DNA of 64,000 nucleotides, from NCBI RefSeq assembly GCF_036084755.1, contig NZ_CP107968.1:5790501-5854500 (forward strand), written 5' to 3'. The notes beneath the pieces are model-generated. The model saw nothing but the letters and a program-made list of their open reading frames with translations, ran no database searches and was not told the origin of the DNA. Position numbers and translations under genes: made by a program. Shown one piece after another: positions 1 through 64,000 of this stretch. The DNA comes from Streptomyces sp. NBC_00370 (GTDB lineage Bacteria; Actinomycetota; Actinomycetes; Streptomycetales; Streptomycetaceae). Numbering within the stretch: position 1 is the stretch's first letter; the number at the start of each line of letters is the position of its first letter.

Positions 1-3000
1 GCGAGTCGTAGACGTTGTAGTGCGCCTGGTCCTCGGAGAGGTACAGCAGCGGCGTGTAGTCGTTGCCGGTGTCCTGGTCGACCAGGACCGCGTGGCGCTG
101 GCCGAACGTGCCGCGCCGGGTGTCCTGGCCCGACAGCCGGACCGGGGTGCCCTCCATCAGCAGCGAGCCGATGGCGAGCGTCTCGCCCATGCCCCAGTCG
201 ATCGTGCCGTCCTCGACGGAGGCGGCGCGGCGCACCATCTGCGGCATCAGCCGCGGGTGGACGGTCACGCCGTCGGGGATGTTGACCTGGGACTCGGCGA
301 TCCGCTTGACGACCTCCTGGGAGACCGCCGTGGTCACCGAGACGGGGAACTCGGCCTGCGCGTCCGGGACATGCGTCGGACCCGGCTGCGAGGTGGCCTC
401 GCGGACCTCGGCGAAGACCTTCTCCAGCTGACCCTGGAAGTCCTGGAGCGCCTGCTCCGCCTCTTCCAGCGTGATGTCGCCCCTGCCGATGAGCGATTCG
501 GTGTAGAGCTTGCGCACCGAGCGCTTCTTGTCGATCAGGTTGTACATCTGCGGGTTGGTGAACTTCGGGTTGTCGCCCTCGTTGTGACCGCGGCGGCGGT
601 AGCAGATGAGGTCGATCACGACGTCCTTGTTGAACGTCTGGCGGAACTCGAAGGCGAGCCGCGCGACGCGGACCACGGCCTCCGGGTCGTCACCGTTCAC
701 ATGGATGATCGGCGCCTCGATCATGCGGGCGACGTCGGTCGCGTACATGGACGAGCGCGCGGACTCCGGGGCGGCGGTGAAGCCGACCTGGTTGTTGATC
801 ACGACATGGACGGTGCCGCCGGTGCGGTAGCCGCGCAGCTGGGACATGTTGAGCGTCTCGGCCACGACGCCCTGGCCCGCGAAGGCCGCGTCGCCGTGCA
901 GCGCGACGGGCAGCACCGTGAAGTCGGTGCCGGCCTTGTTGATGATGTCCTGCTTGGCGCGGGCGATGCCCTCGATGACCGGGTCGACCGTCTCCAGGTG
1001 GGAGGGGTTCGCCGCCAGCGAGACCTTGATCTGCTCGCCGTCGAGCCCGGTGAAGGTGCCCTCGGCGCCCAGGTGGTACTTGACGTCGCCGGAGCCGTGC
1101 ATCGACTTGGGGTCGAGGTTGCCCTCGAACTCCCGGAAGATCTGCGCGTACGACTTGCCCACGATGTTCGCGAGGACGTTGAGCCGGCCGCGGTGCGCCA
1201 TGCCGATGACGACCTCGTCGAGCCGCGACTCGGCCGCAGCGTCGATGACCGCGTCGAGCAGCGGGATGACGGACTCGCCGCCCTCCAGCGAGAACCGCTT
1301 CTGGCCGACGTACTTGGTCTGCAGGAACGTCTCGAACGCCTCGGCCGCGTTGAGCCGGCGCAGGATCCGCAGCTGCTCCTCGCGCTCCGGCTTGCTGCCC
1401 GGGCGCTCCACACGGTCCTGGATCCACTTGCGCTGCTTCGGGTCCTGGATGTGCATGAACTCGATGCCGGTGGTGCGGCAGTACGAGTCGCGCAGCACAC
1501 CGAGGATGTCGCGGAGCTTCATCATCGACTTGCCGGCGAAACCGCCGACGGCGAAGTCGCGCTCCAGGTCCCACAGCGTCAGGCCGTGCTCGGTGACGTC
1601 CAGGTCGGGGTGCTTGCGCTGGCGGTACTCCAACGGGTCGGTGTCGGCCATGACATGGCCGCGCACCCGGTAGGAGTGGATCAGCTCGAAGACCCGGGCG
1701 GCCTTGGTGACGTCGTCGTCGTGCGAGGCGTCGATGTCCTTGAGCCAGCGGACCGGCTCGTAGGGGATCCGCAGCGACTCGAAGATCTCGTCGAAGAAGC
1801 CGTTCTCGCCGAGCAGCAGCTGGCTGATGATCCGCAGGAACTCGCCGGACGCCGCACCCTGGATGACCCGGTGGTCGTACGTCGAGGTCAGCGTCATGAC
1901 CTTGGAGATGCCCAGCTTGTTCAGGGTGTCCTGGGACGTGCCCTGGAACTCCGCCGGGTACTCCATGGCGCCGACGCCGAGGATCATGCTCTGACCGGCC
2001 ATCAGGCGCGGCACGGAGTGGACAGTGCCGATACCGCCGGGGTTGGTCAGCGAAGCCGTGACGCCGGAGAAGTCGTCCATCGTCAGCTTGTTGGCGCGGG
2101 CCCGCCGGACGATGTCCTCGTACGCCTGCCAGAACTCGAAGAAGTTGAGCGTCTCGGCCTTCTTGATGGCCGCGACGACGAGCTGGCGGTCGCCGTTGGC
2201 CTTCACCAGGTCGATGGCGAGGCCGAGGTTCACATGGTCGGGCTTGACCAGGGTCGGCTTGCCGTCCTTCTCCACGTACGAGTGGTTCATCGACGGCATG
2301 GCCTTGAGGGCCTGCACCATCGCGTACCCGATGAGGTGGGTGAAGGAGATCTTGCCGCCCCGCGCCCGCTTCAGGTGGTTGTTGATGACGATGCGGTTGT
2401 CGAAGAGCAGCTTCACCGGCACCGCGCGCACGGACGTGGCCGTGGGCAGCTCCAGCGACACCTTCATGTTCTTGGCGACGGCCGCCGCCGGGCCACGCAG
2501 CGTCACATACTCCGGGCCCGCGGGCGCCTCGGTGTCCTTGCTCGCCGCACCGCCGTTCGAAGCGGCCTTGGCCGCCGCCGGCTTGGCGACGGGCTCGGCC
2601 GGCTTGGCCGGAGCGGGCGCCGTGGCCACGGGCTTCGCGGGAGCGGCCACCTGGGCGGGGGCCGCCGGCTGCGCCGGAGCCGCGGGTGCGGCGGGCGGAG
2701 CCGGCGCGGCAGCCGCCGGCTGGGCCGGGGCGGGCGCCGGTGCCTGCGCGGCAGGCGCGGCGGTCACCGCAGCCCCCGCGGCTGCGGTCTCCGCCGGCTT
2801 GTCCGCCGCGCCGGAGGAACCCGGCTTGTAGTCGGCGAAGAAGTCCCACCAGGCACGGTCGACTGAGTTCGGGTCGTGGAGGTACTGCTGGTAGATCTCG
2901 TCGACGAGCCACTCATTGGGCCCGAAGGCAGCGGCAGGGTTCTTCCCCTGCCCGTCTGCGTCGGTCGAGATGCTCGAGTTACTGGTGGACTGAGACGACA

Positions 3001-3002
3001 CG
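1..3002 (-). CDS. kgd: multifunctional 2-oxoglutarate dehydrogenase E1/E2 (2-oxoglutarate decarboxylase), C-terminus cut by window
   Basis: Feeds the TCA cycle by decarboxylating 2-oxoglutarate and passing the succinyl group on. About 1000 residues are visible, read from the right. The N-terminal E1 helix ([12 protein letters not shown]) is followed by a long Ala/Pro/Lys linker, an E2-type acyltransferase core with the YDHRVIQGA histidine motif, and then the thiamine-diphosphate E1 domain ([23 protein letters not shown]-like and CYRRRGHNE segments). E2 and E1 fused in one chain with no lipoyl domain is the actinobacterial Kgd layout; the full protein is usually about 1270 residues, so the end lies left of base 1. 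GTG at 3002 begins the conserved [22 protein letters not shown]-terminus; an in-frame GTG nine codons upstream is the alternative. A long open frame on the other strand is a shadow of its biased codons. Confidence 0.95.
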
Positions 3003-3260
3003 GCGTGAACCGCCCTCTTCCGCTTCACAAAAAGTAATGGACAGCGGGAATCAAGGCTACGCCTACCGGGCGCGCAGGTGCAGGCCGGGCGTGCCATCGT
3101 CGTGCAAGTCACATCCGACAGCGGGTTTCAGCGTATGAAATGGCGGGAAACAAACCCGGTTCACCTTCACCGGGACTGTGCGGAGCCCCCGATAGCGGAG
3201 AGTGGCCAGGCTCGTGGCCCGCCCGTCCCCGACTCCGTATCCGGAGATCGTGCGCTTTCC

Positions 3261-4364
3261 TTACGAATTGTACGTCAACCGGGTGTTCTGCTGGACTCCC
3301 GGAAGAGTGACCCGTATCCGGCAGCCGCGCGCTGATTCGGCCACTCCGATGCGGCCGCCGTGCAGATCCACCGCCCAGCGGGCGATCGCGAGACCGAGAC
3401 CCGTACCGCCGTCCGTACCGGGTCCCGGCGCCGGGGTGCTGCCCCGGTTGAACCGCTCGAAGACCCGGCTGCGCTCCGGCTCGGGGATCCCGGGGCCCTC
3501 GTCCAGCACCTCCAGGTCCAGCGACTCGGGCTGCGGGCCGCGCCGGGCCCGTACGGTGACCCGGCCGTGCGCCGGGCTGTGCTTGACAGCGTTGTCGATC
3601 AGGTTGGCCACGACCTGGTGCAGCCGCTCCGCGTCCGCGTGCGCGGTCAGCTCGGGCGGCGACACGTCCAGATGCAGATGCACGTCCGTACGGGTGTGGT
3701 TCCCTGACCCCGAGCTGAGGCCGCGCTGCGAGGCCGCCAGATTGGCCTCCTTGAGCACGCCCGACAGATACGGCCACACCTCGAAGCGGCGGGCCCGCAG
3801 CGGCACCACGCCGTTGTCGAGCCGCGACAGGTCCAGCAGCGTCTCCACGAGCCGGCCCAGCCGCTCCGTCTGGCTCAGCGCCGTGCGCATCGTCTCCGGG
3901 TCGGCGGCCGACACCCCGTCCACGACGTTCTCCAGCACGGCGCGCAACGCCGCGATGGGGGTGCGCAGTTCGTGCGAGACGTTGGCGACCAGCTCCTTGC
4001 GGTGCCGGTCGACCGCCTCCAGGTCGTCCGCCATGCGGTTGATGGTGGACGCCAGGTCGCCCAGCTCGTCCCGCCGGTCGGCGCCGCTGACCCTGCGGGT
4101 GTACTCACCGTGCGAGATGCCCTTGGCGACGGTGTTCATCTCGTCCAGCGGGGCGGTCAGGCCGTGCGCCACGAACTGGGTGATGAGCAGGGTCGCGATC
4201 ACCGAGAAGACGGTGATGAACCGCAGCTCGGTCTTGGTGCGCAGGGCCACCATCAGCAGCCCCGTCGTGATGAAGACGGAGACCACGACGAGGGTGCCGA
4301 GCTTGGCCTTGATGGAGAACGGACGCAGATTCCTGCTGGGCGGGCGTCTGCTCGGCAGGTTCAT
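3261..4364 (-). CDS. two-component sensor histidine kinase
   Basis: A 367-residue membrane histidine kinase. Two transmembrane segments (about residues 22-41 and 48-68) are joined by a loop of only some seven residues. They lead into a HAMP domain (about 69-122), the dimerization helix with the phospho-acceptor His131 in NVSHELRTPI, and an ATPase domain with N box NLIDNAVKHS and G boxes DEGPGIP and GTGLGLAIA. The near-absence of an extracellular loop suggests sensing within the membrane or through a partner. ATG at 4364 overlaps the stop of the upstream response regulator by four bases (ATGA), so the pair is translationally coupled. A longer open frame continues upstream but only inside the regulator gene. 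The stimulus is unknown. Confidence 0.92.
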   Translation of the reverse strand: MNLPSRRPPSRNLRPFSIKAKLGTLVVVSVFITTGLLMVALRTKTELRFITVFSVIATLLITQFVAHGLTAPLDEMNTVAKGISHGEYTRRVSGADRRDELGDLASTINRMADDLEAVDRHRKELVANVSHELRTPIAALRAVLENVVDGVSAADPETMRTALSQTERLGRLVETLLDLSRLDNGVVPLRARRFEVWPYLSGVLKEANLAASQRGLSSGSGNHTRTDVHLHLDVSPPELTAHADAERLHQVVANLIDNAVKHSPAHGRVTVRARRGPQPESLDLEVLDEGPGIPEPERSRVFERFNRGSTPAPGPGTDGGTGLGLAIARWAVDLHGGRIGVAESARGCRIRVTLPGVQQNTRLTYNS

Positions 4365-5098
4365 GGCGCCGGGGTCTCCAGGGCGTACCCGACGCCGTGC
4401 ACCGTACGGATCCGCTCGGCGCCGATCTTCCGGCGCAGCGCCTTGATGTGGCTGTCGACGGTACGGGTGCCCGAGGCGTCCGCCCAGTCCCACACCTCGG
4501 CGAGCAGCTGCTCGCGGGAGAGGACGGCGCGCGGCGTGTTCGCCAGGCAGACCAGCAGGTCGAACTCGGTCGGCGTCAGATGGACGTCCTCGCCGCGCAC
4601 CCGCACCCGGCGCTGCGCGTGGTCGATCTCCAGCTCGCCGAGGCGCAGGATCCCGCTGCGCGGGGTTACGGCGGCCAGCGCGGCCCGCTCGACGCGGCGC
4701 AGCAGCACATGCACCCGGGCGGCCAGCTCCCGCATGGAGAACGGCTTGGTCATGTAGTCGTCGGCGCCGACCCCGAGACCCACCAGCATGTCGGTCTCGT
4801 CGTCACGCGCCGTCAGCATCAGGACCGGCACCGGGCGCTGCGCCTGTACCCGGCGGCAGACCTCCAGGCCGTCGAAGCCGGGCAGCATCACGTCGAGGAC
4901 CATCAGATCCGGCTGCCACGCCTCGGCGGCGTCGACCGCCGCCGGGCCGTCGAGCGCCGTCTGGACCATGAACCCCTCGGCCCGCAGCCGCGCCGCGATG
5001 GCGTCGACGATCGTCGCGTCGTCCTCCACGACCAGGACCCGGCGCTGGGCGCCGGGCGTCGCCGCGACCCCGTTCTGGCTGGTGTGTGTCTGCTCCAT
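4361..5098 (-). CDS. OmpR/PhoB-family response regulator
   Basis: A 245-residue transcription factor partnered with the kinase that follows it. The receiver domain (about 18-135) has the acidic pocket VEDD, phospho-acceptor Asp69 in LDVMLPG and the conserved Lys119 in MTKPF. The C-terminal winged helix (about 150-242) has the OmpR signatures LTPTEFDLL and RTVDSHIKALRRKIG. It is the first gene of a two-gene operon, with its stop overlapping the kinase start. Target promoters cannot be read from the window. Confidence 0.93.
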   Translation of the reverse strand: MEQTHTSQNGVAATPGAQRRVLVVEDDATIVDAIAARLRAEGFMVQTALDGPAAVDAAEAWQPDLMVLDVMLPGFDGLEVCRRVQAQRPVPVLMLTARDDETDMLVGLGVGADDYMTKPFSMRELAARVHVLLRRVERAALAAVTPRSGILRLGELEIDHAQRRVRVRGEDVHLTPTEFDLLVCLANTPRAVLSREQLLAEVWDWADASGTRTVDSHIKALRRKIGAERIRTVHGVGYALETPAP

Positions 5099-5257
5099 CG
5101 CCCCGCCCCTGCTACGTGTTCGCTGTCCGTGTTGCCCGTACCGCGGGTCCTCGCGCTGCGGTCCTCGTACCGCCGGGGGCCGTCGTCCGCGCGCGTCCGC
5201 ACACCGTCGAAGAAACCCTGTGTGGGGAGCAGCGTAGAGGCAGCGAAGGGGTCCCGG

Positions 5258-5956
5258 CTACGCAGTGCGAACGCCGAGATGGACCACGTCGGGCACTCCC
5301 CGGGCAACCTGGATCTCTTGGGTGGTTACCCCGTTGAATCCGGCATTCCGCAACGCATCGCCAAAGGTCGGAGAGGGTTGCGCGGACCAGACGGCGAGGA
5401 CGCCGCCGGGGTTCAGCAGGGCCCGGCAGGCAGCCAGTCCTGCCTGTGTATACAAGCTTTCGTTGCTCTCGGTCACGGTCCAGTCGGGGCCGTTGTCGAT
5501 ATCCAGACAGAGTGCGTCGTAGCGGTCCGTCGTGGTGCGGACGTGCTCCACGAGGTCGGTGTGAAGGATCACAGTCCGCGGGTCGACCAGCGCGGCCCCG
5601 GAGATCCTGGCCAGCGGCCCGCCGTGGTGCCAGTCGATGACGGCCCGCTCCCGCTCGACCACCGCGATCCGCCCCCAGTGCGGATCGGCCGCCGCGTGCG
5701 CGAGCGAGAAGCCCACCCCGAGGCCGCCGATGAGGACCGACGGCATACTGTTGCGCCGCTCCTCGCTCAGCGCGCCGAGCGCGGCGTCGATGAGCAGCCG
5801 TTCGGAGCGCCCGTCGGAGGTGTCCATCAGGAACGTCCCGTTGGCGATGATCTCCAACCGGTCCCCCTGCCGCCGCAGCACGACCTCCCCGTACGGACCG
5901 TCCCTGCGGTCCAGCGTGACGGGCACGGCATCGGGATCGGGAACGGTCTGGGGCAC
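5258..5956 (-). CDS. spermidine synthase-like SAM-binding protein
   Basis: A 232-residue protein with the Rossmann fold of the spermidine synthase/methyltransferase family. Visible features are IGGLGVGFSL (glycine-rich nucleotide loop), the acidic strand end VVERERAVIDWH, and YDALCLDIDNGPDW at the position of the catalytic Asp of aminopropyltransferases. It is shorter than true SpeE (about 280), and its N-terminal region is reduced to strands such as YGEVVLRR, so it may be an aminopropyltransferase-like methyltransferase rather than a polyamine enzyme. GTG at 5956 is preceded by AAGGGA eight bases upstream. It lies alone, 159 bases upstream of the response regulator on the same strand. Confidence 0.75.
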   Translation of the reverse strand: MPQTVPDPDAVPVTLDRRDGPYGEVVLRRQGDRLEIIANGTFLMDTSDGRSERLLIDAALGALSEERRNSMPSVLIGGLGVGFSLAHAAADPHWGRIAVVERERAVIDWHHGGPLARISGAALVDPRTVILHTDLVEHVRTTTDRYDALCLDIDNGPDWTVTESNESLYTQAGLAACRALLNPGGVLAVWSAQPSPTFGDALRNAGFNGVTTQEIQVARGVPDVVHLGVRTA

Positions 5957-6079
5957 GGTACGGATCCCTTGTTCGGTCGTCAGGAGTGGTGCACGCCATC
6001 CTGCTGCGCCGACGGCGGCCGGGACAATCCGGCACCCCTGCTTGTGCCCCGCTCCCGCGCTGTCAGCGCCCGTCTGTTG

Positions 6080-6679
6080 TCAATCCCCGTCGGGGCGCGC
6101 GCCCCGCCACGCGTACAGCGCGGCGCCGCAGACGTACGTCGCGCACGCCGCCAGCCACGCCCCCGGCTGCGGTCCCGGCTGCATCGGCCAGGCCCAGACC
6201 GTCGCGACGCCGTCGTGCGTCGAGGGTGCTGACAGGTAGGTCCCGCTGAGGTACACCGTCGTCGGCAGCCAGCTCAGCCGCGCCCCGAGCAGCGCCGCCG
6301 ACCCGGCCGCGATGCCGGTCGCGCCGAGTACGTTGCGGACCATCGCCTGCCCGCCGAACACTTCGGGACTGCCCGGCACCGCCAGAGCCAGGCCGCCGGC
6401 GGCCAGTGCCGTCAGCGCGAACAGATGGGCGAGTCTGCGGGGCCACCAGGCCCGTACCGCCGTCCGGTCCAGCTCGTCGCTGTGGGTGTACAGGCCGGTC
6501 CCGACGATCCCGGCCGCCAGCATCGGGGCGAGCGTGACGACCGGGATGCGGGCCGTGCCGCCGAACCGCCGGGCCGCCTGGAGTTCGTACGCCGCCCAGC
6601 CGGCCAGCAGCGCCGCCGCGACCAGCGAGGAGGCGACTGCGGGCAGCGCGCGGGAACGGAGGTACAGCGCACGGCTCAT
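6080..6679 (-). CDS. integral membrane protein, last gene of the ECF-sigma/ABC operon
   Basis: A 199-residue hydrophobic protein with about five predicted transmembrane segments (near residues 11-30, 43-60, 83-102, 112-132 and 175-190). No enzyme motif is visible. ATG at 6679 overlaps the stop of the preceding gene by four bases (ATGA), which makes it the fifth member of the operon starting with the ECF sigma factor. Size, topology and position suggest an accessory membrane subunit of the ABC system, but I do not recognise a family. Confidence 0.75.
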   Translation of the reverse strand: MSRALYLRSRALPAVASSLVAAALLAGWAAYELQAARRFGGTARIPVVTLAPMLAAGIVGTGLYTHSDELDRTAVRAWWPRRLAHLFALTALAAGGLALAVPGSPEVFGGQAMVRNVLGATGIAAGSAALLGARLSWLPTTVYLSGTYLSAPSTHDGVATVWAWPMQPGPQPGAWLAACATYVCGAALYAWRGARPDGD

Positions 6680-7992
6680 GGGACGGGCACCTGAGCCGGG
6701 TCGCAGCGGTCGGCGGCGAGATAGCGGGTGAGATACGTACGGGTCTGCGCGGCGTCCATCGCTTCCAGCCGCTTCCGATGGAGCCTTGCGCCCCGCGCGG
6801 GGGAGTTCGCGAAGTTGCCGCGTGGCACGAGCCACTGCCGGACGGCGATCCCGATGTCGGACGCGCGCTCGTCCAGCGGCGTGTCGGCCCCCTCCGATGC
6901 GCAGTCCGCGCCGTCGACCAGCGCACCCGCCGCCGAATCGGCGAACAGGTCCGGGTGCGTCAGCCGCCCCCGTACGGTGTCGTCGACCCGGTCCGGCAGC
7001 GACACATCGCCGGGACCCGGCGGGACGGGGTGGTGCACCCAGCGCCTGGGCGCGCCCGGCACTCCGCGCAGCTTGGCGTCCACCCCGGCGAGCGCCTTTC
7101 TCATCTCCGGGAGCATGTTCCGCTCGACCGCCGGCGCGCAGATCCGGGGCACCCCGTCGTCGCAGACCGGCCGGGCAGCCGCCGGATCGTCCCGCCACAG
7201 CCCGTCGCCGGTCGCCACGATCGGTACGGCGACGGCGGCGGCCAGGGCGAGCGGGAGCAGCGCGGTCAGCCTTCGCCGCGCGGCGAACCCGAGCAGCGCG
7301 GATGCCGCCAGCCCGCCGGTCCACAGCGCGCTCGCCGGGCCGAACCACCACAGGGGCGCCTGCAACGAGGAGTCGTACTCAAGGGCGGGATCCAGCCAAC
7401 GAGCGCTCGACCGCCCGTACCCCGGCACGGCCAGTACGACATAGCTGAGGACGGCGAGCAGCGGCGCGACGAGCCGCCACGGCAGCAGCCGTCCCGCGAC
7501 GAAGCCGAGGGTGCCGAGCGAGGCGATCGCCACGGCGTCGGCCGCGATCAGCGACACGTACGGATGGCCGCCGCTCGTGTACGGCCAGGTGGCGAGCAGA
7601 CAGCCGGCCGCCGCCACGAGATACCCGGCGGCCGGCCACAGCGCGGCGGGGGCGGCAGCCACGAGGGTCTGCCGGAGCCTGCTCCTCGCGAACGTGGCAC
7701 GCAACTCCTCCGTACCGCGCCTGCGTTCCCTGCCGCCCTGCCAGCAGCCGGCCGCCACGGCGAGCGGCCCGCCGAGGATCAGACCCGCGACGCGCAGCAG
7801 GTCAGTGGTCTCCGCCCAGTGCTGCTGCCACTGGTCGGCCTTGCTGTACATGGTGACGCCGATCAGGGTGGCGAGGGCGACGCCGGTCCACGGTCCGGTC
7901 CCACGCAGCAGCTCGGGCCGGAGTACGCGGCTCGCGCCGCCCGGTTTCCGGTCGGCGGCCGGGGCGGTCACGGGAGCCGTCACGAGACTCAT
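6676..7992 (-). CDS. ABC transporter-associated membrane protein with large extracytoplasmic domain
   Basis: A 438-residue protein with about six hydrophobic segments in the first 290 residues (for example PLAVAAGC, LVAAAPAALWPAAGYLVAAAG, VAPLLAVLSYVVLAVPG, LLPLALAAAVAVPIV). They are followed by a soluble C-terminal part of roughly 150 residues with two cysteines close together (CDDGVPRIC) that could form a disulfide outside the cell. It overlaps the ATPase gene upstream and the small membrane gene downstream by four bases each, so it is most likely the permease or sensing partner of that ATPase. The family was not recognised by sequence; the assignment rests on topology and context. Confidence 0.75.
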   Translation of the reverse strand: MSLVTAPVTAPAADRKPGGASRVLRPELLRGTGPWTGVALATLIGVTMYSKADQWQQHWAETTDLLRVAGLILGGPLAVAAGCWQGGRERRRGTEELRATFARSRLRQTLVAAAPAALWPAAGYLVAAAGCLLATWPYTSGGHPYVSLIAADAVAIASLGTLGFVAGRLLPWRLVAPLLAVLSYVVLAVPGYGRSSARWLDPALEYDSSLQAPLWWFGPASALWTGGLAASALLGFAARRRLTALLPLALAAAVAVPIVATGDGLWRDDPAAARPVCDDGVPRICAPAVERNMLPEMRKALAGVDAKLRGVPGAPRRWVHHPVPPGPGDVSLPDRVDDTVRGRLTHPDLFADSAAGALVDGADCASEGADTPLDERASDIGIAVRQWLVPRGNFANSPARGARLHRKRLEAMDAAQTRTYLTRYLAADRCDPAQVPVP

Positions 7993-8801
7993 CGCACGCC
8001 CGCCCGGTGGGTCCGCAGCGCCGCCGTGTAGCCGCGCTCGATCGGGTTGGCGTCGCGCTCGTCGGCGGCGGTCGCCCCCGAACCGGCGGCGGTCAGCTCC
8101 GCCGTCGTGCCGCGGAAGGCCACCCGGCCCGACTCCAGCAGCGTCACCTCTGAACACGCGGTGGCGACGTCCTCCACCAGATGCGTCGAGACGACGACCG
8201 TGGCCGCGCTGCCCACCTCGCGGAGCAGCGCCCTGAACTCGACGCGCTGTTCAGGGTCGAGACCTGCCGTCGGCTCGTCGAGCAGCAGCAGATCCGGGTC
8301 GTTGACGATCGCCTGGGCGATGCCGACGCGGCGCACCATGCCGCCCGACAGCGTCTTGATCTTCGCGTCGATACGCCCGGCGAGTCCGACCCGCTCCACG
8401 GCGCGCTCGACCGCCCCCGCCACCCCCTGCGCGGGCATCTCTTTCAGCCATGCCACGTACGAGACGAACTCCCGCACCGTGAAGCCCGGGTAGTAGCCGA
8501 ACTCCTGCGGCAGATAGCCGAGCCGCCGCCTGACCTCCGAGCGGGCCCGCCGGTCCGACACGTCGTGTCCCAGCAGCTCCACCTGTCCTTCGGCCGCCGC
8601 CGAGACCGTCGCGAGCACCCGGATCAGGGACGTCTTGCCGGCCCCGTTCGGACCGAGCAGCCCGTGCACCCCCGTGCCGAAGCCGAGCGCTACGGCGTCG
8701 AGCGCGACCGTTCTCCGGTGTCTGACCGTCAGCCCGCTCACCGCGATGGTCTGTTCCCGCACTTCCGGCACTGACTGCTCTCTCTCGGTCGGTCGCGTCA
8801 T
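7989..8801 (-). CDS. ABC transporter ATP-binding protein
   Basis: A 270-residue ABC ATPase of the drug/antimicrobial export (DrrA/BcrA-like) type. Walker A is GPNGAGKTS, the Q-loop is YLPQEFGYYPGFTV, the signature is LSGGMVRR, Walker B is LLLLDEPTAGLDPEQR and the switch His is in STHLVED. The MVRR variant of the signature is common in this export subgroup. ATG at 8801 overlaps the anti-sigma gene stop by four bases, and its own stop overlaps the next membrane gene. Its partners are presumably the two membrane proteins downstream and the polytopic domain of the anti-sigma protein upstream. Confidence 0.92.
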   Translation of the reverse strand: MTRPTEREQSVPEVREQTIAVSGLTVRHRRTVALDAVALGFGTGVHGLLGPNGAGKTSLIRVLATVSAAAEGQVELLGHDVSDRRARSEVRRRLGYLPQEFGYYPGFTVREFVSYVAWLKEMPAQGVAGAVERAVERVGLAGRIDAKIKTLSGGMVRRVGIAQAIVNDPDLLLLDEPTAGLDPEQRVEFRALLREVGSAATVVVSTHLVEDVATACSEVTLLESGRVAFRGTTAELTAAGSGATAADERDANPIERGYTAALRTHRAGVR

Positions 8802-9676
8802 GAGGATCTCGGGAGGTCGTACGCCTGCCGCCGCAGCGCCAGCAGCCCCGCGCAGAGCAGAGCCGCCACCGCCCAGCCGCCCTGCGCCGTCGCACCCGCC
8901 AGCAGTTGCGTGAGCTGCTCGGCGAGCGCCCGGGCCGGCGGCAGCGGGAGCCCGTCGCCCGCGCGGGGCTGTACGGCGGGGGCGGCCAGCACCGCCAGCA
9001 GCCATCCGCCGCCGATCACGGCCGTCGCCGTCCGGCAGCCGGTGTACGAGCCCAGCGCCAGCGCGGCCAGCGTCAGCGTCAGCCCCGGCAGCAGCCAGGC
9101 GGCGGCCCCCGGCACCCCGGCGTACGCGGGCAGCAGGGCGCCGGCGAGCGTCAGCAGCGGAAGGCTCGCCGCCAGCACGGCCACCGAGCGGGTGAGCAGC
9201 AGCCGCAGCCCGCCGCCCGGGGTCGAAGCGGTGATCTCGTGCATCGGGTCCGCGTACGGCCCGTACGAGACGGCGACGCCTGCCAGCGGCAGCACCGGAG
9301 CGAGCGCCAGCAGCACGGGGCGCCCCCCGGCGTACCCCGCGCCGTACGCGAGAGCCACCGCCCCGGCGGCGACCAGCACCAGCGCCACCGCCCAGGCCCC
9401 GCGCAGCGCCGGACCGGCCGCCCACAGCAGCCGCCCGGCCGCGCCGATCCGGCGCGGCCGGGACGTGGGCGCGGGCGCGGGCACCGCGGCGAGCACCGCG
9501 GCCCGCACCCCCGCCAGTACGGGTCCTGCGGCGCCCGCCCGTACCGCCGCCGACACCCGCACCGCGCACGGCCCGCACGCCTCGACGTGCTTCTCCAGCG
9601 ACCAGGCGTCGGGCTCGCGCGCCGCGCCCGCCGCGTACAGCTCCGCCAGCTGGTCCGTCACATGCCAGGTGGTCAC
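8798..9676 (-). CDS. zinc-binding anti-sigma factor fused to a polytopic membrane domain
   Basis: A 292-residue protein. The N-terminal part carries the zinc anti-sigma signature HxxxCxxC (His30, Cys34, Cys37 in KHVEACGPC), which holds an ECF sigma factor at the membrane. The rest is not a single anchor but about six transmembrane segments resembling an ABC-2 permease domain. ATG at 9676 overlaps the sigma-factor stop by four bases, and its stop overlaps the ABC ATPase start. Context and fusion suggest that the same protein is both the sigma brake and a membrane subunit of the transporter encoded next to it. The zinc motif is seen directly; the dual role is inference. Confidence 0.85.
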   Translation of the reverse strand: MTTWHVTDQLAELYAAGAAREPDAWSLEKHVEACGPCAVRVSAAVRAGAAGPVLAGVRAAVLAAVPAPAPTSRPRRIGAAGRLLWAAGPALRGAWAVALVLVAAGAVALAYGAGYAGGRPVLLALAPVLPLAGVAVSYGPYADPMHEITASTPGGGLRLLLTRSVAVLAASLPLLTLAGALLPAYAGVPGAAAWLLPGLTLTLAALALGSYTGCRTATAVIGGGWLLAVLAAPAVQPRAGDGLPLPPARALAEQLTQLLAGATAQGGWAVAALLCAGLLALRRQAYDLPRSS

Positions 9677-10284
9677 GCGATGCCTCCCAGGCCCGGTCCC
9701 GGCGCGATCCGGCCGAGTTCCAGGCGCAGTTCCTTGCGGGCGCGCATGGCGCGGGTCTTGACCGTGCCCTCCGGTATGCCGAGGAGCCGCGCGGTCTCGC
9801 CGGTGGTCAGCCCGTCGACGACGGTGGCGCGCAGCACGTCGCGCAGTTCGGGGGAGATCCGGTCGAGGGCGGCGCCCACATCCCCGTACTCAAGACCGGT
9901 CAGCACCCGGTCCTCGGCCGACGGGGCCACGTCGGCCGGTTCGTACTCCACGCGCCGGGCACGTTCGGCGCGCTCCTGTGCCCGCCGGGCGTCGACCAGC
10001 CGGCGGGCGGCGATCACCCACAGCCAGCCACCGGCCTCACCGCCGTGGTGGCCCGCGGCGGAGCGCCAGACGGCGACGAAGGTGTCCTGGAGGACTTCTC
10101 GCACGGTCTCGGGATCGGCGCACCGTCGGGTCAGCCGCGCGTGCAGCCAGCCCGAGTGCCGGTCGTAGAAAATGCCGAGGGCCTCGGCATCCCCTTTGGC
10201 GACGGCGCGCAGCAGCGCGTCGTCGGCCAGGTCTCCCCCCATGGGGCGGAACAGTCTCACGCCCTGTCTGTCGCTCGCGGGCAC
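9673..10284 (-). CDS. ECF-subfamily RNA polymerase sigma factor
   Basis: A 203-residue sigma factor. Region 2 (about 20-95) includes FYDRHSGWLHARLTRR and VLQDTFVAVWRSA; region 4 (about 135-190) includes ISPELRDVLRATVVDGLTTGETARLLGIPEGTVKTRAMRARKEL-type helix-turn-helix residues. There is no SnoaL-like C-terminal extension. It opens a run of five genes overlapping by four bases each, so sigma and anti-sigma are made together. GTG at 10284 gives the longest frame; ATG at 10242 (MGGDLADD) is an equally plausible start and neither has a strong ribosome site. Such factors usually drive their own operon, but no matching promoter was identified. Confidence 0.9.
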   Translation of the reverse strand: MPASDRQGVRLFRPMGGDLADDALLRAVAKGDAEALGIFYDRHSGWLHARLTRRCADPETVREVLQDTFVAVWRSAAGHHGGEAGGWLWVIAARRLVDARRAQERAERARRVEYEPADVAPSAEDRVLTGLEYGDVGAALDRISPELRDVLRATVVDGLTTGETARLLGIPEGTVKTRAMRARKELRLELGRIAPGPGLGGIA

Positions 10285-10312
10285 CCGACCGGTTCACCGC
10301 GTCGCGTGACGC

Positions 10313-10705
10313 TCAGTGGGTGTGGTCGCCCGGGTGGGGTGCCGGGGCTGCCGGGCGGGTGTTGGTGTGGCCGCAGATCCAGGACAGTGCTTCGTGGACG
10401 CCGTGGATGTAGTCGCGCGGGACCGTCCGCTGGGTGGCGTCCTCCAGTTGGACGACCGCCGCGTCCGTCTCCGCCGTCAGCAGGGGCAGGTCGGGGGCGC
10501 CCGTGCTGACGGCGCCGGTGACCGGGGCCGTTTCGCCGCGGCCGAGAGCCCAGAGGTAGGCCGTCAGGGAGCCGCGGGAGAGCTGGGTCTGCTGGGCGGT
10601 GCCCGCTGCGACGTCGGCGAGCGCGCGGTACGCCTGCTCCACCTCGGCGCGTGGCCTGGCGCCGACGCGCAATTCGTCGGGGGGTCCTGTCTGTTGAGTA
10701 CTCAT
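10313..10705 (-). CDS. conserved hypothetical protein
   Basis: A 130-residue, mostly helical acidic protein without signal peptide, transmembrane segment or recognised motif. The middle (SLTAYLWALGRG) and the end (YIHGVHEALSWICGHTNTRPA) look like packed helices, and the C-terminus is Pro/His-rich. ATG at 10705 follows GGGGACAAG about ten bases upstream. The stop lies 28 bases before the ECF sigma start, so it may be cotranscribed with that operon. Function unknown. Confidence 0.7.
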   Translation of the reverse strand: MSTQQTGPPDELRVGARPRAEVEQAYRALADVAAGTAQQTQLSRGSLTAYLWALGRGETAPVTGAVSTGAPDLPLLTAETDAAVVQLEDATQRTVPRDYIHGVHEALSWICGHTNTRPAAPAPHPGDHTH

Positions 10706-10803
10706 ACCTGTTCACTTGTCCCCGGACGCGCGGGAGATGTCTCGCCGGAACAGGTATGGCCGAGTCACGCACGGCGCCCGCAGGGGGCGCGCGGCGCGCG
10801 TGG

Positions 10804-11439
10804 TCAGCCGACCCGTACGACGCCGGTGATTGGACCGTGCAGCCGCCATCCGAGCGCGCTGTACAGCGCGCGTCCGTCGGTCGTGCCCGCGAGGATGCCG
10901 GTCGTGGCGCCCGCGTCGGCCGCCGCCGTTTCGAGGGTGCGCATCACGAGCCGGCCGAGACCCTTTCTGCGGTGTCCCGCGTCGGTCTCGACCTGGTCGA
11001 CGACGGCGGTCTCCCCGGCCAGCCCCGCCTGCCCGCGCGCGGCCGGCCCGCCGTCCCCGGTCGGCACCCGTACCCGTACGACCCCGTCCGTCCGCTCGGT
11101 GCGCACCGCGTACCCGGCGGGCGGCTCGGGCAGGGGTGACCGGCGCAGGGCGGTGAACATCAGGAAGCCGGGGTCGTCCGGCACTTTCCAGCCCGGGGTT
11201 ATCCATCCGCCGACCGCCTCGGGCGCCGCGAGCAGCCGCAGCCAGGTACCCGGCTCGGTCTCGCTCCCGCAGAGCATCCGCACGGTCGCCCCGTCCGGCT
11301 CGGGCAGCACATGCCGCAGCACGTGCCCCGGCTGCCCGACGTCGATGCGATACCCCCACGGCCGCTCGACGGGCGCCGCAGTGGAACGAGAGACGGCCCA
11401 GCCGGCCACCCAGGCTGACGTAATGGTCGAATTATCCAT
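10804..11439 (-). CDS. GNAT-family N-acetyltransferase
   Basis: A 211-residue acetyl-CoA-dependent transferase. The GNAT core is in the C-terminal half: strand TAVVDQVETDAGHRRKGLGR contains the pyrophosphate-binding RRKGLG loop, followed by a helix (VMRTLETAAADAG) and the final YSALGWRLHGP strand. The N-terminal 110 residues are an extra domain, as in other Streptomyces GNATs of this length. The substrate is not evident. It stands alone, about 100 bases from the next gene on the same strand. Confidence 0.87.
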   Translation of the reverse strand: MDNSTITSAWVAGWAVSRSTAAPVERPWGYRIDVGQPGHVLRHVLPEPDGATVRMLCGSETEPGTWLRLLAAPEAVGGWITPGWKVPDDPGFLMFTALRRSPLPEPPAGYAVRTERTDGVVRVRVPTGDGGPAARGQAGLAGETAVVDQVETDAGHRRKGLGRLVMRTLETAAADAGATTGILAGTTDGRALYSALGWRLHGPITGVVRVG

Positions 11440-11481
11440 GGGACTATTACAGCAGGGGCGGTCGTTCCCCGGGAAGTGAAA

Positions 11482-11892
11482 TCAGAGGGGCGTGGATTCG
11501 GGTGCGAGCGCGCCGCGGAGCCGGTTGATGCCCGCCTGCCAGGGGCCGTCCCCCGCCTCCTCCCACAGTTCCAGGAGTTCGGACGGCTCGGTCACGACGC
11601 GGTCGATGCTCCGCAGGGCGAGGGTGCGGAGGTCGGTGAGGTCCGGGAGGGGTTCCTTCGGGCCGTAGTGCGGGTTGGCCGGCTCGCCGGCCGGGCATTG
11701 CGCGGCGACCAGGGCCGCTGCCGCGACCGCTTCGTCGGCGACGTCCGAGTCCAGGTAGCCGGTGGTGCCGGCCGTTCGGGCCAGCGCGTCCCTGACCAGT
11801 CCGTGGCGCGCGTCCGGGGCGGCGTCGTCGAGGTGGCCGCACCAGTCCGCCGCGGTGTCGTTGTCGAAGGGGCCGACGTCCCAGGTGCCCAT
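11482..11892 (-). CDS. DUF4259 domain-containing protein
   Basis: A 136-residue acidic cytoplasmic protein that begins with the hallmark MGTWDVGPFDNDTAADW of DUF4259. ATG at 11892 is chosen over an upstream in-frame start at 11946 because AGGAGG sits six bases before it and the domain begins at this methionine. It is transcribed divergently from lon across about 190 bases. Function unknown. Confidence 0.85.
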   Translation of the reverse strand: MGTWDVGPFDNDTAADWCGHLDDAAPDARHGLVRDALARTAGTTGYLDSDVADEAVAAAALVAAQCPAGEPANPHYGPKEPLPDLTDLRTLALRSIDRVVTEPSELLELWEEAGDGPWQAGINRLRGALAPESTPL

Positions 11893-12039
11893 GTGTTCCT
11901 CCTGATCGCGATCACGTCCGGGCATCGTGGCAGGCCGCACTGACATCGCCGGCCGGCGCCGTACGGAGGGGATTCCAGCCGCTCGATTGCTATCGCTCAG
12001 AGCGAACGGCGGCCGGGGAACATTGGCGGGCTCACATGC

Positions 12040-12060
12040 ATTGAGTCCACATAGCTCAAC
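12040..12060. promoter_or_regulatory. HAIR-like HspR operator upstream of lon
   Basis: TTGAGT at 12041-12046 and GCTCAA at 12054-12059, separated by seven bases. This matches the HspR-associated inverted repeat (CTTGAGT-N7-ACTCAAG) with one mismatch inside the six-base cores. It lies 22 bases before the lon start codon. HspR represses dnaK, clpB and lon in streptomycetes, so heat-shock control of lon is expected. Confidence 0.75.
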
Positions 12061-12081
12061 CTAACTGCCGAAGGGGAGATC

Positions 12082-14493
12082 ATGGCCTCCATTTCCACCC
12101 CGCTCACGCTTCCCGTGCTGCCGCTCGACGACGAGGTCGTGCTGCCCGGCATGGTGGTTCCGCTCGACCTGTCCGACACCGAGGTCCGCGCCGCTGTGGA
12201 GGCCGCCCAGGCCGCCGCGCGTACGGGCGGGTCCGGTGCCGGGAAGCCTCAGGTGCTGCTTGTGCCACGGATCGACGGGTCGTACGCCGCAACCGGCGTG
12301 CTCGGCACCGTCGAGCAGGTGGGCAGGCTGTCCGACGGGGATCCCGGTGCGCTGATCCGCGGCAGAGGCCGCGTACAGATCGGCTCCGGCACGAGCGGAC
12401 CCGGCGCGGCCCTCTGGGTCGAGGGCATCGCCGTCGACGAAGTCACCCCCGACCCGCTGCCCGGCTCCGTCACGGAACTGATCAAGGAATACAAGGCGCT
12501 CGCCACCGACTGGCTGAAGAAGCGCGGCGCCTGGCAGGTCGTGGACCGCGTCCAGCAGATCGAGGACGTGTCCGCGCTCGCCGACAACGCCGGTTACTCA
12601 CCTTTCCTGTCCACCGCCCAGAAGGTGGAGCTGCTGGAGACCACCGACCCGGTGGCCCGGCTGAAGCTCGCCATCAGCCAGCTGCGCGAACACCTCGCCG
12701 AGCAGGACGTCGCCGAGTCCATCGCCAAGGACGTCCAGGAAGGCGTCGACAAGCAGCAGCGTGACTTCCTGCTGCGGCGCCAGCTCGAAGCCGTACGCAA
12801 GGAACTGCGCGAGCTGAACGGCGAGGGCGACGAGGACGAGTCGGACGACTACCGCACCCGCGTCGAGGCCGCCGATCTCCCGGAGAAGGTGCGCGAAGCC
12901 GCACTGAAGGAGGTCGAGAAGCTGGAGCGCTCGTCGGACCAGAGCCCCGAGGGCTCCTGGATCCGCACGTGGCTGGACACCGTCCTCGAACTGCCGTGGA
13001 ACGAGCGCACCGAGGACGAGTACGACATCCAGGGCGCCAAGACGATCCTCGACGCCGAGCACGCGGGCCTGGAGGACGTCAAGGAGCGCATCACCGAATA
13101 CCTGGCCGTGCGCAAGCGCAGGGCCGACCGCGGGCTCGGTGTGGTCGGCGGCCGGCGCGGCGGCGCCGTCCTGGCCCTCGTCGGCCCGCCCGGGGTCGGC
13201 AAGACCTCGCTCGGCGAGTCCGTCGCGCACTCCATGGGACGCAAGTTCGTCCGGGTCGCACTCGGCGGTGTCCGGGACGAGGCGGAGATCCGCGGCCACC
13301 GGCGCACCTACGTCGGCGCGCTGCCCGGCCGTATCGTCCGGGCGATCAAGGAGGCCGGTTCGATGAACCCGGTCGTCCTGCTCGACGAGATCGACAAGGT
13401 CGGCTCGGACTACCGCGGCGACCCGGCCGCGGCCCTGCTCGAAGTCCTGGACCCGGCGCAGAACCACACGTTCCGCGACCACTACCTGGAGGTCGAGCTC
13501 GACCTGTCCGACGTGGTGTTCCTCGCCACGGCCAACGTCCTGGAAGCCATTCCCGAGGCGCTGCTCGACCGGATGGAGCTGGTCAGGCTCGACGGCTACA
13601 CCGAGGACGAGAAGGTCGTCATCGCCCGCGACCACCTGCTGCCCCGGCAGCTGGAGCGCGCGGGTCTGGAGACCGGCGAGGTCACCCTGGAGGACGGCGC
13701 GCTGCGCAAGCTGGCAGGGGAGTACACCCGCGAGGCGGGCGTACGGAACCTGGAGCGCGGCATCGCGCGGCTGCTCCGCAAGGTGGCGGCCCAGCACGAA
13801 CTCGGCGAGCGCGAGCTGCCGTTCAGCGTCGGACCCGACGACCTGCGCGGTCTGATCGGCCGGCCGCACCACGTGCCCGAGTCGGCGCAGGACCCGGCGG
13901 AGCGGCGTACGGCGGTGCCGGGCGTGGCCACGGGCCTCGCCGTCACCGGCGCCGGTGGTGACGTGCTGTTCGTCGAGGCGTCGCTGGCCGACCCGGAGAC
14001 GGGCGGCTCGGGGCTGACCCTGACGGGCCAGCTGGGTGACGTGATGAAGGAGTCCGCGCAGATCGCGCTCTCCTTCCTGCGCTCGCGCGGCGCCGAACTG
14101 GAGCTGCCGGTCGCCGACCTGAAGGACCGGGGTGTGCACATCCACTTCCCGGCGGGCGCCGTCCCGAAGGACGGTCCGAGCGCGGGCATCACGATGACGA
14201 CCGCTCTCGCCTCGCTGCTGAGCGGCCGCCAGGTCCGCACGGACGTCGCCATGACGGGTGAGGTCTCGCTGACCGGGCGGGTGCTGCCCATCGGCGGTCT
14301 GAAGCAGAAGCTGCTGGCCGCGCACCAGGCGGGTATCACGACGGTCGTGATCCCCAAGCGCAACGAGGCCGACCTGGACGACGTACCGGCCGAGGTCCTC
14401 GACCGGCTGGAGGTCCACCCGGTCACGGATGTCCGGCAGGTGCTGGAGATCGCGCTGTCCCCGGCGGAGGTACCGGTCCAGGCCGCGGCCTGA
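12082..14493 (+). CDS. lon: ATP-dependent protease Lon
   Basis: An 803-residue cytoplasmic quality-control protease. The N-terminal substrate-binding domain (about 8-210) is followed by a coiled-coil region, the AAA+ module with Walker A GPPGVGKTS (Lys374) and Walker B VVLLDEIDK, and the Ser/Lys protease domain with Ser700 in PKDGPSAG and the general-base Lys743 in GGLKQK; the 43-residue spacing matches E. coli Lon. ATG at 12082 follows GGGGAG. The HspR-type repeat just upstream implies de-repression on heat shock. The gene is intact with a strong hairpin after it. Confidence 0.97.
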   Translation: MASISTPLTLPVLPLDDEVVLPGMVVPLDLSDTEVRAAVEAAQAAARTGGSGAGKPQVLLVPRIDGSYAATGVLGTVEQVGRLSDGDPGALIRGRGRVQIGSGTSGPGAALWVEGIAVDEVTPDPLPGSVTELIKEYKALATDWLKKRGAWQVVDRVQQIEDVSALADNAGYSPFLSTAQKVELLETTDPVARLKLAISQLREHLAEQDVAESIAKDVQEGVDKQQRDFLLRRQLEAVRKELRELNGEGDEDESDDYRTRVEAADLPEKVREAALKEVEKLERSSDQSPEGSWIRTWLDTVLELPWNERTEDEYDIQGAKTILDAEHAGLEDVKERITEYLAVRKRRADRGLGVVGGRRGGAVLALVGPPGVGKTSLGESVAHSMGRKFVRVALGGVRDEAEIRGHRRTYVGALPGRIVRAIKEAGSMNPVVLLDEIDKVGSDYRGDPAAALLEVLDPAQNHTFRDHYLEVELDLSDVVFLATANVLEAIPEALLDRMELVRLDGYTEDEKVVIARDHLLPRQLERAGLETGEVTLEDGALRKLAGEYTREAGVRNLERGIARLLRKVAAQHELGERELPFSVGPDDLRGLIGRPHHVPESAQDPAERRTAVPGVATGLAVTGAGGDVLFVEASLADPETGGSGLTLTGQLGDVMKESAQIALSFLRSRGAELELPVADLKDRGVHIHFPAGAVPKDGPSAGITMTTALASLLSGRQVRTDVAMTGEVSLTGRVLPIGGLKQKLLAAHQAGITTVVIPKRNEADLDDVPAEVLDRLEVHPVTDVRQVLEIALSPAEVPVQAAA

Positions 14494-14570
14494 GCCCGGC
14501 CGGGGCGACGGGCCTGAGCCCCGGCGGGGACAACGGGCCGAGCCCCGGGCCACCCGGACAAAGCGGTACC

Positions 14571-14622
14571 GCGACGGCGGCCGCGCACGGAACGATCTGT
14601 TCCGCGCGCGGCCGCCGTGTCG
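14571..14622 (+). terminator. strong hairpin terminator after lon
   Basis: ACGGCGGCCGCGC and CGGAAC pair with GTTCCG and CGCGCGGCCGCCGT around the short loop GATCT, giving an almost continuous stem of about 20 pairs 80 bases after the lon stop. There is no T run, as is usual in Streptomyces. Confidence 0.65.
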
Positions 14623-14723
14623 CGTCCCGGCCCCTTCCCGACGATCAACAGGCCGTGACCCCAGGTCAGTTGGTATGTCAGACTGACCGGTACGCAGGTG
14701 CAGTCCCGAGTGAGAAGTGTGAT

Positions 14724-15584
14724 GTGAGCGAGCCCCGTTCCGCCCCGACGATCGGTCAGCTCGTCCTCGGCAGACAACTCCAGGCCCTGCGGGAGAAGGC
14801 CGGACTGAGCAGGGAGGACGCCGGCCGGCTGCTCCGCGTCACGGCCGCGACCGTGCGCCGGATGGAGATGGCCGAGGTCGCGCTGAAGATCCCGTACATA
14901 CAGATCCTGCTGCCCGCCTACGGGCTGCTGGCCGAGGACGTCGAGGTCTTCCTCCGGCTGGCCGACGAGGCCAACCAGCCCGGCTGGTGGCAGCGGTTCC
15001 ACGACATCCTGCCCGACTGGTTCAGCGGCTACGTCAGCCTGGAGGAGGCGGCGAGCACCATCCGCTGCTACGAGCCGCACTTCGTACCGGGGCTGCTCCA
15101 GACCGAGGACTACGCGCGGGCGATCCTCACCACCGGCTCCGTAGGGCAGCGCGACCCCGCGCGGATCGAGCGGCACGTCGCCCTGCGGATGGAGCGCCAG
15201 AGCCTGCTCACCCGCCCCGACGCGCCACGGTTCTGGGCGGTGCTGGACGAGACCGTGCTGCGCAGGCCCGTCGGGTCGGCCGAGGTGATGCGCGGTCAGC
15301 TCGACCGGCTGCTCGACGTCTCGGCCCAGCCGAACGTGACCTTGCAGGTCGCCATGCTCTCGGCGGGCCACCACGCGGGGACGTACAGCCCGTTCGTGCT
15401 GTTCCGGTTCGACGTGCCGGAGATCCCCGACATGGTCTACATCGAATATCTGACCGGCGCGCTCTTCCTCGACCAGCAGACCGAGGTCATGGAGCACCTG
15501 GAGGCGATGAACCGCATGGTGGCCCACGCGGAGTCCGCCCGCGACACCCGCGACTTCCTCACCGACCTGCGCGCGCTGTACTGA
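14724..15584 (+). CDS. XRE-family transcriptional regulator with DUF5753 domain
   Basis: A 286-residue protein of a class greatly expanded in Streptomyces. The N-terminal helix-turn-helix (about 12-70; LGRQLQALREKAGLSREDAGRLL, TAATVRRMEMAE) is followed by DUF5753, recognised by the WWQRFHDILPDWFSGYVSLEEAA and YEPHFVPGLLQTEDYARA-type segments. GTG at 14724 is preferred (GAGAAG seven bases upstream) over an in-frame start at 14655, because family members begin just before the HTH. These regulators usually have a small DUF397 gene next to them; none is present here. Confidence 0.9.
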   Translation: MSEPRSAPTIGQLVLGRQLQALREKAGLSREDAGRLLRVTAATVRRMEMAEVALKIPYIQILLPAYGLLAEDVEVFLRLADEANQPGWWQRFHDILPDWFSGYVSLEEAASTIRCYEPHFVPGLLQTEDYARAILTTGSVGQRDPARIERHVALRMERQSLLTRPDAPRFWAVLDETVLRRPVGSAEVMRGQLDRLLDVSAQPNVTLQVAMLSAGHHAGTYSPFVLFRFDVPEIPDMVYIEYLTGALFLDQQTEVMEHLEAMNRMVAHAESARDTRDFLTDLRALY

Positions 15585-15660
15585 GAGCCCGCTGCACGGA
15601 GATCCTGCCGGACCGAGAGCCCGCCGGACCGAGACCCCGGCTGCCGGCGGACATACGGCG

Positions 15661-15699
15661 GGCGCGGCCCCGGCCGGTGGTACCGGCCGGGACCGCGCC
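15661..15699. terminator. bidirectional terminator between XRE regulator and GH25 genes
   Basis: GGCGCGGCCCCGGCCGGT at 15661-15678 pairs with ACCGGCCGGGACCGCGCC at 15682-15699 (one mismatch) around a three-base loop. It lies between two convergent genes and can end both transcripts. Confidence 0.75.
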
Positions 15700-15719
15700 G
15701 CATGCCGCGAAAGGCCGGG

Positions 15720-16676
15720 TCAGCCGTTCGCGAGGGCCTGGACGCGGTCCAGGGCTCCGTTGAAGCGGTTGTGGTCGCCGACGGTCGGGCCCGTCGACGT
15801 GTACTGCCAGATCGTCTGGACGCCCCAGCCGGCCGGCAGGGCGCCGACCGTCGTGTTGTAGCGGGCCACCCAGAGCGGGTTCGTGTTGCCGAAGCCCGCG
15901 TAGTTGCCGGTGCAGGAGCTCCACCAGCTGGTCGCCGTGTAGATCACCGCGTCACGGCCGGTGCGTGACTTGTAGGTGTTCAGGAAGTCCCTGATCCAGC
16001 TGACCATCTGACTGGGCGACTTGCCGTAGCAGGAGGCGCCGTACGGGTTCCACTCGATGTCGAGCACACCCGGCAGGGTCTTCCCGTCGCGTGACCAGGC
16101 GCCGCCGTTGTCGGCGAAGTAGTTGGCCTGGGCCGCGCCGCTCGTGCTGTTGGGAGTGGCGAAGTGGTAAGCCCCGCGGATCATCCCGACGCTGTACGAG
16201 CCGTTGTACTGCTGTGCGAACGACGGGTTCTTGTACGAACTTCCTTCGGTTGCCTTGGTGTACGCGAACCTGACGCCGCTGCTCCACAGGGCGGCCCAGT
16301 TCACGCTGCCCTGGTGGCTGGAGACGTCGACGCCGTGCGTCTGGGTGACGCGGGTGTCGGGCGGCAGTCCGCCCTGCCCGTCGTGCGCCAGGACGCCCAT
16401 GCCCATGTAGGCGGAGCCCGGCGCGGGCAGATCGGGGGCCGGCTGGGGGACAGGGACCGGCTGGGAGCCGGGTACGGGCTGCGTACCGGGTACGGGCTGC
16501 GTACCGGGTACCGGTCGGGTGCCCGGTGCGTGCTGCGAACCGGGTACCGGTTGGGGGTCGGGGGTTGCCGCGTCCGCCGCACCGGGAAGGGTGAGCAGGA
16601 GCGCGAGGGTTGCCAGGAGAGCTGTGGTCGCCGCGACGAGCGGGCGGCCGGGTGTCACGGATCTGTGCACGGGCAT
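15720..16676 (-). CDS. secreted GH25 lysozyme (muramidase)
   Basis: A 318-residue extracellular enzyme that cleaves the glycan strands of peptidoglycan. A signal peptide (about 1-36, cut near ADAA) is followed by a Pro-rich linker with repeats of the type PVPGTQ/PVPGSQ (about 40-88) and the GH25 barrel (about 113-318). The acidic residues of the active site are Asp117 in GVDVSSHQG, Glu144 in KATEG, and Asp206/Glu208 in VLDIEWN. ATG at 16676 follows GGAGG; an upstream in-frame start at 16790 lacks a ribosome site. Related Streptomyces enzymes include cellosyl; a role in growth or attack on other bacteria is open. Confidence 0.92.
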   Translation of the reverse strand: MPVHRSVTPGRPLVAATTALLATLALLLTLPGAADAATPDPQPVPGSQHAPGTRPVPGTQPVPGTQPVPGSQPVPVPQPAPDLPAPGSAYMGMGVLAHDGQGGLPPDTRVTQTHGVDVSSHQGSVNWAALWSSGVRFAYTKATEGSSYKNPSFAQQYNGSYSVGMIRGAYHFATPNSTSGAAQANYFADNGGAWSRDGKTLPGVLDIEWNPYGASCYGKSPSQMVSWIRDFLNTYKSRTGRDAVIYTATSWWSSCTGNYAGFGNTNPLWVARYNTTVGALPAGWGVQTIWQYTSTGPTVGDHNRFNGALDRVQALANG

Positions 16677-16879
16677 TGCGTGCCTCCGGAAGACCTGGTG
16701 GGGGGATCTCATGGACGTGTCGACAAGTCGTGGTATGGACATGTCAGTGGTGACGCTACGCACGTAGACGTGACGATGGAAGGTTGCCACGCTGCTGCCG
16801 TTGGACTAAACCTACGAAATAATGACGGAGCTGCGGCAATGGCCGTCTGTGAAAGAAACTTTCAGGAGCGGGAAAGCGC

Positions 16880-17377
16880 GTGATGGGTGCTGACGTGCAC
16901 GGGAGTAAACCGGGAAATGAACCGGGCCCGGCCGGTACGAGTGGTGTGGACCACGAATTCCTCGCCTTGGAGCGGGAGCTGGCAGTGTTTCTGCGCCGGG
17001 CCAGATCGAATTCCGGCGAGATGGCGCGCGAGGTCCATCCCGAACTCGAACCGGCTGCCTATGGGCTGCTCGTCCGGCTGGAGGAAACCACTTATCAGCG
17101 GGCCACCGAGCTGTCCGCCTACTTCGGTGTCGGCAAGGCGACGATGAGCCGTCAGCTGCGGGCGCTGGAGGACCTCGGACTTGTCACCCGCGAGCGTGAC
17201 CCCGCCGACGGGCGCGCGTCACTCGTACGCCTCACGGGCGAGGGGCTGGCCCGCTTCCAGCGGGTGCGCGACGCGCGCAGAGGCCGGTACGTACGACAGC
17301 TCGCCGACTGGGACCGCGCCGAGATCGCCGAGCTGGCCCGGCTGCTGCACCACATGAACGCCCGTACGGGCAGCTGA
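16880..17377 (+). CDS. MarR-family transcriptional regulator
   Basis: A 165-residue winged-helix dimer of the MarR family. The recognition region is about 65-130: RATELSAYFGVGKATMSRQLRALEDLGLVTRERDPADGR-type residues with the wing arginine, flanked by dimerization helices. It is divergent from the GH25 gene across about 200 bases and could act on that region; no clear palindrome was found there. Ligand unknown. Confidence 0.9.
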   Translation: MMGADVHGSKPGNEPGPAGTSGVDHEFLALERELAVFLRRARSNSGEMAREVHPELEPAAYGLLVRLEETTYQRATELSAYFGVGKATMSRQLRALEDLGLVTRERDPADGRASLVRLTGEGLARFQRVRDARRGRYVRQLADWDRAEIAELARLLHHMNARTGS

Positions 17378-17434
17378 CAGGGGCGGCTGAAACGGCCGGC
17401 CGACGGTTCCGGGGCCGGCCCGCGGCGGGGCCGC

Positions 17435-18217
17435 TCACACCTCCACGTACGTCGCCGTCGCGTCGTCGCTCTTCTTCCAGCGGCGGAAGGCGGCGCCGTC
17501 CGGGTCGGTGTCCTCGGTCGCCCGTACGCGGTCGATCAGCTCCTGCGGACCGCTCTTGCGCACCAGCGCCAGACAGTCCGCCCAGTCGCCCTCGTGGAAC
17601 ATCTCCACCCACCGGGCCGCGCCGTCCGTCAGGGCCAGCAGGGCGCGTACGTCGGCGGCCGGGGTACGGCCCGTCACGGCCTTCGCCGCCGCGGACGGGT
17701 CGGCGGCCGCCGTGAAGAAACCGCCCTCCGCGTTGCGCAGCGCGTCCGCCGACGCCGCCGAGCGCAGGGCGGCGAGCGGGACGCGGTGCAGCCGGTCGTC
17801 CACGACGGCCCGTACAGCGCCGTCCGGCGCCTCCAGCAGCAGCGTCGAGTCGGAGAGCACCAGATGCTCGACGGAGTCCGCGCCCCAGCGGGCCATCACC
17901 ACGGTTGCCTGCGGAGTCCGCACGTGAGAAAGGTCACAAGTGTCGCGATGTGCGTCGGCGGTACGCCGGATGGCGTCGGCCAGGATCTCCGGCAGCGTCA
18001 GATCCCGTCGCGAAGCGGACAGTTCGGCCAGCGCGCCGCCGAGCCTGGCGGTGAACCAGGGCACACCGTGCACACAACCGACATCGCCAGCCGGGGGCGT
18101 CACACCGTCCAGGAGGATCAGCGAGCCGCCTTCGCCGGACGCCGGGAGGACCACGGATGTCCAGTCCTCGTTGGGCCGTTCGGTGACTCCGGGTGCGGTG
18201 GCGAGTTCGATGCGCAT
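17435..18217 (-). CDS. protein phosphatase 2C-like protein
   Basis: A 260-residue cytoplasmic protein with a PP2C-type layout: ATAPGVTERPNEDW (the N-E-D of the first metal site), ILLDGVTPP, and later VVMARWGADSVEHLVLSDSTLLL and LLALTDGAARWVE. The later acidic motifs (SDS, TDGA) sit where PP2C has SDG and DN, but the final GDN is not obvious, so activity is uncertain. ATG at 18217 begins the conserved domain; an in-frame upstream extension to 18454 would add 79 residues of unlikely composition. It is convergent with the MarR gene. Confidence 0.75.
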   Translation of the reverse strand: MRIELATAPGVTERPNEDWTSVVLPASGEGGSLILLDGVTPPAGDVGCVHGVPWFTARLGGALAELSASRRDLTLPEILADAIRRTADAHRDTCDLSHVRTPQATVVMARWGADSVEHLVLSDSTLLLEAPDGAVRAVVDDRLHRVPLAALRSAASADALRNAEGGFFTAAADPSAAAKAVTGRTPAADVRALLALTDGAARWVEMFHEGDWADCLALVRKSGPQELIDRVRATEDTDPDGAAFRRWKKSDDATATYVEV

Positions 18218-18588
18218 GGGATCAAGTCTGCACGAGTCCGCCCCAGCTCCTGCCGACTCCTTCACCGGCCCTGCACCGGGCGTGGAATCTCCGTACCGCC
18301 TGGTCAGCAGGACCGACGGAGCGGAATGATCTCTTCCGCGGCGGTGCGGGCGCGCATCCTGCCAAAGCGCGGGCGGAAGGTCCACCCGGCGCTCCGGGGC
18401 GGCACCCGGAGCGCTGATCCGGAAGTTGTTCGTCAACTCCTCCGTGATGTTCACTCGTTCAGGTGGCGGAGCGGCCGATGCGCGCCCCCCTCCCGGATGC
18501 GCTGGGATGGTCTGAAGCCGTGCCAGGGGTGGGGGTTGTCTCGTAGTGACCGGTCGTCACCTCTGCTTCATGGGCGGACGAGTCAAGA
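18218..18588. other. intergenic region between divergent PP2C-like and conservon genes
   Basis: 371 bases without a convincing gene. It must carry the promoters of the two divergent units. A short inverted repeat AGTTG-TTCGT-CAACT lies near 18423-18437. No clear -35/-10 pair was recognised. Confidence 0.5.
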
Positions 18589-21477
18589 ATGCGAGCACCG
18601 GTGCAGAAGAAGCGGCCTCGGGGCAACGGCGGCATGACAGCTGACACTCCGGGCGAAGGGCGCCGTAAGCGGGTGCGCAGCCGGCTGTTCGCCGGTGTGG
18701 CGGTCATCGCCGTCACTGTCGTCGCCGCGGGTGTGCCCGGCGTACTCGACGCCTCCACCCGTCTGAACGACGCGCAGCGGCTCGTCACCCTCGCCGAGCT
18801 GAACCGGCAGACCGTGACGCTCGCCCACTCGCTGGCCGACGAACGCGACGAGGCCGTCGTGTACGTGGCGGCGGGACGCCCGGCGAAGGGCGAATCCGAG
18901 AAGGACGCGAAGGACGCGGACGGCCATCAGGTCTCCCGTGAGACCCGCGCACGCGTCGACCGGCAGATCGACGAGATCCGGGCCACCGGATCCGCGTCGG
19001 CCGGGCTGCTCAGGGACCTCTCCACCGTGCCGTCGGTCCGCGCCTCCGCCCTCACCGGCAAGGACGCGGCCCCCGACACGTACCGCGCCTACTCCGACGT
19101 CATCGACGACCTGCACGCGGTCGCCGAGCGGCTCGCCGAACGCGCCCCCGCCGAGGTGGCGGGAGACGTCCGCGCCTCCGTCGACCTCGACAGCGCGGTC
19201 GACCGGGCGTCCGGCACCCGCGCGCTGCTGCTGGGCGCGCTGGCCGTCCCCGCCGACGAGGAGGCGACGACGGTCATCGACCCGGTCACCGGCCTCCCCG
19301 TGCCGTCCTCGGACGATCTGGCGGCCAACAAGAAGAACGACGCGGCGCGCGACGCGCTCAGCGCCGCCGCGCAGCAGACCCGTACGGGTGAACTCGCCGC
19401 GCTCGCCGACTTCGACCGCACCGCGGACAGCCAGACGCGCGACTCTCTCGCCAGGACCGTCACAGGACCCGACATCACGGCGGCCGACGGCTATCTGAAG
19501 AAGCTCACCGACCGCCCGGAACTCTCCGAGTCCGAACGCTCCACCGACCAGGAGAAGGTCAGGACGGCCCTGTCCGCCCGTATCGACCAGATGCGCGGCG
19601 TCGAGGCGGGCCTCGGCAGCGACCAGCTCACCCGGCTCGAAAAGGTCCGCGACGACGACGTCACCGCGCTGGAGCTGCGCTTCGCGCTGCTCGGCGGCCT
19701 GCTGCTGATCGCCGTCGGCGTCGCGACGGCCGTCGCCCGCACGCTGACCCGGCCGCTCGCCGTGCTGCGCATCGGCGCCGCCCGGCTGGCCGAAGCGCCC
19801 GGGACGGCCGAGCCGGTGCGGTTCACCGGCCGCAACGACGAGTTCGCCCAGGTCGTACGGTCCCTCAACGCGCTGCACAGCAGGGTCGCGGGACTTCTCG
19901 ACCGGCCCGGTCCCGCGGGCGGCGAGACGACCGTTCCGATCGGCGCCAGTGCGAAGGCCGCGGCGCGGGGCACGGGATTCCAGGAGCACCCCGCGCTCCA
20001 GGAGCACACGGAACTCCACGGGCGCACGGAACCGCACGACCAGGCGGAACTCCAGGAGCGCGCGGAGCGGACGGCCGCCGAGCTGGCCCAGCTCCGGAAC
20101 ACCGTCGAGCACACCTTCGTCAACCTCTCGCTGCGCTCCCTCGGCCTCGTCGAGCGGCAGCTCGGCGTCATCGAGTCGCTGGAGGAGCGCGAGCAGGACC
20201 CGGACCGGCTCGCCACGCTCTACAAGCTCGACCATCTCGCGACGGTCATGCGCCGCCACAGCGAGAACCTGCTGGTCCTCGCCGAGCACGAACACGGCCA
20301 CAGCCACCCGGGCCCGGTACCGCTCGTGGACATGCTGCGCGCCGCCGTCAGCGAGATCGAGCGGTACGAGCGGATCACCATCCAGTCGCTGCCCACGCAC
20401 GCCCAGGTGGCCGGCTTCGCCGCCGACGACCTCAGCCATCTCGTCGCCGAGCTGCTGGAGAACGCCACCTCGTTCTCGCCGCCCGACGCCCAGGTGGAGC
20501 TGTCCGGGTGGCTGCTGGAGAGCGGCGAGGTGATGATCTCCGTCCAGGACAAGGGCATCGGCATGCCCGAGGACCGGCTCGGCGAGCTGAACGCCCTGCT
20601 GGACGAGGCGACCCAGAGCGACCGGGGCGAACAGGGCGCGCGTGACGCCTGGGGCACCCCCGGCGCACCCGCCGAGAGCGAGGGCCTGGGACTGCGGGTG
20701 GCGGCCCTCCTCGCCGCGCGGCACGGCGTACGGGTCCATCTGCGCAAGCACGAGGACGGCGGGCTCGCGGCCGTCGTCGTACTGCCGCAGGCGCTGCTCC
20801 CCGCGACGCAGCCCTCGACCGGTCCGGTCCCGGCCGCCGCGTACCCGCCGCCGACGGCGGGACCCGCGCCCGCCGTCCACCAGCCGGGCTCGGTCGCCGA
20901 GGCCAACTCCAACGCGCTGCCCGCCCGTCAGGCCGCTCCCGATCCGCTGATCGCGGCGGCCGAGGAGACGATCCGGGAGGTGGAGAGCGAGACGGCGGCG
21001 CCCGCGCGGGTCCGTCAGGACCCGTACGCCGTCGGCCCCGACACGCACGAACGGGCCGACGTCGACCAGGACACCTTCACCATGCGGCTGCCGCGCCAGC
21101 AGAGCGCGGAGCCGGACCCGGCACCCGCGTCCGAGCCGGCTGCATCCGCGTCCGAACCGGCGGCATCCGCGTCCGAACCCGAACAGACAGGACCGGAGTC
21201 CGATCCGGTCACCGACAAGGGACTGCCCAAGCGAACCCCCAAGGTCGTCAAGGCGGCGACCTCGCCCACCGAACGCACCGGCAGCGTCGACGCCGAGGAG
21301 CTGCGCCGCCGGCTCGGCGGCTTCCACCAGGGCGCGAAGGACGGCCGACGCGATGTCGAGGCCGAACTCACCGAGCGTTCCGACCGGACGGACGGCACCG
21401 ACCCGATAGCGTCCGGAGCGCGGGACGGGGAACGTGACGAAGAGGCGGGGGAGACAGTCGAGGAGGCACGCAGTTGA
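18589..21477 (+). CDS. cvnA: conservon sensor protein CvnA (nitrate/sulfonate-sensing-type histidine kinase-like ATPase)
   Basis: A 962-residue membrane protein and first gene of a conservon. A basic N-terminus leads to transmembrane segment 1 (about 32-52), a large extracytoplasmic helical sensor domain (about 53-358), transmembrane segment 2 (about 360-384), a HAMP domain, a helical region (HTFVNLSLRSLGLVERQL) and a GHKL ATPase domain with N box LLENATSFSPPD (about 622-633) and G box DKGIGMP. No canonical HExxT/P phospho-acceptor is evident, as is usual for CvnA. The C-terminal 220 residues are Ala/Glu/Pro-rich and disordered, with a short repeat (SASEPAA). The start at 18589 is used; ATG at 18634 is the alternative. 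The partners are the next three genes. Confidence 0.9.
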   Translation: MRAPVQKKRPRGNGGMTADTPGEGRRKRVRSRLFAGVAVIAVTVVAAGVPGVLDASTRLNDAQRLVTLAELNRQTVTLAHSLADERDEAVVYVAAGRPAKGESEKDAKDADGHQVSRETRARVDRQIDEIRATGSASAGLLRDLSTVPSVRASALTGKDAAPDTYRAYSDVIDDLHAVAERLAERAPAEVAGDVRASVDLDSAVDRASGTRALLLGALAVPADEEATTVIDPVTGLPVPSSDDLAANKKNDAARDALSAAAQQTRTGELAALADFDRTADSQTRDSLARTVTGPDITAADGYLKKLTDRPELSESERSTDQEKVRTALSARIDQMRGVEAGLGSDQLTRLEKVRDDDVTALELRFALLGGLLLIAVGVATAVARTLTRPLAVLRIGAARLAEAPGTAEPVRFTGRNDEFAQVVRSLNALHSRVAGLLDRPGPAGGETTVPIGASAKAAARGTGFQEHPALQEHTELHGRTEPHDQAELQERAERTAAELAQLRNTVEHTFVNLSLRSLGLVERQLGVIESLEEREQDPDRLATLYKLDHLATVMRRHSENLLVLAEHEHGHSHPGPVPLVDMLRAAVSEIERYERITIQSLPTHAQVAGFAADDLSHLVAELLENATSFSPPDAQVELSGWLLESGEVMISVQDKGIGMPEDRLGELNALLDEATQSDRGEQGARDAWGTPGAPAESEGLGLRVAALLAARHGVRVHLRKHEDGGLAAVVVLPQALLPATQPSTGPVPAAAYPPPTAGPAPAVHQPGSVAEANSNALPARQAAPDPLIAAAEETIREVESETAAPARVRQDPYAVGPDTHERADVDQDTFTMRLPRQQSAEPDPAPASEPAASASEPAASASEPEQTGPESDPVTDKGLPKRTPKVVKAATSPTERTGSVDAEELRRRLGGFHQGAKDGRRDVEAELTERSDRTDGTDPIASGARDGERDEEAGETVEEARS

Positions 21478-21968
21478 CAGCGACCAGCACATTCGGACTG
21501 AGTAGCGAAGCCCGAAACCTGCACTGGCTGTTGAGCAACCTCGTCGAGGAGGTGCCAGGAGTACGTTCCGTCGCGGTCGTCTCGTCCGACGGACTGCTGC
21601 TGCTCTCCTCCGACCAGGAGCACAACAGCGCGGCCGCGGAGGCGGCGGGCGGCGCGCCACGCGGCGAGGGACCGCGCGGCGCTGGCGCCGACCTGGCCAC
21701 CATCGTCTCCGGTATCGCCAGCCTCACCATCGGGGCGGCGAAGCTCATGGACGGCGGCGGGGTCAAGCAGACGATGGTCGCCATGGAGGAGGGCAGCGTC
21801 TTCATCATGTCCATCAGCGACGGCTCGTTGCTCGGCGTGCACGCGGCGCCCGACTGCGACATGAGCGTCGTGGCGTACCACATGGCGCTCTTCGTAGGCC
21901 GCGCCGGACACGTACTGACGCCCGAACTCCGCAGCGAGCTGCGCAAGTCCATGGAGAACGCCCGATGA
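21474..21968 (+). CDS. cvnB: conservon roadblock/LC7-domain protein CvnB
   Basis: A 164-residue roadblock/LC7 protein, the family that binds and regulates small GTPases. The fold is seen in LHWLLSNLVEEVPGVRSVAVVSSDGLLLL and in the C-terminal GSVFIMSISDGSLLGVHA and VAYHMALFV strands. The region between (about 52-72) carries a Gly/Ala/Arg insertion. The start is TTG at 21474, supported by a perfect AGGAGG seven bases before it and by the TTGA overlap with the cvnA stop. It should couple the sensor to the GTPase CvnD. Confidence 0.92.
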   Translation: MTATSTFGLSSEARNLHWLLSNLVEEVPGVRSVAVVSSDGLLLLSSDQEHNSAAAEAAGGAPRGEGPRGAGADLATIVSGIASLTIGAAKLMDGGGVKQTMVAMEEGSVFIMSISDGSLLGVHAAPDCDMSVVAYHMALFVGRAGHVLTPELRSELRKSMENAR

Positions 21969-22390
21969 CCGCCGCCGCCGGGTCCGCCGGTGCCCAGGCC
22001 CGCAGACTCCCGGTGCGCGGCGGCGACCGCCGCCCCGCGCGGGTCCGCCCGTACTCGCTCACCGGCGGCCGTACCCGCTTCGGGCACGTGCTGCTCGTGG
22101 AGACGTTCGTCGCCGCGATCGAGGCGGCCGACGAGCGCAGGGAACTGACCGACGGCGGGGCCGCGTGGCGCGTCATGCCCGAGATGCGGGCCATCGTCGA
22201 ACTGTGCCGCCGGATGCGCACGGTCGCCGAGATCTCGGCGCTGCTGAAGATGCCGCTCGGGGTGGTCCGGGTGCTCCTCAGCGACCTGGCCGACCAGGGA
22301 AAGATCCGTGTGTACGGGACGGGGCACGGCACCGGCCAGCCCGACCGTGCGCTGCTGGAAAGGGTGTTGGATGGACTCCGCCGTCTCTGA
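21965..22390 (+). CDS. cvnC: conservon DUF742 protein CvnC
   Basis: A 141-residue DUF742 protein. The signatures VRPYSLTGGRTR near the start and a winged-helix-like C-terminal half (RRMRTVAEISALLKMPLGVVRVLLSDLADQGKI-type residues) are visible. ATG at 21965 overlaps the cvnB stop (ATGA). DUF742 proteins are obligate members of conservons and may link the complex to DNA or to the GTPase. Confidence 0.92.
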   Translation: MTAAAGSAGAQARRLPVRGGDRRPARVRPYSLTGGRTRFGHVLLVETFVAAIEAADERRELTDGGAAWRVMPEMRAIVELCRRMRTVAEISALLKMPLGVVRVLLSDLADQGKIRVYGTGHGTGQPDRALLERVLDGLRRL

Positions 22391-23039
22391 CGTGACCGCC
22401 GCCCCGGCGGCCGGGCTCTTCGACGGGGCCCCGGGCAGTCCGGCCGACGTGCCCGAGGAACAGCTCCAGGACTGGCAGTTGGACCGCACCCGCGCACCGG
22501 TCGCCACGAAGATCGTCGTCGCCGGCGGCTTCGGTGTCGGCAAGACGACCTTCGTCGGTTCCGTCTCGGAGATCACACCGCTCCAGACCGAGGCGCTGAT
22601 GACGCAGGCGAGCGCGGAGACCGACGACCTCAGCGCGACGCCCGCCAAGCTCACCACGACCGTGGCGATGGACTACGGGCGGATCACGCTCTCCAACGAC
22701 CTGGTGCTGTACATCTTCGGCACGCCGGGACAGCAGCGGTTCTGGTTCATGTGGGACGACCTGGTGCGCGGCGCGATCGGCGCCGTCGTCCTCGCCGACA
22801 CCCGGCGGCTGTCCGACTGCTTCCCCGCGCTCGACTACTTCGAGAGCTGCGGGCTGCCGTACGTCGTCGCCGTCAACCACTTCGAGGGCACCGAGCTGTT
22901 CGAGCCGGACGACGTACGCGAGGCACTGTCCGTCCCGGCGCACATCCCCGTGCTGACCATGGACGCGCGCAACCGGGTCACGGCCGTCGAGTCGCTGCTC
23001 ACCCTGGTGCAGCACGCACTCGACAACACCCAAGAGTAG
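22371..23039 (+). CDS. cvnD: conservon GTPase CvnD
   Basis: A 222-residue Ras-like GTPase of the MglA/CvnD group. The P-loop is GGFGVGKTT (about 52-60), switch 2 is YIFGTPGQQRF, and the base-binding motif is the divergent NHFEG where classical GTPases have NKxD. ATG at 22371 (after GGAAAGGG) lies inside the cvnC gene, with a 20-base overlap. It completes the sensor, roadblock, DUF742 and GTPase set. Conservons act at the membrane like eukaryotic G-protein systems and affect development and antibiotic production in S. coelicolor. Confidence 0.92.
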   Translation: MDSAVSDVTAAPAAGLFDGAPGSPADVPEEQLQDWQLDRTRAPVATKIVVAGGFGVGKTTFVGSVSEITPLQTEALMTQASAETDDLSATPAKLTTTVAMDYGRITLSNDLVLYIFGTPGQQRFWFMWDDLVRGAIGAVVLADTRRLSDCFPALDYFESCGLPYVVAVNHFEGTELFEPDDVREALSVPAHIPVLTMDARNRVTAVESLLTLVQHALDNTQE

Positions 23040-23131
23040 CCTGCGTACCGGTCCGACCCCCCTTCGCAACGCCACCCCCCACACGACCAGTGCACGCACC
23101 GCGCACCACGCACCCCGACGGAGAGCCCGCC

Positions 23132-24370
23132 ATGCGGAAGATACTCATTGTGGGAGCCGGCCAGTCCGGTCTCCAACTCGCCCTCGGACTGCAGTCCCAG
23201 GGCTACGAGGTCACCCTGATGTCCAACCGCACGGCGGACGAGATCCGGACCGGCCGGGTCATGTCCACCCAGTGCATGTTCCACACCGCGCTCCAGCACG
23301 AGCGCGATCTCCAGCTCAACTTCTGGGAGTCGCAGGCCCCGAGGATCGTGGGGCTCGGCGTTTCCGTCGCCGCGCCCGACGCGAGCCGCGCGATCGACTG
23401 GGTCGGCAAGCTCGACGGCTACGCGCAGTCCGTCGACCAGCGGGTCAAGATGGCCGGCTGGATGGAGACCTTCGCGCAGCGCGGCGGCCAGTTGGTCATC
23501 CACGGCGCTGCCGTCTCCGACCTGGACTTCTTCGCCCGCACCTACGACCTGGTGCTCGTCTCCGCCGGCAAGGGCGAACTGGTCTCCATGTTCGGCAGGG
23601 ACGCCTCACGTTCCCCGTACGACGCCCCGCAGCGCGCCCTCGCCGTCGCCTATGTGCACGGTCTCGGCCCGCGCCCCGAACACCCGGACTTCGACGCCGT
23701 CCGGTGCAATTTGGTGCCGGGCGTGGGCGAGTTGTTCGTCATGCCGACCTTCACCACCAGCGGACGCGCCGACATCCTCTTCTGGGAGGGCGTACCGGGC
23801 GGCCCGCTCGACGCCTTCCAGGGCGTCAAGGACCCGGCCGAGCATCTGTCGCTCACGCTGGAGCTGATGGAGCGCTTCACGCCGTGGGAGTACGCGCGCG
23901 CCACCAAGGTCGAGCTGACGGACGCCAACGGCACGCTCTCCGGGCGGTACGCGCCGACCGTACGCAACCCCGTGGGGCAACTGCCGGGCGGCGGGCTCGT
24001 CCTGGGGGTCGCCGATGTCGTCGTCGCCAACGACCCGATCACCGGGCAGGGCTCCAACTCGGCGGCCAAATGCGCCGCCGCGTACCTCGAAGCGATAGTG
24101 GCGCACGGCGACGGGCAGTTCGACGAGGCGTGGATGCGGGCCACGTTCGACCGCTACTGGGACACCGCCCAGCACGTCACCAAGTGGACCAACGCCATGC
24201 TGGGCGTGCCGCCGGAGCATGTGCTCAACCTGATCGGCGCGGGGGGTCAACTCCAGCCGGTCGCCGACCGGTTCGCCAACGGCTTCAACGATCCGGCCGA
24301 CTTCGAGAACTTCTTCTACGAGCCCGCCCTGACGAACGCGTACCTCGCCGAGGTGTCGGGCGCCGCCTGA
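23132..24370 (+). CDS. StyA-like FAD-dependent styrene/indole monooxygenase family protein
   Basis: A 412-residue flavoprotein with an N-terminal Rossmann motif VGAGQSGLQLALGL and the second FAD-binding region GLVLGVADVVVANDPITGQGSNSAAK. The overall pattern fits the styrene/indole monooxygenase (StyA) group, two-component enzymes that need a separate NADH:FAD reductase; none is encoded nearby. ATG at 23132 follows GGAGAG. It lies 92 bases after cvnD on the same strand and is probably part of the conservon transcript, in the position where other conservons carry a cytochrome P450. Substrate unknown. Confidence 0.85.
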   Translation: MRKILIVGAGQSGLQLALGLQSQGYEVTLMSNRTADEIRTGRVMSTQCMFHTALQHERDLQLNFWESQAPRIVGLGVSVAAPDASRAIDWVGKLDGYAQSVDQRVKMAGWMETFAQRGGQLVIHGAAVSDLDFFARTYDLVLVSAGKGELVSMFGRDASRSPYDAPQRALAVAYVHGLGPRPEHPDFDAVRCNLVPGVGELFVMPTFTTSGRADILFWEGVPGGPLDAFQGVKDPAEHLSLTLELMERFTPWEYARATKVELTDANGTLSGRYAPTVRNPVGQLPGGGLVLGVADVVVANDPITGQGSNSAAKCAAAYLEAIVAHGDGQFDEAWMRATFDRYWDTAQHVTKWTNAMLGVPPEHVLNLIGAGGQLQPVADRFANGFNDPADFENFFYEPALTNAYLAEVSGAA

Positions 24371-24393
24371 TGGATCCGCTCCCTGGCCCCGGG

Positions 24394-25578
24394 TCAGAGC
24401 GCGGCGTCCGGGCGTACGGCGCCGAGCAGCGGGTTCGCGGCGATCGGCGACACCTTGACGGCGGCGCCGGGACGCGGTGCCTGGACGACCTTTCCGTCCC
24501 CCAGGTAGATCGCCACATGCGTGGCCTTGGGGAAGTAGACCACCAGGTCGCCGGGGCGCAGCTGGTTCAGCGGCACCCGGGGGAGCCGGCGCCACTGCTC
24601 CTGGCTGGTGCGCGGGATCGTCCGTCCCGCGTGCGCCCAGGACTGCGAGGTCAGCCCGGAGCAGTCGAAGGCGCCGGGCCCCTCGGCGCCCCACTGGTAC
24701 GGCTTGCCGACCTGCCCGACGGCGTACCGCACGGCGGCGCCGCCCTGCGCCGACGGTGCGGTGCGGCCGGTCCGGCTCTGCGGGCCGAGCGCGCCCGAGT
24801 CGACCAGTTTCCGCTGGGCCGCCTCCGTGCCGCTCTGCTCAAGGGAGTTGAGCTGGGCGACCTGGTCACCGCTGAGCCCGGCGAGCAGCGCGGTGACCTG
24901 GCGGAGCTTCGCCGCGGCCGTGTCGCGCTGCTGCTTCTTGCGCGCGGTGAGCGACTGCTGGGTGGCGAGCGCCTTGCGGGACGCGGTGGCGAGGGCGTCG
25001 GCGTGCTTCTCGCCCTTGGTGAGACCGGAGAGCGTCGCCGCCCTGCCGCGCGCGGCGCGCGCCAGCAGCCGCCCCTGGTCGACGGCGTGCTGCGGGTCGT
25101 CGGCGAGCAGCAGCCGCAGATAGTCCGAGAGGTCGGACTGGCCGTGGTACTGGGCGCGGGCGAGCTGTCCGACGTCGGCGCGGTTACGGGCGAGGGCGGC
25201 GCGGGCCCGGGCGAGCGAGGCGGTCAGCTGCTTCGTGGCAGCGCGCTGGCGGGTGAGGGCCACCTCGGTGGTGTTGTAGGCCTCGCCCGCTTCCTCCGAC
25301 TGCTGGTAGAGCTGCTGAAGCCGGGTGAGCATGGCGGGGACGGTCTCCGGGACGGCGCCGGGGGCAGCGGGCGCGGCGGGCGCTGCCGGGGCTGCCGGGG
25401 CGCCGGGTGGCCCGGGTGCCGCGGGCGCGGTGGTCGCGCCGGTGGCTCCGGGGGACGGCGCGGCAGCTGCGCCGCCCGGTGGCTCGGCGACGGCGGTCGA
25501 GGCGAACGGCACCGCCGCCAGCACGGTCGCGGTGGCCAGCGCCGCCGTACAGACGGATCGCAGAAGTCTGCCTGACAC
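24394..25578 (-). CDS. secreted NlpC/P60 peptidoglycan endopeptidase
   Basis: A 394-residue cell-wall hydrolase. It has a signal peptide (about 1-31), an Ala/Pro-rich linker (about 32-78), a coiled-coil domain (about 80-255, with many Arg/Ala/Gln heptads) and the C-terminal NlpC/P60 papain-like domain with catalytic Cys306 in FDCSGLT and His354 in THVAIYLG. This is the RipA/PcsB-like arrangement in which the coiled coil controls the enzyme. GTG at 25578 is preceded by GGAGG. It is convergent with the monooxygenase gene, only 23 bases apart. Confidence 0.92.
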   Translation of the reverse strand: MSGRLLRSVCTAALATATVLAAVPFASTAVAEPPGGAAAAPSPGATGATTAPAAPGPPGAPAAPAAPAAPAAPGAVPETVPAMLTRLQQLYQQSEEAGEAYNTTEVALTRQRAATKQLTASLARARAALARNRADVGQLARAQYHGQSDLSDYLRLLLADDPQHAVDQGRLLARAARGRAATLSGLTKGEKHADALATASRKALATQQSLTARKKQQRDTAAAKLRQVTALLAGLSGDQVAQLNSLEQSGTEAAQRKLVDSGALGPQSRTGRTAPSAQGGAAVRYAVGQVGKPYQWGAEGPGAFDCSGLTSQSWAHAGRTIPRTSQEQWRRLPRVPLNQLRPGDLVVYFPKATHVAIYLGDGKVVQAPRPGAAVKVSPIAANPLLGAVRPDAAL

Positions 25579-25726
25579 GTCATCACCTCCGGTTGCGGTT
25601 CGGAGTGTCCAGTCCTAGGTGATGATGATCCGATAAGTGGGGTGATTGGCCCGTATGTAGGCAGTACGGCGCAACGGAGTCACCCCGGGCGGGCCGATGT
25701 GTATGTCATACGGCGTGGCGGCTGGC

Positions 25727-25742
25727 GGCCGGAACACCGGCC
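25727..25742 (-). terminator. short hairpin after pseudokinase gene
   Basis: A perfect six-pair GGCCGG/CCGGCC stem with a four-base loop lies 11 bases after the pseudokinase stop. It is a plausible but short terminator. Confidence 0.4.
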
Positions 25743-25753
25743 TGCGGACCCGG

Positions 25754-28180
25754 TCAGCCCAACGGCAGCAGATAGAACATCCGGTCGCGTCCGACGACCA
25801 CGTCCCTGCCTGCGGCCAGGGCACGGTACGGCGCCTGGGCCACGGGTTCGGGCGCGGGTGCGGGCGACTGGCTCGGGGTCCCGCCCGCGTTCTGGAACTT
25901 CCACAGCCGGCGGCCGTCCGCCGCGTCGAACGCGGTCAGCTGCAGACCGTCCCCCGCGAGCAGTGTCCTGCCGCCGGCGACCGGCGTCACCGCCGGCACC
26001 CCGCTCCACACGGCGGCCTCCGTGGACCGCTTCCAGCGCGCCTCGCCGGTGGCCGGGTCGATCGCGTACACGTCCTGGAACCGGTTGGCGACATACAGCG
26101 TGGAGCCGTCGACGGCCCCGGTGCCGAAGGCCAGCGGCGCGGTCCCCGCGGCAGCGGCCCTGCCCTTCAGCAGCCAGCGCCGCTTGCCGTTCCCCGCGCC
26201 GACCGCGTACAGATCGGCGCCGGCGGCGCCGAACAGCAGCCCGGTGGCGTCCCCCGCCACGGCCCCGCGAGGTGTCACGGCGCCCAGCACCTTGGACCAC
26301 TTGCGGGCGCCCGTGGCCCGGTCGAAGGAGTGGAACATCGAGTGGCCCTTGGCCGCCTTGAGTTGGGCGGGCGTGAGCGACGCGCTGTCCTGGCGTACCA
26401 CGATCTCGTCGGGCAGCAGCGCGACGAGCTGGTACCTCGGGACGTGCGGCGCACGGCCGTTGGAGACGGCGGCGCGCCACAGCAGCTTGCGCCCGGTGAC
26501 GTCGTACGCGAACAGGTATGTACGGACGGCCGGTTTCGCGGCCGTACCCGTCTTCGCCGCGCCGGTGAGCCAGACGACCGAACCGGACTGACCGGTGATC
26601 CCGGACAGCTCCAGCGCGCCGCCGTCGGCGAGTTGGTCCGCGAACGGGACGTGGTGCCGGACCGCCCCGTCGACCGGCGAGAGCCAGCGGAACTCGTCGG
26701 CCCCGACGACGAAGACGAGCCCGTCGGGCGTCGGCTGCGCCCGTAGCACCGAGCCTGCCTCGGGCCGCTCCCAGCGGGCCCGCCCGGTGTGGACGTCGAC
26801 CAACGTGGTGGCGGCGGACGCCGTCAGGACGAGATACCGGTCCTGCAGCACGGCCGCGCTCGCCTCGGTCTTGTGCTGGTACGCCCACCGGGGCTCCGGC
26901 GGCACACCGGGAACAGCGACCCGTCGCGGGGCCGGCTTCGCCTTCGCGGGAGCGTCCTCCCCACCCGAGGCGAAGGCCAACACCCCGCCCCCGCCCAGCA
27001 CAAGCCCAGCAGCCCCGGCCAGCACCCCGGTAAGCAGAGAACGCCGGTCCACCCGCGCGACCGCGGGCCGGGTGGCGGGCGGCCGACCGGGCACGGGCGG
27101 CGGAGTCGGCCGAGCGACGGGAGGCGGCCCGGCGGCCGCGTGGGCGTGGGCGGCGGTGGTGGCCCCGTACGGGGCGGCGACCGGCGGGGCGGCGACCGGG
27201 GCGGCGGCAGGCGGCAGGGGAGCGGACGGCACTGCGGGCGCCGGCGCGGTCGCCGTGCCCAGGTCGGCCGTGTGCGGCGGCAGTTGCTGCTCCTGCGGCT
27301 CCAACGCCGCTACCGCCGAGGCCCGTTCCGCGACGGCCCTCTCCAGCCGTTCCGGCAGCCAGCCGGCCGACGCCAGGGCGTTCGCGCCCTCCAGCGCCAG
27401 GGCCGCCGCCACCTGGCCCGCCGTCGGGCGGCGGGCCGGTTCCTTCGCCAGACAGGAGGCGACCACCGGACGCAACTCGGCCGGCACGCCGTCGAGTCGG
27501 GCCTCCGCCCCGCCGATCTCCGTGCTGTCGGCGAACGGTGTCGTGCCCGTCGCCGCGTACGCCAGCAGCAGGCCCAGGACGAAGATGTCGGACGCCGTTC
27601 CCGGCTCGCCGCCCGCGACCTGTTCCGGGGTGAGGTAGCCGAGCCGTACCGACAGCCGGCCGCCCGCGTCCAGTCGCGCGGACGCCGCTGCGCCCAGGGC
27701 GCCGAAAGCCGTGAGGCGCGGGCCGTCGGCGGCCAGCAGGACGGTTTCGGCGGAGAGTCCCTGCAAAACCGTGCCCGCCGGGTGCACGCGGGCCAGGGTC
27801 TCGGCGAGTGCGGCGCCCAGTACCCGTACCGACCGCTCGGGCAGCGGCCCGGCGACGGCGATGGCCTCCGCGAGCGTCAGCCCCGGCACATAGGCGCTGG
27901 CCGCCCAGGGCGCGGGCTCCGCCGCCTCGTCCGTACGGGAGTCGAGCGGCGGGCGTACCCAGCCGCCGGAGAGCCGCTCGGCCGTGCGCACCTCGGCCTC
28001 GAACCGGCGGCGGAAGGCGGTCGCACCGGCCAGTTCGGGGCGGGCCACGGACAGGACGACCACGGCGGCGCCCTCGTCGGCGCCGCGCGCGAGATACTCC
28101 ACCGCGCTGGCGCTCGCGCCGCTGTGCGCGAGCAGTGTGTACGGCCCGACCTGACGTAAGACACGCCCTACCGGCTCCAT
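25754..28180 (-). CDS. membrane serine/threonine pseudokinase with PQQ-like beta-propeller domain
   Basis: An 808-residue protein. The N-terminal domain (about 11-265) has the outline of a bacterial STPK, including SAYVPGLTLAEAI, YLTPEQVAGG and SDIFVLGLLLAYAATGTTPF. However, the VAIK lysine is absent (VVVLSVARPE), HRDLKPxN is replaced by LQGLSAETVLL and DFG by AFG (158-160). A Pro/Ala-rich segment (about 300-375) precedes one transmembrane segment (about 380-403). The C-terminal 390 residues contain at least six PQQ-like blades (VDVHTGRARWE, YDVTGRKLLW, FDRATGARKW, GAGNGKRRW, IDPATGEARW, FDAADGRRLW) and should lie outside the cell. This looks like a ligand-binding propeller coupled to a non-catalytic kinase fold. 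Confidence 0.88.
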   Translation of the reverse strand: MEPVGRVLRQVGPYTLLAHSGASASAVEYLARGADEGAAVVVLSVARPELAGATAFRRRFEAEVRTAERLSGGWVRPPLDSRTDEAAEPAPWAASAYVPGLTLAEAIAVAGPLPERSVRVLGAALAETLARVHPAGTVLQGLSAETVLLAADGPRLTAFGALGAAASARLDAGGRLSVRLGYLTPEQVAGGEPGTASDIFVLGLLLAYAATGTTPFADSTEIGGAEARLDGVPAELRPVVASCLAKEPARRPTAGQVAAALALEGANALASAGWLPERLERAVAERASAVAALEPQEQQLPPHTADLGTATAPAPAVPSAPLPPAAAPVAAPPVAAPYGATTAAHAHAAAGPPPVARPTPPPVPGRPPATRPAVARVDRRSLLTGVLAGAAGLVLGGGGVLAFASGGEDAPAKAKPAPRRVAVPGVPPEPRWAYQHKTEASAAVLQDRYLVLTASAATTLVDVHTGRARWERPEAGSVLRAQPTPDGLVFVVGADEFRWLSPVDGAVRHHVPFADQLADGGALELSGITGQSGSVVWLTGAAKTGTAAKPAVRTYLFAYDVTGRKLLWRAAVSNGRAPHVPRYQLVALLPDEIVVRQDSASLTPAQLKAAKGHSMFHSFDRATGARKWSKVLGAVTPRGAVAGDATGLLFGAAGADLYAVGAGNGKRRWLLKGRAAAAGTAPLAFGTGAVDGSTLYVANRFQDVYAIDPATGEARWKRSTEAAVWSGVPAVTPVAGGRTLLAGDGLQLTAFDAADGRRLWKFQNAGGTPSQSPAPAPEPVAQAPYRALAAGRDVVVGRDRMFYLLPLG

Positions 28181-28216
28181 GGCGAGCCTCCCCCTGGTGA
28201 CACGGTGCTCGCGATC

Positions 28217-28492
28217 TTATGGCGTGCTGTTCGGTTTCGACCAGGGCCACTTCAGGGTGCGGGGCTCGTGTCCCTCGGGCACGTACTCGTACGTCCAGCC
28301 GCGCTGCAGCCCGAGCCGCTTGGTGTATCCGGCGGGGGTGCGGCGGTACGAGTGGATCGTGGGCGGCCCGCCGTCGGTGTCCGGGACCGGCAGGTCGTAC
28401 CACTTGGGCGGCTGGCCCGTGGGACCCGGCATGACGGGCAGCACGCGTCCGTCCAGCGGCCCGCCGACAAAGAGGGTGTTTTCGTTTCTCAC
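28217..28492 (-). CDS. small conserved hypothetical protein
   Basis: A 91-residue Pro/Gly-rich protein starting at GTG 28492 with NENTLFVGGPLDGRVLPV and ending KWPWSKPNSTP. The FVGGPLDG start is a recurring motif in small Streptomyces proteins of unknown function. It sits between the TetR gene (15 bases) and the pseudokinase gene (36 bases) on the same strand and may be cotranscribed. Function unknown. Confidence 0.6.
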   Translation of the reverse strand: MRNENTLFVGGPLDGRVLPVMPGPTGQPPKWYDLPVPDTDGGPPTIHSYRRTPAGYTKRLGLQRGWTYEYVPEGHEPRTLKWPWSKPNSTP

Positions 28493-28506
28493 CCGCCCAG
28501 TCTCGC

Positions 28507-29238
28507 TCAGCGCGCCTGGATCGCCTCGCCCACGAGCGGCACCACCCGCCGGGCCAGCGTCCCCACCGGGCCGTCCGGGTCCTCGTGGCGTACGAGGACG
28601 CGCACCGCGAGCGCCGTCTCCTCGTCGGTGGCGGCCGTCGCGACGAGCAGTGCGACGAGATGGTCGACCAGCCAGTTCCGCAATTCGTCGGCCGGCGGCT
28701 GCTTGTTCTCGTCCAGCCATATGAGTGACGCCGACTCGACCGCGGCGATCCACGTCCGCACCATCATCCGCATCCGGGGCCCCGGCGCCGCCCCGCCCGC
28801 AGGCGCGATGTGCAGCAGGATCTGCTCGGCCGCAGCCCTGCGCACCTCGTCCACGATCGCGGTGGTGCGGGAGGTCTCGCAGACGCTGCCGCCCTGCAAC
28901 AGCGCGCTGAACCCGGCGTCGTGCTGGTCGACGAAGGACAGGTACCGGTCGAGGACCCGCTTGAGCCGTTCGGTGGGCGGCCCGGTCTGCGGTTCGGTGA
29001 AGCACAGCTCCAGCTGGTCGACGGACGAGCGCAGCGCGGCCTCGTACAACTGCTGCTTGCCGCCGGGGAAGTAGCGGTAGACCAGCGGCCGGGACACCCC
29101 GGCCGCCGCCGCCACGTCGTCCAGGGCGACGTCCTCGGGCGCCTGGTGCGCGAAGAGCGTCAGGGCGGCGTCGAGGAGTTGGGTGCGGCGCGCCTCGACG
29201 CTGAGCCGTCGGTACGCGGGCGTGGCTGGCGCGGTCAT
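28507..29238 (-). CDS. TetR-family transcriptional regulator
   Basis: A 243-residue repressor-type regulator. The N-terminal HTH (about 15-60) reads RRTQLLDAALTLFAHQ, DVAAAAGVSRPLVYRYFPGGKQQLYEAAL; the helical C-terminal ligand domain follows. ATG at 29238 is chosen, as family members begin near this residue. It lies 59 bases downstream of the AurF-like diiron gene on the same strand, so it may be cotranscribed with it and control the diiron pair. Confidence 0.9.
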   Translation of the reverse strand: MTAPATPAYRRLSVEARRTQLLDAALTLFAHQAPEDVALDDVAAAAGVSRPLVYRYFPGGKQQLYEAALRSSVDQLELCFTEPQTGPPTERLKRVLDRYLSFVDQHDAGFSALLQGGSVCETSRTTAIVDEVRRAAAEQILLHIAPAGGAAPGPRMRMMVRTWIAAVESASLIWLDENKQPPADELRNWLVDHLVALLVATAATDEETALAVRVLVRHEDPDGPVGTLARRVVPLVGEAIQAR

Positions 29239-29297
29239 GTTCCGCAGCGTAATCGCATCGCCTGTGTCCGGTACCGCGGCCGACCGGCTCCGCGCGG

Positions 29298-30233
29298 TCA
29301 GGCGAGCAGCCCTGAGGAGCGCCACAGCTTGCGTCCGGGGCCGCGCAGCACCCCGATGTCGTCCAGGAAGTCGGTGAGTTTCCTGGCGCCCGACTGCATG
29401 ACCTCACGCCGGTGGCCGCTGGCCCGCACCTGCGCGACGGCCTCGCGGCGGTCGAGCCCCACGTTGTCGTACACCTGCGGATTGACGAAGCAGACGGAGA
29501 AGACCCGGGCCGCCTGGCCGCTGCTGAGCCGGGTGAACTCCTGTTCCCAGCGCGGCGCCGTCACCATCTGGCGGCGCAGCTCCTCCCGGGCGTACCGGAC
29601 ATGGCGGGCCTCCTCGACGACATGGACCCGGGTCACTCCGCGCACCAGCGTCTGCACCCGCTCGTCGGGGAAGGTCAGCCGCTGCATCCAGTCGAGGATC
29701 TCCTCACCGAGCAGGGTCGCGGCGAACGAACCCGGCGTGGTGGAGACGGTCTTGAGGACGCGCGCCAGATTGTGGTGGAAGCGCGGCACGGGGTACGACG
29801 GGGCGCCGCCCTTCTGGATCATCCGCGCGAACATCATCGAGTGCCGGCACTCGTCGGCTATCTCCGTGAGCGCGTACCTGACGTGGCTGCTGGTCACCGA
29901 CTTGTCGTAGATGTGCCGGACCAGCAGCTGCATCAGGATGATCTCGAACCAGATGCCGAGCGAGGCGAGCGACGCCGCCTCGTGCCTGGCCAGGTCCATC
30001 CGCTGCTCCTGCGACATCTTCCGCCACAGCGGGGTGTCGTAGAGGGAGACCAGCTCGGGCGGCCAGAACCACTTGCCGTCCTCGATCGGCGCGTCCCAGT
30101 CGAGTTCCTTGTCCGGGTCGAAGGAGTGCTTCGCCGACGATTCGAGCAGCCGCCGGGCGACCTGCTCGCGGTCGCGTAGCGGGCCCAGGGCGTCGCGGAG
30201 CAGCTGCACGTCGCGTTCGGTCACTGCTGTCAT
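29298..30233 (-). CDS. AurF-like non-heme diiron oxygenase
   Basis: A 311-residue soluble enzyme of the p-aminobenzoate N-oxygenase (AurF) family. The diiron ligands are visible as two ExxH pairs, Glu128/His131 in ADECRH and Glu208/His211 in VEEARH, with additional acids at about Glu97 and Glu177/178. ATG at 30233 follows GAGGTG; the longer in-frame extension to 30392 runs through the intergenic region. AurF itself oxidises an aryl amine to a nitro group; the substrate here is unknown. It diverges from another diiron protein gene. Confidence 0.85.
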   Translation of the reverse strand: MTAVTERDVQLLRDALGPLRDREQVARRLLESSAKHSFDPDKELDWDAPIEDGKWFWPPELVSLYDTPLWRKMSQEQRMDLARHEAASLASLGIWFEIILMQLLVRHIYDKSVTSSHVRYALTEIADECRHSMMFARMIQKGGAPSYPVPRFHHNLARVLKTVSTTPGSFAATLLGEEILDWMQRLTFPDERVQTLVRGVTRVHVVEEARHVRYAREELRRQMVTAPRWEQEFTRLSSGQAARVFSVCFVNPQVYDNVGLDRREAVAQVRASGHRREVMQSGARKLTDFLDDIGVLRGPGRKLWRSSGLLA

Positions 30234-30471
30234 GGCTGAGCGCACCTCGCACCTCGGGACGGGACCGGTGGGTGTTACCGGCGGTACCCTTATAAGACCG
30301 CGTGTCAGTAAGGACGTCAATCCCCCCGGCGCGAGTTGTGCGCCGGCAGGGCGCCCGGCCTCGTGCCTACTTGTTGACTCCGGGTCTACCAACGTGTGAG
30401 CCTGCCAACAGTCCAGCCGACGAGGGTACTTACACCACCGTGAGGCCCGTGAGGCCGAGGAGCTGCTGCCT
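30234..30471. promoter_or_regulatory. divergent promoter region between two diiron genes, with small palindrome
   Basis: 238 bases separate the two divergent diiron genes. TACCG-g-CGGTA at 30276-30286 is a perfect odd-length palindrome and a candidate site for the nearby TetR regulator. The assignment of the operator is inference; no promoter elements were fixed. Confidence 0.4.
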
Positions 30472-31575
30472 GTGTCGACGCACGACCTCTACACCGACGC
30501 CCCCGAAGAGTCCGTCTGGCAGGTCCCCGCCGCGGGCTCGGCCCGCTTCCAGTGGGACTACGACGACGGCCGTGACCGGCTCCTCGCCCTCTACCAGAAG
30601 GGCAAGGACAAGCAGTGGGACGGCGCCCGGCGCATCGACTGGGAGCTGGAGGTCGACCCGTACGACCCCCTCGGCACCCCCGACGAGGCGCTGAACCTCT
30701 ACGGCACCCGCTACTGGGCCAAGATGACCGACAAGGACAAGGGCGAGCTGCGCAAGCACTACACCGCCTGGCAGTTCAGCCAGTTCCTGCACGGCGAACA
30801 GGGCGCGATGGTGTGCGCGGCGCGGATCGTCGAGTCGGCGCCCGACCTCGACGCGAAGTTCTACTCGGCCACCCAGACCATGGACGAGGCCAGGCACGCC
30901 GAGATCTACGGCCGGTTCCTGCACGAGAAGGTCGGGATGCTCTACCCGATCAACGACAACTTGCAGGCCCTGCTGGGCGACACACTGCGCGACTCCCGCT
31001 GGGACATGCCCTACCTCGGCATGCAGGTGCTCATCGAGGGCCTGGCGCTCGCCGCCTTCGGAATGATCCGCGACACCACCAACAAGCCGCTGCCGAAGCA
31101 GATCCTCGCGTACGTCATGCAGGACGAGGCCCGGCATGTCGCCTTCGGCCGGATGGCGCTGCGCGACTACTACAAGCAGCTCACCGACGCCGAACTGCGC
31201 GAGCGCGAGGAGTTCGTCATCGAGGGCTGCTACCTGATGCGTGACCGGCTGCGCGGGGTGGAGGTGCTGGAGAACTTCGGCGTGCCGAAGGCGGAGGCCG
31301 AGGAGTTCTCCGAACAGTCCGAGTTCCTCCAGCTGTTCAGGAAGCTGCTGTTCAGCCGGATCGTGCCGTGCGTCAAGGACATCGGCCTGTGGGGCGAGCG
31401 GCTGCAGAAGGCCTATCTGGACATGGGGGTCTTCGACCTCGGCGACTCGAACCTGGACCTGCTGATGACCCAGGACGAGGAGATAGCCGAACAGCTCGAC
31501 AAGGAACGCTTCGCCGCCGAGGAGCGGGAGCGGGTCGCCGAGGTGACGGACGCGATAGCGGAGGGCGGGAGTTGA
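30472..31575 (+). CDS. ferritin-like diiron-carboxylate protein
   Basis: A 367-residue protein with a four-helix ferritin-like diiron core: Glu109 (HGEQG), Glu139/His142 (MDEARH), Glu189 (LIEGLALAAF) and Glu219/His222 (MQDEARH) are the expected six ligands. It resembles diiron oxygenase or R2-like proteins rather than storage ferritins, and it carries an acidic helical tail. GTG at 30472 has AGGAG about 10 bases upstream. It is divergent from the AurF-like gene. Reaction unknown; an oxygenase that works with its neighbour is a reasonable guess. Confidence 0.85.
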   Translation: MSTHDLYTDAPEESVWQVPAAGSARFQWDYDDGRDRLLALYQKGKDKQWDGARRIDWELEVDPYDPLGTPDEALNLYGTRYWAKMTDKDKGELRKHYTAWQFSQFLHGEQGAMVCAARIVESAPDLDAKFYSATQTMDEARHAEIYGRFLHEKVGMLYPINDNLQALLGDTLRDSRWDMPYLGMQVLIEGLALAAFGMIRDTTNKPLPKQILAYVMQDEARHVAFGRMALRDYYKQLTDAELREREEFVIEGCYLMRDRLRGVEVLENFGVPKAEAEEFSEQSEFLQLFRKLLFSRIVPCVKDIGLWGERLQKAYLDMGVFDLGDSNLDLLMTQDEEIAEQLDKERFAAEERERVAEVTDAIAEGGS

Positions 31576-31612
31576 CGTCGCCGGGCCGGGCAGCCGGGAA
31601 AGGGAGGTGCAG

Positions 31613-32563
31613 TTGACCGGACGGACCACCAGGATGGATGACATGCCTGCCACTTCGGGATTCACCCCGCCCCCCGGTTCGGCCGCCGCTTCCCGCACGG
31701 CCGGCCGCCGCAGCCTCGAAGGGCTGGCGACGGGCGACGCGTTCGGTGAGCGCTGGTTCCCGCTCTTCCGCGCGCACGCCACCGCCGTGGCGGAGATCGC
31801 GGCCCGGCGCACCCCGCCGGAGCCGCACTGGCCCTGGACGGACGACACGGCGATGGCCCTCGCGATCCTGCGGATCCTCGAAGAGCGCGGCGCCGTCGAC
31901 CAGGACCTGCTGGCACTCCACTTCGCCCTCGCCTTCGAGACGGACCAGGCGCGCGGCTACGGCCACGGCATGCACCTGCTGCTGCCCGCCCTGCTGCACG
32001 AACCCGAGAGCTGGCGCACCCTCGCGCCGCGCCTGTTCGACGGCGGGAGCCTCGGCAACGGCGCCGCGATGCGGGTGGCGCCGCTGGGCGCGTGGTTCGC
32101 CGACGACCTCGGCCGGGTGACGGAGCAGGCCACGCTGTCCGCCGAGGTGACCCACGCCCACCCGCAGGGCGTCGCAGGCGCGGTGGCGGTCGCCGTCGCC
32201 GCCGCGCTGTCGGCCCGGCACGAACTGTCCCTGGACGCGGTCACGGACGCGACACCGCCGGGCGCGGTACGGGACGGCCTGGCCCGAGCGGCGAAGCTGC
32301 CGCCCGGCACGGCACCCGCCGAGGCCGCCGAGGTGCTGGGCAACGGCAGCCGCATCCGCGCCGACGACACGGTGCCCTTCGCCGTCTGGACGGCGGCCCG
32401 GCACAGCGACGACCTGACGGCCGCCCTGTGGGCGACGGCCGAGGCACTGGGGGACGTCGACACGACCTGCGCCATCACCGGCGGCATCGTGGCCGCGCGC
32501 ACCGGGACGGACGGGCTGCCGCGGGAGTGGCTGGAGCGACGCGAAGCGCTGCGGTCCGCCTGA
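31613..32563 (+). CDS. ADP-ribosylglycohydrolase family protein
   Basis: A protein of about 316 residues with the metal-binding motifs of the ADP-ribosylglycohydrolase (DraG/ARH) fold: WPWTDDTAMA near residue 75, GNGAAMRVAPLGAWF in the middle and GDVDTTCAITGGIVAA near the end, which together bind two Mg ions. The family removes ADP-ribose from proteins or small molecules; the substrate here is unknown. The start is uncertain: TTG at 31613 is well placed after GGGAGG; GTG 31607 and ATG 31634 are alternatives. Confidence 0.88.
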   Translation: MTGRTTRMDDMPATSGFTPPPGSAAASRTAGRRSLEGLATGDAFGERWFPLFRAHATAVAEIAARRTPPEPHWPWTDDTAMALAILRILEERGAVDQDLLALHFALAFETDQARGYGHGMHLLLPALLHEPESWRTLAPRLFDGGSLGNGAAMRVAPLGAWFADDLGRVTEQATLSAEVTHAHPQGVAGAVAVAVAAALSARHELSLDAVTDATPPGAVRDGLARAAKLPPGTAPAEAAEVLGNGSRIRADDTVPFAVWTAARHSDDLTAALWATAEALGDVDTTCAITGGIVAARTGTDGLPREWLERREALRSA

Positions 32564-32617
32564 CCCACGGCCCGGTCTCGCCGCTGGGTCACGGCCCGAT
32601 CCCGTCGGCGGGTCCGG

Positions 32618-34075
32618 TCAGCGCAGCGCCTCCTCCATCACCGCCCGCGCGATCGGCGCCGCGTCCCCGCCGCCACTGATGTCCGCCCGGTCGGCCTTCG
32701 CGTCCTCGACCACCACGGCGACCGCCACCGCGGGCTGCGCCGCGTCGTCCGCCTGCGCCCAGGCGATGAACCAGGCGTACGGCGTACCGGAGTTGCCGAT
32801 GCCGTGCTGCGCCGTGCCGGTCTTGCCGCCGACCGTCGCGCCGTCGATCGCCGCGTTCGTCCCCGTACCGTTCGCCACGACGTCGACCATCATCTGCCGC
32901 AGCCGCTGGGCCGTGCCCGGGTTCATCGGCCGGTCGTAGGTGTGCCCGCCGGTACGGGAGACGACGTCGCCGTCCGACGCCGTCGTACGGTCCACCAGAT
33001 GCGGGGAGCGCAATTCGCCGCCGTTGGCGACCGCGGCGGCGACCATCGCCATCTGCAGCGGGGTGGCGCGGGTGTCGAACTGCCCGATCGAGGACAGCGC
33101 CAGCTGGTCGTCGCTCATGTGCGTGTCGAAGTTGGAGGCGGCGACGCCCGAGGGGATCTCGATACCGGTGTCGTTGAAGCCGAACTTCTCGACCGTGTCC
33201 ACCATCTTCGACAGCCCCACCTTCACCCCGAGCCCGGCCATCACCGAGTTGCAGGACCAGGTGATCGCGTAGTCCAGCGACGCGTCGTCGCAGCCCTCGG
33301 CCTCGTTCGGCAGCGTGGTGGTCGTGCCGGGCAGGACGTACGGCTCGCCGATGCCGGTCGGGGCCGAGGGGTCGCGCACCTTCCCGGACTCCAGCGCCGC
33401 GGCGGCGGTGACGATCTTGAAGGCCGAGCCGGGCGGATAGGTCTGCCGGATCGCGCGGTTGAGCATCGGCTGGGTGATCTCGCCGTTGAGCCGGGACCAG
33501 GCGGTCGTGACGGCCGTGCCGGTGCCGGAGAGCTGCGTGGGGTCGTACGAGGGGCTGCTGACCAGCGCGAGGATCTTGCCGGTCGCCGGCTCGATCGCGG
33601 CGACGGCGCCCCTGCGGCCCGCGAGCCCGCTGAAGGCGACCCGCTGCATCGAGGGCCGTACGGTGGTGACGACCCGGCCGCCGGGCTGCCGGCCGTGCGT
33701 GGTCTCGTTCCACAGCGGCAGCGGGGCCAGCATCGGGTCGGTGCCGGACAGCACGCCGTCCTCGGCGTTCTCGATCAGCGTCGTGCCGTACGTCTGCGAG
33801 GCGTAGCCGGTGACCGGGGCGTACAACGGCCCCTGTGTGTAGGTGCGTTCGAAGCGCAACTGCTGGCCGGTGTCCCTGGACCCGGTGACGGAGACGCCGC
33901 CGACCAGGATCTCGCCGCGCGGCTGCGCGTAACGGGCCACGATGTCACGGCGGTTGGCGGGGTTCTTGTCGTACGCGTCGGCCTCGAACACCTGCACCCG
34001 GGCCGCGTTGACCAGCAGGGCGACGAGCAGCAGCAGACAGAAGACGGCGGCGTGCCGGATATGACGGAGCATCAC
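32618..34075 (-). CDS. pbpA: penicillin-binding protein 2 family transpeptidase
   Basis: A 485-residue class B penicillin-binding protein that cross-links peptidoglycan. It has one N-terminal membrane anchor (about 9-25), a dimerization region, and the transpeptidase domain with Ser217 in PPGSAFK, SCN (274-276) and GGKTGTA near residue 411. ATG at 34075 overlaps the stop of the SEDS gene by four bases, so glycosyltransferase and transpeptidase are co-translated as a pair like RodA-PBP2. Convergent with the ADP-ribosylglycohydrolase gene. Confidence 0.92.
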   Translation of the reverse strand: MMLRHIRHAAVFCLLLLVALLVNAARVQVFEADAYDKNPANRRDIVARYAQPRGEILVGGVSVTGSRDTGQQLRFERTYTQGPLYAPVTGYASQTYGTTLIENAEDGVLSGTDPMLAPLPLWNETTHGRQPGGRVVTTVRPSMQRVAFSGLAGRRGAVAAIEPATGKILALVSSPSYDPTQLSGTGTAVTTAWSRLNGEITQPMLNRAIRQTYPPGSAFKIVTAAAALESGKVRDPSAPTGIGEPYVLPGTTTTLPNEAEGCDDASLDYAITWSCNSVMAGLGVKVGLSKMVDTVEKFGFNDTGIEIPSGVAASNFDTHMSDDQLALSSIGQFDTRATPLQMAMVAAAVANGGELRSPHLVDRTTASDGDVVSRTGGHTYDRPMNPGTAQRLRQMMVDVVANGTGTNAAIDGATVGGKTGTAQHGIGNSGTPYAWFIAWAQADDAAQPAVAVAVVVEDAKADRADISGGGDAAPIARAVMEEALR

Positions 34076-35460
34076 TCACCCGTCCCCGGCGGTACGGCGT
34101 GCTCGACGACCCCGGGTTCCACGGGGGCCGGCGCCGGTCTGCGCGCCGAGTCGCTGAGCCGGATGAGCAGCGCCACGATGATCCAGTTGGTGACGACGGA
34201 CGAACCGCCCTGGGCCAGGAACGGCAGCGCCATGCCGGTGAGCGGGATCAGCCCCATCACCCCGCCCGCGATCACGAACACCTGGAGGGCGAGGATCGAG
34301 GAGAGCCCCACGGCCAGCAGCCGGCCGAAGGAGTCGCGCAGTACGAGCCCGGCCCGGAAGCCGCGTGCGACGAGCAGCGCGTACAGCAGGAAGATCGCGG
34401 TGAGTCCGGCGAGGCCCAGCTCCTCGCCGGCGGTCGCGAGGATGAAGTCCGACTTGGCGGCGAAGCCGATCAGGATCGAGTCGCCGGCGCCGAGCCCCGT
34501 GCCGAACATCCCGCCGGCGGCGAAGGCGAACAGCGACTGGGCGAGCTGTCCTGGTCCTTGACCGGCGTCGATGGAGGCGAACGGGTGCAGCCAGTCCTCC
34601 ACCCGGCCGTGCACATGGGGTTCGAACGAGCCGACGGCGTACGCGCCCACGACGGCCAGCAGCAGCCCGACCGCGATCCAGCCGAGCCGCCCCGTCGCCA
34701 CGTACAGCAGGATCACGAACAGACCGAAGAAGAGCAGCGAGGTGCCCAGGTCGCGCTCCAGCACCAGGACGATGACGCTGAGCAGCCAGATCGCCACGAT
34801 CGGGCCGAGCACTCGCCCGGTCGGCAGCTGGAGGCGCCAGGCGGTCCGTCCCGTGTAGGCGAGCGCGCCGCTGTTGGCGGCCAGATAGGCGGCGAAGAAG
34901 ATCGCGAGCAGCACCTTGGCGAACTCGCCCGGCTGGAAGGAGAATCCGCCGACCCTGATCCAGATCTTCGCCCCGTTCACCGCGGGGAAGAGGATCGGCA
35001 CGATCATCAGGATGAGCGCCGCCGCCACGCACACGTACGCGTAGCGCTGGAGCAGCCGGTGGTCGCGTACGAAGAGCACGACACCGACGAACAGCGCGAC
35101 ACCGATCGTCGACCAGACCAGCTGGGTCGGGGCCGCCTGGTCGTGCGGGGTCTCCAGGTCGAGCCGGTAGATCAGCACCAGACCGAGACCGTTCAGCAGC
35201 ACGGCGATGGGCAGCAGCAGCGGGTCGGCGTACGGGGCGCGCACCCGGACGGCGAGATGCGCGAGCAGCGCGAGCAGGCCGAGCCCCGCGCCGTAGCCGG
35301 CGGCGTCCGGCGGTACGGCGTCGTTCTTCGCGAGACCGACGGCGGCGTAGCCGAAGACGGAGATGAGGACGGCGCAGACGAGGAGCGAGAACTCGACACC
35401 CCGGCGCTTGGGGATGCGTAGCTCGGGCGGGGGAGTGTCCACCGTCGTCGGTGCGGTCAT
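34072..35460 (-). CDS. SEDS-family peptidoglycan glycosyltransferase (FtsW/RodA/SpoVE)
   Basis: A 462-residue polytopic protein with about 10-12 membrane segments. SEDS signatures include GAKIWIRVGGFSFQPGEFAK, LVLERDLGTSLLFFG and the C-terminal FVIAGGVMGLIPLTGMALPFLAQGGSS. SEDS proteins polymerise glycan strands from lipid II together with a class B PBP, which is the next gene. ATG at 35460 is used; TTG at 35469 is an alternative and no clear ribosome site precedes either. A remarkable 18-bp inverted repeat lies 17 bases upstream and probably regulates this gene. It is distinct from the division operon ftsW and is one of several SEDS paralogues typical of Streptomyces. Confidence 0.93.
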   Translation of the reverse strand: MTAPTTVDTPPPELRIPKRRGVEFSLLVCAVLISVFGYAAVGLAKNDAVPPDAAGYGAGLGLLALLAHLAVRVRAPYADPLLLPIAVLLNGLGLVLIYRLDLETPHDQAAPTQLVWSTIGVALFVGVVLFVRDHRLLQRYAYVCVAAALILMIVPILFPAVNGAKIWIRVGGFSFQPGEFAKVLLAIFFAAYLAANSGALAYTGRTAWRLQLPTGRVLGPIVAIWLLSVIVLVLERDLGTSLLFFGLFVILLYVATGRLGWIAVGLLLAVVGAYAVGSFEPHVHGRVEDWLHPFASIDAGQGPGQLAQSLFAFAAGGMFGTGLGAGDSILIGFAAKSDFILATAGEELGLAGLTAIFLLYALLVARGFRAGLVLRDSFGRLLAVGLSSILALQVFVIAGGVMGLIPLTGMALPFLAQGGSSVVTNWIIVALLIRLSDSARRPAPAPVEPGVVEHAVPPGTGE

Positions 35461-35477
35461 GGCAGGCAACGTAGCAA

Positions 35478-35525
35478 TTCGACATGCCTTATGTCCGGCT
35501 ATGTAAAGACATAAGGCATGTCGAA
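35478..35525. repeat. perfect 18-bp inverted repeat upstream of SEDS gene
   Basis: TTCGACATGCCTTATGTC at 35478-35495 and its exact complement at 35508-35525 flank a 12-base loop. Each arm itself holds the palindrome GACAT-N5-ATGTC, so the element can be read as two operators 27 bp apart as well as a hairpin. It is clearly richer in A and T than its surroundings. It lies between the SH3-protein stop and the SEDS start, both on the minus strand. Confidence 0.8.
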
Positions 35526-35566
35526 CTTACTCAGCATCAGACGGTGTCAGTGGTGTCGGTGGCGTG

Positions 35567-36004
35567 TCAGCACCAGCGCGGCACGGCGCCGATGTTGGCG
35601 ATGTAGGCCGCCGAACCCCACGCCCAGGTGCCGTCGGTGAGCAGGTACCAGCTGGTGTTCCCGTTCACGTTCCCACCGCGCGTGCGGCAGAAGATGTGCA
35701 CGAGGGCGCCGTACGGCTCGCTGCGTACGACACGGCTGCTGCGGGTCGGCTTGTCACGCAGCAGCAGCCCGGTCCTGGCCGTGACCTTGCCGAGGTAGCT
35801 GCGCGAGCTGTGCTCCGTCGCCGGGCTGTCCTCGCGGGCCACCGGCCTGTTCGACGTGGCCGAGGGGGTGTCCACGGCCGCCGGGCTGTCCGACGCCGTG
35901 GAGGGCGCGGGCGGCGCGGCGAGCGCTGCGGGGGCGGTGGTGAGCGTCGCTGCGGCAATGGCGGCGATTGCGGCGGCGCTGAGGCCGAGGGAACGCAGGG
36001 GCAT
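35567..36004 (-). CDS. secreted SH3-domain protein
   Basis: A 145-residue exported protein. A signal peptide (about 1-29, ending ALA-AP) is followed by a Ser/Ala/Pro-rich linker and a C-terminal bacterial SH3-like domain (about 70-145; GKVTARTGLLLRDKPTRSSRVVRSEPYGALVHIFCRT, WYLLTDGTWAW-type residues) with two cysteines that may pair. Such domains bind cell-wall peptides. ATG at 36004 follows CAGGAG. Confidence 0.85.
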   Translation of the reverse strand: MPLRSLGLSAAAIAAIAAATLTTAPAALAAPPAPSTASDSPAAVDTPSATSNRPVAREDSPATEHSSRSYLGKVTARTGLLLRDKPTRSSRVVRSEPYGALVHIFCRTRGGNVNGNTSWYLLTDGTWAWGSAAYIANIGAVPRWC

Positions 36005-36114
36005 GCTGACTCCTGGTGACCTGGGTGCGAGGAGCCGGCCGTTCCGGCATACGGCTCGCCCGATTCACCCTAGTTTGACCACGTAGAGTCCGCAAAACAT
36101 CACTATGCGTTACG

Positions 36115-36465
36115 TCAGCTCTGGTAGGGGTTCTGCTGGTTCTGCTGCGGCTGGCCGCCCGTGCCCTGCGGTCCGTACCCCTGCTGGCCGTATCCCGGGG
36201 TGACCGGGGCGGCGCCGGGTCCCGCCGCCGGGGCGACCTGCGCCAGCAGCTGCTCGGCCTGCTCCTTCTCGATCCGCTGTTCGGCGCCGCAGAACGTGCA
36301 CTGCGTCGCGTACTTCGTGGAGACGGGGAACAACGGCACGAAGAACAGCGTGAACTTCGTGACCCGCTTCCTGAGGGTGTGCGCCGAGGGGTTGCCGCAG
36401 CGACCGCACACCAGCGTCAATATGGCCAGTTGGTAGAGGTAGCCCCTGGTACCGAAGATGATCAT
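36115..36465 (-). CDS. zinc-ribbon domain protein
   Basis: A 116-residue protein with one N-terminal hydrophobic segment (about 8-19) and a split zinc ribbon: CGRCG at 20-24 and CTFCG at 56-60. The C-terminus is low complexity, rich in Gly, Gln, Pro and Tyr (GYGQQGYGPQG). ATG at 36465 follows GGAAGGAAT. It is a common small Streptomyces protein of unknown function; the ribbon may bind zinc or a partner. Confidence 0.82.
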   Translation of the reverse strand: MIIFGTRGYLYQLAILTLVCGRCGNPSAHTLRKRVTKFTLFFVPLFPVSTKYATQCTFCGAEQRIEKEQAEQLLAQVAPAAGPGAAPVTPGYGQQGYGPQGTGGQPQQNQQNPYQS

Positions 36466-36710
36466 GTGCGGGATTCCTTCCGGGAAATGTCGGCGAGCGC
36501 CTGCGACGGTGCCTGGTCAGAGTGTGCCGTACGCCACCGACAGCAGGGACGGCCCGGGTACGTCGGATGCCCCGTCGTTGCCGTCCCGCCGTCCCCCCGA
36601 CGGCGTTTCGTTACGGAATCCGTCATCCGCGTACGGTTGGCGGATGGTTGCCACGAATTGGTTCTTGCCCCACGGCCCGTGGGCTGTTCCCATGGGCAAG
36701 GGGTGATGGC

Positions 36711-37526
36711 ATGACCCGACTTCGCGTCACACCGGCGCACCACCACGGTCAGGACCGGCTCTATGTGAGCCTGCCCGACGGCACCGGTGTCGCCTGGTAC
36801 GACAAGAGCGCGGGCCGCGTCAGCCTCGTCTACGCGGCGCGCCGCGAAGCCGTACTGGCCGCGCTCGCGCCGTACCTCACCGGTGAGGTGACGGTAGGGC
36901 CGCCGCCCGTGCCCACCCCCGCCGACCTCGACCGGCTCTCGCTCCACCCCGACGACGACCTGGCGCCCAACCGGCCGGGGGAGTCCCTGCAGGTCCAGCT
37001 CGACGCGATGCCGTCGCCCGGCGCCTCGCTGCGGCTGCGGCTGCGGCAGGACGCGCGGCGCGGCGCGCTGCTGGCCCAGCAGTTCGTCGGCGAGCAGCTG
37101 GACCGGCTGGAGAGCGCGGGCTGGCGGGTGCTGCACTCCGTGCCGCTGCCCGGCGCCGCCTCCGTCGACCATCTCGCGATAGGACCCGGCGGGGTGCTGG
37201 CGATACGGACCCTGCCCGCGCGCAAGCAGCGGGTGCGGATCGACGACCCGCTGGTCAGGACGGGCCGCGCCGAGCCGCTGCCGCAGCTGCGCTGGGCCCG
37301 CCAGGCCGCCGAGCGGGCCACGCTCGCCCTGGCGGCCGCGGTCGGCCCGGTGCTGGTGGTGGCGGGCGCCGCCAGCCTCGACGTACGGCCCGTGCCGCAG
37401 GACGTGCGGATCCTGCACGACACGGAGGTCGCGTCGCTCGCCGACCTCGGCGGCGTACTGAAACCCGTGGACGTCGAGGCCCTGTACGCGGCGGCCCGCG
37501 ACCGGCACACCTGGCTGCGGGTCTGA
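36711..37526 (+). CDS. NERD-like (nuclease-related) domain protein
   Basis: A 271-residue cytoplasmic protein. The C-terminal part (about 130-270) has a pattern seen in NERD domains: GEQLDRLESAGWRVLHSVPLPGAASVDHLAIGPGGVLAI, with the acidic/DHL core but a weak catalytic Lys motif. The N-terminal 100 residues are a separate small domain (LYVSLPDGTGVAWYDKSAGRVSLVY). ATG at 36711 follows AAGGGG. A near-perfect palindrome CCCACGG-c-CCGTGGG lies at 36668-36682, close to the start. Role unknown; nuclease activity is only a possibility. Confidence 0.7.
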   Translation: MTRLRVTPAHHHGQDRLYVSLPDGTGVAWYDKSAGRVSLVYAARREAVLAALAPYLTGEVTVGPPPVPTPADLDRLSLHPDDDLAPNRPGESLQVQLDAMPSPGASLRLRLRQDARRGALLAQQFVGEQLDRLESAGWRVLHSVPLPGAASVDHLAIGPGGVLAIRTLPARKQRVRIDDPLVRTGRAEPLPQLRWARQAAERATLALAAAVGPVLVVAGAASLDVRPVPQDVRILHDTEVASLADLGGVLKPVDVEALYAAARDRHTWLRV

Positions 37527-37557
37527 CGGTTCCGGGCCGGCCGGACCGCAGGCCCGG

Positions 37558-38457
37558 TCACGGCAGGGGTGCGGCCCGCCCGGGGTCGTTGAGCGGGGCC
37601 AGCAGCTCGCCGTGCCGGTCGAGCCGGTCCGCCATGTCGTGCAGCGTGAAGACCAGCAGCGCTTCCCCCGCCGCTCCCGCCCGCGCGCAGCCCTCGACCT
37701 CCTCCCAGGTCACCGGCGCGGAGACGGTCGGCTCGTCCCTCGCCCGCAGCGTGTAGGGCGCCGCCGTCGTCTTCGCCGCCGCGTTCTGGCTGTGGTCGAC
37801 GAAGACCTTCCCCGGCCGCAGCGCCCGCCGCATCCGGTGCACCACCAGCGCCGGCAGCTCCGCCTCCGCCTCCACGGCGAGACCCTTCGCGTACGCCGAG
37901 ACCTCGGCCGACGGCGCGGGCACCAGCGGCACGAGCAGATGCAGCCCCTTCGACCCGGACGTCTTCGCGTACGCGGCCAGCCCGTCGGCGGCCAGCCGCT
38001 CGCGCAGCCAGAGCGCGACCCCGCAGCACTCCACGACACCGGCCGGCGCCCCGGGGTCCAGGTCGAGGACCAGCCGGTCGGCCATGGCGGGCGCGTCGGC
38101 GCGCCACTGCGGGGTGTGGAACTCCACCACGAGATTGGCCGCCCACATCAGCGTCGCCAGATCGTCCACCACCACCTGCGAGGCGACCTGGCTCGCCGAC
38201 CGCGGCACCTCGGCGACCCGCACCCAGTCGGGCGTACCGGGCGGCGGGTTCTTGGTGAAGAAATGCTGGCCGCCTGGCCCGTCCGGATAGCGCAGGAACG
38301 AGATCGGCCGGCCGGCGAGATGGGCCAGCAGAGGGGCCGCCGTACGGGCGTAGTAGTGCAGCACCTCGCCCTTGGTGGTGCCGGTCGCCGGGTACAGCAC
38401 CTTCTCCAGATTGCTGAGCGACAGCCGCCGCCCCTCCACCTCTGTGATCGGCGTCAT
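37558..38457 (-). CDS. ligD: LigD-type primase-polymerase domain protein (NHEJ)
   Basis: A 299-residue archaeo-eukaryotic-primase-type polymerase equivalent to the polymerase module of LigD, here as a stand-alone protein without ligase or nuclease modules. The fingerprint includes SNLEKVLYPATGTTKGEVLHYYARTA, the catalytic pair Asp132/Asp134 in LVLDLDPG, SGSKGLHLLVPL, and DHSQNAAAKTTAAPYTLRA. These enzymes fill gaps with ribonucleotides at broken ends during non-homologous end joining. It is divergent from the Ku gene across only 41 bases, which supports a joint role. Confidence 0.9.
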   Translation of the reverse strand: MTPITEVEGRRLSLSNLEKVLYPATGTTKGEVLHYYARTAAPLLAHLAGRPISFLRYPDGPGGQHFFTKNPPPGTPDWVRVAEVPRSASQVASQVVVDDLATLMWAANLVVEFHTPQWRADAPAMADRLVLDLDPGAPAGVVECCGVALWLRERLAADGLAAYAKTSGSKGLHLLVPLVPAPSAEVSAYAKGLAVEAEAELPALVVHRMRRALRPGKVFVDHSQNAAAKTTAAPYTLRARDEPTVSAPVTWEEVEGCARAGAAGEALLVFTLHDMADRLDRHGELLAPLNDPGRAAPLP

Positions 38458-38498
38458 ACGATGAGAATCCCACGAATCCAGGATGAAAGGGATGGAAC

Positions 38499-39542
38499 GT
38501 GCGATCCATATGGAACGGCGCGATCTCCTTCGGGCTGGTCAGCATCCCGATCAAGCTGGTGAACGCCACGGAGAACCACTCGGTCTCCTTCCGGCAGTTC
38601 CACAAGGACGACGGCGGCCGGATCCGCTACCGCAAGGTCTGCGAGATCGACCAGCAGGAAGTCTCGGCCGCCGACATCGGCAAGGGGTACGAGGAGGCCG
38701 ACGGGACGATCATCCCGATCACCGACGAGGACCTGGCGTCGCTGCCGCTGCCGACGGCGAAGACGATCGAGATCGTCGCGTTCGTCCCCTCCTCGTCCAT
38801 CGACCCGCTCCAGATGGACACGGCGTACTACATCTCGGCCAACGGCGTCCCCGCCGCCAAGCCGTACACCCTGCTGCGCGAGGCGCTGAAGCGCAGCAAC
38901 AAGGTCGCCATCGCCAAGTTCGCCCTGCGGGGCCGCGAGCGGCTGGGCATGCTGCGGGTCGTCGACGACGTCATCGCCATGCACGGACTGCTCTGGCCCG
39001 ACGAGATCCGGCAGCCGGAAGGCGTGGCGCCGGAGACCGACGTCACCGTACGGGACGCCGAACTCGACCTGGCCGACGCGCTGATGAACACCCTGGGCGA
39101 GGTCGAGATCTCGTCGCTGCACGACGACTACCGGGAGGCGGTCGAGGAGATGATCGCCGCCAAGGCGGAGGGCCAGCCCGTACCGGAACGTGAGCCGTCC
39201 GGCGGCGGCGGCCAGGTCATCGACCTGATGGCGGCGCTGGAGAACAGCGTGCGGGCGGCGAAGGACGCGCGCGGGGACGGCGCCGAGGCCGCGGACGCCG
39301 AGGTCACCCACCTCAAGGACCGCAAGCCGGCCGAGAAGAGCACGGCCAAGAAGACGGCGCAGAAGAGGACGGCGGAGAGCAAGGCGCCGGACGGCAAGGC
39401 CGGGGAGAGCGGGAGCGCCGGGAAGAAGACGCCGGCCAAGAAGACGGCCGCGAAGAAGACGGCGAAGACGGCCGCCAAGAAGACCACGGCGAAGAAGACC
39501 ACCGCCCGGAAGTCGGCGCCGTCGAAGCGCAGCTCCGCCTGA
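38499..39542 (+). CDS. ku: non-homologous end-joining protein Ku
   Basis: A 347-residue bacterial Ku that rings broken DNA ends and recruits LigD. The Ku core spans about 1-255 (MRSIWNGAISFGLVSIPIKL, HKDDGGRIRYRKVCEID, YYISANGVPAAKPYTLLREAL). The C-terminal tail (about 275-347) is a Lys/Ala/Thr-rich histone-H1-like extension built of AKKT/KKTA units, far longer than in minimal Ku. GTG at 38499 begins the universal RSIWNG motif. Confidence 0.95.
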   Translation: MRSIWNGAISFGLVSIPIKLVNATENHSVSFRQFHKDDGGRIRYRKVCEIDQQEVSAADIGKGYEEADGTIIPITDEDLASLPLPTAKTIEIVAFVPSSSIDPLQMDTAYYISANGVPAAKPYTLLREALKRSNKVAIAKFALRGRERLGMLRVVDDVIAMHGLLWPDEIRQPEGVAPETDVTVRDAELDLADALMNTLGEVEISSLHDDYREAVEEMIAAKAEGQPVPEREPSGGGGQVIDLMAALENSVRAAKDARGDGAEAADAEVTHLKDRKPAEKSTAKKTAQKRTAESKAPDGKAGESGSAGKKTPAKKTAAKKTAKTAAKKTTAKKTTARKSAPSKRSSA

Positions 39543-39568
39543 GGCCCGGTGCGCCTGAGGCCCGGTGC
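39537..39568. repeat. 16-bp exact tandem duplication across the Ku stop codon
   Basis: GCCTGAGGCCCGGTGC occurs twice, head to tail, at 39537-39552 and 39553-39568. The first copy contains the Ku stop codon. Confidence 0.85.
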
Positions 39569-39628
39569 GGCAGACTTGACCCCGCCGGCGAACCCCGCCC
39601 GGCGCCCCCTGCCGTCTGTGGAGAGCCC

Positions 39629-40288
39629 TTGCGAGCGGACCGAGCGCTGCGCGTCGTCCTGGCCGAGGACAGCGTGCTCCTGCGGGAGGGCCTGATCGGG
39701 CTGCTGGCCCGCTTCGGGCACGAGGTCGTCGCCGCGGTCGGCGACGCCGAAGCCCTGCTGGCGGCGGTCGCCGAGCACGCCCCGGACATCGTCGTCACGG
39801 ACGTACGGATGCCGCCGGGCTTCCAGGACGAAGGCCTGCACGCCGCCGTGACGCTGCGCGAACGGCACCCGTCGCTGCCGGTGCTCGTCCTCAGCCAGTA
39901 CGTGCAGCGCGCCTACGCCGCCGACCTCCTCGACTCCGGGGACGGCTCGGCCGTCGGCTACCTGCTGAAGGACCGGGTCGGCCAGGTCGAGGACTTCGAC
40001 GCGGCCCTGCGGGACGTCGCGTCGGGCGGCACGGTCGTCGACCCGGAGGTCGTACGCCGGCTGCTGCGCCGCCGCCGCGACCCGCTGGAGCGGCTGACAC
40101 CCCGTGAACGGGAAGTGCTCGCCCGGGTGGCCGAGGGAAAGTCCAACGCGGCGATAGCGGCCCAACTCGTCGTCTCCGAGGCCGCCGTCGGCAAGCACAT
40201 CGGCAACATCCTGGCCAAGCTGGATCTCCCGCCGGCCGACGACACCCACCGCCGCGTCCTGGCCGTCCTGACCTACCTCCGCGCCTGA
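39629..40288 (+). CDS. NarL/FixJ-family response regulator (orphan)
   Basis: A 219-residue regulator. The receiver (about 8-128) has LAEDS, phospho-acceptor Asp58 in VTDVRMPP and a Lys in YLLKDRVG. The LuxR-type HTH (about 150-215) reads LTPREREVLARVAEGKSNAAIAAQLVVSEAAVGKHIGNILAKL. The best start is TTG at 39629. No histidine kinase is adjacent, so its partner is elsewhere. Confidence 0.9.
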   Translation: MRADRALRVVLAEDSVLLREGLIGLLARFGHEVVAAVGDAEALLAAVAEHAPDIVVTDVRMPPGFQDEGLHAAVTLRERHPSLPVLVLSQYVQRAYAADLLDSGDGSAVGYLLKDRVGQVEDFDAALRDVASGGTVVDPEVVRRLLRRRRDPLERLTPREREVLARVAEGKSNAAIAAQLVVSEAAVGKHIGNILAKLDLPPADDTHRRVLAVLTYLRA

Positions 40289-40377
40289 CGCCCCCGCCCG
40301 CCCCGGCCCCTGAATACCTGTTCACGGCCACCCCACCGGAGCTGGTAGGGTTTCTCCCGTCGCCACAAAGACGACAT

Positions 40378-40449
40378 GCCCCCGTAGCTCAGGGGATAGA
40401 GCATCGGCCTCCGGAGCCGGGTGCGCAGGTTCGAATCCTGCCGGGGGCA
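40378..40449 (+). tRNA. tRNA-Arg (anticodon CCG)
   Basis: The acceptor stem GCCCCCG/CGGGGGC, D arm GCTC-AGGGGATA-GAGC, anticodon arm with loop CTCCGGA (anticodon CCG, decoding CGG) and T arm CAGG-TTCGAAT-CCTG fold as a complete tRNA of 72 bases with discriminator A. CCA is not encoded. A T-tailed terminator follows. Confidence 0.97.
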
Positions 40450-40460
40450 CTTCCGGAATC

Positions 40461-40499
40461 AAGGCTCTGACCAGCAGAAATGCCGGTCAGAGCCTTTTT
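40461..40499 (+). terminator. rho-independent terminator after tRNA-Arg
   Basis: AAGGCTCTGACC at 40461-40472 pairs with GGTCAGAGCCTT at 40485-40496 around a 12-base loop and runs into TTTTT. It is a classical terminator, unusual in its T tract for this genome. Confidence 0.92.
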
Positions 40500-40543
40500 G
40501 CTGCACCGTGTCGCCCCGCCGCCGCACCGGCCGGCCGACGGTG

Positions 40544-41209
40544 TCAGCTTCCCCAGCCGCCGCCCGTCGGGCGCAGCGCCGCCATGGAGGCCTGGAGCGC
40601 TTTGCGCAGGCCCGGAACCGTCTTGTCGAACTGCTCTCCGTAGGCCTTGATTTCCTTCTTGTGCGCGCGGGCCTCGCTGCGGGAGAAGAGGTGGTGCGAG
40701 TAGTCGCTCTCCGTGGCGAGCACCGTCAGCGCCAGGTCGTCCAGAGGGATGTTCGCCGGGTCCAGGCCCTTCAGGATCGGCTCCTGGCTCTTCTCGCGCA
40801 GCGCCAGCACATGGTCCGGGTGGTTGACGGTGACCTGGTGCTGGGAGAGCAGCGACAGCTTTTTCTTGGTCTTCTCGCCGAGGGCGATCTCGCCCTGTTC
40901 GAGGAGCTGTTCGCGGACCGCCGACTCGGCGGTGTGGGCGCGCAGGTGCACCAGGTTGAGCCAGTGCTGGGGCTTCGGCTTCACCTCGTTCCAGACCTCG
41001 GCGAGGAAGGGGTCACCCGGGGCCGAAACGGCCTCGCGGACCACTTTCTCCTTGCCCGGTACGACGCTGACGAGGCCGGCGTCGACCAGTTCGACCAGGG
41101 CGGCCGCGCGGAGTTTCTGGCCGCGGAACTGGAGGTTGTTCGCCTCGAACTTCTCCTTCTCCACGGTGTAGCTGAGCAGGTACAGCCGCTGCGGCAGCGT
41201 GTCGAGCAT
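40544..41209 (-). CDS. GPP34 (GOLPH3)-family phosphoprotein
   Basis: A 221-residue cytoplasmic protein of the GOLPH3/GPP34 family, in eukaryotes a phosphoinositide-binding Golgi protein. Characteristic helices include LPQRLYLLSYTVEKEKFEA, RAAALVELVDAGLV and the C-terminal LFSRSEARAHKKEIKAYGEQFDKTVPGLRKALQAS. In actinomycetes this family is abundant and its function is unclear. ATG at 41209 has GAGGAG eight bases upstream. It follows a DUF3159 membrane gene by 56 bases on the same strand. Confidence 0.88.
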   Translation of the reverse strand: MLDTLPQRLYLLSYTVEKEKFEANNLQFRGQKLRAAALVELVDAGLVSVVPGKEKVVREAVSAPGDPFLAEVWNEVKPKPQHWLNLVHLRAHTAESAVREQLLEQGEIALGEKTKKKLSLLSQHQVTVNHPDHVLALREKSQEPILKGLDPANIPLDDLALTVLATESDYSHHLFSRSEARAHKKEIKAYGEQFDKTVPGLRKALQASMAALRPTGGGWGS

Positions 41210-41265
41210 GGGTTCTCCTCTGCGGTCGTGCGGGTGGCGGGGCGTACTCCTGGGCCGGTGCGGGG

Positions 41266-41967
41266 TCAGGAGGTCGGCCGCACCGCGCCGATCGCCTGGA
41301 GCCGCTTGCCCGACCGGCGGGCCGCCCACAGCACGACCAGGAAGGCCAGGGCGAGCAGCGGGTAGCCCATCACGATCTTCGCGACGGCCAGCCAGCCGGT
41401 GGCGTCCTTCTCGTACAGCCACTGCTGCACGCCGAACCGGACGGCGAAGACCGCGGTGAAGGCGAGGGTGGCGATGTCGTAGTAGTGGGTCGACGCCTTG
41501 TCCTTGAGCCAGGCGGTCCCGGTGCCGTTCAGGGCGCCCCAGACGATTCCGGCGAGCGGCCGGCGTATCAGGACGGAGATGAGGAAGATCGCGGCGAGGA
41601 CCAGGCTCGCCCAGATGCCCAGCAGGAAGTAGCCCTTGGCCGACCCGGTCTTCCAGGCGACGAACGAGGCCACGGCCACCCCGAACAGCCCGGAGAGGGC
41701 CGGCTGGAGCGATTCCTTGCGGACCAGCCGCAGTACGGAGATCGCGACCGCCACGGCGACGGCCGTGATGATGGCGCCGGTCAGCCCGAAGGACGCGTTG
41801 CCGAGCACGAAGGCCACGATGGGCAGCATCATGTACACGACGCCGGTCGAGCCGCCCATCTGTTCGAGCGCCGTGGGCTTGGCCTTGCGCTCCGGCTCGG
41901 GGGTCCGGGGCCCGTCGAGCGGGTAGGTACGGTTGTCGGATTCTGCGGAACGTACGGACTTCGTCAT
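41266..41967 (-). CDS. DUF3159 membrane protein
   Basis: A 233-residue protein with six to seven membrane segments after a soluble N-terminus of about 38 residues (QMGGSTGVVYMMLPIVAFVLGN begins the membrane part). This is the actinobacterial DUF3159 family. ATG at 41967 follows GAGGGAG. Function unknown; likely in one transcription unit with the GPP34 gene. Confidence 0.85.
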   Translation of the reverse strand: MTKSVRSAESDNRTYPLDGPRTPEPERKAKPTALEQMGGSTGVVYMMLPIVAFVLGNASFGLTGAIITAVAVAVAISVLRLVRKESLQPALSGLFGVAVASFVAWKTGSAKGYFLLGIWASLVLAAIFLISVLIRRPLAGIVWGALNGTGTAWLKDKASTHYYDIATLAFTAVFAVRFGVQQWLYEKDATGWLAVAKIVMGYPLLALAFLVVLWAARRSGKRLQAIGAVRPTS

Positions 41968-42013
41968 GCGGGTTCAACTCCCTCAGTCGTGCGGGTGGTT
42001 CGGACCGTGCTGA

Positions 42014-42182
42014 CTAGGTCCTGTTCGGTTGATCTTCGCGGATCAGTCCGCGGCGTCTGGTGCGGTGCGTCGCAAGGCGGAGGATCATCCCCGTACTGGT
42101 TGTACGGGGATCGGTCCGACAACGCGGCGAGGTGCCGTGCCAGGCGTCGCGGGCCCGCGAAGATCGGCCGGACAGGGCCTAG
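42014..42182. mobile_element. MITE-like palindromic element
   Basis: A 169-base element with 28-bp terminal inverted repeats (24 of 28 match) beginning CTAGGTCCTGTTCGG on the left and ending in the complement of CTAGGCCCTGTCCGG on the right. A perfect 10-bp stem (ATCCCCGTAC/GTACGGGGAT, loop TGGTT at 42097-42101) sits at its exact centre, so the whole unit folds as one long imperfect hairpin. CTAG at both ends may be a 4-bp target duplication. It has no coding capacity. The right end supplies the TAG stop of the S9 peptidase gene. Confidence 0.85.
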
Positions 42183-44086
42183 CTGTTCGCGTGCTGCCGC
42201 CCGCCCAGGTGCCGGGCGAGGAAGCGGTCGGCCGCGCGGTACATGTCGATGCTGTTCTCCGGGTTCACGAAGCCATGTCCTTCGTTGCTCTTGACCATGT
42301 ATTCGACCGGTACGCCCCGCGCCCGCAGCGCGGCGACGATCTGGTCGGACTCGGCCTGCACGACGCGGACGTCGTTGGCCCCCTGGATCACCATCAGCGG
42401 CGTACGGATCTGGTCGACCCGGCTGATCGGCGAGCGGGCCAGCAGGTCGGCCCGCTGCTCCGGGTCGTCCGGATCGCCCGCGTACAGATGCCAGTTGGTG
42501 GCCAGATGGGGCTTCACGAAATCCGGCACGGTACCCAGGAAGTTCACGAGGTCCGAGATGCCGAAGCAGTCGACGGCCGCCGCGAAGACGTCGGGGGTGA
42601 ACGTGACGCCGACCAGCGCGGCGTAACCGCCGTACGAGCCGCCGAAGACGGCGACACGGGACCGGTCGGCGTACCCCTTGTCGACGGCCCAGTCGACGGC
42701 GTCGATCAGGTCGTCGTGCATCTTGCCCGCCAACTCCCCGATACCGGCCTTGAGATGGGCCTTGCCGTAACCGGTCGAGCCGCGGAAGTTGACCTGGAGC
42801 ACCGCATAGCCCCGGTTGGCCAGCAGCTGGGCCAGGGGGTTGAAGCCCCAGCTGTCGCGGGACCAGGGACCGCCGTGCACCAGCAGGACCATCGGCAGCC
42901 CGGACGGCTCGGTGCCGAGGGGCAGGGTCAGGTACGAGGGGAGGTCGAGGCCGTCGCGCGCCGGGATCGTGACCGGCGTCATGGGGGCGAGGGCCTCGCG
43001 GTCCAGGTGCGGATACGGCCGGAACAGCAGCCGGCTCTCGCCCGTGCTGTGGTCGTAGTGGTACGTGGCGCCGGGATCGACGTCGTTGGTGAAGCTGACG
43101 ACCCAGTGCCGGCCGCTCCGGTCCGACGAGACGCCGGCCAGGTCGCCGTCGGACAGCTTGGTCAGATGTGCCAGCACCTCGGCGAAGTGCGGGTCGAGAG
43201 GGTGGACCACCTGCCGCTCGCCGAGGTAGCGGGCGCCCAGCAGCTCGCCGGTGCGCCGGTCGCGGATGAGCGGCGAGGGCAGGGCGGGGAAGACGGCGGA
43301 GCGGGTGTCGAGGTCGAAGACAGGGTGGCTGTCCACCTCGGTCTCCTCGCCGGTGGCCAGGTCGACCCGGACCAGCCTGGTCCTGTCGGTGCCCAGGCAG
43401 GAGCCGATCCACACGCCGGCGCCGTCCGGGGTGAGCTGGATCGGGTGGATGCCGAGCGGGTAGTCGGACCCGTCGTACTCCAGGACGGGGGAGAGGCTGC
43501 CGGCTTCGGCGTCCCAGCGGGCGAACTCGACATTGCCCTCGTCGGTCGTGGTGTAGGCGTACAACTCGCCGCCGGGCGCGCACAGCCAGCCGGCGACCGT
43601 GCCGGGGTTCTGCACGAGCATCGTCAACTCGCCGGTCGCGATGTCGAGTTCGAACAGGTCGAACTCGGCGGGATTCCGGCGGTTCAGATTGAGGATCGCC
43701 TTGCCCGGACGCGAGAGCGGCAGTTCGAGCCCGGTGACCTTGCTCCCCGGAAAGGGGGTGAGGTCGACGGCTTCGGCTCCGGGGCTCGCCAGGTCGACCC
43801 GGTACAGGTGCCAGTTCTCGTCGCCGTCGCCGTCCTGCTCGTACAGCAGCCAGCGCGGATCGTCCGTCCAGTGGTACGACGACACGCTGCGGTTGACGTC
43901 GGCGGTGACGCAGCGGGCCTCGCCGTCCGGCTCGACGCTCCGCACCCAGACGTTCAGCCGCTCCCGCCACGGCGCCAGGTAGGCGATCCGGGTGCCGTCG
44001 GGCGAGATCGAGGCGCCGGCACGTTCGGGTGAGTCGAAGAGCTCCTCGACGGTGAGGTGCGAGGGTGTGTGCGATGTCGTGGACAT
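42179..44086 (-). CDS. S9 family serine peptidase (prolyl oligopeptidase/acylaminoacyl peptidase type)
   Basis: A 635-residue cytoplasmic peptidase. The N-terminal beta-propeller (about 15-370) is followed by the alpha/beta-hydrolase domain with the oxyanion HGGPWSRD, nucleophile Ser484 in GGSYGG, Asp572 in GANDVRV and His604 in EGHGF, a complete triad. ATG at 44086 follows AGGAGA; the open frame extends upstream through an intergenic stretch, but without a ribosome site. The stop codon TAG lies within the end of the 169-bp palindromic element. Confidence 0.92.
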   Translation of the reverse strand: MSTTSHTPSHLTVEELFDSPERAGASISPDGTRIAYLAPWRERLNVWVRSVEPDGEARCVTADVNRSVSSYHWTDDPRWLLYEQDGDGDENWHLYRVDLASPGAEAVDLTPFPGSKVTGLELPLSRPGKAILNLNRRNPAEFDLFELDIATGELTMLVQNPGTVAGWLCAPGGELYAYTTTDEGNVEFARWDAEAGSLSPVLEYDGSDYPLGIHPIQLTPDGAGVWIGSCLGTDRTRLVRVDLATGEETEVDSHPVFDLDTRSAVFPALPSPLIRDRRTGELLGARYLGERQVVHPLDPHFAEVLAHLTKLSDGDLAGVSSDRSGRHWVVSFTNDVDPGATYHYDHSTGESRLLFRPYPHLDREALAPMTPVTIPARDGLDLPSYLTLPLGTEPSGLPMVLLVHGGPWSRDSWGFNPLAQLLANRGYAVLQVNFRGSTGYGKAHLKAGIGELAGKMHDDLIDAVDWAVDKGYADRSRVAVFGGSYGGYAALVGVTFTPDVFAAAVDCFGISDLVNFLGTVPDFVKPHLATNWHLYAGDPDDPEQRADLLARSPISRVDQIRTPLMVIQGANDVRVVQAESDQIVAALRARGVPVEYMVKSNEGHGFVNPENSIDMYRAADRFLARHLGGRQHANS

Positions 44087-44174
44087 AGAAATCTCCTGTC
44101 CGCTTTCTTGGGCACCAAACGTCAGGATGTCACTAAGTGACAGTCTGCATCTTCGGAAGGGAAACAGAGGGCGT

Positions 44175-45452
44175 ATGACCACTCCCACGCAGTCGGACAC
44201 GCCGGCGCAGCCGGACGCACCCGTACGGACGGCCCGCCGCACGGCGGATCTCACCGGCGGGCTCCAGGCCGCCGACCTGGCGGACTTCTACCGCGACCTG
44301 CACCGGCACCCGGAACTGTCCCGGCGGGAGTTCCGCACCGCGGGCAAGCTCGCCGCCGCCCTGCGCACCGCCGGGTACGAGGTGACCGAGGGGGTCGGCG
44401 GCACCGGCGTCGTGGGGGTGCTGCGGCGCGGCGAAGGGCCGGTCGTCTGGCTGCGCGCCGACATGGACGCGCTGCCGGTCGGTGAGGAGACCGGTCTCGA
44501 CTACGCCTCGCAGGTGCCGGGGGTCATGCACGCGTGCGGCCACGATCTGCATGTGACCTGGCTGATGGGCGCCGCACTGGCACTGGCCGCCGGGCGGGAC
44601 GTCTGGTCGGGCACGGTCGTGGTGATCGGCCAGCCCGCCGAGGAGGGCGGCGCCGGCGCGGCGGCGATGGTGGCGGACGGGATGCACACCCGCTTCCCGC
44701 GCCCGGACGTCGTCCTCGGCCAGCACGCGGCCCCCGGGCCCGTCGGCCTCTACTCCCACACACCGGGACTGACGATGTCGGCGGCCGACGACCTCGATCT
44801 GATCGTGTACGGGGTCGGCGGCCACGGCTCACGCCCCGAAGCCGCGGTCGATCCCATCGTCACGGCGGCCCATGTCGTCACCCGGCTCCAGACCGTGATC
44901 TCGCGGGAAATCGCCGCCCGCCACTCGGCCGTTCTCACGGTCGGCCAGTTCCACGCGGGTGAGCGGTCCAACATCATCCCCGGCGAGGCCAGGCTCGGGC
45001 TCAACCTGCGCACCCAGGACCCGGCCGTCCGCGAGCAGATCCTCGCCGCGATCCGCCGGATCGCCGAGGGCGAGTGCGCTGCCGCGGGCTGCCCGAAGGC
45101 GCCGGAGATCACGGTCGTCTCCAGCTATCCCACGACCGTCAACGACGCCGCCCTCGACACCGAGATCGCCGCCGTCCACCGCGCGGTGTTCGGTGACGGC
45201 GCCGTGCTCGACGCGGGGCCCGCGATGGGCAGCGAGGACTTCTCCCTGCTCGCGCCCGCCGGGGTCCCGTACGACTACTGGTACGTCACCTCGACGCCGC
45301 TGTCCGTGTGGGACGGCGCGCCGGGCGCCGATCTCATGGAGAAGTTCGCCAACGTGCCGGCCAACCACAGCCCGCTGTTCGCCCCTGACCTGGCGGTGCT
45401 CGTCCCGGGCGTTCAGACGCTGGTGTCGGCCGCCCTGGCCACGCTGGCCTGA
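44175..45452 (+). CDS. M20-family amidohydrolase (amino-acid amide or aminobenzoyl hydrolase type)
   Basis: A 425-residue zinc-dependent hydrolase of the M20D group (hippurate, IAA-amino-acid and N-acyl amino acid hydrolases). The metal ligands appear in MHACGHDLH and PAEEGG, with DMDAL before them; a dimerization (lid) domain separates the two halves (VGGHGSRPEAAVDPI), and the final metal His is in MGSEDFS...NHSPLF. ATG at 44175 follows GAGGG. It is divergent from the S9 peptidase; both suggest use of acylated peptides or amino acids. Confidence 0.9.
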   Translation: MTTPTQSDTPAQPDAPVRTARRTADLTGGLQAADLADFYRDLHRHPELSRREFRTAGKLAAALRTAGYEVTEGVGGTGVVGVLRRGEGPVVWLRADMDALPVGEETGLDYASQVPGVMHACGHDLHVTWLMGAALALAAGRDVWSGTVVVIGQPAEEGGAGAAAMVADGMHTRFPRPDVVLGQHAAPGPVGLYSHTPGLTMSAADDLDLIVYGVGGHGSRPEAAVDPIVTAAHVVTRLQTVISREIAARHSAVLTVGQFHAGERSNIIPGEARLGLNLRTQDPAVREQILAAIRRIAEGECAAAGCPKAPEITVVSSYPTTVNDAALDTEIAAVHRAVFGDGAVLDAGPAMGSEDFSLLAPAGVPYDYWYVTSTPLSVWDGAPGADLMEKFANVPANHSPLFAPDLAVLVPGVQTLVSAALATLA

Positions 45453-45510
45453 GCGCCGCCCGCCTCCGCCGCACCCGAGGGGCCTTGGGGTCTGTCGTGT
45501 GGATCAGGCC

Positions 45511-45915
45511 CTAGGTGGCGATGTCGAGCGTCACCTCCGTGCCCTTCTCGATCGTGCGGCTGACGGTGCACTCCTTGGCGACCGCGCTGCGTATCGCGGC
45601 GGCCACCCGCTCACGCGCTGCCTCGTCCAGCGACGAGAGGTCCACGTCCAGGGCGACATGCAGCGTGTCGTACTCATGGCTGCCGGGGCGGCGGTCGTTG
45701 CCCGCCGTCGCCGTGAAGCGCGCGTCCTCGCCCGAACGCCGTACCACCAGCTCCTCGACCGTCACCGCGGCGCACGCCGCCGCCGACAGCTGGAGCAGCT
45801 CGCCAGGGGTGAAGGAACCCTCACCGCCGACGCGGCCGACCCGCACCTCCGCCCCGCGCGTGTTCCGTCCGACGAACTCGTGCGAACCGGTCCGCTCGAT
45901 CTTCAGCTCAGCCAT
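45511..45915 (-). CDS. OsmC/Ohr-family protein
   Basis: A 134-residue peroxide-defence or hydrolase-like protein of the OsmC family. Recognisable are GGEGSFTPGELLQLSAAACAAVTVEEL, with the resolving-type Cys in AAACAAVT, and the C-terminal AVAKECTVSRTIEKG containing the second Cys. These two cysteines reduce organic peroxides in the family. It is the convergent partner of the M20 gene. Confidence 0.88.
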   Translation of the reverse strand: MAELKIERTGSHEFVGRNTRGAEVRVGRVGGEGSFTPGELLQLSAAACAAVTVEELVVRRSGEDARFTATAGNDRRPGSHEYDTLHVALDVDLSSLDEAARERVAAAIRSAVAKECTVSRTIEKGTEVTLDIAT

Positions 45916-46084
45916 CGCTCATCCCTGCTGTCGTCCTTCGTCACTCCCCGTAACTTCCCGCCGCCCTCTTTTGTTCCCGGTTGCCGCGCCGGGCCGCCGC
46001 CCGGACGAGGTTTCGCAGGACTGCCATACGCCCGTAACGTCCCTCCGTTGACCGCCCCCACCCCCGCTGCGAGCATCGGATCCC

Positions 46085-47032
46085 ATGACCACTGCCACGG
46101 GACTACGGATCAGCAAGGCCGCCGGACACATCGGCGCCGAGATAGCCGGCGTCGATCTGGCCGAGGACCTGTCACCCACCGTCATCGAGGAGATCCGCGC
46201 CGCCGTGCTGGCGCACAAGGTCGTCTTCTTCCGCGACCAGCGGCTGGACGCCGTGTCGCAGGAGGCGTTCGCCCGCCGGTTCGGCTCACCGACGGCGGCG
46301 CACCCGACCGTACCGGCCCTCGACGGCAGCCCCGCCGTGCTCGACCTGGACTACGGACGCACCACGGGGCGCGCCAACCAGTGGCACACCGATGTCACCT
46401 TCGTCCGGTCGCCGCCGCTCGGCTCGATCCTGCGGGCCGTCACCATCCCGCCGTACGGCGGCGACACGGTGTGGGCCAACACCGTGCGGGCGTACGAGAC
46501 GCTCCCCGCCGAACTGCGCGCGCTCGCCGACCGGTTGTGGGCCGTGCACTCCAACGCGTACGACTACGCCTCCGAGGCGCGGCAGGGCGACGACTCGGCG
46601 TCGGAGCGCGAGTACCGCGAGGTGTTCACCTCCACCGAGTACGTCACCGAGCACCCGGTGGTGCGCGTCCACCCGGAGACGGGCGAACGGGCCCTGGTAC
46701 TGGGCGGGTTCGTCCGCCGCTTCGTCGGCTGGACGGGCGAGGACTCCCGCGACCTGCTGCGGGTCCTGCAGAACCACGTCACCGAGCTGGAGAACACCGT
46801 GCGCCGGCGGTGGGCTCCCGGCGACGTGATCTTCTGGGACAACCGCGCGACCCAGCACTACGCGATAGCCGACTACGGCGACCAGCCGCGCCGGGTGCAG
46901 CGGATCACGCTCGTCGGCGATGTGCCGGTGTCGGTCTCGGGGGAGCGCAGCCGCTCGGTCACCGGTGACGACAGCGCGTACAACTCGGCGCTCGGCCGGC
47001 CCGGCGACGCGGCGGCCGTGGGCGCCTCCTGA
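46085..47032 (+). CDS. TauD/TfdA-family 2-oxoglutarate-dependent dioxygenase
   Basis: A 315-residue Fe(II)/2-oxoglutarate enzyme. The iron ligands are His101/Asp103 in WHTDVTF and His258 in TQHYAI; Arg270 in QPRRVQRIT binds 2-oxoglutarate. Typical TauD segments are present: AHKVVFFRDQ, IPPYGGDTVWANT and PGDVIFWDNRATQH. The family hydroxylates taurine, alkylsulfonates or aryloxyacids, so use of a sulfonate as a sulfur source is plausible; no sulfonate transporter is nearby. Confidence 0.92.
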   Translation: MTTATGLRISKAAGHIGAEIAGVDLAEDLSPTVIEEIRAAVLAHKVVFFRDQRLDAVSQEAFARRFGSPTAAHPTVPALDGSPAVLDLDYGRTTGRANQWHTDVTFVRSPPLGSILRAVTIPPYGGDTVWANTVRAYETLPAELRALADRLWAVHSNAYDYASEARQGDDSASEREYREVFTSTEYVTEHPVVRVHPETGERALVLGGFVRRFVGWTGEDSRDLLRVLQNHVTELENTVRRRWAPGDVIFWDNRATQHYAIADYGDQPRRVQRITLVGDVPVSVSGERSRSVTGDDSAYNSALGRPGDAAAVGAS

Positions 47033-47042
47033 CCCGCTGACC

Positions 47043-47078
47043 GCGCGGTGGGCCGTACGGTTCCTCGGCCCACCGCGC
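47043..47078. terminator. bidirectional terminator between dioxygenase and methyltransferase genes
   Basis: GCGCGGTGGGCC at 47043-47054 is perfectly complementary to 47067-47078 with a 12-base loop, in the gap between two convergent genes. Confidence 0.8.
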
Positions 47079-47093
47079 GCTCACGCGCACGCG

Positions 47094-48017
47094 TCACGGC
47101 TTGCGCGCGACCCCCGCGTAACCGGAGATCATCGCGTCCAGCTGGTCCGCCGAGTAGCCCGCGAACGGGTCGGCGGGCGGCGCCGGCGCCTCGTCGTCCG
47201 GGCCGTCCTCCTTGCCGGCCGGGTCGGCGGGCGCCGGGTCGGGACGCCAGCGGTGAATGACCTGCAGCCCCGGCTCCAGCATCTCCAGCCCGTCGAAGAA
47301 CCTCAGGATCTCCGGGCGGTTGCGGATCTGCCCCGATATCCCCGACGCCTTGTACGTCGCGTGCACCCGCGCCCACTCCTCAGGCGCGAACTCGTTCGTC
47401 GCGTGGGAGAGCACCAGATGGCTGCCGGACGGCATCGCGTCCATGAGCGTCCGCACGATCTCGTACGCGCCCTCGCCGTCCTCGACGAAGTGCAGCACGG
47501 CGAGCAGCATGACGGCCACCGGCCGGTCGAAGTCGATGACCTCGGCCAGTTCGGCGGACTCCAGGATCGTCCCGGGCTTCTTGAGGTTGCCCTCGATGTA
47601 GGTGGTCCTGCCCTGCGGGGTGCTGACCAGCAGCGCCTGCGCGTGCGCGAGGACGATCGGGTCGTTGTCCGCGTAGGCCACCCGGGCCGCCGGGTTGAGC
47701 CCCTGCGCCACCTGATGGGTGTTGGGGGACGTCGGTATGCCGGTGCCGATGTCCAGGAACTGGTCGATGCCCGCGCCCACCAGGTCCCGCACGGCGCGGG
47801 TCAGGAACCGCCGGTTGGCCAGCGCGCCGTAACGCAGGTTCGGGAAGGCGGTCAGGACCTGCTCGGCGGCGGCCCGGTCGACCGGGTAGTTGTCCTTGCC
47901 GCCCAGGTAGTAGTCGTACATGCGCGCCGACTGCGGCTTGCTGGTGTCGACCTGCGGCTTGGGGGGACGTCTGCGGACGCCCGCCGGCCCGGCGGCCTCG
48001 GGCTCGTGGTCAGTCAT
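47094..48017 (-). CDS. SAM-dependent methyltransferase (DUF574-type)
   Basis: A 307-residue protein of a Streptomyces-expanded SAM methyltransferase family. The family start SARMYDYYLGGKDNYPVDR is present, as are the SAM-binding FLDIGTGIPTSPNTH, VAYADNDPIVLAHAQALL and a LLAVLHFV strand. ATG at 48017 follows AAGGAA; an upstream in-frame extension to 48125 lacks one. The C-terminus is Pro/Asp-rich. The substrate is unknown for the whole family. Confidence 0.9.
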   Translation of the reverse strand: MTDHEPEAAGPAGVRRRPPKPQVDTSKPQSARMYDYYLGGKDNYPVDRAAAEQVLTAFPNLRYGALANRRFLTRAVRDLVGAGIDQFLDIGTGIPTSPNTHQVAQGLNPAARVAYADNDPIVLAHAQALLVSTPQGRTTYIEGNLKKPGTILESAELAEVIDFDRPVAVMLLAVLHFVEDGEGAYEIVRTLMDAMPSGSHLVLSHATNEFAPEEWARVHATYKASGISGQIRNRPEILRFFDGLEMLEPGLQVIHRWRPDPAPADPAGKEDGPDDEAPAPPADPFAGYSADQLDAMISGYAGVARKP

Positions 48018-48681
48018 CGTGACGGTTCCTTCGGTGGGACCGGCGGGGCCGGCGGTACCGGACAACGGGGCTGTCGTCGGTGCGACACGAAGTGGTTGAG
48101 CGGCCAGGACCGCTCGGGCGATCAAATCACTTCACGTGCAGCCTAGTTGCTCTCCCGGCCGTCTCGCGCTCACCCGCACCGCCGCGACCGCGCGCCGGCT
48201 GCGCCGCAGGCGCTCCTTCACGGGCGGACGTCGCCGGTCACGGCAGTCGTCGCTGTCCCGGGGCGGGTCCGCCGCACGGTCGCTCCGTCGCCTCGCCGCA
48301 CGCGCGCACGCACTCACGCGCGCACGCCGCCGCGCTTCCGCTTCGCCGCTGCCGCGCACCCGGTTGGTCGGGCCGGGTGCGCGGCGATCACGGGCCGCCG
48401 GCCGGGCGCGGGTCGGTCACCGGCGGTTCCCCCCTCCCCGGGCAGCTGCCCCCCGCGCAGCTGCCCGACTCCGCCGCACACCCCGCTCGGCTCCCCCCGA
48501 AGGTGCGGCGACGACTCACGCCACACTGCCAGGCCCGGGACCGGCCGTCGTTGACCAGGAGTCCACTCCTTCTTGACGCTCAGGCCACACGCCGTGACGT
48601 GCCGCTTGACCTGGGCGGCAGCGCGGCCCAGTGTCGGGGTCATGACCTTCGCCGAGGAGCACGTCCGCCAGGAGCGCCGCC
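48018..48681. other. long GC-extreme intergenic region without a convincing gene
   Basis: 664 bases separate the divergent methyltransferase and deacetylase genes. Every open frame in it is composed of Arg/Pro/Ala/Thr runs without family similarity. It contains alternating CG/CA runs near 48297-48330 and a perfect 12-bp hairpin at 48352-48384. It must hold both promoters. Confidence 0.6.
48352..48384. repeat. 12-bp perfect hairpin in the intergenic region
   Basis: CCGCGCACCCGG at 48352-48363 pairs with CCGGGTGCGCGG at 48373-48384, nine-base loop. No T run follows on either side. Confidence 0.6.
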
Positions 48682-49620
48682 ATGACCACAGCTGACAGCG
48701 CGGGACGTCCCGGCCCCGCCGACACCCGGGAGCCCTGGCAGTGGGACGAGGCGACCTGGCGCGGCCATGTCGGTGCCGTACGGGCCGGGCGCTCCCTGCT
48801 GCCCGCCGCGTGGCCGGGCGGGGCGCGGGCGGCCGTCGCGCTCTCCTTCGACTCGGACCACGAGACCATTCCGCTCCGCGACGGCGAGACCCGTCCGGGC
48901 AAGCTCTCGCAAGGGGAGTACGGCTCGCGAGTGGCGGCCCCGCGCATCCTGCGGCTGCTGGCGGAGCGCGGGCTGCCCGCGACGTTCTTCATGCCGGCCG
49001 TGTCGGCCCTGCTCCACCCCGAGGAGGTACGGGCATACGTGGACGCCGGGCACGAGGTCGCGCTGCACGGCTGGATCCACGAACGCAACATGACCCTCGC
49101 GCCCGCCGACGAACGCGAGCTGGCGCTGCGCGCGGCGGACACGTTGGAGAGGCTGAGCGGCACCCGGCCGGTCGGACTGCGCACGCCCTCCTGGGACTTC
49201 TCCGACCACACCCTCGCGATCTCCCGCGAACTTGGCCTGCTGTACGACTCCTCGCTGATGGCCGACGACGACCCGTACGAGATCCTCGCCGCCGGTGAGC
49301 CCACCGGCATGGTGGAGATCCCGGTGGAGTGGATCAGGGACGACGCGCCGTACTTCACGATGGACCGGCACACCTCGTCCCGGCCCTACACACCGCCCCG
49401 GGGCGTCCTGACCATCTGGCGCGACGAATTCGATCAGGCGGTCGAGGAGGGCGGCGTCTTTCAGCTCACCCTGCACCCGCATGTCATCGGCCACCGGTCC
49501 CGGATCACCGTCCTGCGTGAACTCCTCGACCACATCGCCGAGTTCGACGTCTGGTACGCCACGCACGCCCAGTTGGCACAGTACGTCGCCAAGGACGGGC
49601 AAAACGGACGCAAAGGATAA
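48682..49620 (+). CDS. polysaccharide deacetylase family protein
   Basis: A 312-residue NodB-homology-domain enzyme without signal peptide. Motif 1 is SFDSDHET (Asp57/Asp59), the metal His residues are in GHEVALHGWIHERN (His124, His129, His133), and the catalytic region continues with RTPSWDFSDHTLAI and LTLHPHVIGHRSR. The cytoplasmic form with a long Asp/Glu-rich N-terminus resembles the PuuE/allantoinase-like branch, which acts on small ureides or imides rather than on chitin. ATG at 48682 follows CAGGAG. It lies 124 bases before the acetate transporter gene on the same strand. Confidence 0.88.
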   Translation: MTTADSAGRPGPADTREPWQWDEATWRGHVGAVRAGRSLLPAAWPGGARAAVALSFDSDHETIPLRDGETRPGKLSQGEYGSRVAAPRILRLLAERGLPATFFMPAVSALLHPEEVRAYVDAGHEVALHGWIHERNMTLAPADERELALRAADTLERLSGTRPVGLRTPSWDFSDHTLAISRELGLLYDSSLMADDDPYEILAAGEPTGMVEIPVEWIRDDAPYFTMDRHTSSRPYTPPRGVLTIWRDEFDQAVEEGGVFQLTLHPHVIGHRSRITVLRELLDHIAEFDVWYATHAQLAQYVAKDGQNGRKG

Positions 49621-49744
49621 TGCGTGGCGTCTTGACCGAGGTCCCCGGCGAGACCAGGATGATGTTCCGCCAACCCGGTGTAATGGGCATGCACTACACG
49701 GGTGCGCGCCCTGTCCGCCGGGGACATCGCGGAGAGGATCCACA

Positions 49745-50371
49745 GTGGCATCTGCCGAATCGAACGCCGCCGTACCAGCCGCCCCCCAGTCTGCCGCCCC
49801 CGCCGCCTCCGGTATCGCCGATCCGGGCGCCCTCGGGCTCGCCGCCTTTGCGATGACCACCTTCGTCCTCAGCTTCTTCAACGCGGGGCTGATCAACGAA
49901 TCCGTGGAGAACGTCGTCCTGCCGCTCGCGTTCTTCTACGGCGGGATCATCCAACTCCTCGCCGGCATGTGGGAGTTCCGGCGCGGCAACACCTTCGCCG
50001 CCACGGCCTTCGCGTCCTTCGGCGGTTTCTGGCTGGCGTTCGCCGGATACAGCTCGCAGGTCGCGCCGCACCTCGACCCGGCCCACGCCTACCAGGCCAC
50101 CGGCCTTTTCCTGCTGGCCTGGGCGATCTTCACCGGCTACATGTGCCTCGCCGCGCTGCGCACCAGCGTCGCCGTGCTCGCCGTGTTCGTCACGCTGACC
50201 GTCACCTTCGTCCTGCTGACCATCGGCGCCTTCGACCAGTCGACCTCGATCACCAAGGCCGGCGGCTGGGTCGGCCTGGTGACGGCGGTGGTCGCCTGGT
50301 ACGCGTCGGCGGCCACGGTCACCAACAGCACCTGGAAGCGCGAGCTGCTGCCGACCTGGCCGCTGGCCTGA
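49745..50371 (+). CDS. GPR1/FUN34/YaaH (SatP)-family acetate transporter
   Basis: A 208-residue inner-membrane protein with six transmembrane segments, the size of the YaaH/SatP succinate-acetate transporters. The family entry ADPGALGLAAFAMTTFVLSFFNAGL near residue 25 replaces the usual NPAPLGL motif, and GGIIQLLAGMWEFRRGNTFAATAFASFGGFWLAFA is typical. GTG at 49745 follows GGAGAGG. It should import acetate. Confidence 0.9.
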   Translation: MASAESNAAVPAAPQSAAPAASGIADPGALGLAAFAMTTFVLSFFNAGLINESVENVVLPLAFFYGGIIQLLAGMWEFRRGNTFAATAFASFGGFWLAFAGYSSQVAPHLDPAHAYQATGLFLLAWAIFTGYMCLAALRTSVAVLAVFVTLTVTFVLLTIGAFDQSTSITKAGGWVGLVTAVVAWYASAATVTNSTWKRELLPTWPLA

Positions 50372-50394
50372 ACCGCGTACCGCCGCCCACCCGC

Positions 50395-50423
50395 ACGGCC
50401 CGTCCCTCCGGGGGGCGGGCCGT
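50395..50423 (+). terminator. hairpin terminator after acetate transporter
   Basis: ACGGCCCG pairs with CGGGCCGT around a 13-base loop, 24 bases after the stop codon. Confidence 0.6.
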
Positions 50424-50509
50424 CGGCGATTCGCCTCCCGGTCCCACCAGGGGCCGGGGCGTAGCCTTCTCGGCGCTGTGACCGAACGAATCGTCAACGG
50501 GAGCGCACG

Positions 50510-51547
50510 ATGACGGAGTACCGCACCTTCGGCCGAACCGGCGTCAAGGTCAGCCCGCTGTGCCTGGGCACCATGATGTTCGGCGGCCGGGGAAATCCGG
50601 ACCACGACGACAGCATTCGCATCATCCACCGCGCACTCGACGCGGGCATCAACTTCGTCGACACCGCCGACGTCTACTCGGCCGGCGAGTCGGAGACCAT
50701 CCTGGGCAAGGCGCTCGCCGGCGGACGCAGGGACGATGTCGTCCTGGCGACCAAGTTCCACGGCGGCATGGGGGACGACCCCAACCACCAGGGCAACTCC
50801 CGCCGTTGGATCGTCCGCGAGGTGGAGAACAGTCTCCGCAGGCTCGGCACCGACTGGATCGACCTCTACCAGGTGCACCGGCCGAGCGAGGACACCGACT
50901 TCGACGAGACGCTCGGCGCGCTCTCCGACCTGGTGCACCAGGGCAAGATCCGCTACATCGGCACCTCCACCTACCCGCCGTCGCAGATCGTCGAGGGCCA
51001 GTGGATCGCGGAGCGCCGCGGGCACGAGCGCGTGGTCAGCGAGCAGCCGCCGTACTCCGTCCTGGCCCGCGGTATCGAGCGCGAGATGCTGCCGGTGGCG
51101 CAGAAGTACGGTCTCGCGGTGATCCCGTGGAGCCCGCTGGCCGGCGGCTGGCTCTCCGGCCGCTACCGCAAGGGCGCCGAGCAGCCCGCGTCGAGCCGCG
51201 CCAGCCAGGGCGTACGGTTCGAGATCAACGCCCCGCAGAACGCGGCGAAGCTCGAAGCGGCCGACGCGCTGGCCCGGCTGGCGGAGGAGGCGGGCATCAC
51301 GCTCGTCCAACTCGCCCTCGCCTTCGTGCTGGAGCACCCGGCGATCACCTCCGCCATCATCGGCCCGCGCACCATGGAGCAGTTGGAGACCCAGCTCGGC
51401 GCCGACGACATCAAGCTGAGCCAGGACGTGCTGGACCGGATCGACGAGATCGCCCCGCCCGGCACCAACTTCACCGACAGGGACGCCGGTTACACCCCGC
51501 CGTCGCTGAGCGACCCGGCGCTGCGGCGCAGGAGCGCCGTCCGGTAA
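50510..51547 (+). CDS. aldo/keto reductase
   Basis: A 345-residue NADPH-dependent oxidoreductase with a TIM barrel. The catalytic tetrad is in FVDTADVY (Asp, Tyr), ATKFHGG (Lys) and YQVHRPS (His); the cofactor loop is IIGPRTMEQLETQLGA. It is of the voltage-gated potassium channel beta-subunit/YajO type. ATG at 50510 is supported by the family start YRTFGRTGVKVS. Substrate unknown. Confidence 0.93.
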   Translation: MTEYRTFGRTGVKVSPLCLGTMMFGGRGNPDHDDSIRIIHRALDAGINFVDTADVYSAGESETILGKALAGGRRDDVVLATKFHGGMGDDPNHQGNSRRWIVREVENSLRRLGTDWIDLYQVHRPSEDTDFDETLGALSDLVHQGKIRYIGTSTYPPSQIVEGQWIAERRGHERVVSEQPPYSVLARGIEREMLPVAQKYGLAVIPWSPLAGGWLSGRYRKGAEQPASSRASQGVRFEINAPQNAAKLEAADALARLAEEAGITLVQLALAFVLEHPAITSAIIGPRTMEQLETQLGADDIKLSQDVLDRIDEIAPPGTNFTDRDAGYTPPSLSDPALRRRSAVR

Positions 51548-51641
51548 CACGCGCGGTACATGTAATGGGCAGGGAAAGGTGTGGTCCGGAGCGTTGACAT
51601 GGCGTCACGCCGAGGGCCACGCTCTCCATCGGTACGGATTG

Positions 51642-51684
51642 GCAACGTTGTCATCCTGGTAATTCTGGGATGCACAACGTTGTA
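51642..51684. promoter_or_regulatory. pair of AACGTT-centred palindromes upstream of GH92 gene
   Basis: GCAACGTTGTC at 51642-51652 and ACAACGTTGTA at 51674-51684 are two near-identical palindromes with centres 32 bp apart (about three helical turns), 50-90 bases before the GH92 start. An AACGTT core is typical of LacI/GalR-type operators; a sugar-responsive repressor is likely. No LacI gene is in the window. Confidence 0.55.
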
Positions 51685-51734
51685 TTCCGCTGATCAGTGA
51701 CGTCTTGACTCGCTGCTCGCCGTGGAGGCAACCG

Positions 51735-54700
51735 ATGACAGAACCCCGAACCGGACGCGAACCGGCGCCCCGGATCCGTAGTCGTACCGACAGCCGCAGA
51801 CAGGGCCGATTCCGCAGACACCTGGCCGTGGTCGCGGTGCTGGGGCTGGCGCTCGTACCGCTCCAGGCGGTCGGCCAGGCCTCGGCGGCCACCGGACCCG
51901 CGCTGGTCGGCGACCCCGCCTCGCTGGTCAATCCGCTCATCGGCACCTCCGGCGCCGTGGACACCTTCCCCGGCCCCGACATGCCGGCCGGGATGATGCA
52001 GTGGGGCCCCGACACCACACCGGACCGCCCGTCCGGCGGCGGCTACGAGTACGACGACAGCAAGATCTCCGGCTACAGCCTGACCCATGTGTCGGGCCCC
52101 GGCTGCGGGGTCGCCGGCGACCTGCCGATCCTGCCGGTCACCGGGGCGCTTTCGGGCAACCTCGGTAACACCTCCGCCCAGTTCAGCCATGACGACGAGC
52201 AGACGTCGATCGGCTACTACGGCGTCAAGGACGCGGCCGGCATCACCACCGAGCTGACCGACACCACCCGGGCGGGGCTCGGCAAGTTCACCTTCCCCGG
52301 CAGCACCGACTCCAGCCTGCTGCTGAAGCTGAGCAACGGTGCCACGGAGGTCGACGGCACCCGGGTGAGCGTCGTCAGCAAGCGCGAGGTCTCCGGGTCG
52401 ATCGACAGCGGTCACTTCTGCGGCGCGGCCAACCGGTACACACTGCACTTCGACATCAAGTTCGACCACCCCTTCACCACCAGCGGTACGTGGGTGGGCA
52501 GCACGATCAACCCGGACACCACGTCGCTCCAGCGGGGCGCGGTCAAGCAGACGCCGTCAGCGGCGCCGAAGGGCCCGAAGAAGGAGAAGCACTTCACCGT
52601 GCCCTCCGCACCGGCCCCCACCGTGCACGGCAAGAACCCCAAGGGCACCCCGGCCCCGAGCCCGTCCGCCTCGCCGAGCGCGGCTGCCGGCAGCGCCGCC
52701 AAGGCGGCCGCTCCGCCCACCACCGGCGCCAACGGGATGTATCTGACGTTCGACACCACGGCCGCCAAGACCGTGACGGCCGCCGTCGGGATCTCGTACA
52801 CCAGCGACGCCAACGCCACGTCCAACCTGACCAAAGAGGTCAAGGGCTGGAACTTCGACGCGATGCGCCAGGCCAACCACGACGCCTGGAACAAGGTGCT
52901 GGCCAAGGTCGGCATCGGCGGCGGCACCACCGACCAGCAGATCCAGTTCTACACCGCGCTCTACCACTCGCTGCTGCACCCGAACGTGTACTCCGACGAC
53001 AACGGCCAGTACATGGGCATGGACAACCAGGTGCACAAACTGGCACAAGGTCAGAAAGCCCAGTACGCCAACTACTCGGGCTGGGACACCTACCGCTCGC
53101 AGACCCAGCTGATGGCCGTGGTCGAACCGCAGCTCACCGGCGACGTGGTGACGTCGATGCTCAACGGCTACGACCAGACCGGCCTGTTGCCCAAGTGGGC
53201 GTCGAACAACGGCGAGAGCTACGTGATGGTCGGTGACCCGGCCGCCGCGATCATCGCCGACGCGTACGCCTTCGGGGTCCGCAACTTCGACACGGCGCAC
53301 GCACTCGACGCGCTCCAGCACGAGGCGACGGCGCCGAACCAGGACCGCCCCGCCGAGCCGGCGCGCGACAGCAAGGGCTACATCCCGCTGGACACCACCA
53401 ACCCGGGCTGCTGCAACTTCTACGGTCCCGTCTCGACCCAACTGGAGTACGACAGCGCCGACTACGCGCTCGCGTCGTTCGCCAAGTCGCTCGGCAAGAA
53501 CGCCGTCTACAAGAAGTTCGCCACCCGCGCCCAGGACTGGCAGAACGTCTTCAACCCGGAGTCCGGCTACATGCAGGGCAAGAACGCCGACGGCCAGTTC
53601 GCGCCCGGCTTCACCCCCGGCACCTCCAACGGATTCGTCGAGGGCAGCTCGGCCCAGTACACCCCGATGGTGCCGTTCAACATCCAGCAGCTCGCCGCCG
53701 CGGGCGGTGGCACCAAGGCGTACTCCGCGTTCCTCGACGGACTGCTCGACAACATCACCGAGCCCACCAGCGTCAACGCCAACCTCAGCAACGAGCCCAG
53801 CCTGGAGATCCCCTGGGAGTACGACTACCTGGCGCAGCCCTGGAAGACCCAGGCGGCCGTCCGGCAGGCCCAGCAGAAGCTCTACTTCAACGCCCCCGTC
53901 GGCTCGTTCGGCAACGACGACCTGGGCGCGATGAGTTCCTGGTACGTCTGGTCCGAGCTGGGGATGTACCCGCAGACTCCCGGCACCGACACCCTGGCGC
54001 TCGGCAGCCCGGCCTTCCCGGTCGCGCAACTGACCGTCGGCGGGCACAAGTTGAAGATCAACGCCCCGCAGGCTGCGCCGGACGCGCCGTACGTGCAGGC
54101 GCTGAGCGTCAACCAGAAGGTGCTGAACAAGTCCTGGCTGACCTACGGGCAGATCGCGGACGCGAACAGCCTCAACTGGACCCTCGGCACGTCGCCCAAC
54201 ACCTCCTGGGCGTCCGACCCCGGTTCGGTCCCGCCGTCCGACACCACCGGCAGCCAGGGAATCCTCGCGGCGACCGGGCCCACGGACGGCCTGGTGGTAG
54301 CGCCGGGCACGACCGCCCCCGGCACGCTCGACCTGACCAACATCAGCACCAAGCCGGTGACGGTCGACTGGAAGGCCACCGTGCCGTCAGGAGTCAGCCT
54401 GGACACCACGTCGGGCTCGCTGACGGTCCCCGCTTCCGGCAGCGTGAAGCAGAAGCTCTCCGTCACGGCGGGCAGCGCCGAAGGCACCTACGCGGTCTCC
54501 TTCGCCCTGTCCGAGAACGGCACACCCGCCGGCAGCACCGCACTGCGGGTCGCCGTGGCGAAGCCGGGGGAGCTGTGGCCCTACGAGACGAACGAGGGCG
54601 TCTACCCGGACGGCGCGAGCTTCACCGGCGGGTTCGACGACGGCGGCTGGGCCTACTCCCAGAACGCCCTGTCCGCCGCCGGGGTCACCAACGGCTCGAA

Positions 54701-55154
54701 GATCACCGCCGACGGACTGACGTACACCTGGCCCGACGTGGCCGCGGGGAAGCCCGACAACCTGGAGATGACCGGCCAGACCATCCCGGTCCCGGCCGGC
54801 ACCACCGGTGCCTCGCTCGGCGTACTCGGCGCGGCCACCAACGCGCCGACCGACGGCAGCGGCGTCTCGGGCAAGCTGACCGTCACCTACACCGACGGCA
54901 GCACGGCGCAGGGCACGGTCGCCTTCTCGGACTGGACGCTCAACGCCAACTCCGCCCAGCCGCTGCCCGGTGACACGGCGGCCATCACCACCGCGTACCG
55001 GGCCACCGGCAGCGGTGGCAAGGACACGGTGAAGGCGTACGTCTTCGCCACGAAGGTGCCCGTCGACCCGGCGAAGACAGTGGCGTCGATCACGCTGCCG
55101 CAGACCGGCTCCGACGGCACACTCCACCTGTTCGCACTCGCCTTCGGCGACTGA
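51735..55154 (+). CDS. secreted GH92 alpha-mannosidase
   Basis: A 1139-residue extracellular exo-alpha-mannosidase (GH92, usually alpha-1,2-, acting on N-glycans or yeast mannan). A long basic N-terminus and signal peptide (about 1-51) precede the N-terminal beta-sandwich (VNPLIGTSGAVDTFPGPDMPAGM) and the catalytic alpha/alpha barrel (GWDTYRSQTQLMAVVEP, NEPSLEIPWEYDYLAQPWKTQ, DDLGAMSSWYVWSELGMYP), where the catalytic acids lie. The C-terminus (about 830-1139) carries a NEW3-type segment and a jelly-roll binding domain. A Pro/Ala/Lys/Ser-rich insertion (about 270-330) interrupts the N-terminal domain. ATG at 51735 follows GGAGG; GTG-type starts upstream (51705) lack one. Confidence 0.93.
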   Translation: MTEPRTGREPAPRIRSRTDSRRQGRFRRHLAVVAVLGLALVPLQAVGQASAATGPALVGDPASLVNPLIGTSGAVDTFPGPDMPAGMMQWGPDTTPDRPSGGGYEYDDSKISGYSLTHVSGPGCGVAGDLPILPVTGALSGNLGNTSAQFSHDDEQTSIGYYGVKDAAGITTELTDTTRAGLGKFTFPGSTDSSLLLKLSNGATEVDGTRVSVVSKREVSGSIDSGHFCGAANRYTLHFDIKFDHPFTTSGTWVGSTINPDTTSLQRGAVKQTPSAAPKGPKKEKHFTVPSAPAPTVHGKNPKGTPAPSPSASPSAAAGSAAKAAAPPTTGANGMYLTFDTTAAKTVTAAVGISYTSDANATSNLTKEVKGWNFDAMRQANHDAWNKVLAKVGIGGGTTDQQIQFYTALYHSLLHPNVYSDDNGQYMGMDNQVHKLAQGQKAQYANYSGWDTYRSQTQLMAVVEPQLTGDVVTSMLNGYDQTGLLPKWASNNGESYVMVGDPAAAIIADAYAFGVRNFDTAHALDALQHEATAPNQDRPAEPARDSKGYIPLDTTNPGCCNFYGPVSTQLEYDSADYALASFAKSLGKNAVYKKFATRAQDWQNVFNPESGYMQGKNADGQFAPGFTPGTSNGFVEGSSAQYTPMVPFNIQQLAAAGGGTKAYSAFLDGLLDNITEPTSVNANLSNEPSLEIPWEYDYLAQPWKTQAAVRQAQQKLYFNAPVGSFGNDDLGAMSSWYVWSELGMYPQTPGTDTLALGSPAFPVAQLTVGGHKLKINAPQAAPDAPYVQALSVNQKVLNKSWLTYGQIADANSLNWTLGTSPNTSWASDPGSVPPSDTTGSQGILAATGPTDGLVVAPGTTAPGTLDLTNISTKPVTVDWKATVPSGVSLDTTSGSLTVPASGSVKQKLSVTAGSAEGTYAVSFALSENGTPAGSTALRVAVAKPGELWPYETNEGVYPDGASFTGGFDDGGWAYSQNALSAAGVTNGSKITADGLTYTWPDVAAGKPDNLEMTGQTIPVPAGTTGASLGVLGAATNAPTDGSGVSGKLTVTYTDGSTAQGTVAFSDWTLNANSAQPLPGDTAAITTAYRATGSGGKDTVKAYVFATKVPVDPAKTVASITLPQTGSDGTLHLFALAFGD

Positions 55155-55178
55155 CCCCCGCCCGACCGGGCGAAACAC

Positions 55179-55221
55179 CCGCGGCCGGACCACCGGAGAA
55201 CGACCGGTGGCCCGGCCGCGG
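55179..55221 (+). terminator. strong hairpin after GH92 gene
   Basis: CCGCGGCCGG and CCACCGG pair with CCGGTGG and CGGCCGCGG across the loop AGAACGA, about 24 bases after the stop. Nearly continuous stem. Confidence 0.75.
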
Positions 55222-55359
55222 TGCGCCGTCCGGCCCCTCCGGGCGCGCCCGCGCAGCGCTCCTGGGTGATGATTCGAAGATCGCGGGGTAAGCGAGCGCG
55301 GGGGCTTGAGAGACCCGGCACCCAAGACGCCCGGGGACACGTGAGGGAAGAGGCAGTCC

Positions 55360-57555
55360 GTGGCTCGACGGTTGTACGCACTGGGTCGGTGGGCGGCCCG
55401 CCACCGCGGCCGCGTCGTGAGCGCCTGGCTGTTGCTCCTCGTGGTCGTCGCCGGTCTGGGGACCACCCTGAACGGCAAGCTGACCACCGAGTTCTCCGTA
55501 CCGGGCATCGAGTCCCAGCAGGCGCAGGATCTGCTGAAGGAGAAGTTCCCCGCAGCGGCGGGCGGCACGGCCCGGGTGGTGTTCGTGGCCCGCGGGGACA
55601 CCAAGCTCAACGCGCCCGCCGAGAAGCAGGCCGTGGCGGCGAGCCTCAAGAAGGCCGCCACCGTGCCCGGCGTGGTGACGGTCTCCGACCCGGCCAGGAC
55701 CGGCACGTACTCCAAGGACAAGACCATCGGCTACGCCGATGTGCTGTTCCGTCAGGCTGCCTCCGACGTGCCCGACTCGGCGAAGGACGCACTCTCCCGG
55801 GCGATGGCACCGGCCCGTGACGCCGGGCTGCAGGTCGAGTTCGGCGGCTCGGCCGAGACGGCGAAGACCGAGGTCGGCGGGCCCGCCGAGATCATCGGTG
55901 TGGTCATCGCCTTCTTCGTCCTCGCCATCGCGCTCAGCTCCCTGCTGGCGGCGGGGCTGCCCCTGATCACCGCGCTCATCGGGGTCGGCATCGGCGTGAC
56001 GGCCGTGATGTTCGTCTCCCGCTTCGTCCAGATGACCAACACCGCGACCGTGCTCGCCCTGATGGTCGGCCTCGCCGTGGGCATCGACTACGCCCTGTTC
56101 ATCGTCTCCCGCCACCGCGAACAGCTCGTGGACCCCGAAACGGAGGTGCACGACTCGATCGGCCGGGCCGTCGCCACCGCCGGCAGCGCCGTGACCTTCG
56201 CCGGCGTCACCGTCGTCGTCGCGCTCGCCGCGCTGTCCGCGACCGGGATCCCGTTCCTCACGATCATGGGTCTGGCCGCGGCCGGCACCGTCCTGGTCGC
56301 GGTGTTCGTCGCCCTCACCCTCGTCCCCGCCGTCCTCGCCTTCGGCGGGGAGCGGCTGCGGCCCAAGCCCGGCGGCGGCCGGTTCCGGCGCAGGCGCGAC
56401 ACCCCGAAACTGCCCGGCGCCTGGGGTCTCGCCTGGGCCCGCACGGTGATGCGCGCCCCGGTCCTCGTGCTGGTCGTCGGGGTCGTCGGACTGCTCGTCA
56501 TCGCTGTGCCCGCGCTCAACCTCCGGCTCGGCCTGCCCAGCAACGAGACCCAGCCGACCGACACCACCCAGCACCGCAGCTACGAACTGCTCTCCAAGGG
56601 CTTCGGCCCCGGCTTCAACGCCACGCTCATCGTGGTGGTGGACGGCACCGGCATCGCGCCCGGCGACCGGGCCCCCGTGGTCAGGCAGGTCCGCGCCAAG
56701 ATCGCCGCCGACCCCGAGGTGGTCGCCGTCGCCCCGCCCAACGCGTCCAAGGACGGCGACGTCACGGTCCTCGGCGTCGTACCCAAGGCGGGCCCCGACG
56801 CACCCGCCACGACCGACCTGGTCAACCGGCTGCGCGACGACGTCGGACCGCCGGTGTCCCGGGCCCACGGCCAGGTGTACGTGGCAGGCGCGACCGCCGC
56901 GGCCATCGACGTATCGGCCAAGCTCTCCTCCGCGCTGCCGCTGTTCATCGGCATCATCGTGATCCTGGCGCTGATCCTGCTGACCATCGCCTTCCGGTCG
57001 CTGCTCGTACCGATCAAGGCGGTCCTCGGCTTCCTGCTGTCGATCGCGGCGGGGCTCGGCGCCGTCGTCTGGGTGTTCCAGTACGGCCACCTGGACAGCA
57101 CGTTCCAGATCGCGGCGGCAGCCCCGGTCACCAGCTTCCTGCCGGTACTGCTGATCGGCGTGCTCTTCGGACTCGCCATGGACTACGAGGTGTTCCTGGT
57201 CAGCCGGATGCGCGAGCACTTCCAGCACCACGGGGACGCCAAGGAGGCCATCGCCCAGGGCCTGGCCCGCAGCGGGCGAGTGGTGAGCGCCGCGGCGCTG
57301 ATCATGGCGGCCGTCTTCGGCGGCTTCATCTTCAACGGCGACCCCATCATCAAGTCCATCGGCTTCGCACTGACCTTCGGTGTGCTGATCGACGCCTTCG
57401 TCGTCCGGATGACGCTCGTCCCCGCCGTGATGGCCCTGCTCGGACGGCGCGCCTGGGGCCTGCCGCACGCCCTCGACCGCATCGTGCCGAACGTCGACAT
57501 GGAAGGCGCGTCCCTGCCGCCGCACCCCTCCGAGGACGCGCGCGGAAGTCGGTAA
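55360..57555 (+). CDS. MMPL-family RND transporter
   Basis: A 731-residue inner-membrane exporter. Two MMPL/RND halves each have one membrane segment followed by an extracellular loop and five more (segments near 22-40, 175-345, 375-395 and 525-700, about 12 in all). The conserved DxxxYY/F-type relays in the membrane are seen as VGIDYALF and AMDYEVFLVSR. Actinobacterial MMPL proteins export lipids, pigments or siderophores; the cargo here is not evident. GTG at 55360 begins the family motif RRLYALGRWAARH. Confidence 0.92.
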   Translation: MARRLYALGRWAARHRGRVVSAWLLLLVVVAGLGTTLNGKLTTEFSVPGIESQQAQDLLKEKFPAAAGGTARVVFVARGDTKLNAPAEKQAVAASLKKAATVPGVVTVSDPARTGTYSKDKTIGYADVLFRQAASDVPDSAKDALSRAMAPARDAGLQVEFGGSAETAKTEVGGPAEIIGVVIAFFVLAIALSSLLAAGLPLITALIGVGIGVTAVMFVSRFVQMTNTATVLALMVGLAVGIDYALFIVSRHREQLVDPETEVHDSIGRAVATAGSAVTFAGVTVVVALAALSATGIPFLTIMGLAAAGTVLVAVFVALTLVPAVLAFGGERLRPKPGGGRFRRRRDTPKLPGAWGLAWARTVMRAPVLVLVVGVVGLLVIAVPALNLRLGLPSNETQPTDTTQHRSYELLSKGFGPGFNATLIVVVDGTGIAPGDRAPVVRQVRAKIAADPEVVAVAPPNASKDGDVTVLGVVPKAGPDAPATTDLVNRLRDDVGPPVSRAHGQVYVAGATAAAIDVSAKLSSALPLFIGIIVILALILLTIAFRSLLVPIKAVLGFLLSIAAGLGAVVWVFQYGHLDSTFQIAAAAPVTSFLPVLLIGVLFGLAMDYEVFLVSRMREHFQHHGDAKEAIAQGLARSGRVVSAAALIMAAVFGGFIFNGDPIIKSIGFALTFGVLIDAFVVRMTLVPAVMALLGRRAWGLPHALDRIVPNVDMEGASLPPHPSEDARGSR

Positions 57556-57592
57556 AACCCGGACGCGGCGCCGCCGTCCGACCTACTCTCGA

Positions 57593-58015
57593 ATGGTGGC
57601 GGGCGAGTCCGGCCGGGTGCTCGTTGTCGATGACAACAGAGTCATCAGGCAGCTGATCAGGGTCAATCTCGAACTGGAGGGCTTCGAGGTCGTGACCGCG
57701 GCCGACGGTGCCGAATGCCTGGACGTGGTGAACCACGTGCAGCCCGACGTGATCACCCTCGACGTGGTGATGCCGCGCCTGGACGGCATAAGCACCGCGG
57801 CCCGCCTACGCGCCGACCCGCGCACCAGCCACGTACCGATCGCCGTCATCAGCGCCTGCACGCAGTACGAGGTCGACGCGGGCGTAGCGGCGGGCGTGGA
57901 CGCCTTCCTGGGCAAACCCTTCGAACCGGCCGACCTGATCAGAATCGTCCGCCGCCTGGCGCGGGGCGACGACCCGTGGTCGGCGGTGGACAAACACGGC
58001 GCGGGCCGCGTCTAG
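57593..58015 (+). CDS. single-domain response regulator (receiver only)
   Basis: A 140-residue receiver with VVDDN, phospho-acceptor Asp57 in TLDVVMPRLDG, Thr/Ser-type switch (VISA) and Lys109 in GKPFEP. There is no output domain. Such proteins act as phospho-relay elements or by contacting partners. It sits upstream of nrtL-lysA-hom-thrCB, with 666 bases between; no kinase is nearby. Confidence 0.9.
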   Translation: MVAGESGRVLVVDDNRVIRQLIRVNLELEGFEVVTAADGAECLDVVNHVQPDVITLDVVMPRLDGISTAARLRADPRTSHVPIAVISACTQYEVDAGVAAGVDAFLGKPFEPADLIRIVRRLARGDDPWSAVDKHGAGRV

Positions 58016-58069
58016 GTTGGCGGGGTCTTGGTTGCCGTCTCGTCGTCCGTGCCGGTGTCCGGGTCCTGC

Positions 58070-58134
58070 GGAGGGGGGTGTCCGGACTGCTTGTCGCATG
58101 AGCTCCTTCGCTTTACGTCCGGACACCCCCCTCC
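58070..58134. repeat. perfect 18-bp inverted repeat, 29-base loop
   Basis: GGAGGGGGGTGTCCGGAC at 58070-58087 and its exact complement at 58117-58134, 55 bases after the receiver-gene stop. It may be a large terminator hairpin or a footprint of a mobile element. Confidence 0.75.
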
Positions 58135-58390
58135 TCCGGCCCCGGCCCCCTCCCGTCCGGCGGTCGGACACACCGCCCGCGTCGCCGCGGGTGAGCGGTG
58201 CCCTGCGGGCCGGGGCACGTCCCTGGCGTGAACGCCCGGGCACGTTCCCTCGCGGGTCGTGGCGCAGCCGATCCGTGGCGCGGGGGTGAAGGGGGTCGTG
58301 CAGGGGTGGTGTCCGGAGCGTAGAGCGTGATTTGTGGCGCATCTCGGCGGTGGCTCCGCGTCTCGGGAGTACGCGCCGTAAATCATGCAG

Positions 58391-58613
58391 CGCAGGACGC
58401 CTCCCCGGAACGGCCCCCGGCGACCACCGCAACCACGACCGCCAACCGAACCGCGCCGGACGGCGACACCGCGCAGGACACGACCCCGGAACGGCCCCCG
58501 GCAACAACCGCAACGCAAACCCGCAACCACGAACCGCGCCGGACGGCGAAACCGCCCCCGGCGACCACCGCAACCACGACCGCCAACCGAACCGCGCCGG
58601 ACGGCGACACCGC
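58391..58613. repeat. three-copy direct-repeat array with exact 59-bp unit
   Basis: The unit starting CCCCCGGCGACCACCGC is identical over 59 bases at 58414-58472 and 58555-58613. A degenerate copy lies between (58495-58554), and the lead-in CGCAGGAC...CCCCGGAACGG also occurs twice, 81 bases apart (58391 and 58472). It has the look of a minisatellite. Confidence 0.8.
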
Positions 58614-58681
58614 AACCCCCGTGGTGCCCGCATGGCGAAACGCACCGCGAGACCCGCCGGGGTCTCCCATACGCTTGTGCC

Positions 58682-59674
58682 GTGACCCCCGCCCAGCTCG
58701 CCCGCACCGTGCGGCACGCCGTATGCCGTGCCGTGGCGGACGGCGCGCTACGGGTCGCCGTGCCCGAACGGGTACAGGTCGAGCGGCCACGGGCCGGCGG
58801 CAGCGGCGACTGGGCGACCAACGCCGCGCTGACCCTCGCCGGGCCGGCCGGACGCGCGCCGCGCGAGGTCGCCGAGATCCTGCGCAGCCGGATGGAGACC
58901 CGTGGCATCACCCGCGTCGAGATCACCGGACCCGGCTTCCTGAACTTCACGTTGACCGGCGACAGCGGCGCCGACCTCGTCCGTACGGTCCTCGCCGCAG
59001 GGACCCTTTACGGCCACGGCGACACCCTCGCCGATACAACGGCGACGAAGACCTTCGCGCCCGGCGACGGCGTCCGCGCCACGATCTGGACCGGCGCCGT
59101 CGTCGCCCTGCTCCGCGCCCAGGGCGCCAGCGCCGACGTGCGGCCTGGCGGCGAAGCGCTGACCGTCGTGCCCGTACCCGCAGGTGACGACGTCGTCGCC
59201 CGGCTCGGCCCCGACGCGGCCCGCTGGGGGCTGCTGCGGGCCGCCGCGCACGACCGCCCGCTCACGGGGCAAGGGCTGCTCGTACAGCGCGAGACCAACC
59301 CGCTCTTCCTGGTGCGGTACGCCCACGCCCGCACCCGCGCGCTCAGCCGCGCCGCCGCAGAGCTGGGCGTCCCGGAAGGCGACGCGCACGGCCGGACGCC
59401 GGAAACGGGCGCCGAACTGCTCGCCGCCATCGGCGACCACCCCGCCGTCCTGGAGAGCGCCGCACGCCTGCGCGCTCCCGACCGCCTCGCCCGCCATCTC
59501 GAACTGACCGCCGACGCCGTCCTGCGGTTCCAGGAAACCGGCCGCCCGCTGCCCGTCGGCGACGAGAAACCCTCGGCCGCCCACCGCTCCCGCGTCGCGC
59601 TCGCCGAAGCCGCCGGGGCCGTGCTGGCAGGCGGCCTGTCCCTGCTCGGCATCACCGCACCCGAACACCTCTGA
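58682..59674 (+). CDS. nrtL: ArgS-related anticodon-binding protein NrtL
   Basis: A 330-residue relative of arginyl-tRNA synthetase that lacks the catalytic domain. The N-terminal part (about 1-105) matches the ArgS additional domain that binds the tRNA elbow (DWATNAALTLAGPAGRAPREVAEILRSRM, ITRVEITGPGFLNFTL); the C-terminal part (about 200-330) is the DALR anticodon-binding helix bundle (NPLFLVRYAHARTRALSRAA, RLARHLELTADAVLRFQETG). HIGH and KMSK motifs are absent. GTG at 58682 begins the domain. It lies 12 bases upstream of lysA, so it belongs to the lysine/threonine operon and may sense uncharged tRNA. Confidence 0.87.
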   Translation: MTPAQLARTVRHAVCRAVADGALRVAVPERVQVERPRAGGSGDWATNAALTLAGPAGRAPREVAEILRSRMETRGITRVEITGPGFLNFTLTGDSGADLVRTVLAAGTLYGHGDTLADTTATKTFAPGDGVRATIWTGAVVALLRAQGASADVRPGGEALTVVPVPAGDDVVARLGPDAARWGLLRAAAHDRPLTGQGLLVQRETNPLFLVRYAHARTRALSRAAAELGVPEGDAHGRTPETGAELLAAIGDHPAVLESAARLRAPDRLARHLELTADAVLRFQETGRPLPVGDEKPSAAHRSRVALAEAAGAVLAGGLSLLGITAPEHL

Positions 59675-59686
59675 AAGAGCGAAGAG

Positions 59687-61078
59687 ATGAGCCGTTCCGC
59701 GCACCCCGCAGGTCCCCGCCACGGAGACGTGATCCCCGACGGGCACTACTCCGCACCGGCGGCCGACCTCAACGTCCTCGACGAGAAGGTCTGGTCCCGC
59801 ACGGTCGACCGCAACGAGAACGGGGTCGCCACCGTCGCCGGCATCGAAGTGACCCGGCTCGCCGAGGAGTTCGGCACCCCCGCCTACTTCCTCGACGAGG
59901 CCGACTTCCGGGCCCGCTGCCGCGCCTGGTCCGACGCCTTCGGCCCCGACGCCGACGTGTTCTACGCGGGCAAGGCGTTCCTGTCCCGCGCGGTCGTCCG
60001 CTGGCTCACCGAGGAAGGCCTCCACCTCGACGTCTGCTCCGGCGGCGAACTGGCCACCGCGCTGGCCGGCGGCATGCCCGCCGAGCGCATCGCCTTCCAC
60101 GGCAACAACAAGACGACCGAGGAGATCGAGCGGGCCGTCGAGGCCGGCGTCGGGCGGATTGTCCTCGACTCGTTCCAGGAGATCGTCCGCGTCGCGCACA
60201 TCGCGCAGAGCCAGGGCAAGCGCCAGCGCGTCCAGATCCGGGTCACCGTCGGCGTCGAGGCCCACACCCACGAATTCATCGCCACGGCGCACGAGGACCA
60301 GAAGTTCGGCATCCAGCTCGCCGACGGACAGGCCGCGGAGGCCGTCCGCCGCGCGCTCAAGCTCGACGGCCTCGAACTCATCGGCATCCACTCGCACATC
60401 GGCTCGCAGATCTTCGACATGGCGGGCTTCGAGGTCTCCGCGCGCCGCGTCGTGGAGCTGCTCGCCCAGATCCGCGACGAACACGGCGTCGAACTGCCCG
60501 AGATCGACCTCGGCGGCGGCCTCGGCATCGCGTACACCTCCGACGACGACCCGAGTGAGCCGCACCACATCGCCAAGGCGCTGCTCTCCATCGTCACCCG
60601 CGAGTGCGAGTCGGCGCGGCTGAGCACGCCCCGTATCTCCGTCGAGCCCGGCCGGGCGATCGTCGGGCCCACGGCCTTCACGCTCTACGAGGTCGGCACG
60701 ATCAAGCCGCTCGAAGGGCTGCGCACCTATGTCAGCGTGGACGGCGGCATGTCCGACAACATCCGTACCGCGCTGTACGACGCCGAGTACAGCGTCGCGC
60801 TCGTCTCCCGCAGGTCCGACGCCGAGCCGATGCTCTCCCGCGTCGTCGGCAAGCACTGCGAGAGCGGCGACATCGTCGTACGGGACGCCTTCCTCCCCGC
60901 CGACCTGGCCCCCGGCGACCTGATCGCCGTACCGGCGACGGGTGCGTACTGCCGCTCCATGGCGAGCAACTACAACCACGCGCTGCGGCCGCCGGTGGTC
61001 GCCGTCAAGGACGGCGGGGCGCGGGTCATCGTGCGCCGGGAGACCGAGGAGGACCTGCTCCGGCTGGACGTCGGATAA
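59687..61078 (+). CDS. lysA: diaminopimelate decarboxylase
   Basis: A 463-residue PLP enzyme that makes lysine from meso-diaminopimelate. The PLP-binding Lys96 is in FYAGKAFLS; phosphate and substrate loops are HGNNKTTEEI, LIGIHSHIGSQIFD and EPGRAIVG; the second-subunit Cys motif is KHCESGD. The length fits actinobacterial LysA with an N-terminal extension. ATG at 59687 follows GAAGAG-type sequence. It is cotranscribed with nrtL. Confidence 0.96.
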   Translation: MSRSAHPAGPRHGDVIPDGHYSAPAADLNVLDEKVWSRTVDRNENGVATVAGIEVTRLAEEFGTPAYFLDEADFRARCRAWSDAFGPDADVFYAGKAFLSRAVVRWLTEEGLHLDVCSGGELATALAGGMPAERIAFHGNNKTTEEIERAVEAGVGRIVLDSFQEIVRVAHIAQSQGKRQRVQIRVTVGVEAHTHEFIATAHEDQKFGIQLADGQAAEAVRRALKLDGLELIGIHSHIGSQIFDMAGFEVSARRVVELLAQIRDEHGVELPEIDLGGGLGIAYTSDDDPSEPHHIAKALLSIVTRECESARLSTPRISVEPGRAIVGPTAFTLYEVGTIKPLEGLRTYVSVDGGMSDNIRTALYDAEYSVALVSRRSDAEPMLSRVVGKHCESGDIVVRDAFLPADLAPGDLIAVPATGAYCRSMASNYNHALRPPVVAVKDGGARVIVRRETEEDLLRLDVG

Positions 61079-61107
61079 TGCGGGAAGTAGAGAGATGGTC
61101 TCGGGAT

Positions 61108-61136
61108 CTGGACGGACGGCGGAAACTTCCGTCCAG
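61108..61136 (+). repeat. 9-bp hairpin between lysA and hom
   Basis: CTGGACGGA at 61108-61116 is perfectly complementary to 61128-61136 (11-base loop). No T run follows; it could be a weak terminator, a processing site or part of a leader. Confidence 0.5.
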
Positions 61137-61201
61137 TGAGTGAGACTGGACCGGATTCGTGCTGTATGGGCACTGGGCTTGAAACGAAAGGCGTAGGTCG
61201 G

Positions 61202-62494
61202 ATGATGCGTTCGCGTCCGCTGAAGGTGGCGCTGCTGGGCTGTGGTGTGGTCGGCTCAGAGGTGGCGCGCATCATGACGACGCACGCCGACGACCTGGCC
61301 GCCCGGATCGGCGCCCCCCTGGAGCTGGCCGGGGTCGCCGTACGGCGGCCCGGCAAGGCCCGCGCGGGTGTCGACCCGTCGCTGATCACGACCGACGCGA
61401 CGGCCCTGGTCAAACGGGGCGACGTCGACGTGGTGGTCGAGGTCATCGGCGGTATCGAGCCCGCCCGTACGCTCATCACCACCGCCTTCGAGCACGGCGC
61501 TTCCGTCGTCTCGGCCAACAAGGCGCTGCTCGCCGAGGACGGCACGACGCTGTACGACGCGGCGGCGAAGCACGGCAGGGACCTCTACTTCGAGGCCGCC
61601 GTGGCCGGCGCCATCCCGCTGATCAGGCCGCTGCGGGAATCCCTCGCCGGCGACACCGTCAACCGGGTCCTCGGCATCGTCAACGGCACCACCAACTTCA
61701 TCCTCGACCGGATGGACAGCGCCGGGTCCGGCTACTCCGAGGCCCTGGACGAGGCCACCGCGCTCGGTTACGCGGAGGCCGACCCGACCGCCGACGTCGA
61801 GGGCTTCGACGCGGCGGCCAAGGCCGCGATCCTCGCCGGTATCGCCTTCCACACCCGGGTACGCCTCGACGACGTGCACCGCGAGGGCATCACCGAGGTC
61901 ACCTCCGCCGATCTGGCCTCGGCCCGGCGGATGGGCTGCACCGTCAAACTCCTCGCCATCTGCGAGCGCGCCGCCGACGGCAGGTCCGTCACCGCGCGCG
62001 TCCACCCGGCGATGATCCCGCTCACCCACCCGCTGGCCTCGGTGCGCGAGGCGTACAACGCGGTCTTCGTGGAGGCCGAGGCGGCGGGGCAGCTGATGTT
62101 CTACGGGCCCGGCGCCGGTGGTTCGCCGACCGCGTCCGCCGTGCTCGGCGATCTCGTCGCCGTGTGCCGGAACAAGCTGAACGGGGCGACAGGACCGGGG
62201 GAGTCGGCGTACACCCGGCTGCCCGTGAGCCCCATGGGCGACGTCGTCACGCGCTACCACATCAGTCTCGACGTGGCCGACAAACCGGGTGTGCTCGCCC
62301 AGGTCGCGACGGTATTCGCCGAGCACGGCGTGTCCATCGACACCGTCCGCCAGAAGGGAAAGGACGGCGAGGCCTCCCTCGTCGTCGTCACCCACCGCGC
62401 GCAAGACGCCGCCCTGTCGGCGACCGTCGAAGCGCTGCGCAAGCTCGACACCGTGCGCGGTGTCGCCAGCATCATGCGTGTTGAAGGGGAGTAA
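61202..62494 (+). CDS. hom: homoserine dehydrogenase
   Basis: A 430-residue NAD(P)H-dependent enzyme that reduces aspartate semialdehyde to homoserine. The Rossmann motif [11 protein letters not shown] is followed by the catalytic domain ([11 protein letters not shown], with Lys/Glu/Asp residues in [16 protein letters not shown]) and a C-terminal ACT domain (about 350-430; [28 protein letters not shown]) for threonine feedback inhibition. The two adjacent ATGs at 61202 and 61205 are the likely starts; an upstream in-frame ATG (61136) would include leader sequence. Confidence 0.96.
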
Positions 62495-62501
62495 GGGACC
62501 C

Positions 62502-63572
62502 ATGACGAGCAATGGCACCCACCAGTGGCGCGGCATCATCGAGGAGTACCGGGACCGCCTCCCGGTGACGGCGGAGACGGACATCGTCACGCTCCGTGAG
62601 GGCGGCACGCCGCTCGTTCCCGCACAGCTGCTCTCCGAGCTGACGGGCTGCGAGGTGCACCTCAAGGTCGAGGGCGCCAACCCGACCGGCTCGTTCAAGG
62701 ACCGCGGCATGACGATGGCCATCACCGAGGCCAAGGCGGCCGGCGCCAAGGCGGTCATCTGCGCCTCCACCGGCAACACGTCGGCCTCGGCCTCCGCCTA
62801 CGCGGTACGGGCCGGCATGGTCTGCGCCGTCCTGGTCCCGCAGGGCAAGATCGCCCTGGGCAAGATGGGCCAGGCGCTGGTGCACGGCGCGCAGATCCTC
62901 CAGGTCGACGGCAATTTCGACGACTGCCTGACGCTGGCCCGCTCGCTGTCCGACAACTACCCGGTGGCGCTGGTCAATTCGGTCAACCCGGCCAGGATCG
63001 AGGGCCAGAAGACCGGCGCCTTCGAGATCGTGGACGCGCTCGGCGACGCCCCCGACATCCATGTGCTGCCCGTCGGCAACGCCGGCAACATCACGGCGTA
63101 CTGGAAGGGTTACACCGAGTACGCCACCGACGGGCCCGCCACCGGCACCCCGCGGATGTGGGGCTTCCAGGCGTCCGGCTCGGCGCCCATCGTGCGCGGC
63201 GAGGTCGTCAAGGACCCGCACACCGTCGCCACCGCGATCCGGATCGGCAACCCCGCCTCGTGGAAGTACGCGCTGGCGGCGCGCGACGAGTCCGGCGGCT
63301 TCATCGACGAGGTCACGGACCGTCAAATCCTGCGCGCCTACCGGCTGTTGGCCGCCCGCGAGGGCGTTTTCGTGGAGCCGGCCTCGGCCGCTTCCGTCGC
63401 CGGTCTGCTCAAGGCCGCCGAGGAGGGCAAGGTCGACCGCGGCCAGCGCATCGTCTGCACCGTGACGGGCAACGGCCTCAAGGACCCGGACTGGGCCGTC
63501 CAGGGCGCCCCGCGCCCGATCGTCGTCCCGGTCGACGCGGTCGCCGCGGCGGAGCGGCTCGGACTCGCCTGA
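62502..63572 (+). CDS. thrC: threonine synthase
   Basis: A 356-residue PLP enzyme that converts O-phosphohomoserine to threonine. Lys66 in [11 protein letters not shown] binds PLP; other family marks are [19 protein letters not shown] and [16 protein letters not shown]. It is the short class found in actinomycetes. ATG at 62502 starts seven bases after the hom stop with GGGGAG upstream, so hom and thrC are in one operon. Confidence 0.97.
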
Positions 63573-63579
63573 CAGCGAT

Positions 63580-63625
63580 GGCGCACAGGGGACGGGCGAC
63601 ACGCATCGTGCGCCTCCTGTGCGCC
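63580..63625 (+). terminator. hairpin between thrC and thrB
   Basis: GGCGCACAGG at 63580-63589 pairs with CCTGTGCGCC at 63616-63625, just after the thrC stop. It may reduce thrB expression or end the transcript; thrB has its own ribosome site 150 bases further. Confidence 0.6.
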
Positions 63626-63771
63626 CTATGTCGGATGAGAACCTTCCTTCGATAGGCTGTACCCAACCCGCCCCGCCGCATATGCCGTGGTGTTGCCGCC
63701 TTCGTGCGCCCCGGGTCTCGAAAACCGCCGTCACCTCGGAATTCGCAGTCACAAGGAGAGTCGTCAGAGCG

Positions 63772-64000
63772 ATGGCCGGTCCAGCGTTCCGCGCCGCCGC
63801 CGTACGGGTGCGCGTCCCCGCCACCAGCGCCAACATCGGTCCGGGCTTCGATGCCCTGGGCCTGTCGCTGGGGCTCTACGACGACGTCGTCGTCCGCGTG
63901 GCCGACTCCGGGCTGCACATCGACATCGCGGGCGAGGGCGCCGACACGCTCCCGCGCGACGAGGACCATCTGCTGGTACGGGCCCTGCGTACCGCCTTCG
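63772..64000 (+). CDS. thrB: homoserine kinase, C-terminus cut by window
   Basis: The first 76 residues of a GHMP-family kinase that phosphorylates homoserine. VRVPATSANIGPGFDALGLSLGLYDDV is the homoserine-kinase N-terminal signature, with the substrate-binding Asn and Gly/Pro loop. ATG at 63772 follows AAGGAGAG by 12 bases. The rest lies beyond base 64000. It completes hom-thrC-thrB. Confidence 0.95.
   Translation, partial: MAGPAFRAAAVRVRVPATSANIGPGFDALGLSLGLYDDVVVRVADSGLHIDIAGEGADTLPRDEDHLLVRALRTAF

Follow-up and report, generated by a model that had tools for sequence, protein, structure and literature searches.

The window, the whole 64,000-nucleotide stretch of Streptomyces sp. NBC_00370 DNA that was analysed, carries a cvnA-B-C-D conservon (18589-23039) that is followed 92 bases on, on the same strand, by the gene of a FAD-dependent group E (styrene/indole-type) monooxygenase. 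The linkage of conservon and monooxygenase exceeds chance. We tentatively propose a five-gene conservon in which CvnD acts through this monooxygenase as its effector, the enzyme lacking a dedicated reductase gene; this reading is plausible and falls somewhat short of being probable. S. coelicolor has 13 conservons, and the targets of Streptomyces conservon GTPases are poorly understood. Elsewhere, group E monooxygenases are known as enzymes of styrene and indole degradation.

The five genes of the locus

Gene calls and domain matches agree on the arrangement that the sequence-only reading had described. cvnA (18589-21477, plus strand) encodes a sensor histidine kinase-like protein of 962 residues with Pfam matches to NIT (at about 18820-19623, E 2e-31) and HATPase_c. 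Its HAMP match is weak and under the Pfam cut-off, and the translation contains the C-terminal LPxR motif as LPKR. The following genes on the plus strand encode a roadblock/LC7 protein of the MglB type (cvnB, 21474-21968, 164 residues, Robl_LC7), a DUF742 protein (cvnC, 21965-22390, 141 residues) and an MglA-type small GTPase (cvnD, 22371-23039, 222 residues, Pfam ATP_bind_1). The ends of the four genes overlap, and their order and domains are those of a conservon. The CvnD translation shows GGFGVGKT, TPGQQR, NHFE and DAR. The G4 motif of group 2 conservon GTPases is defined as NxFD (PMC4316618; here and below, papers with PMC numbers are cited from excerpts). CvnD has an NxFD-like G4, NHFE with E as its last letter, and the G5 motif DAR. 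A gap of 92 bases (23040-23131, plus strand) separates the cvnD stop from the monooxygenase gene (23132-24370, plus strand, 412 residues, ATG start), which thus occupies the accessory position of CvnE and CvnF directly after cvnD. Neither terminator-like nor promoter-like consensus matches were found in the gap, the sigma-70 scan being a poor test for Streptomyces.

The only Pfam match of the monooxygenase is Smoa_sbd (E 1e-42), and it is the sole Smoa_sbd protein in the whole genome. Over its full length it scores 503 bits against PDB 7z97, which we take to be the indole monooxygenase VpIndA1, and 147 bits against the classic StyA (3ihm). An assignment as true StyA was rejected, since the score against the NCBIfam StyA equivalog is 237 bits and the cut-off is 550. 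Therefore, judged by sequence, the enzyme is nearer the indole type than StyA proper. The earlier description as StyA-like and of the styrene/indole type holds for group E and the indole type and has to be dropped for StyA itself. The full-length match to solved members, the Smoa_sbd domain and the FAD-site residues are those of an indole-type group E enzyme. At the FAD-site glycines and at further core positions, at least 97% of 207 sequences, linked and unlinked, have the same residue. Only one alignment column is specific to the linked monooxygenases, and it is shared by 30 of the 31 unlinked sequences without a reductase.

The paired or fused reductase of indole-type group E enzymes is missing. 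The genome has four PF01613 matches, at 0.36, 1.18, 3.82 and 7.97 Mb, with the window at 5.79-5.85 Mb, which bears out the earlier remark that no flavin reductase is nearby. Within the DNA examined per locus (about 4 to 19 kb, downstream often 2 kb only), a flavin reductase was found in none of 157 linked loci versus 16 of 43 unlinked ones; 4 of these 16 supplied the fused query domains and 2 have the reductase more than 4 kb away.

With a Lon gene upstream, and lon presumably being SCO5285, the window's conservon is probably cvn5, SCO5289 being CvnA5 in an excerpted source. An identity as cvn1 or cvn2 was rejected. Elsewhere in the genome, the conservons most similar to the window's form a tandem pair at 6.09-6.10 Mb, with 45-50% for CvnC and 67-68% for CvnD. 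Also rejected was cvn1 with SCO5540 as its fifth gene, since SCO5540 is CvnA2 (PMC9739842). If the conservon is cvn5, two expression studies apply: the four cvn5 genes are all among those repressed by three cell-wall antibiotics (PMC3123327), and cvn5 expression is down in an S. venezuelae bldC mutant (PMC6428758). SCO5293 was not found in the open-licence literature on cvn5, SCO5289 and SCO5291-SCO5293.

Linkage across Streptomyces and beyond

The monooxygenase is present in 140 of 150 genomes of a genus sample, and a close cvnB in the same 140. In 139 of the 140, cvnB lies 1.5-2.8 kb from the monooxygenase gene on one strand, by which a random neighbourhood was rejected. The sequence-only reading would have been refuted by random neighbours in related genomes; instead, the linkage is near-invariant in the genus and is present in other families. 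The 19 orthologues scoring lowest in the genus sample yielded 18 loci, each with CvnD directly upstream. CvnD is likewise directly upstream in all 80 named Streptomyces loci, kept as the best-scoring ones out of at least 579, and in 78 of the 80 all four cvn genes were detected.

Linkage reaches other genera and three other families. Among 33 further loci of the window's family, 21 have the four cvn genes and 11 are unlinked. In family f16/f43, at 62-66% identity, all 12 loci have the complete cvnA-D set next to the enzyme, and in family f15 the set is complete in 20 of 48 loci. The enzyme's more distant relatives often occur without a conservon (43 of 200 loci unlinked). The 200 loci (L001-L080, L082-L101 and L132-L231) are a non-random set, the 80 named above plus others chosen from the matches listed, and monooxygenase pieces shorter than 330 residues were skipped. 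A locus was called linked when a same-strand cvnD lay at most 1.7 kb upstream, or when cvnB and cvnC lay within 2.5 kb. L172 was assigned as linked by hand, and L216, with a conservon about 4 kb off on the other strand, was counted as unlinked.

The trees and distances allow more than one history. By the AU test, the CvnDs beside a monooxygenase may form one old lineage (p 0.387), a p value above 0.05 being no proof of a clade; the L172 sequence was too short for this tree, and L228 was taken out because of its long branch. In the monooxygenase tree, the full-linkage label changes at least five times by starred branches, and gain or repeated loss both fit. The 80 named loci contributed 10 sequences to this tree and 8 to the distance correlation. 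The partial distance correlation with the monooxygenase is highest overall for CvnC (0.49, CvnD 0.11) and is 0.76 for CvnC versus -0.18 for CvnD within f15. The f16 group is the only one in which CvnD ranks highest (0.61).

Natural deletions and exceptions

Nine of the ten genomes that lack the monooxygenase retain cvnA-cvnB of the cvn5 type; cvnC, cvnD and the monooxygenase were not found at E 0.1 in the locus DNA of these nine. Conversely, three loci (L159, L172 and L188) have cvnD and the monooxygenase without cvnA-C. In L159, the contig ends 2.5 kb upstream of cvnD, so that cvnB-C are missing from their place and cvnA may be elsewhere; its monooxygenase is a long branch in the tree and may be decaying. 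These two groups of loci suggest that the monooxygenase follows the GTPase side of the conservon and not the kinase. The nine relics may reflect one to three loss events. Since cvnC, cvnD and the monooxygenase gene are adjacent, a single deletion could also take all three without functional meaning. Other arrangements exist. L223 has cvnB, cvnC and the monooxygenase with cvnD undetected, the neighbour in L228 is GTPase-like but without nucleotide motifs, and solo CvnDs without a monooxygenase occur in L259, L262, L265 and L269.

Possible roles of the monooxygenase

In the proposed effector mechanism, CvnA would take in a signal through its NIT domain, and CvnB (GAP-like) and CvnC would fix the nucleotide state of CvnD. 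In one nucleotide state, CvnD would bind the monooxygenase, whose activity is thereby switched or placed. Reduced FAD would be supplied by a general reductase of the cell, and the enzyme would oxygenate a small molecule, probably aromatic or indole-like. We infer the contact between CvnD and the enzyme, the direction of control, the catalysis and the substrate. The earlier idea of a G-protein complex that controls an oxygenase is partly supported, in that it fits the deletion pattern and, by analogy, the MfpB-MfpA precedent (PMC9769811). Within the window's family, the enzyme is still 77-81% identical in five loci whose CvnA lacks NIT (L138-L140, L142 and L143), in keeping with an effector role. 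This role is made somewhat less likely by the unlinked loci of the same family and by the end of the contig in L159. A more specific version, in which an MglA-type GTPase lineage has a monooxygenase as its dedicated effector, the direct output is oxygenation of a small molecule (or the enzyme released as a regulator) and not gene expression, and CvnD gates in place of a dedicated reductase, seems doubtful.

The monooxygenase could instead be a CvnF-like sensor or modulator of the kinase complex, through which flavin redox state, oxygen or an aromatic ligand would set the activity of CvnA (or of CvnB/CvnC). CvnF8, in the same fifth position, stimulates CvnA8 (PMC13343842). In the other families, NIT was found in none of 27 scanned linked CvnAs, and a simple hydropathy scan gave no membrane helix in 13 of 16 NIT-less ones checked, which would leave room for the fifth protein as the sensor that these CvnAs lack. 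(In all, 64 linked CvnAs were Pfam-scanned and 6 left out; L186 is in neither alignment.) However, the kinases that CvnE and CvnF accompany overwhelmingly lack a sensor domain (PMC13343842), whereas NIT is present in the window's CvnA and, within its family, in 27 of the 37 linked CvnAs that were scanned. In addition, cvnA-cvnB are kept in genomes that lack the enzyme, and cvnD is kept together with it. We therefore consider a sensor role unlikely. In an arrangement without contact to the GTPase, the enzyme would make or remove a small signal read by NIT or another receptor, with a shared operon for dosage; a signal molecule made or consumed by the enzyme had been suggested in the sequence-only reading. 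The conserved FAD site is in keeping with this, as are the indole prenyltransferase clusters that contain conservons, one type with a different flavin monooxygenase, whose products were suggested by the authors to have a signalling role (PMC3617294). Against it, the enzyme stays where NIT is absent (the 27 scanned CvnAs of the other families) and where no cvnA-C adjoin (L159, L172 and L188). We regard a signal-making role as slightly less likely still.

Finally, the linkage could be neutral or just transcriptional within a syntenic core region, the enzyme being an unrelated housekeeping protein. The genes nlpC and lon are further syntenic neighbours in the genus, and the unlinked loci, including those in the window's family, would fit such a view. 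However, nlpC was not detected beside the linked f15, f16 and f43 loci, where the linkage persists, cvnB and the enzyme occur in the same genomes, and 8 f16/f43 loci have a 4-base overlap between the cvnD stop and the predicted start of the monooxygenase gene. Neutral linkage is thus very improbable.

The fifth gene is conserved across families and missing where the GTPase has been lost, which makes the monooxygenase a concrete and testable effector candidate. If the effector role is true, it would to our knowledge be the first GTPase-controlled monooxygenase in bacteria and would provide the conservon field with a chemical readout. Group E monooxygenases would gain a signalling-associated branch without its own reductase.

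Comparison with known systems

Excerpts of the open-licence literature, including PMC3617294, PMC4383371, PMC4255298 and PMC3897704, do not describe a group E monooxygenase as a fifth conservon component, and in the open-licence literature no joint treatment of a styrene monooxygenase with a conservon or a small GTPase was found. The window's conservon matches Cvn9 and Cvn8 of S. coelicolor in its cvnA-B-C-D gene order, its domains and its group 2 GTPase motifs. Its fifth gene encodes neither the P450 of the CvnE conservons nor the GAF protein of the CvnF conservons, and its partner CvnA bears NIT in this genus. The earlier view of a flavin oxygenase standing where other conservons have a P450 is right as to the fifth position and less so as to the partner, the CvnAs of CvnE and CvnF being overwhelmingly sensor-less.

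The enzyme matches the indole monooxygenases of the IndA/IndB and IndA1/IndA2B systems over its full length and has the same FAD-site residues. The IndA-type enzymes are described as having their own reductase and lying in catabolic clusters (PMC6165268); beside the conservon-linked ones no reductase was found. The indole prenyltransferase cluster with SCO7468 likewise has a conservon adjoining a flavin monooxygenase gene; SCO7468 is NADPH-dependent and aldoxime-forming with tightly bound FAD, and its cluster has a prenyltransferase (PMC3617294). In the mfp conservon of mycobacteria, the fifth gene also follows the GTPase gene, and its product MfpA binds the GTPase MfpB as its effector (PMC9769811). 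MfpA, a pentapeptide protein, acts on gyrase, whereas the fifth product here is an enzyme and a putative effector.

Conservon and enzyme identity

The window occupies 5.79-5.85 Mb of the 8.6 Mb genome, a single contig with Streptomyces as its closest named relatives. Its cvnA, cvnB, cvnC and cvnD genes (18589-23039) share the + strand, their ends overlapping. The products are, in that order, a protein with a NIT sensor domain (E 2e-31), a roadblock protein, a DUF742 protein and a small GTPase. The monooxygenase gene (23132-24370, +) starts 92 bases after the cvnD stop, as the sequence-only reading had it, and encodes a 412-residue group E flavin enzyme, the one Smoa_sbd match in the genome. 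That reading also called the enzyme StyA-like. Solved group E enzymes match it over the full length; the top match is 7z97 (503 bits), which we take to be VpIndA1, with StyA (3ihm) far below at 147 bits. The NCBIfam StyA cut-off is missed. Indole-monooxygenase-like is the better name for the enzyme.

Directly downstream, on the - strand, an NlpC/P60 hydrolase gene (24394-25578) adjoins a gene for a Ser/Thr-kinase-like protein with a PQQ beta-propeller (25757-28180). Two closely related conservons stand in tandem at 6.09-6.10 Mb (loci L234 and L235), probably cvn1 and cvn2.

Linkage to the conservon

In 80 loci from named Streptomyces, the best 80 of at least 579, the CvnD gene is always immediately upstream of the monooxygenase. 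The full cvn set was found in 78 of these best loci; the exceptions are L055, close to a contig end, and L057, with cvnB undetected. Because best-hit loci are biased, we also sampled 150 genomes (at least 90% complete) evenly across the genus. The monooxygenase is present in 140, and exactly these carry a CvnB with an identity of 74% or more. The two genes lie on one strand with first coordinates 1487-2805 bases apart in 139 of the 140; in the other (G109) they are on separate contigs, with cvnC and cvnD ahead of the enzyme on its own (L087). All 18 loci taken from the 19 lowest-scoring genus orthologues (67-83% identity) are linked, and two loci with tandem paralogues (L100, L101) are unlinked. 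The linkage, whose conservation the sequence-only reading wanted checked against random neighbours, is not random.

To look outside the genus, 33 further loci were taken from the window's family (L132-L164, of which L162 is still a genus member). The full cvn set is present at 21 of them, with an enzyme 64-85% identical; at one (L159) cvnD alone stands beside the enzyme, and 11 are unlinked (46-64%; some second copies, some the only copy listed). All 12 loci taken from families f16 and f43 at 62-66% identity are linked; another f43 copy (L200, 44%) is unlinked. The 48 loci taken from family f15 comprise 20 with all four genes (enzyme 37-57%), three with only cvnD or a cvnD-like gene (L172, L188, L228), one with only cvnB-cvnC (L223) and 24 unlinked. 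Overall, 157 of 200 loci are linked (149 with the full set, 7 with cvnD without all the others, 1 with cvnB-cvnC) and 43 unlinked. In eight f16/f43 loci the enzyme's predicted start and the cvnD stop share 4 bases, a sign of translational coupling. An opposite-strand ORF (393 aa), perhaps a transposase, lies between cvnD and the monooxygenase in L214 (3591-4769).

In a tree of 78 CvnDs that we chose, linked CvnDs require three label changes, and a single clade of them (39 rows, L188 excluded) is not rejected (AU p 0.387). This is compatible with, and short of proof of, one old GTPase-enzyme partnership. The tree of 137 monooxygenases has linked rows in separated groups with unlinked rows interspersed, and at least five changes of the full-linkage label by starred branches.

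Flavin supply and kinase partners

The sequence-only reading saw no flavin reductase near the conservon, and the genome's four PF01613 matches indeed all lie far from the window. Eight queries, four of them reductases from this genome and four fused reductase domains, located a reductase in the examined DNA at 0 of 157 linked and 16 of 43 unlinked loci (four of the 16 supplied the fused queries); 14 of the 16 carry it fused to the monooxygenase or immediately beside it. Linked enzymes must get reduced FAD elsewhere or do without it. With glycines 8, 10 and 13, D295, P302, Q306, N309 and other residues identical in at least 97% of 207 linked and unlinked sequences, the linked enzyme is expected to be an active flavoprotein.

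Of the linked CvnAs scanned, those of the window's family have NIT in 27 of 37 cases and those of other families in 0 of 27, and a simple hydropathy scan found no membrane helix in 13 of 16 other-family linked CvnAs checked. Five family loci have a CvnA without NIT and an enzyme still 77-81% identical. The enzyme is thus retained beside very different kinases. The linked loci among L165-L171, L177-L184 and L205-L229 have kinases without NIT, mostly without predicted membrane helices, and their conservons are apparently cytosolic.

Natural deletions

Ten of the 150 genomes have, genome-wide, no monooxygenase match and no CvnC above 50% identity (cvnD was sought at loci only). Nine have a CvnB of 64-69% identity beside a cvnA, an orphan kinase-roadblock pair left as a relic conservon (L279-L287). 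This CvnB nests inside the clade of the conservon's own CvnB (support 100/100 and 99/99). The tenth (G071) has no such CvnB among the matches listed. At the nine relics, tblastn at E 0.1 found no cvnC, cvnD or monooxygenase. Eight share at least one nearby gene with the neighbourhood in the window (nlpC, GH25, MarR or lon); L287 has none, and its region past cvnB is beyond the contig end. An nlpC-like gene directly follows cvnB in L279, L282, L283 and L284, and the pair is inverted between nlpC and MarR in L285 and L286. The relics may represent one to three losses (support as one clade, 43/18).

In genome G157 (L159), cvnD (76%) stands with the monooxygenase (58%), nlpC lies downstream, and the 2.5 kb covered upstream contain neither cvnB nor cvnC at their usual position; G171, of the same genus, has a complete set (L144). 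L172 and L188 hold further cvnD-monooxygenase units, and over 7 kb of DNA ahead of each contains no cvnA-C. In L188 two tandem monooxygenases follow cvnD (7389-10600). Thus, the kinase and roadblock genes can persist where the enzyme is absent, and the GTPase gene can remain together with the enzyme. From this pattern, we read the enzyme as belonging to the CvnC/CvnD side. Opposed to this are solo CvnDs without enzyme, L223, where cvnB-cvnC precede the monooxygenase with no cvnD detected between (5973-8414), and L228, where a group E monooxygenase adjoins a protein resembling CvnD (29% identity) that lacks the P-loop and other nucleotide motifs, a possible pseudo-GTPase (2000-4097). The reading is also weakened because neighbouring genes can vanish in a single deletion.

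Role of the enzyme

The best precedent is the mycobacterial mfp conservon. There MfpB (CvnD type) has MfpD (CvnB type) as its GAP, and the fifth gene product, MfpA, binds MfpB and acts as its effector (PMC9769811). If the analogy holds, CvnD would govern the monooxygenase through its own nucleotide state. We tentatively favour this role as CvnD effector, at somewhat below even chances. The data themselves show gene content, linkage, joint absence and the missing reductase gene; from them we infer CvnD-enzyme contact, control, catalysis and substrate. Distance correlations overall favour CvnC (partial r 0.49) over CvnD (0.11), with CvnD favoured in the f16 group only (0.61), so CvnC is a possible contact point.

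The monooxygenase could instead be a sensory accessory of the kinase complex; we consider this unlikely. Slightly less probable is a signal-maker unconnected to the GTPase. Mere linkage seems improbable indeed.

Comparison with known conservons

Orphan roadblock genes with conservon genes on either side were noted before and taken as GTPase loss (PMC4316618); new relative to it is that the monooxygenase is missing along with the GTPase in nine cases. We found no paper in the open-licence literature searched describing a group E monooxygenase as fifth conservon component. Conservons in indole prenyltransferase clusters are accompanied by a flavin monooxygenase other than this one (PMC3617294). 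The accessories CvnE and CvnF overwhelmingly accompany sensor-less CvnAs (PMC13343842). The Streptomyces case, with its NIT domain, breaks this rule, whereas the other families would fit it.
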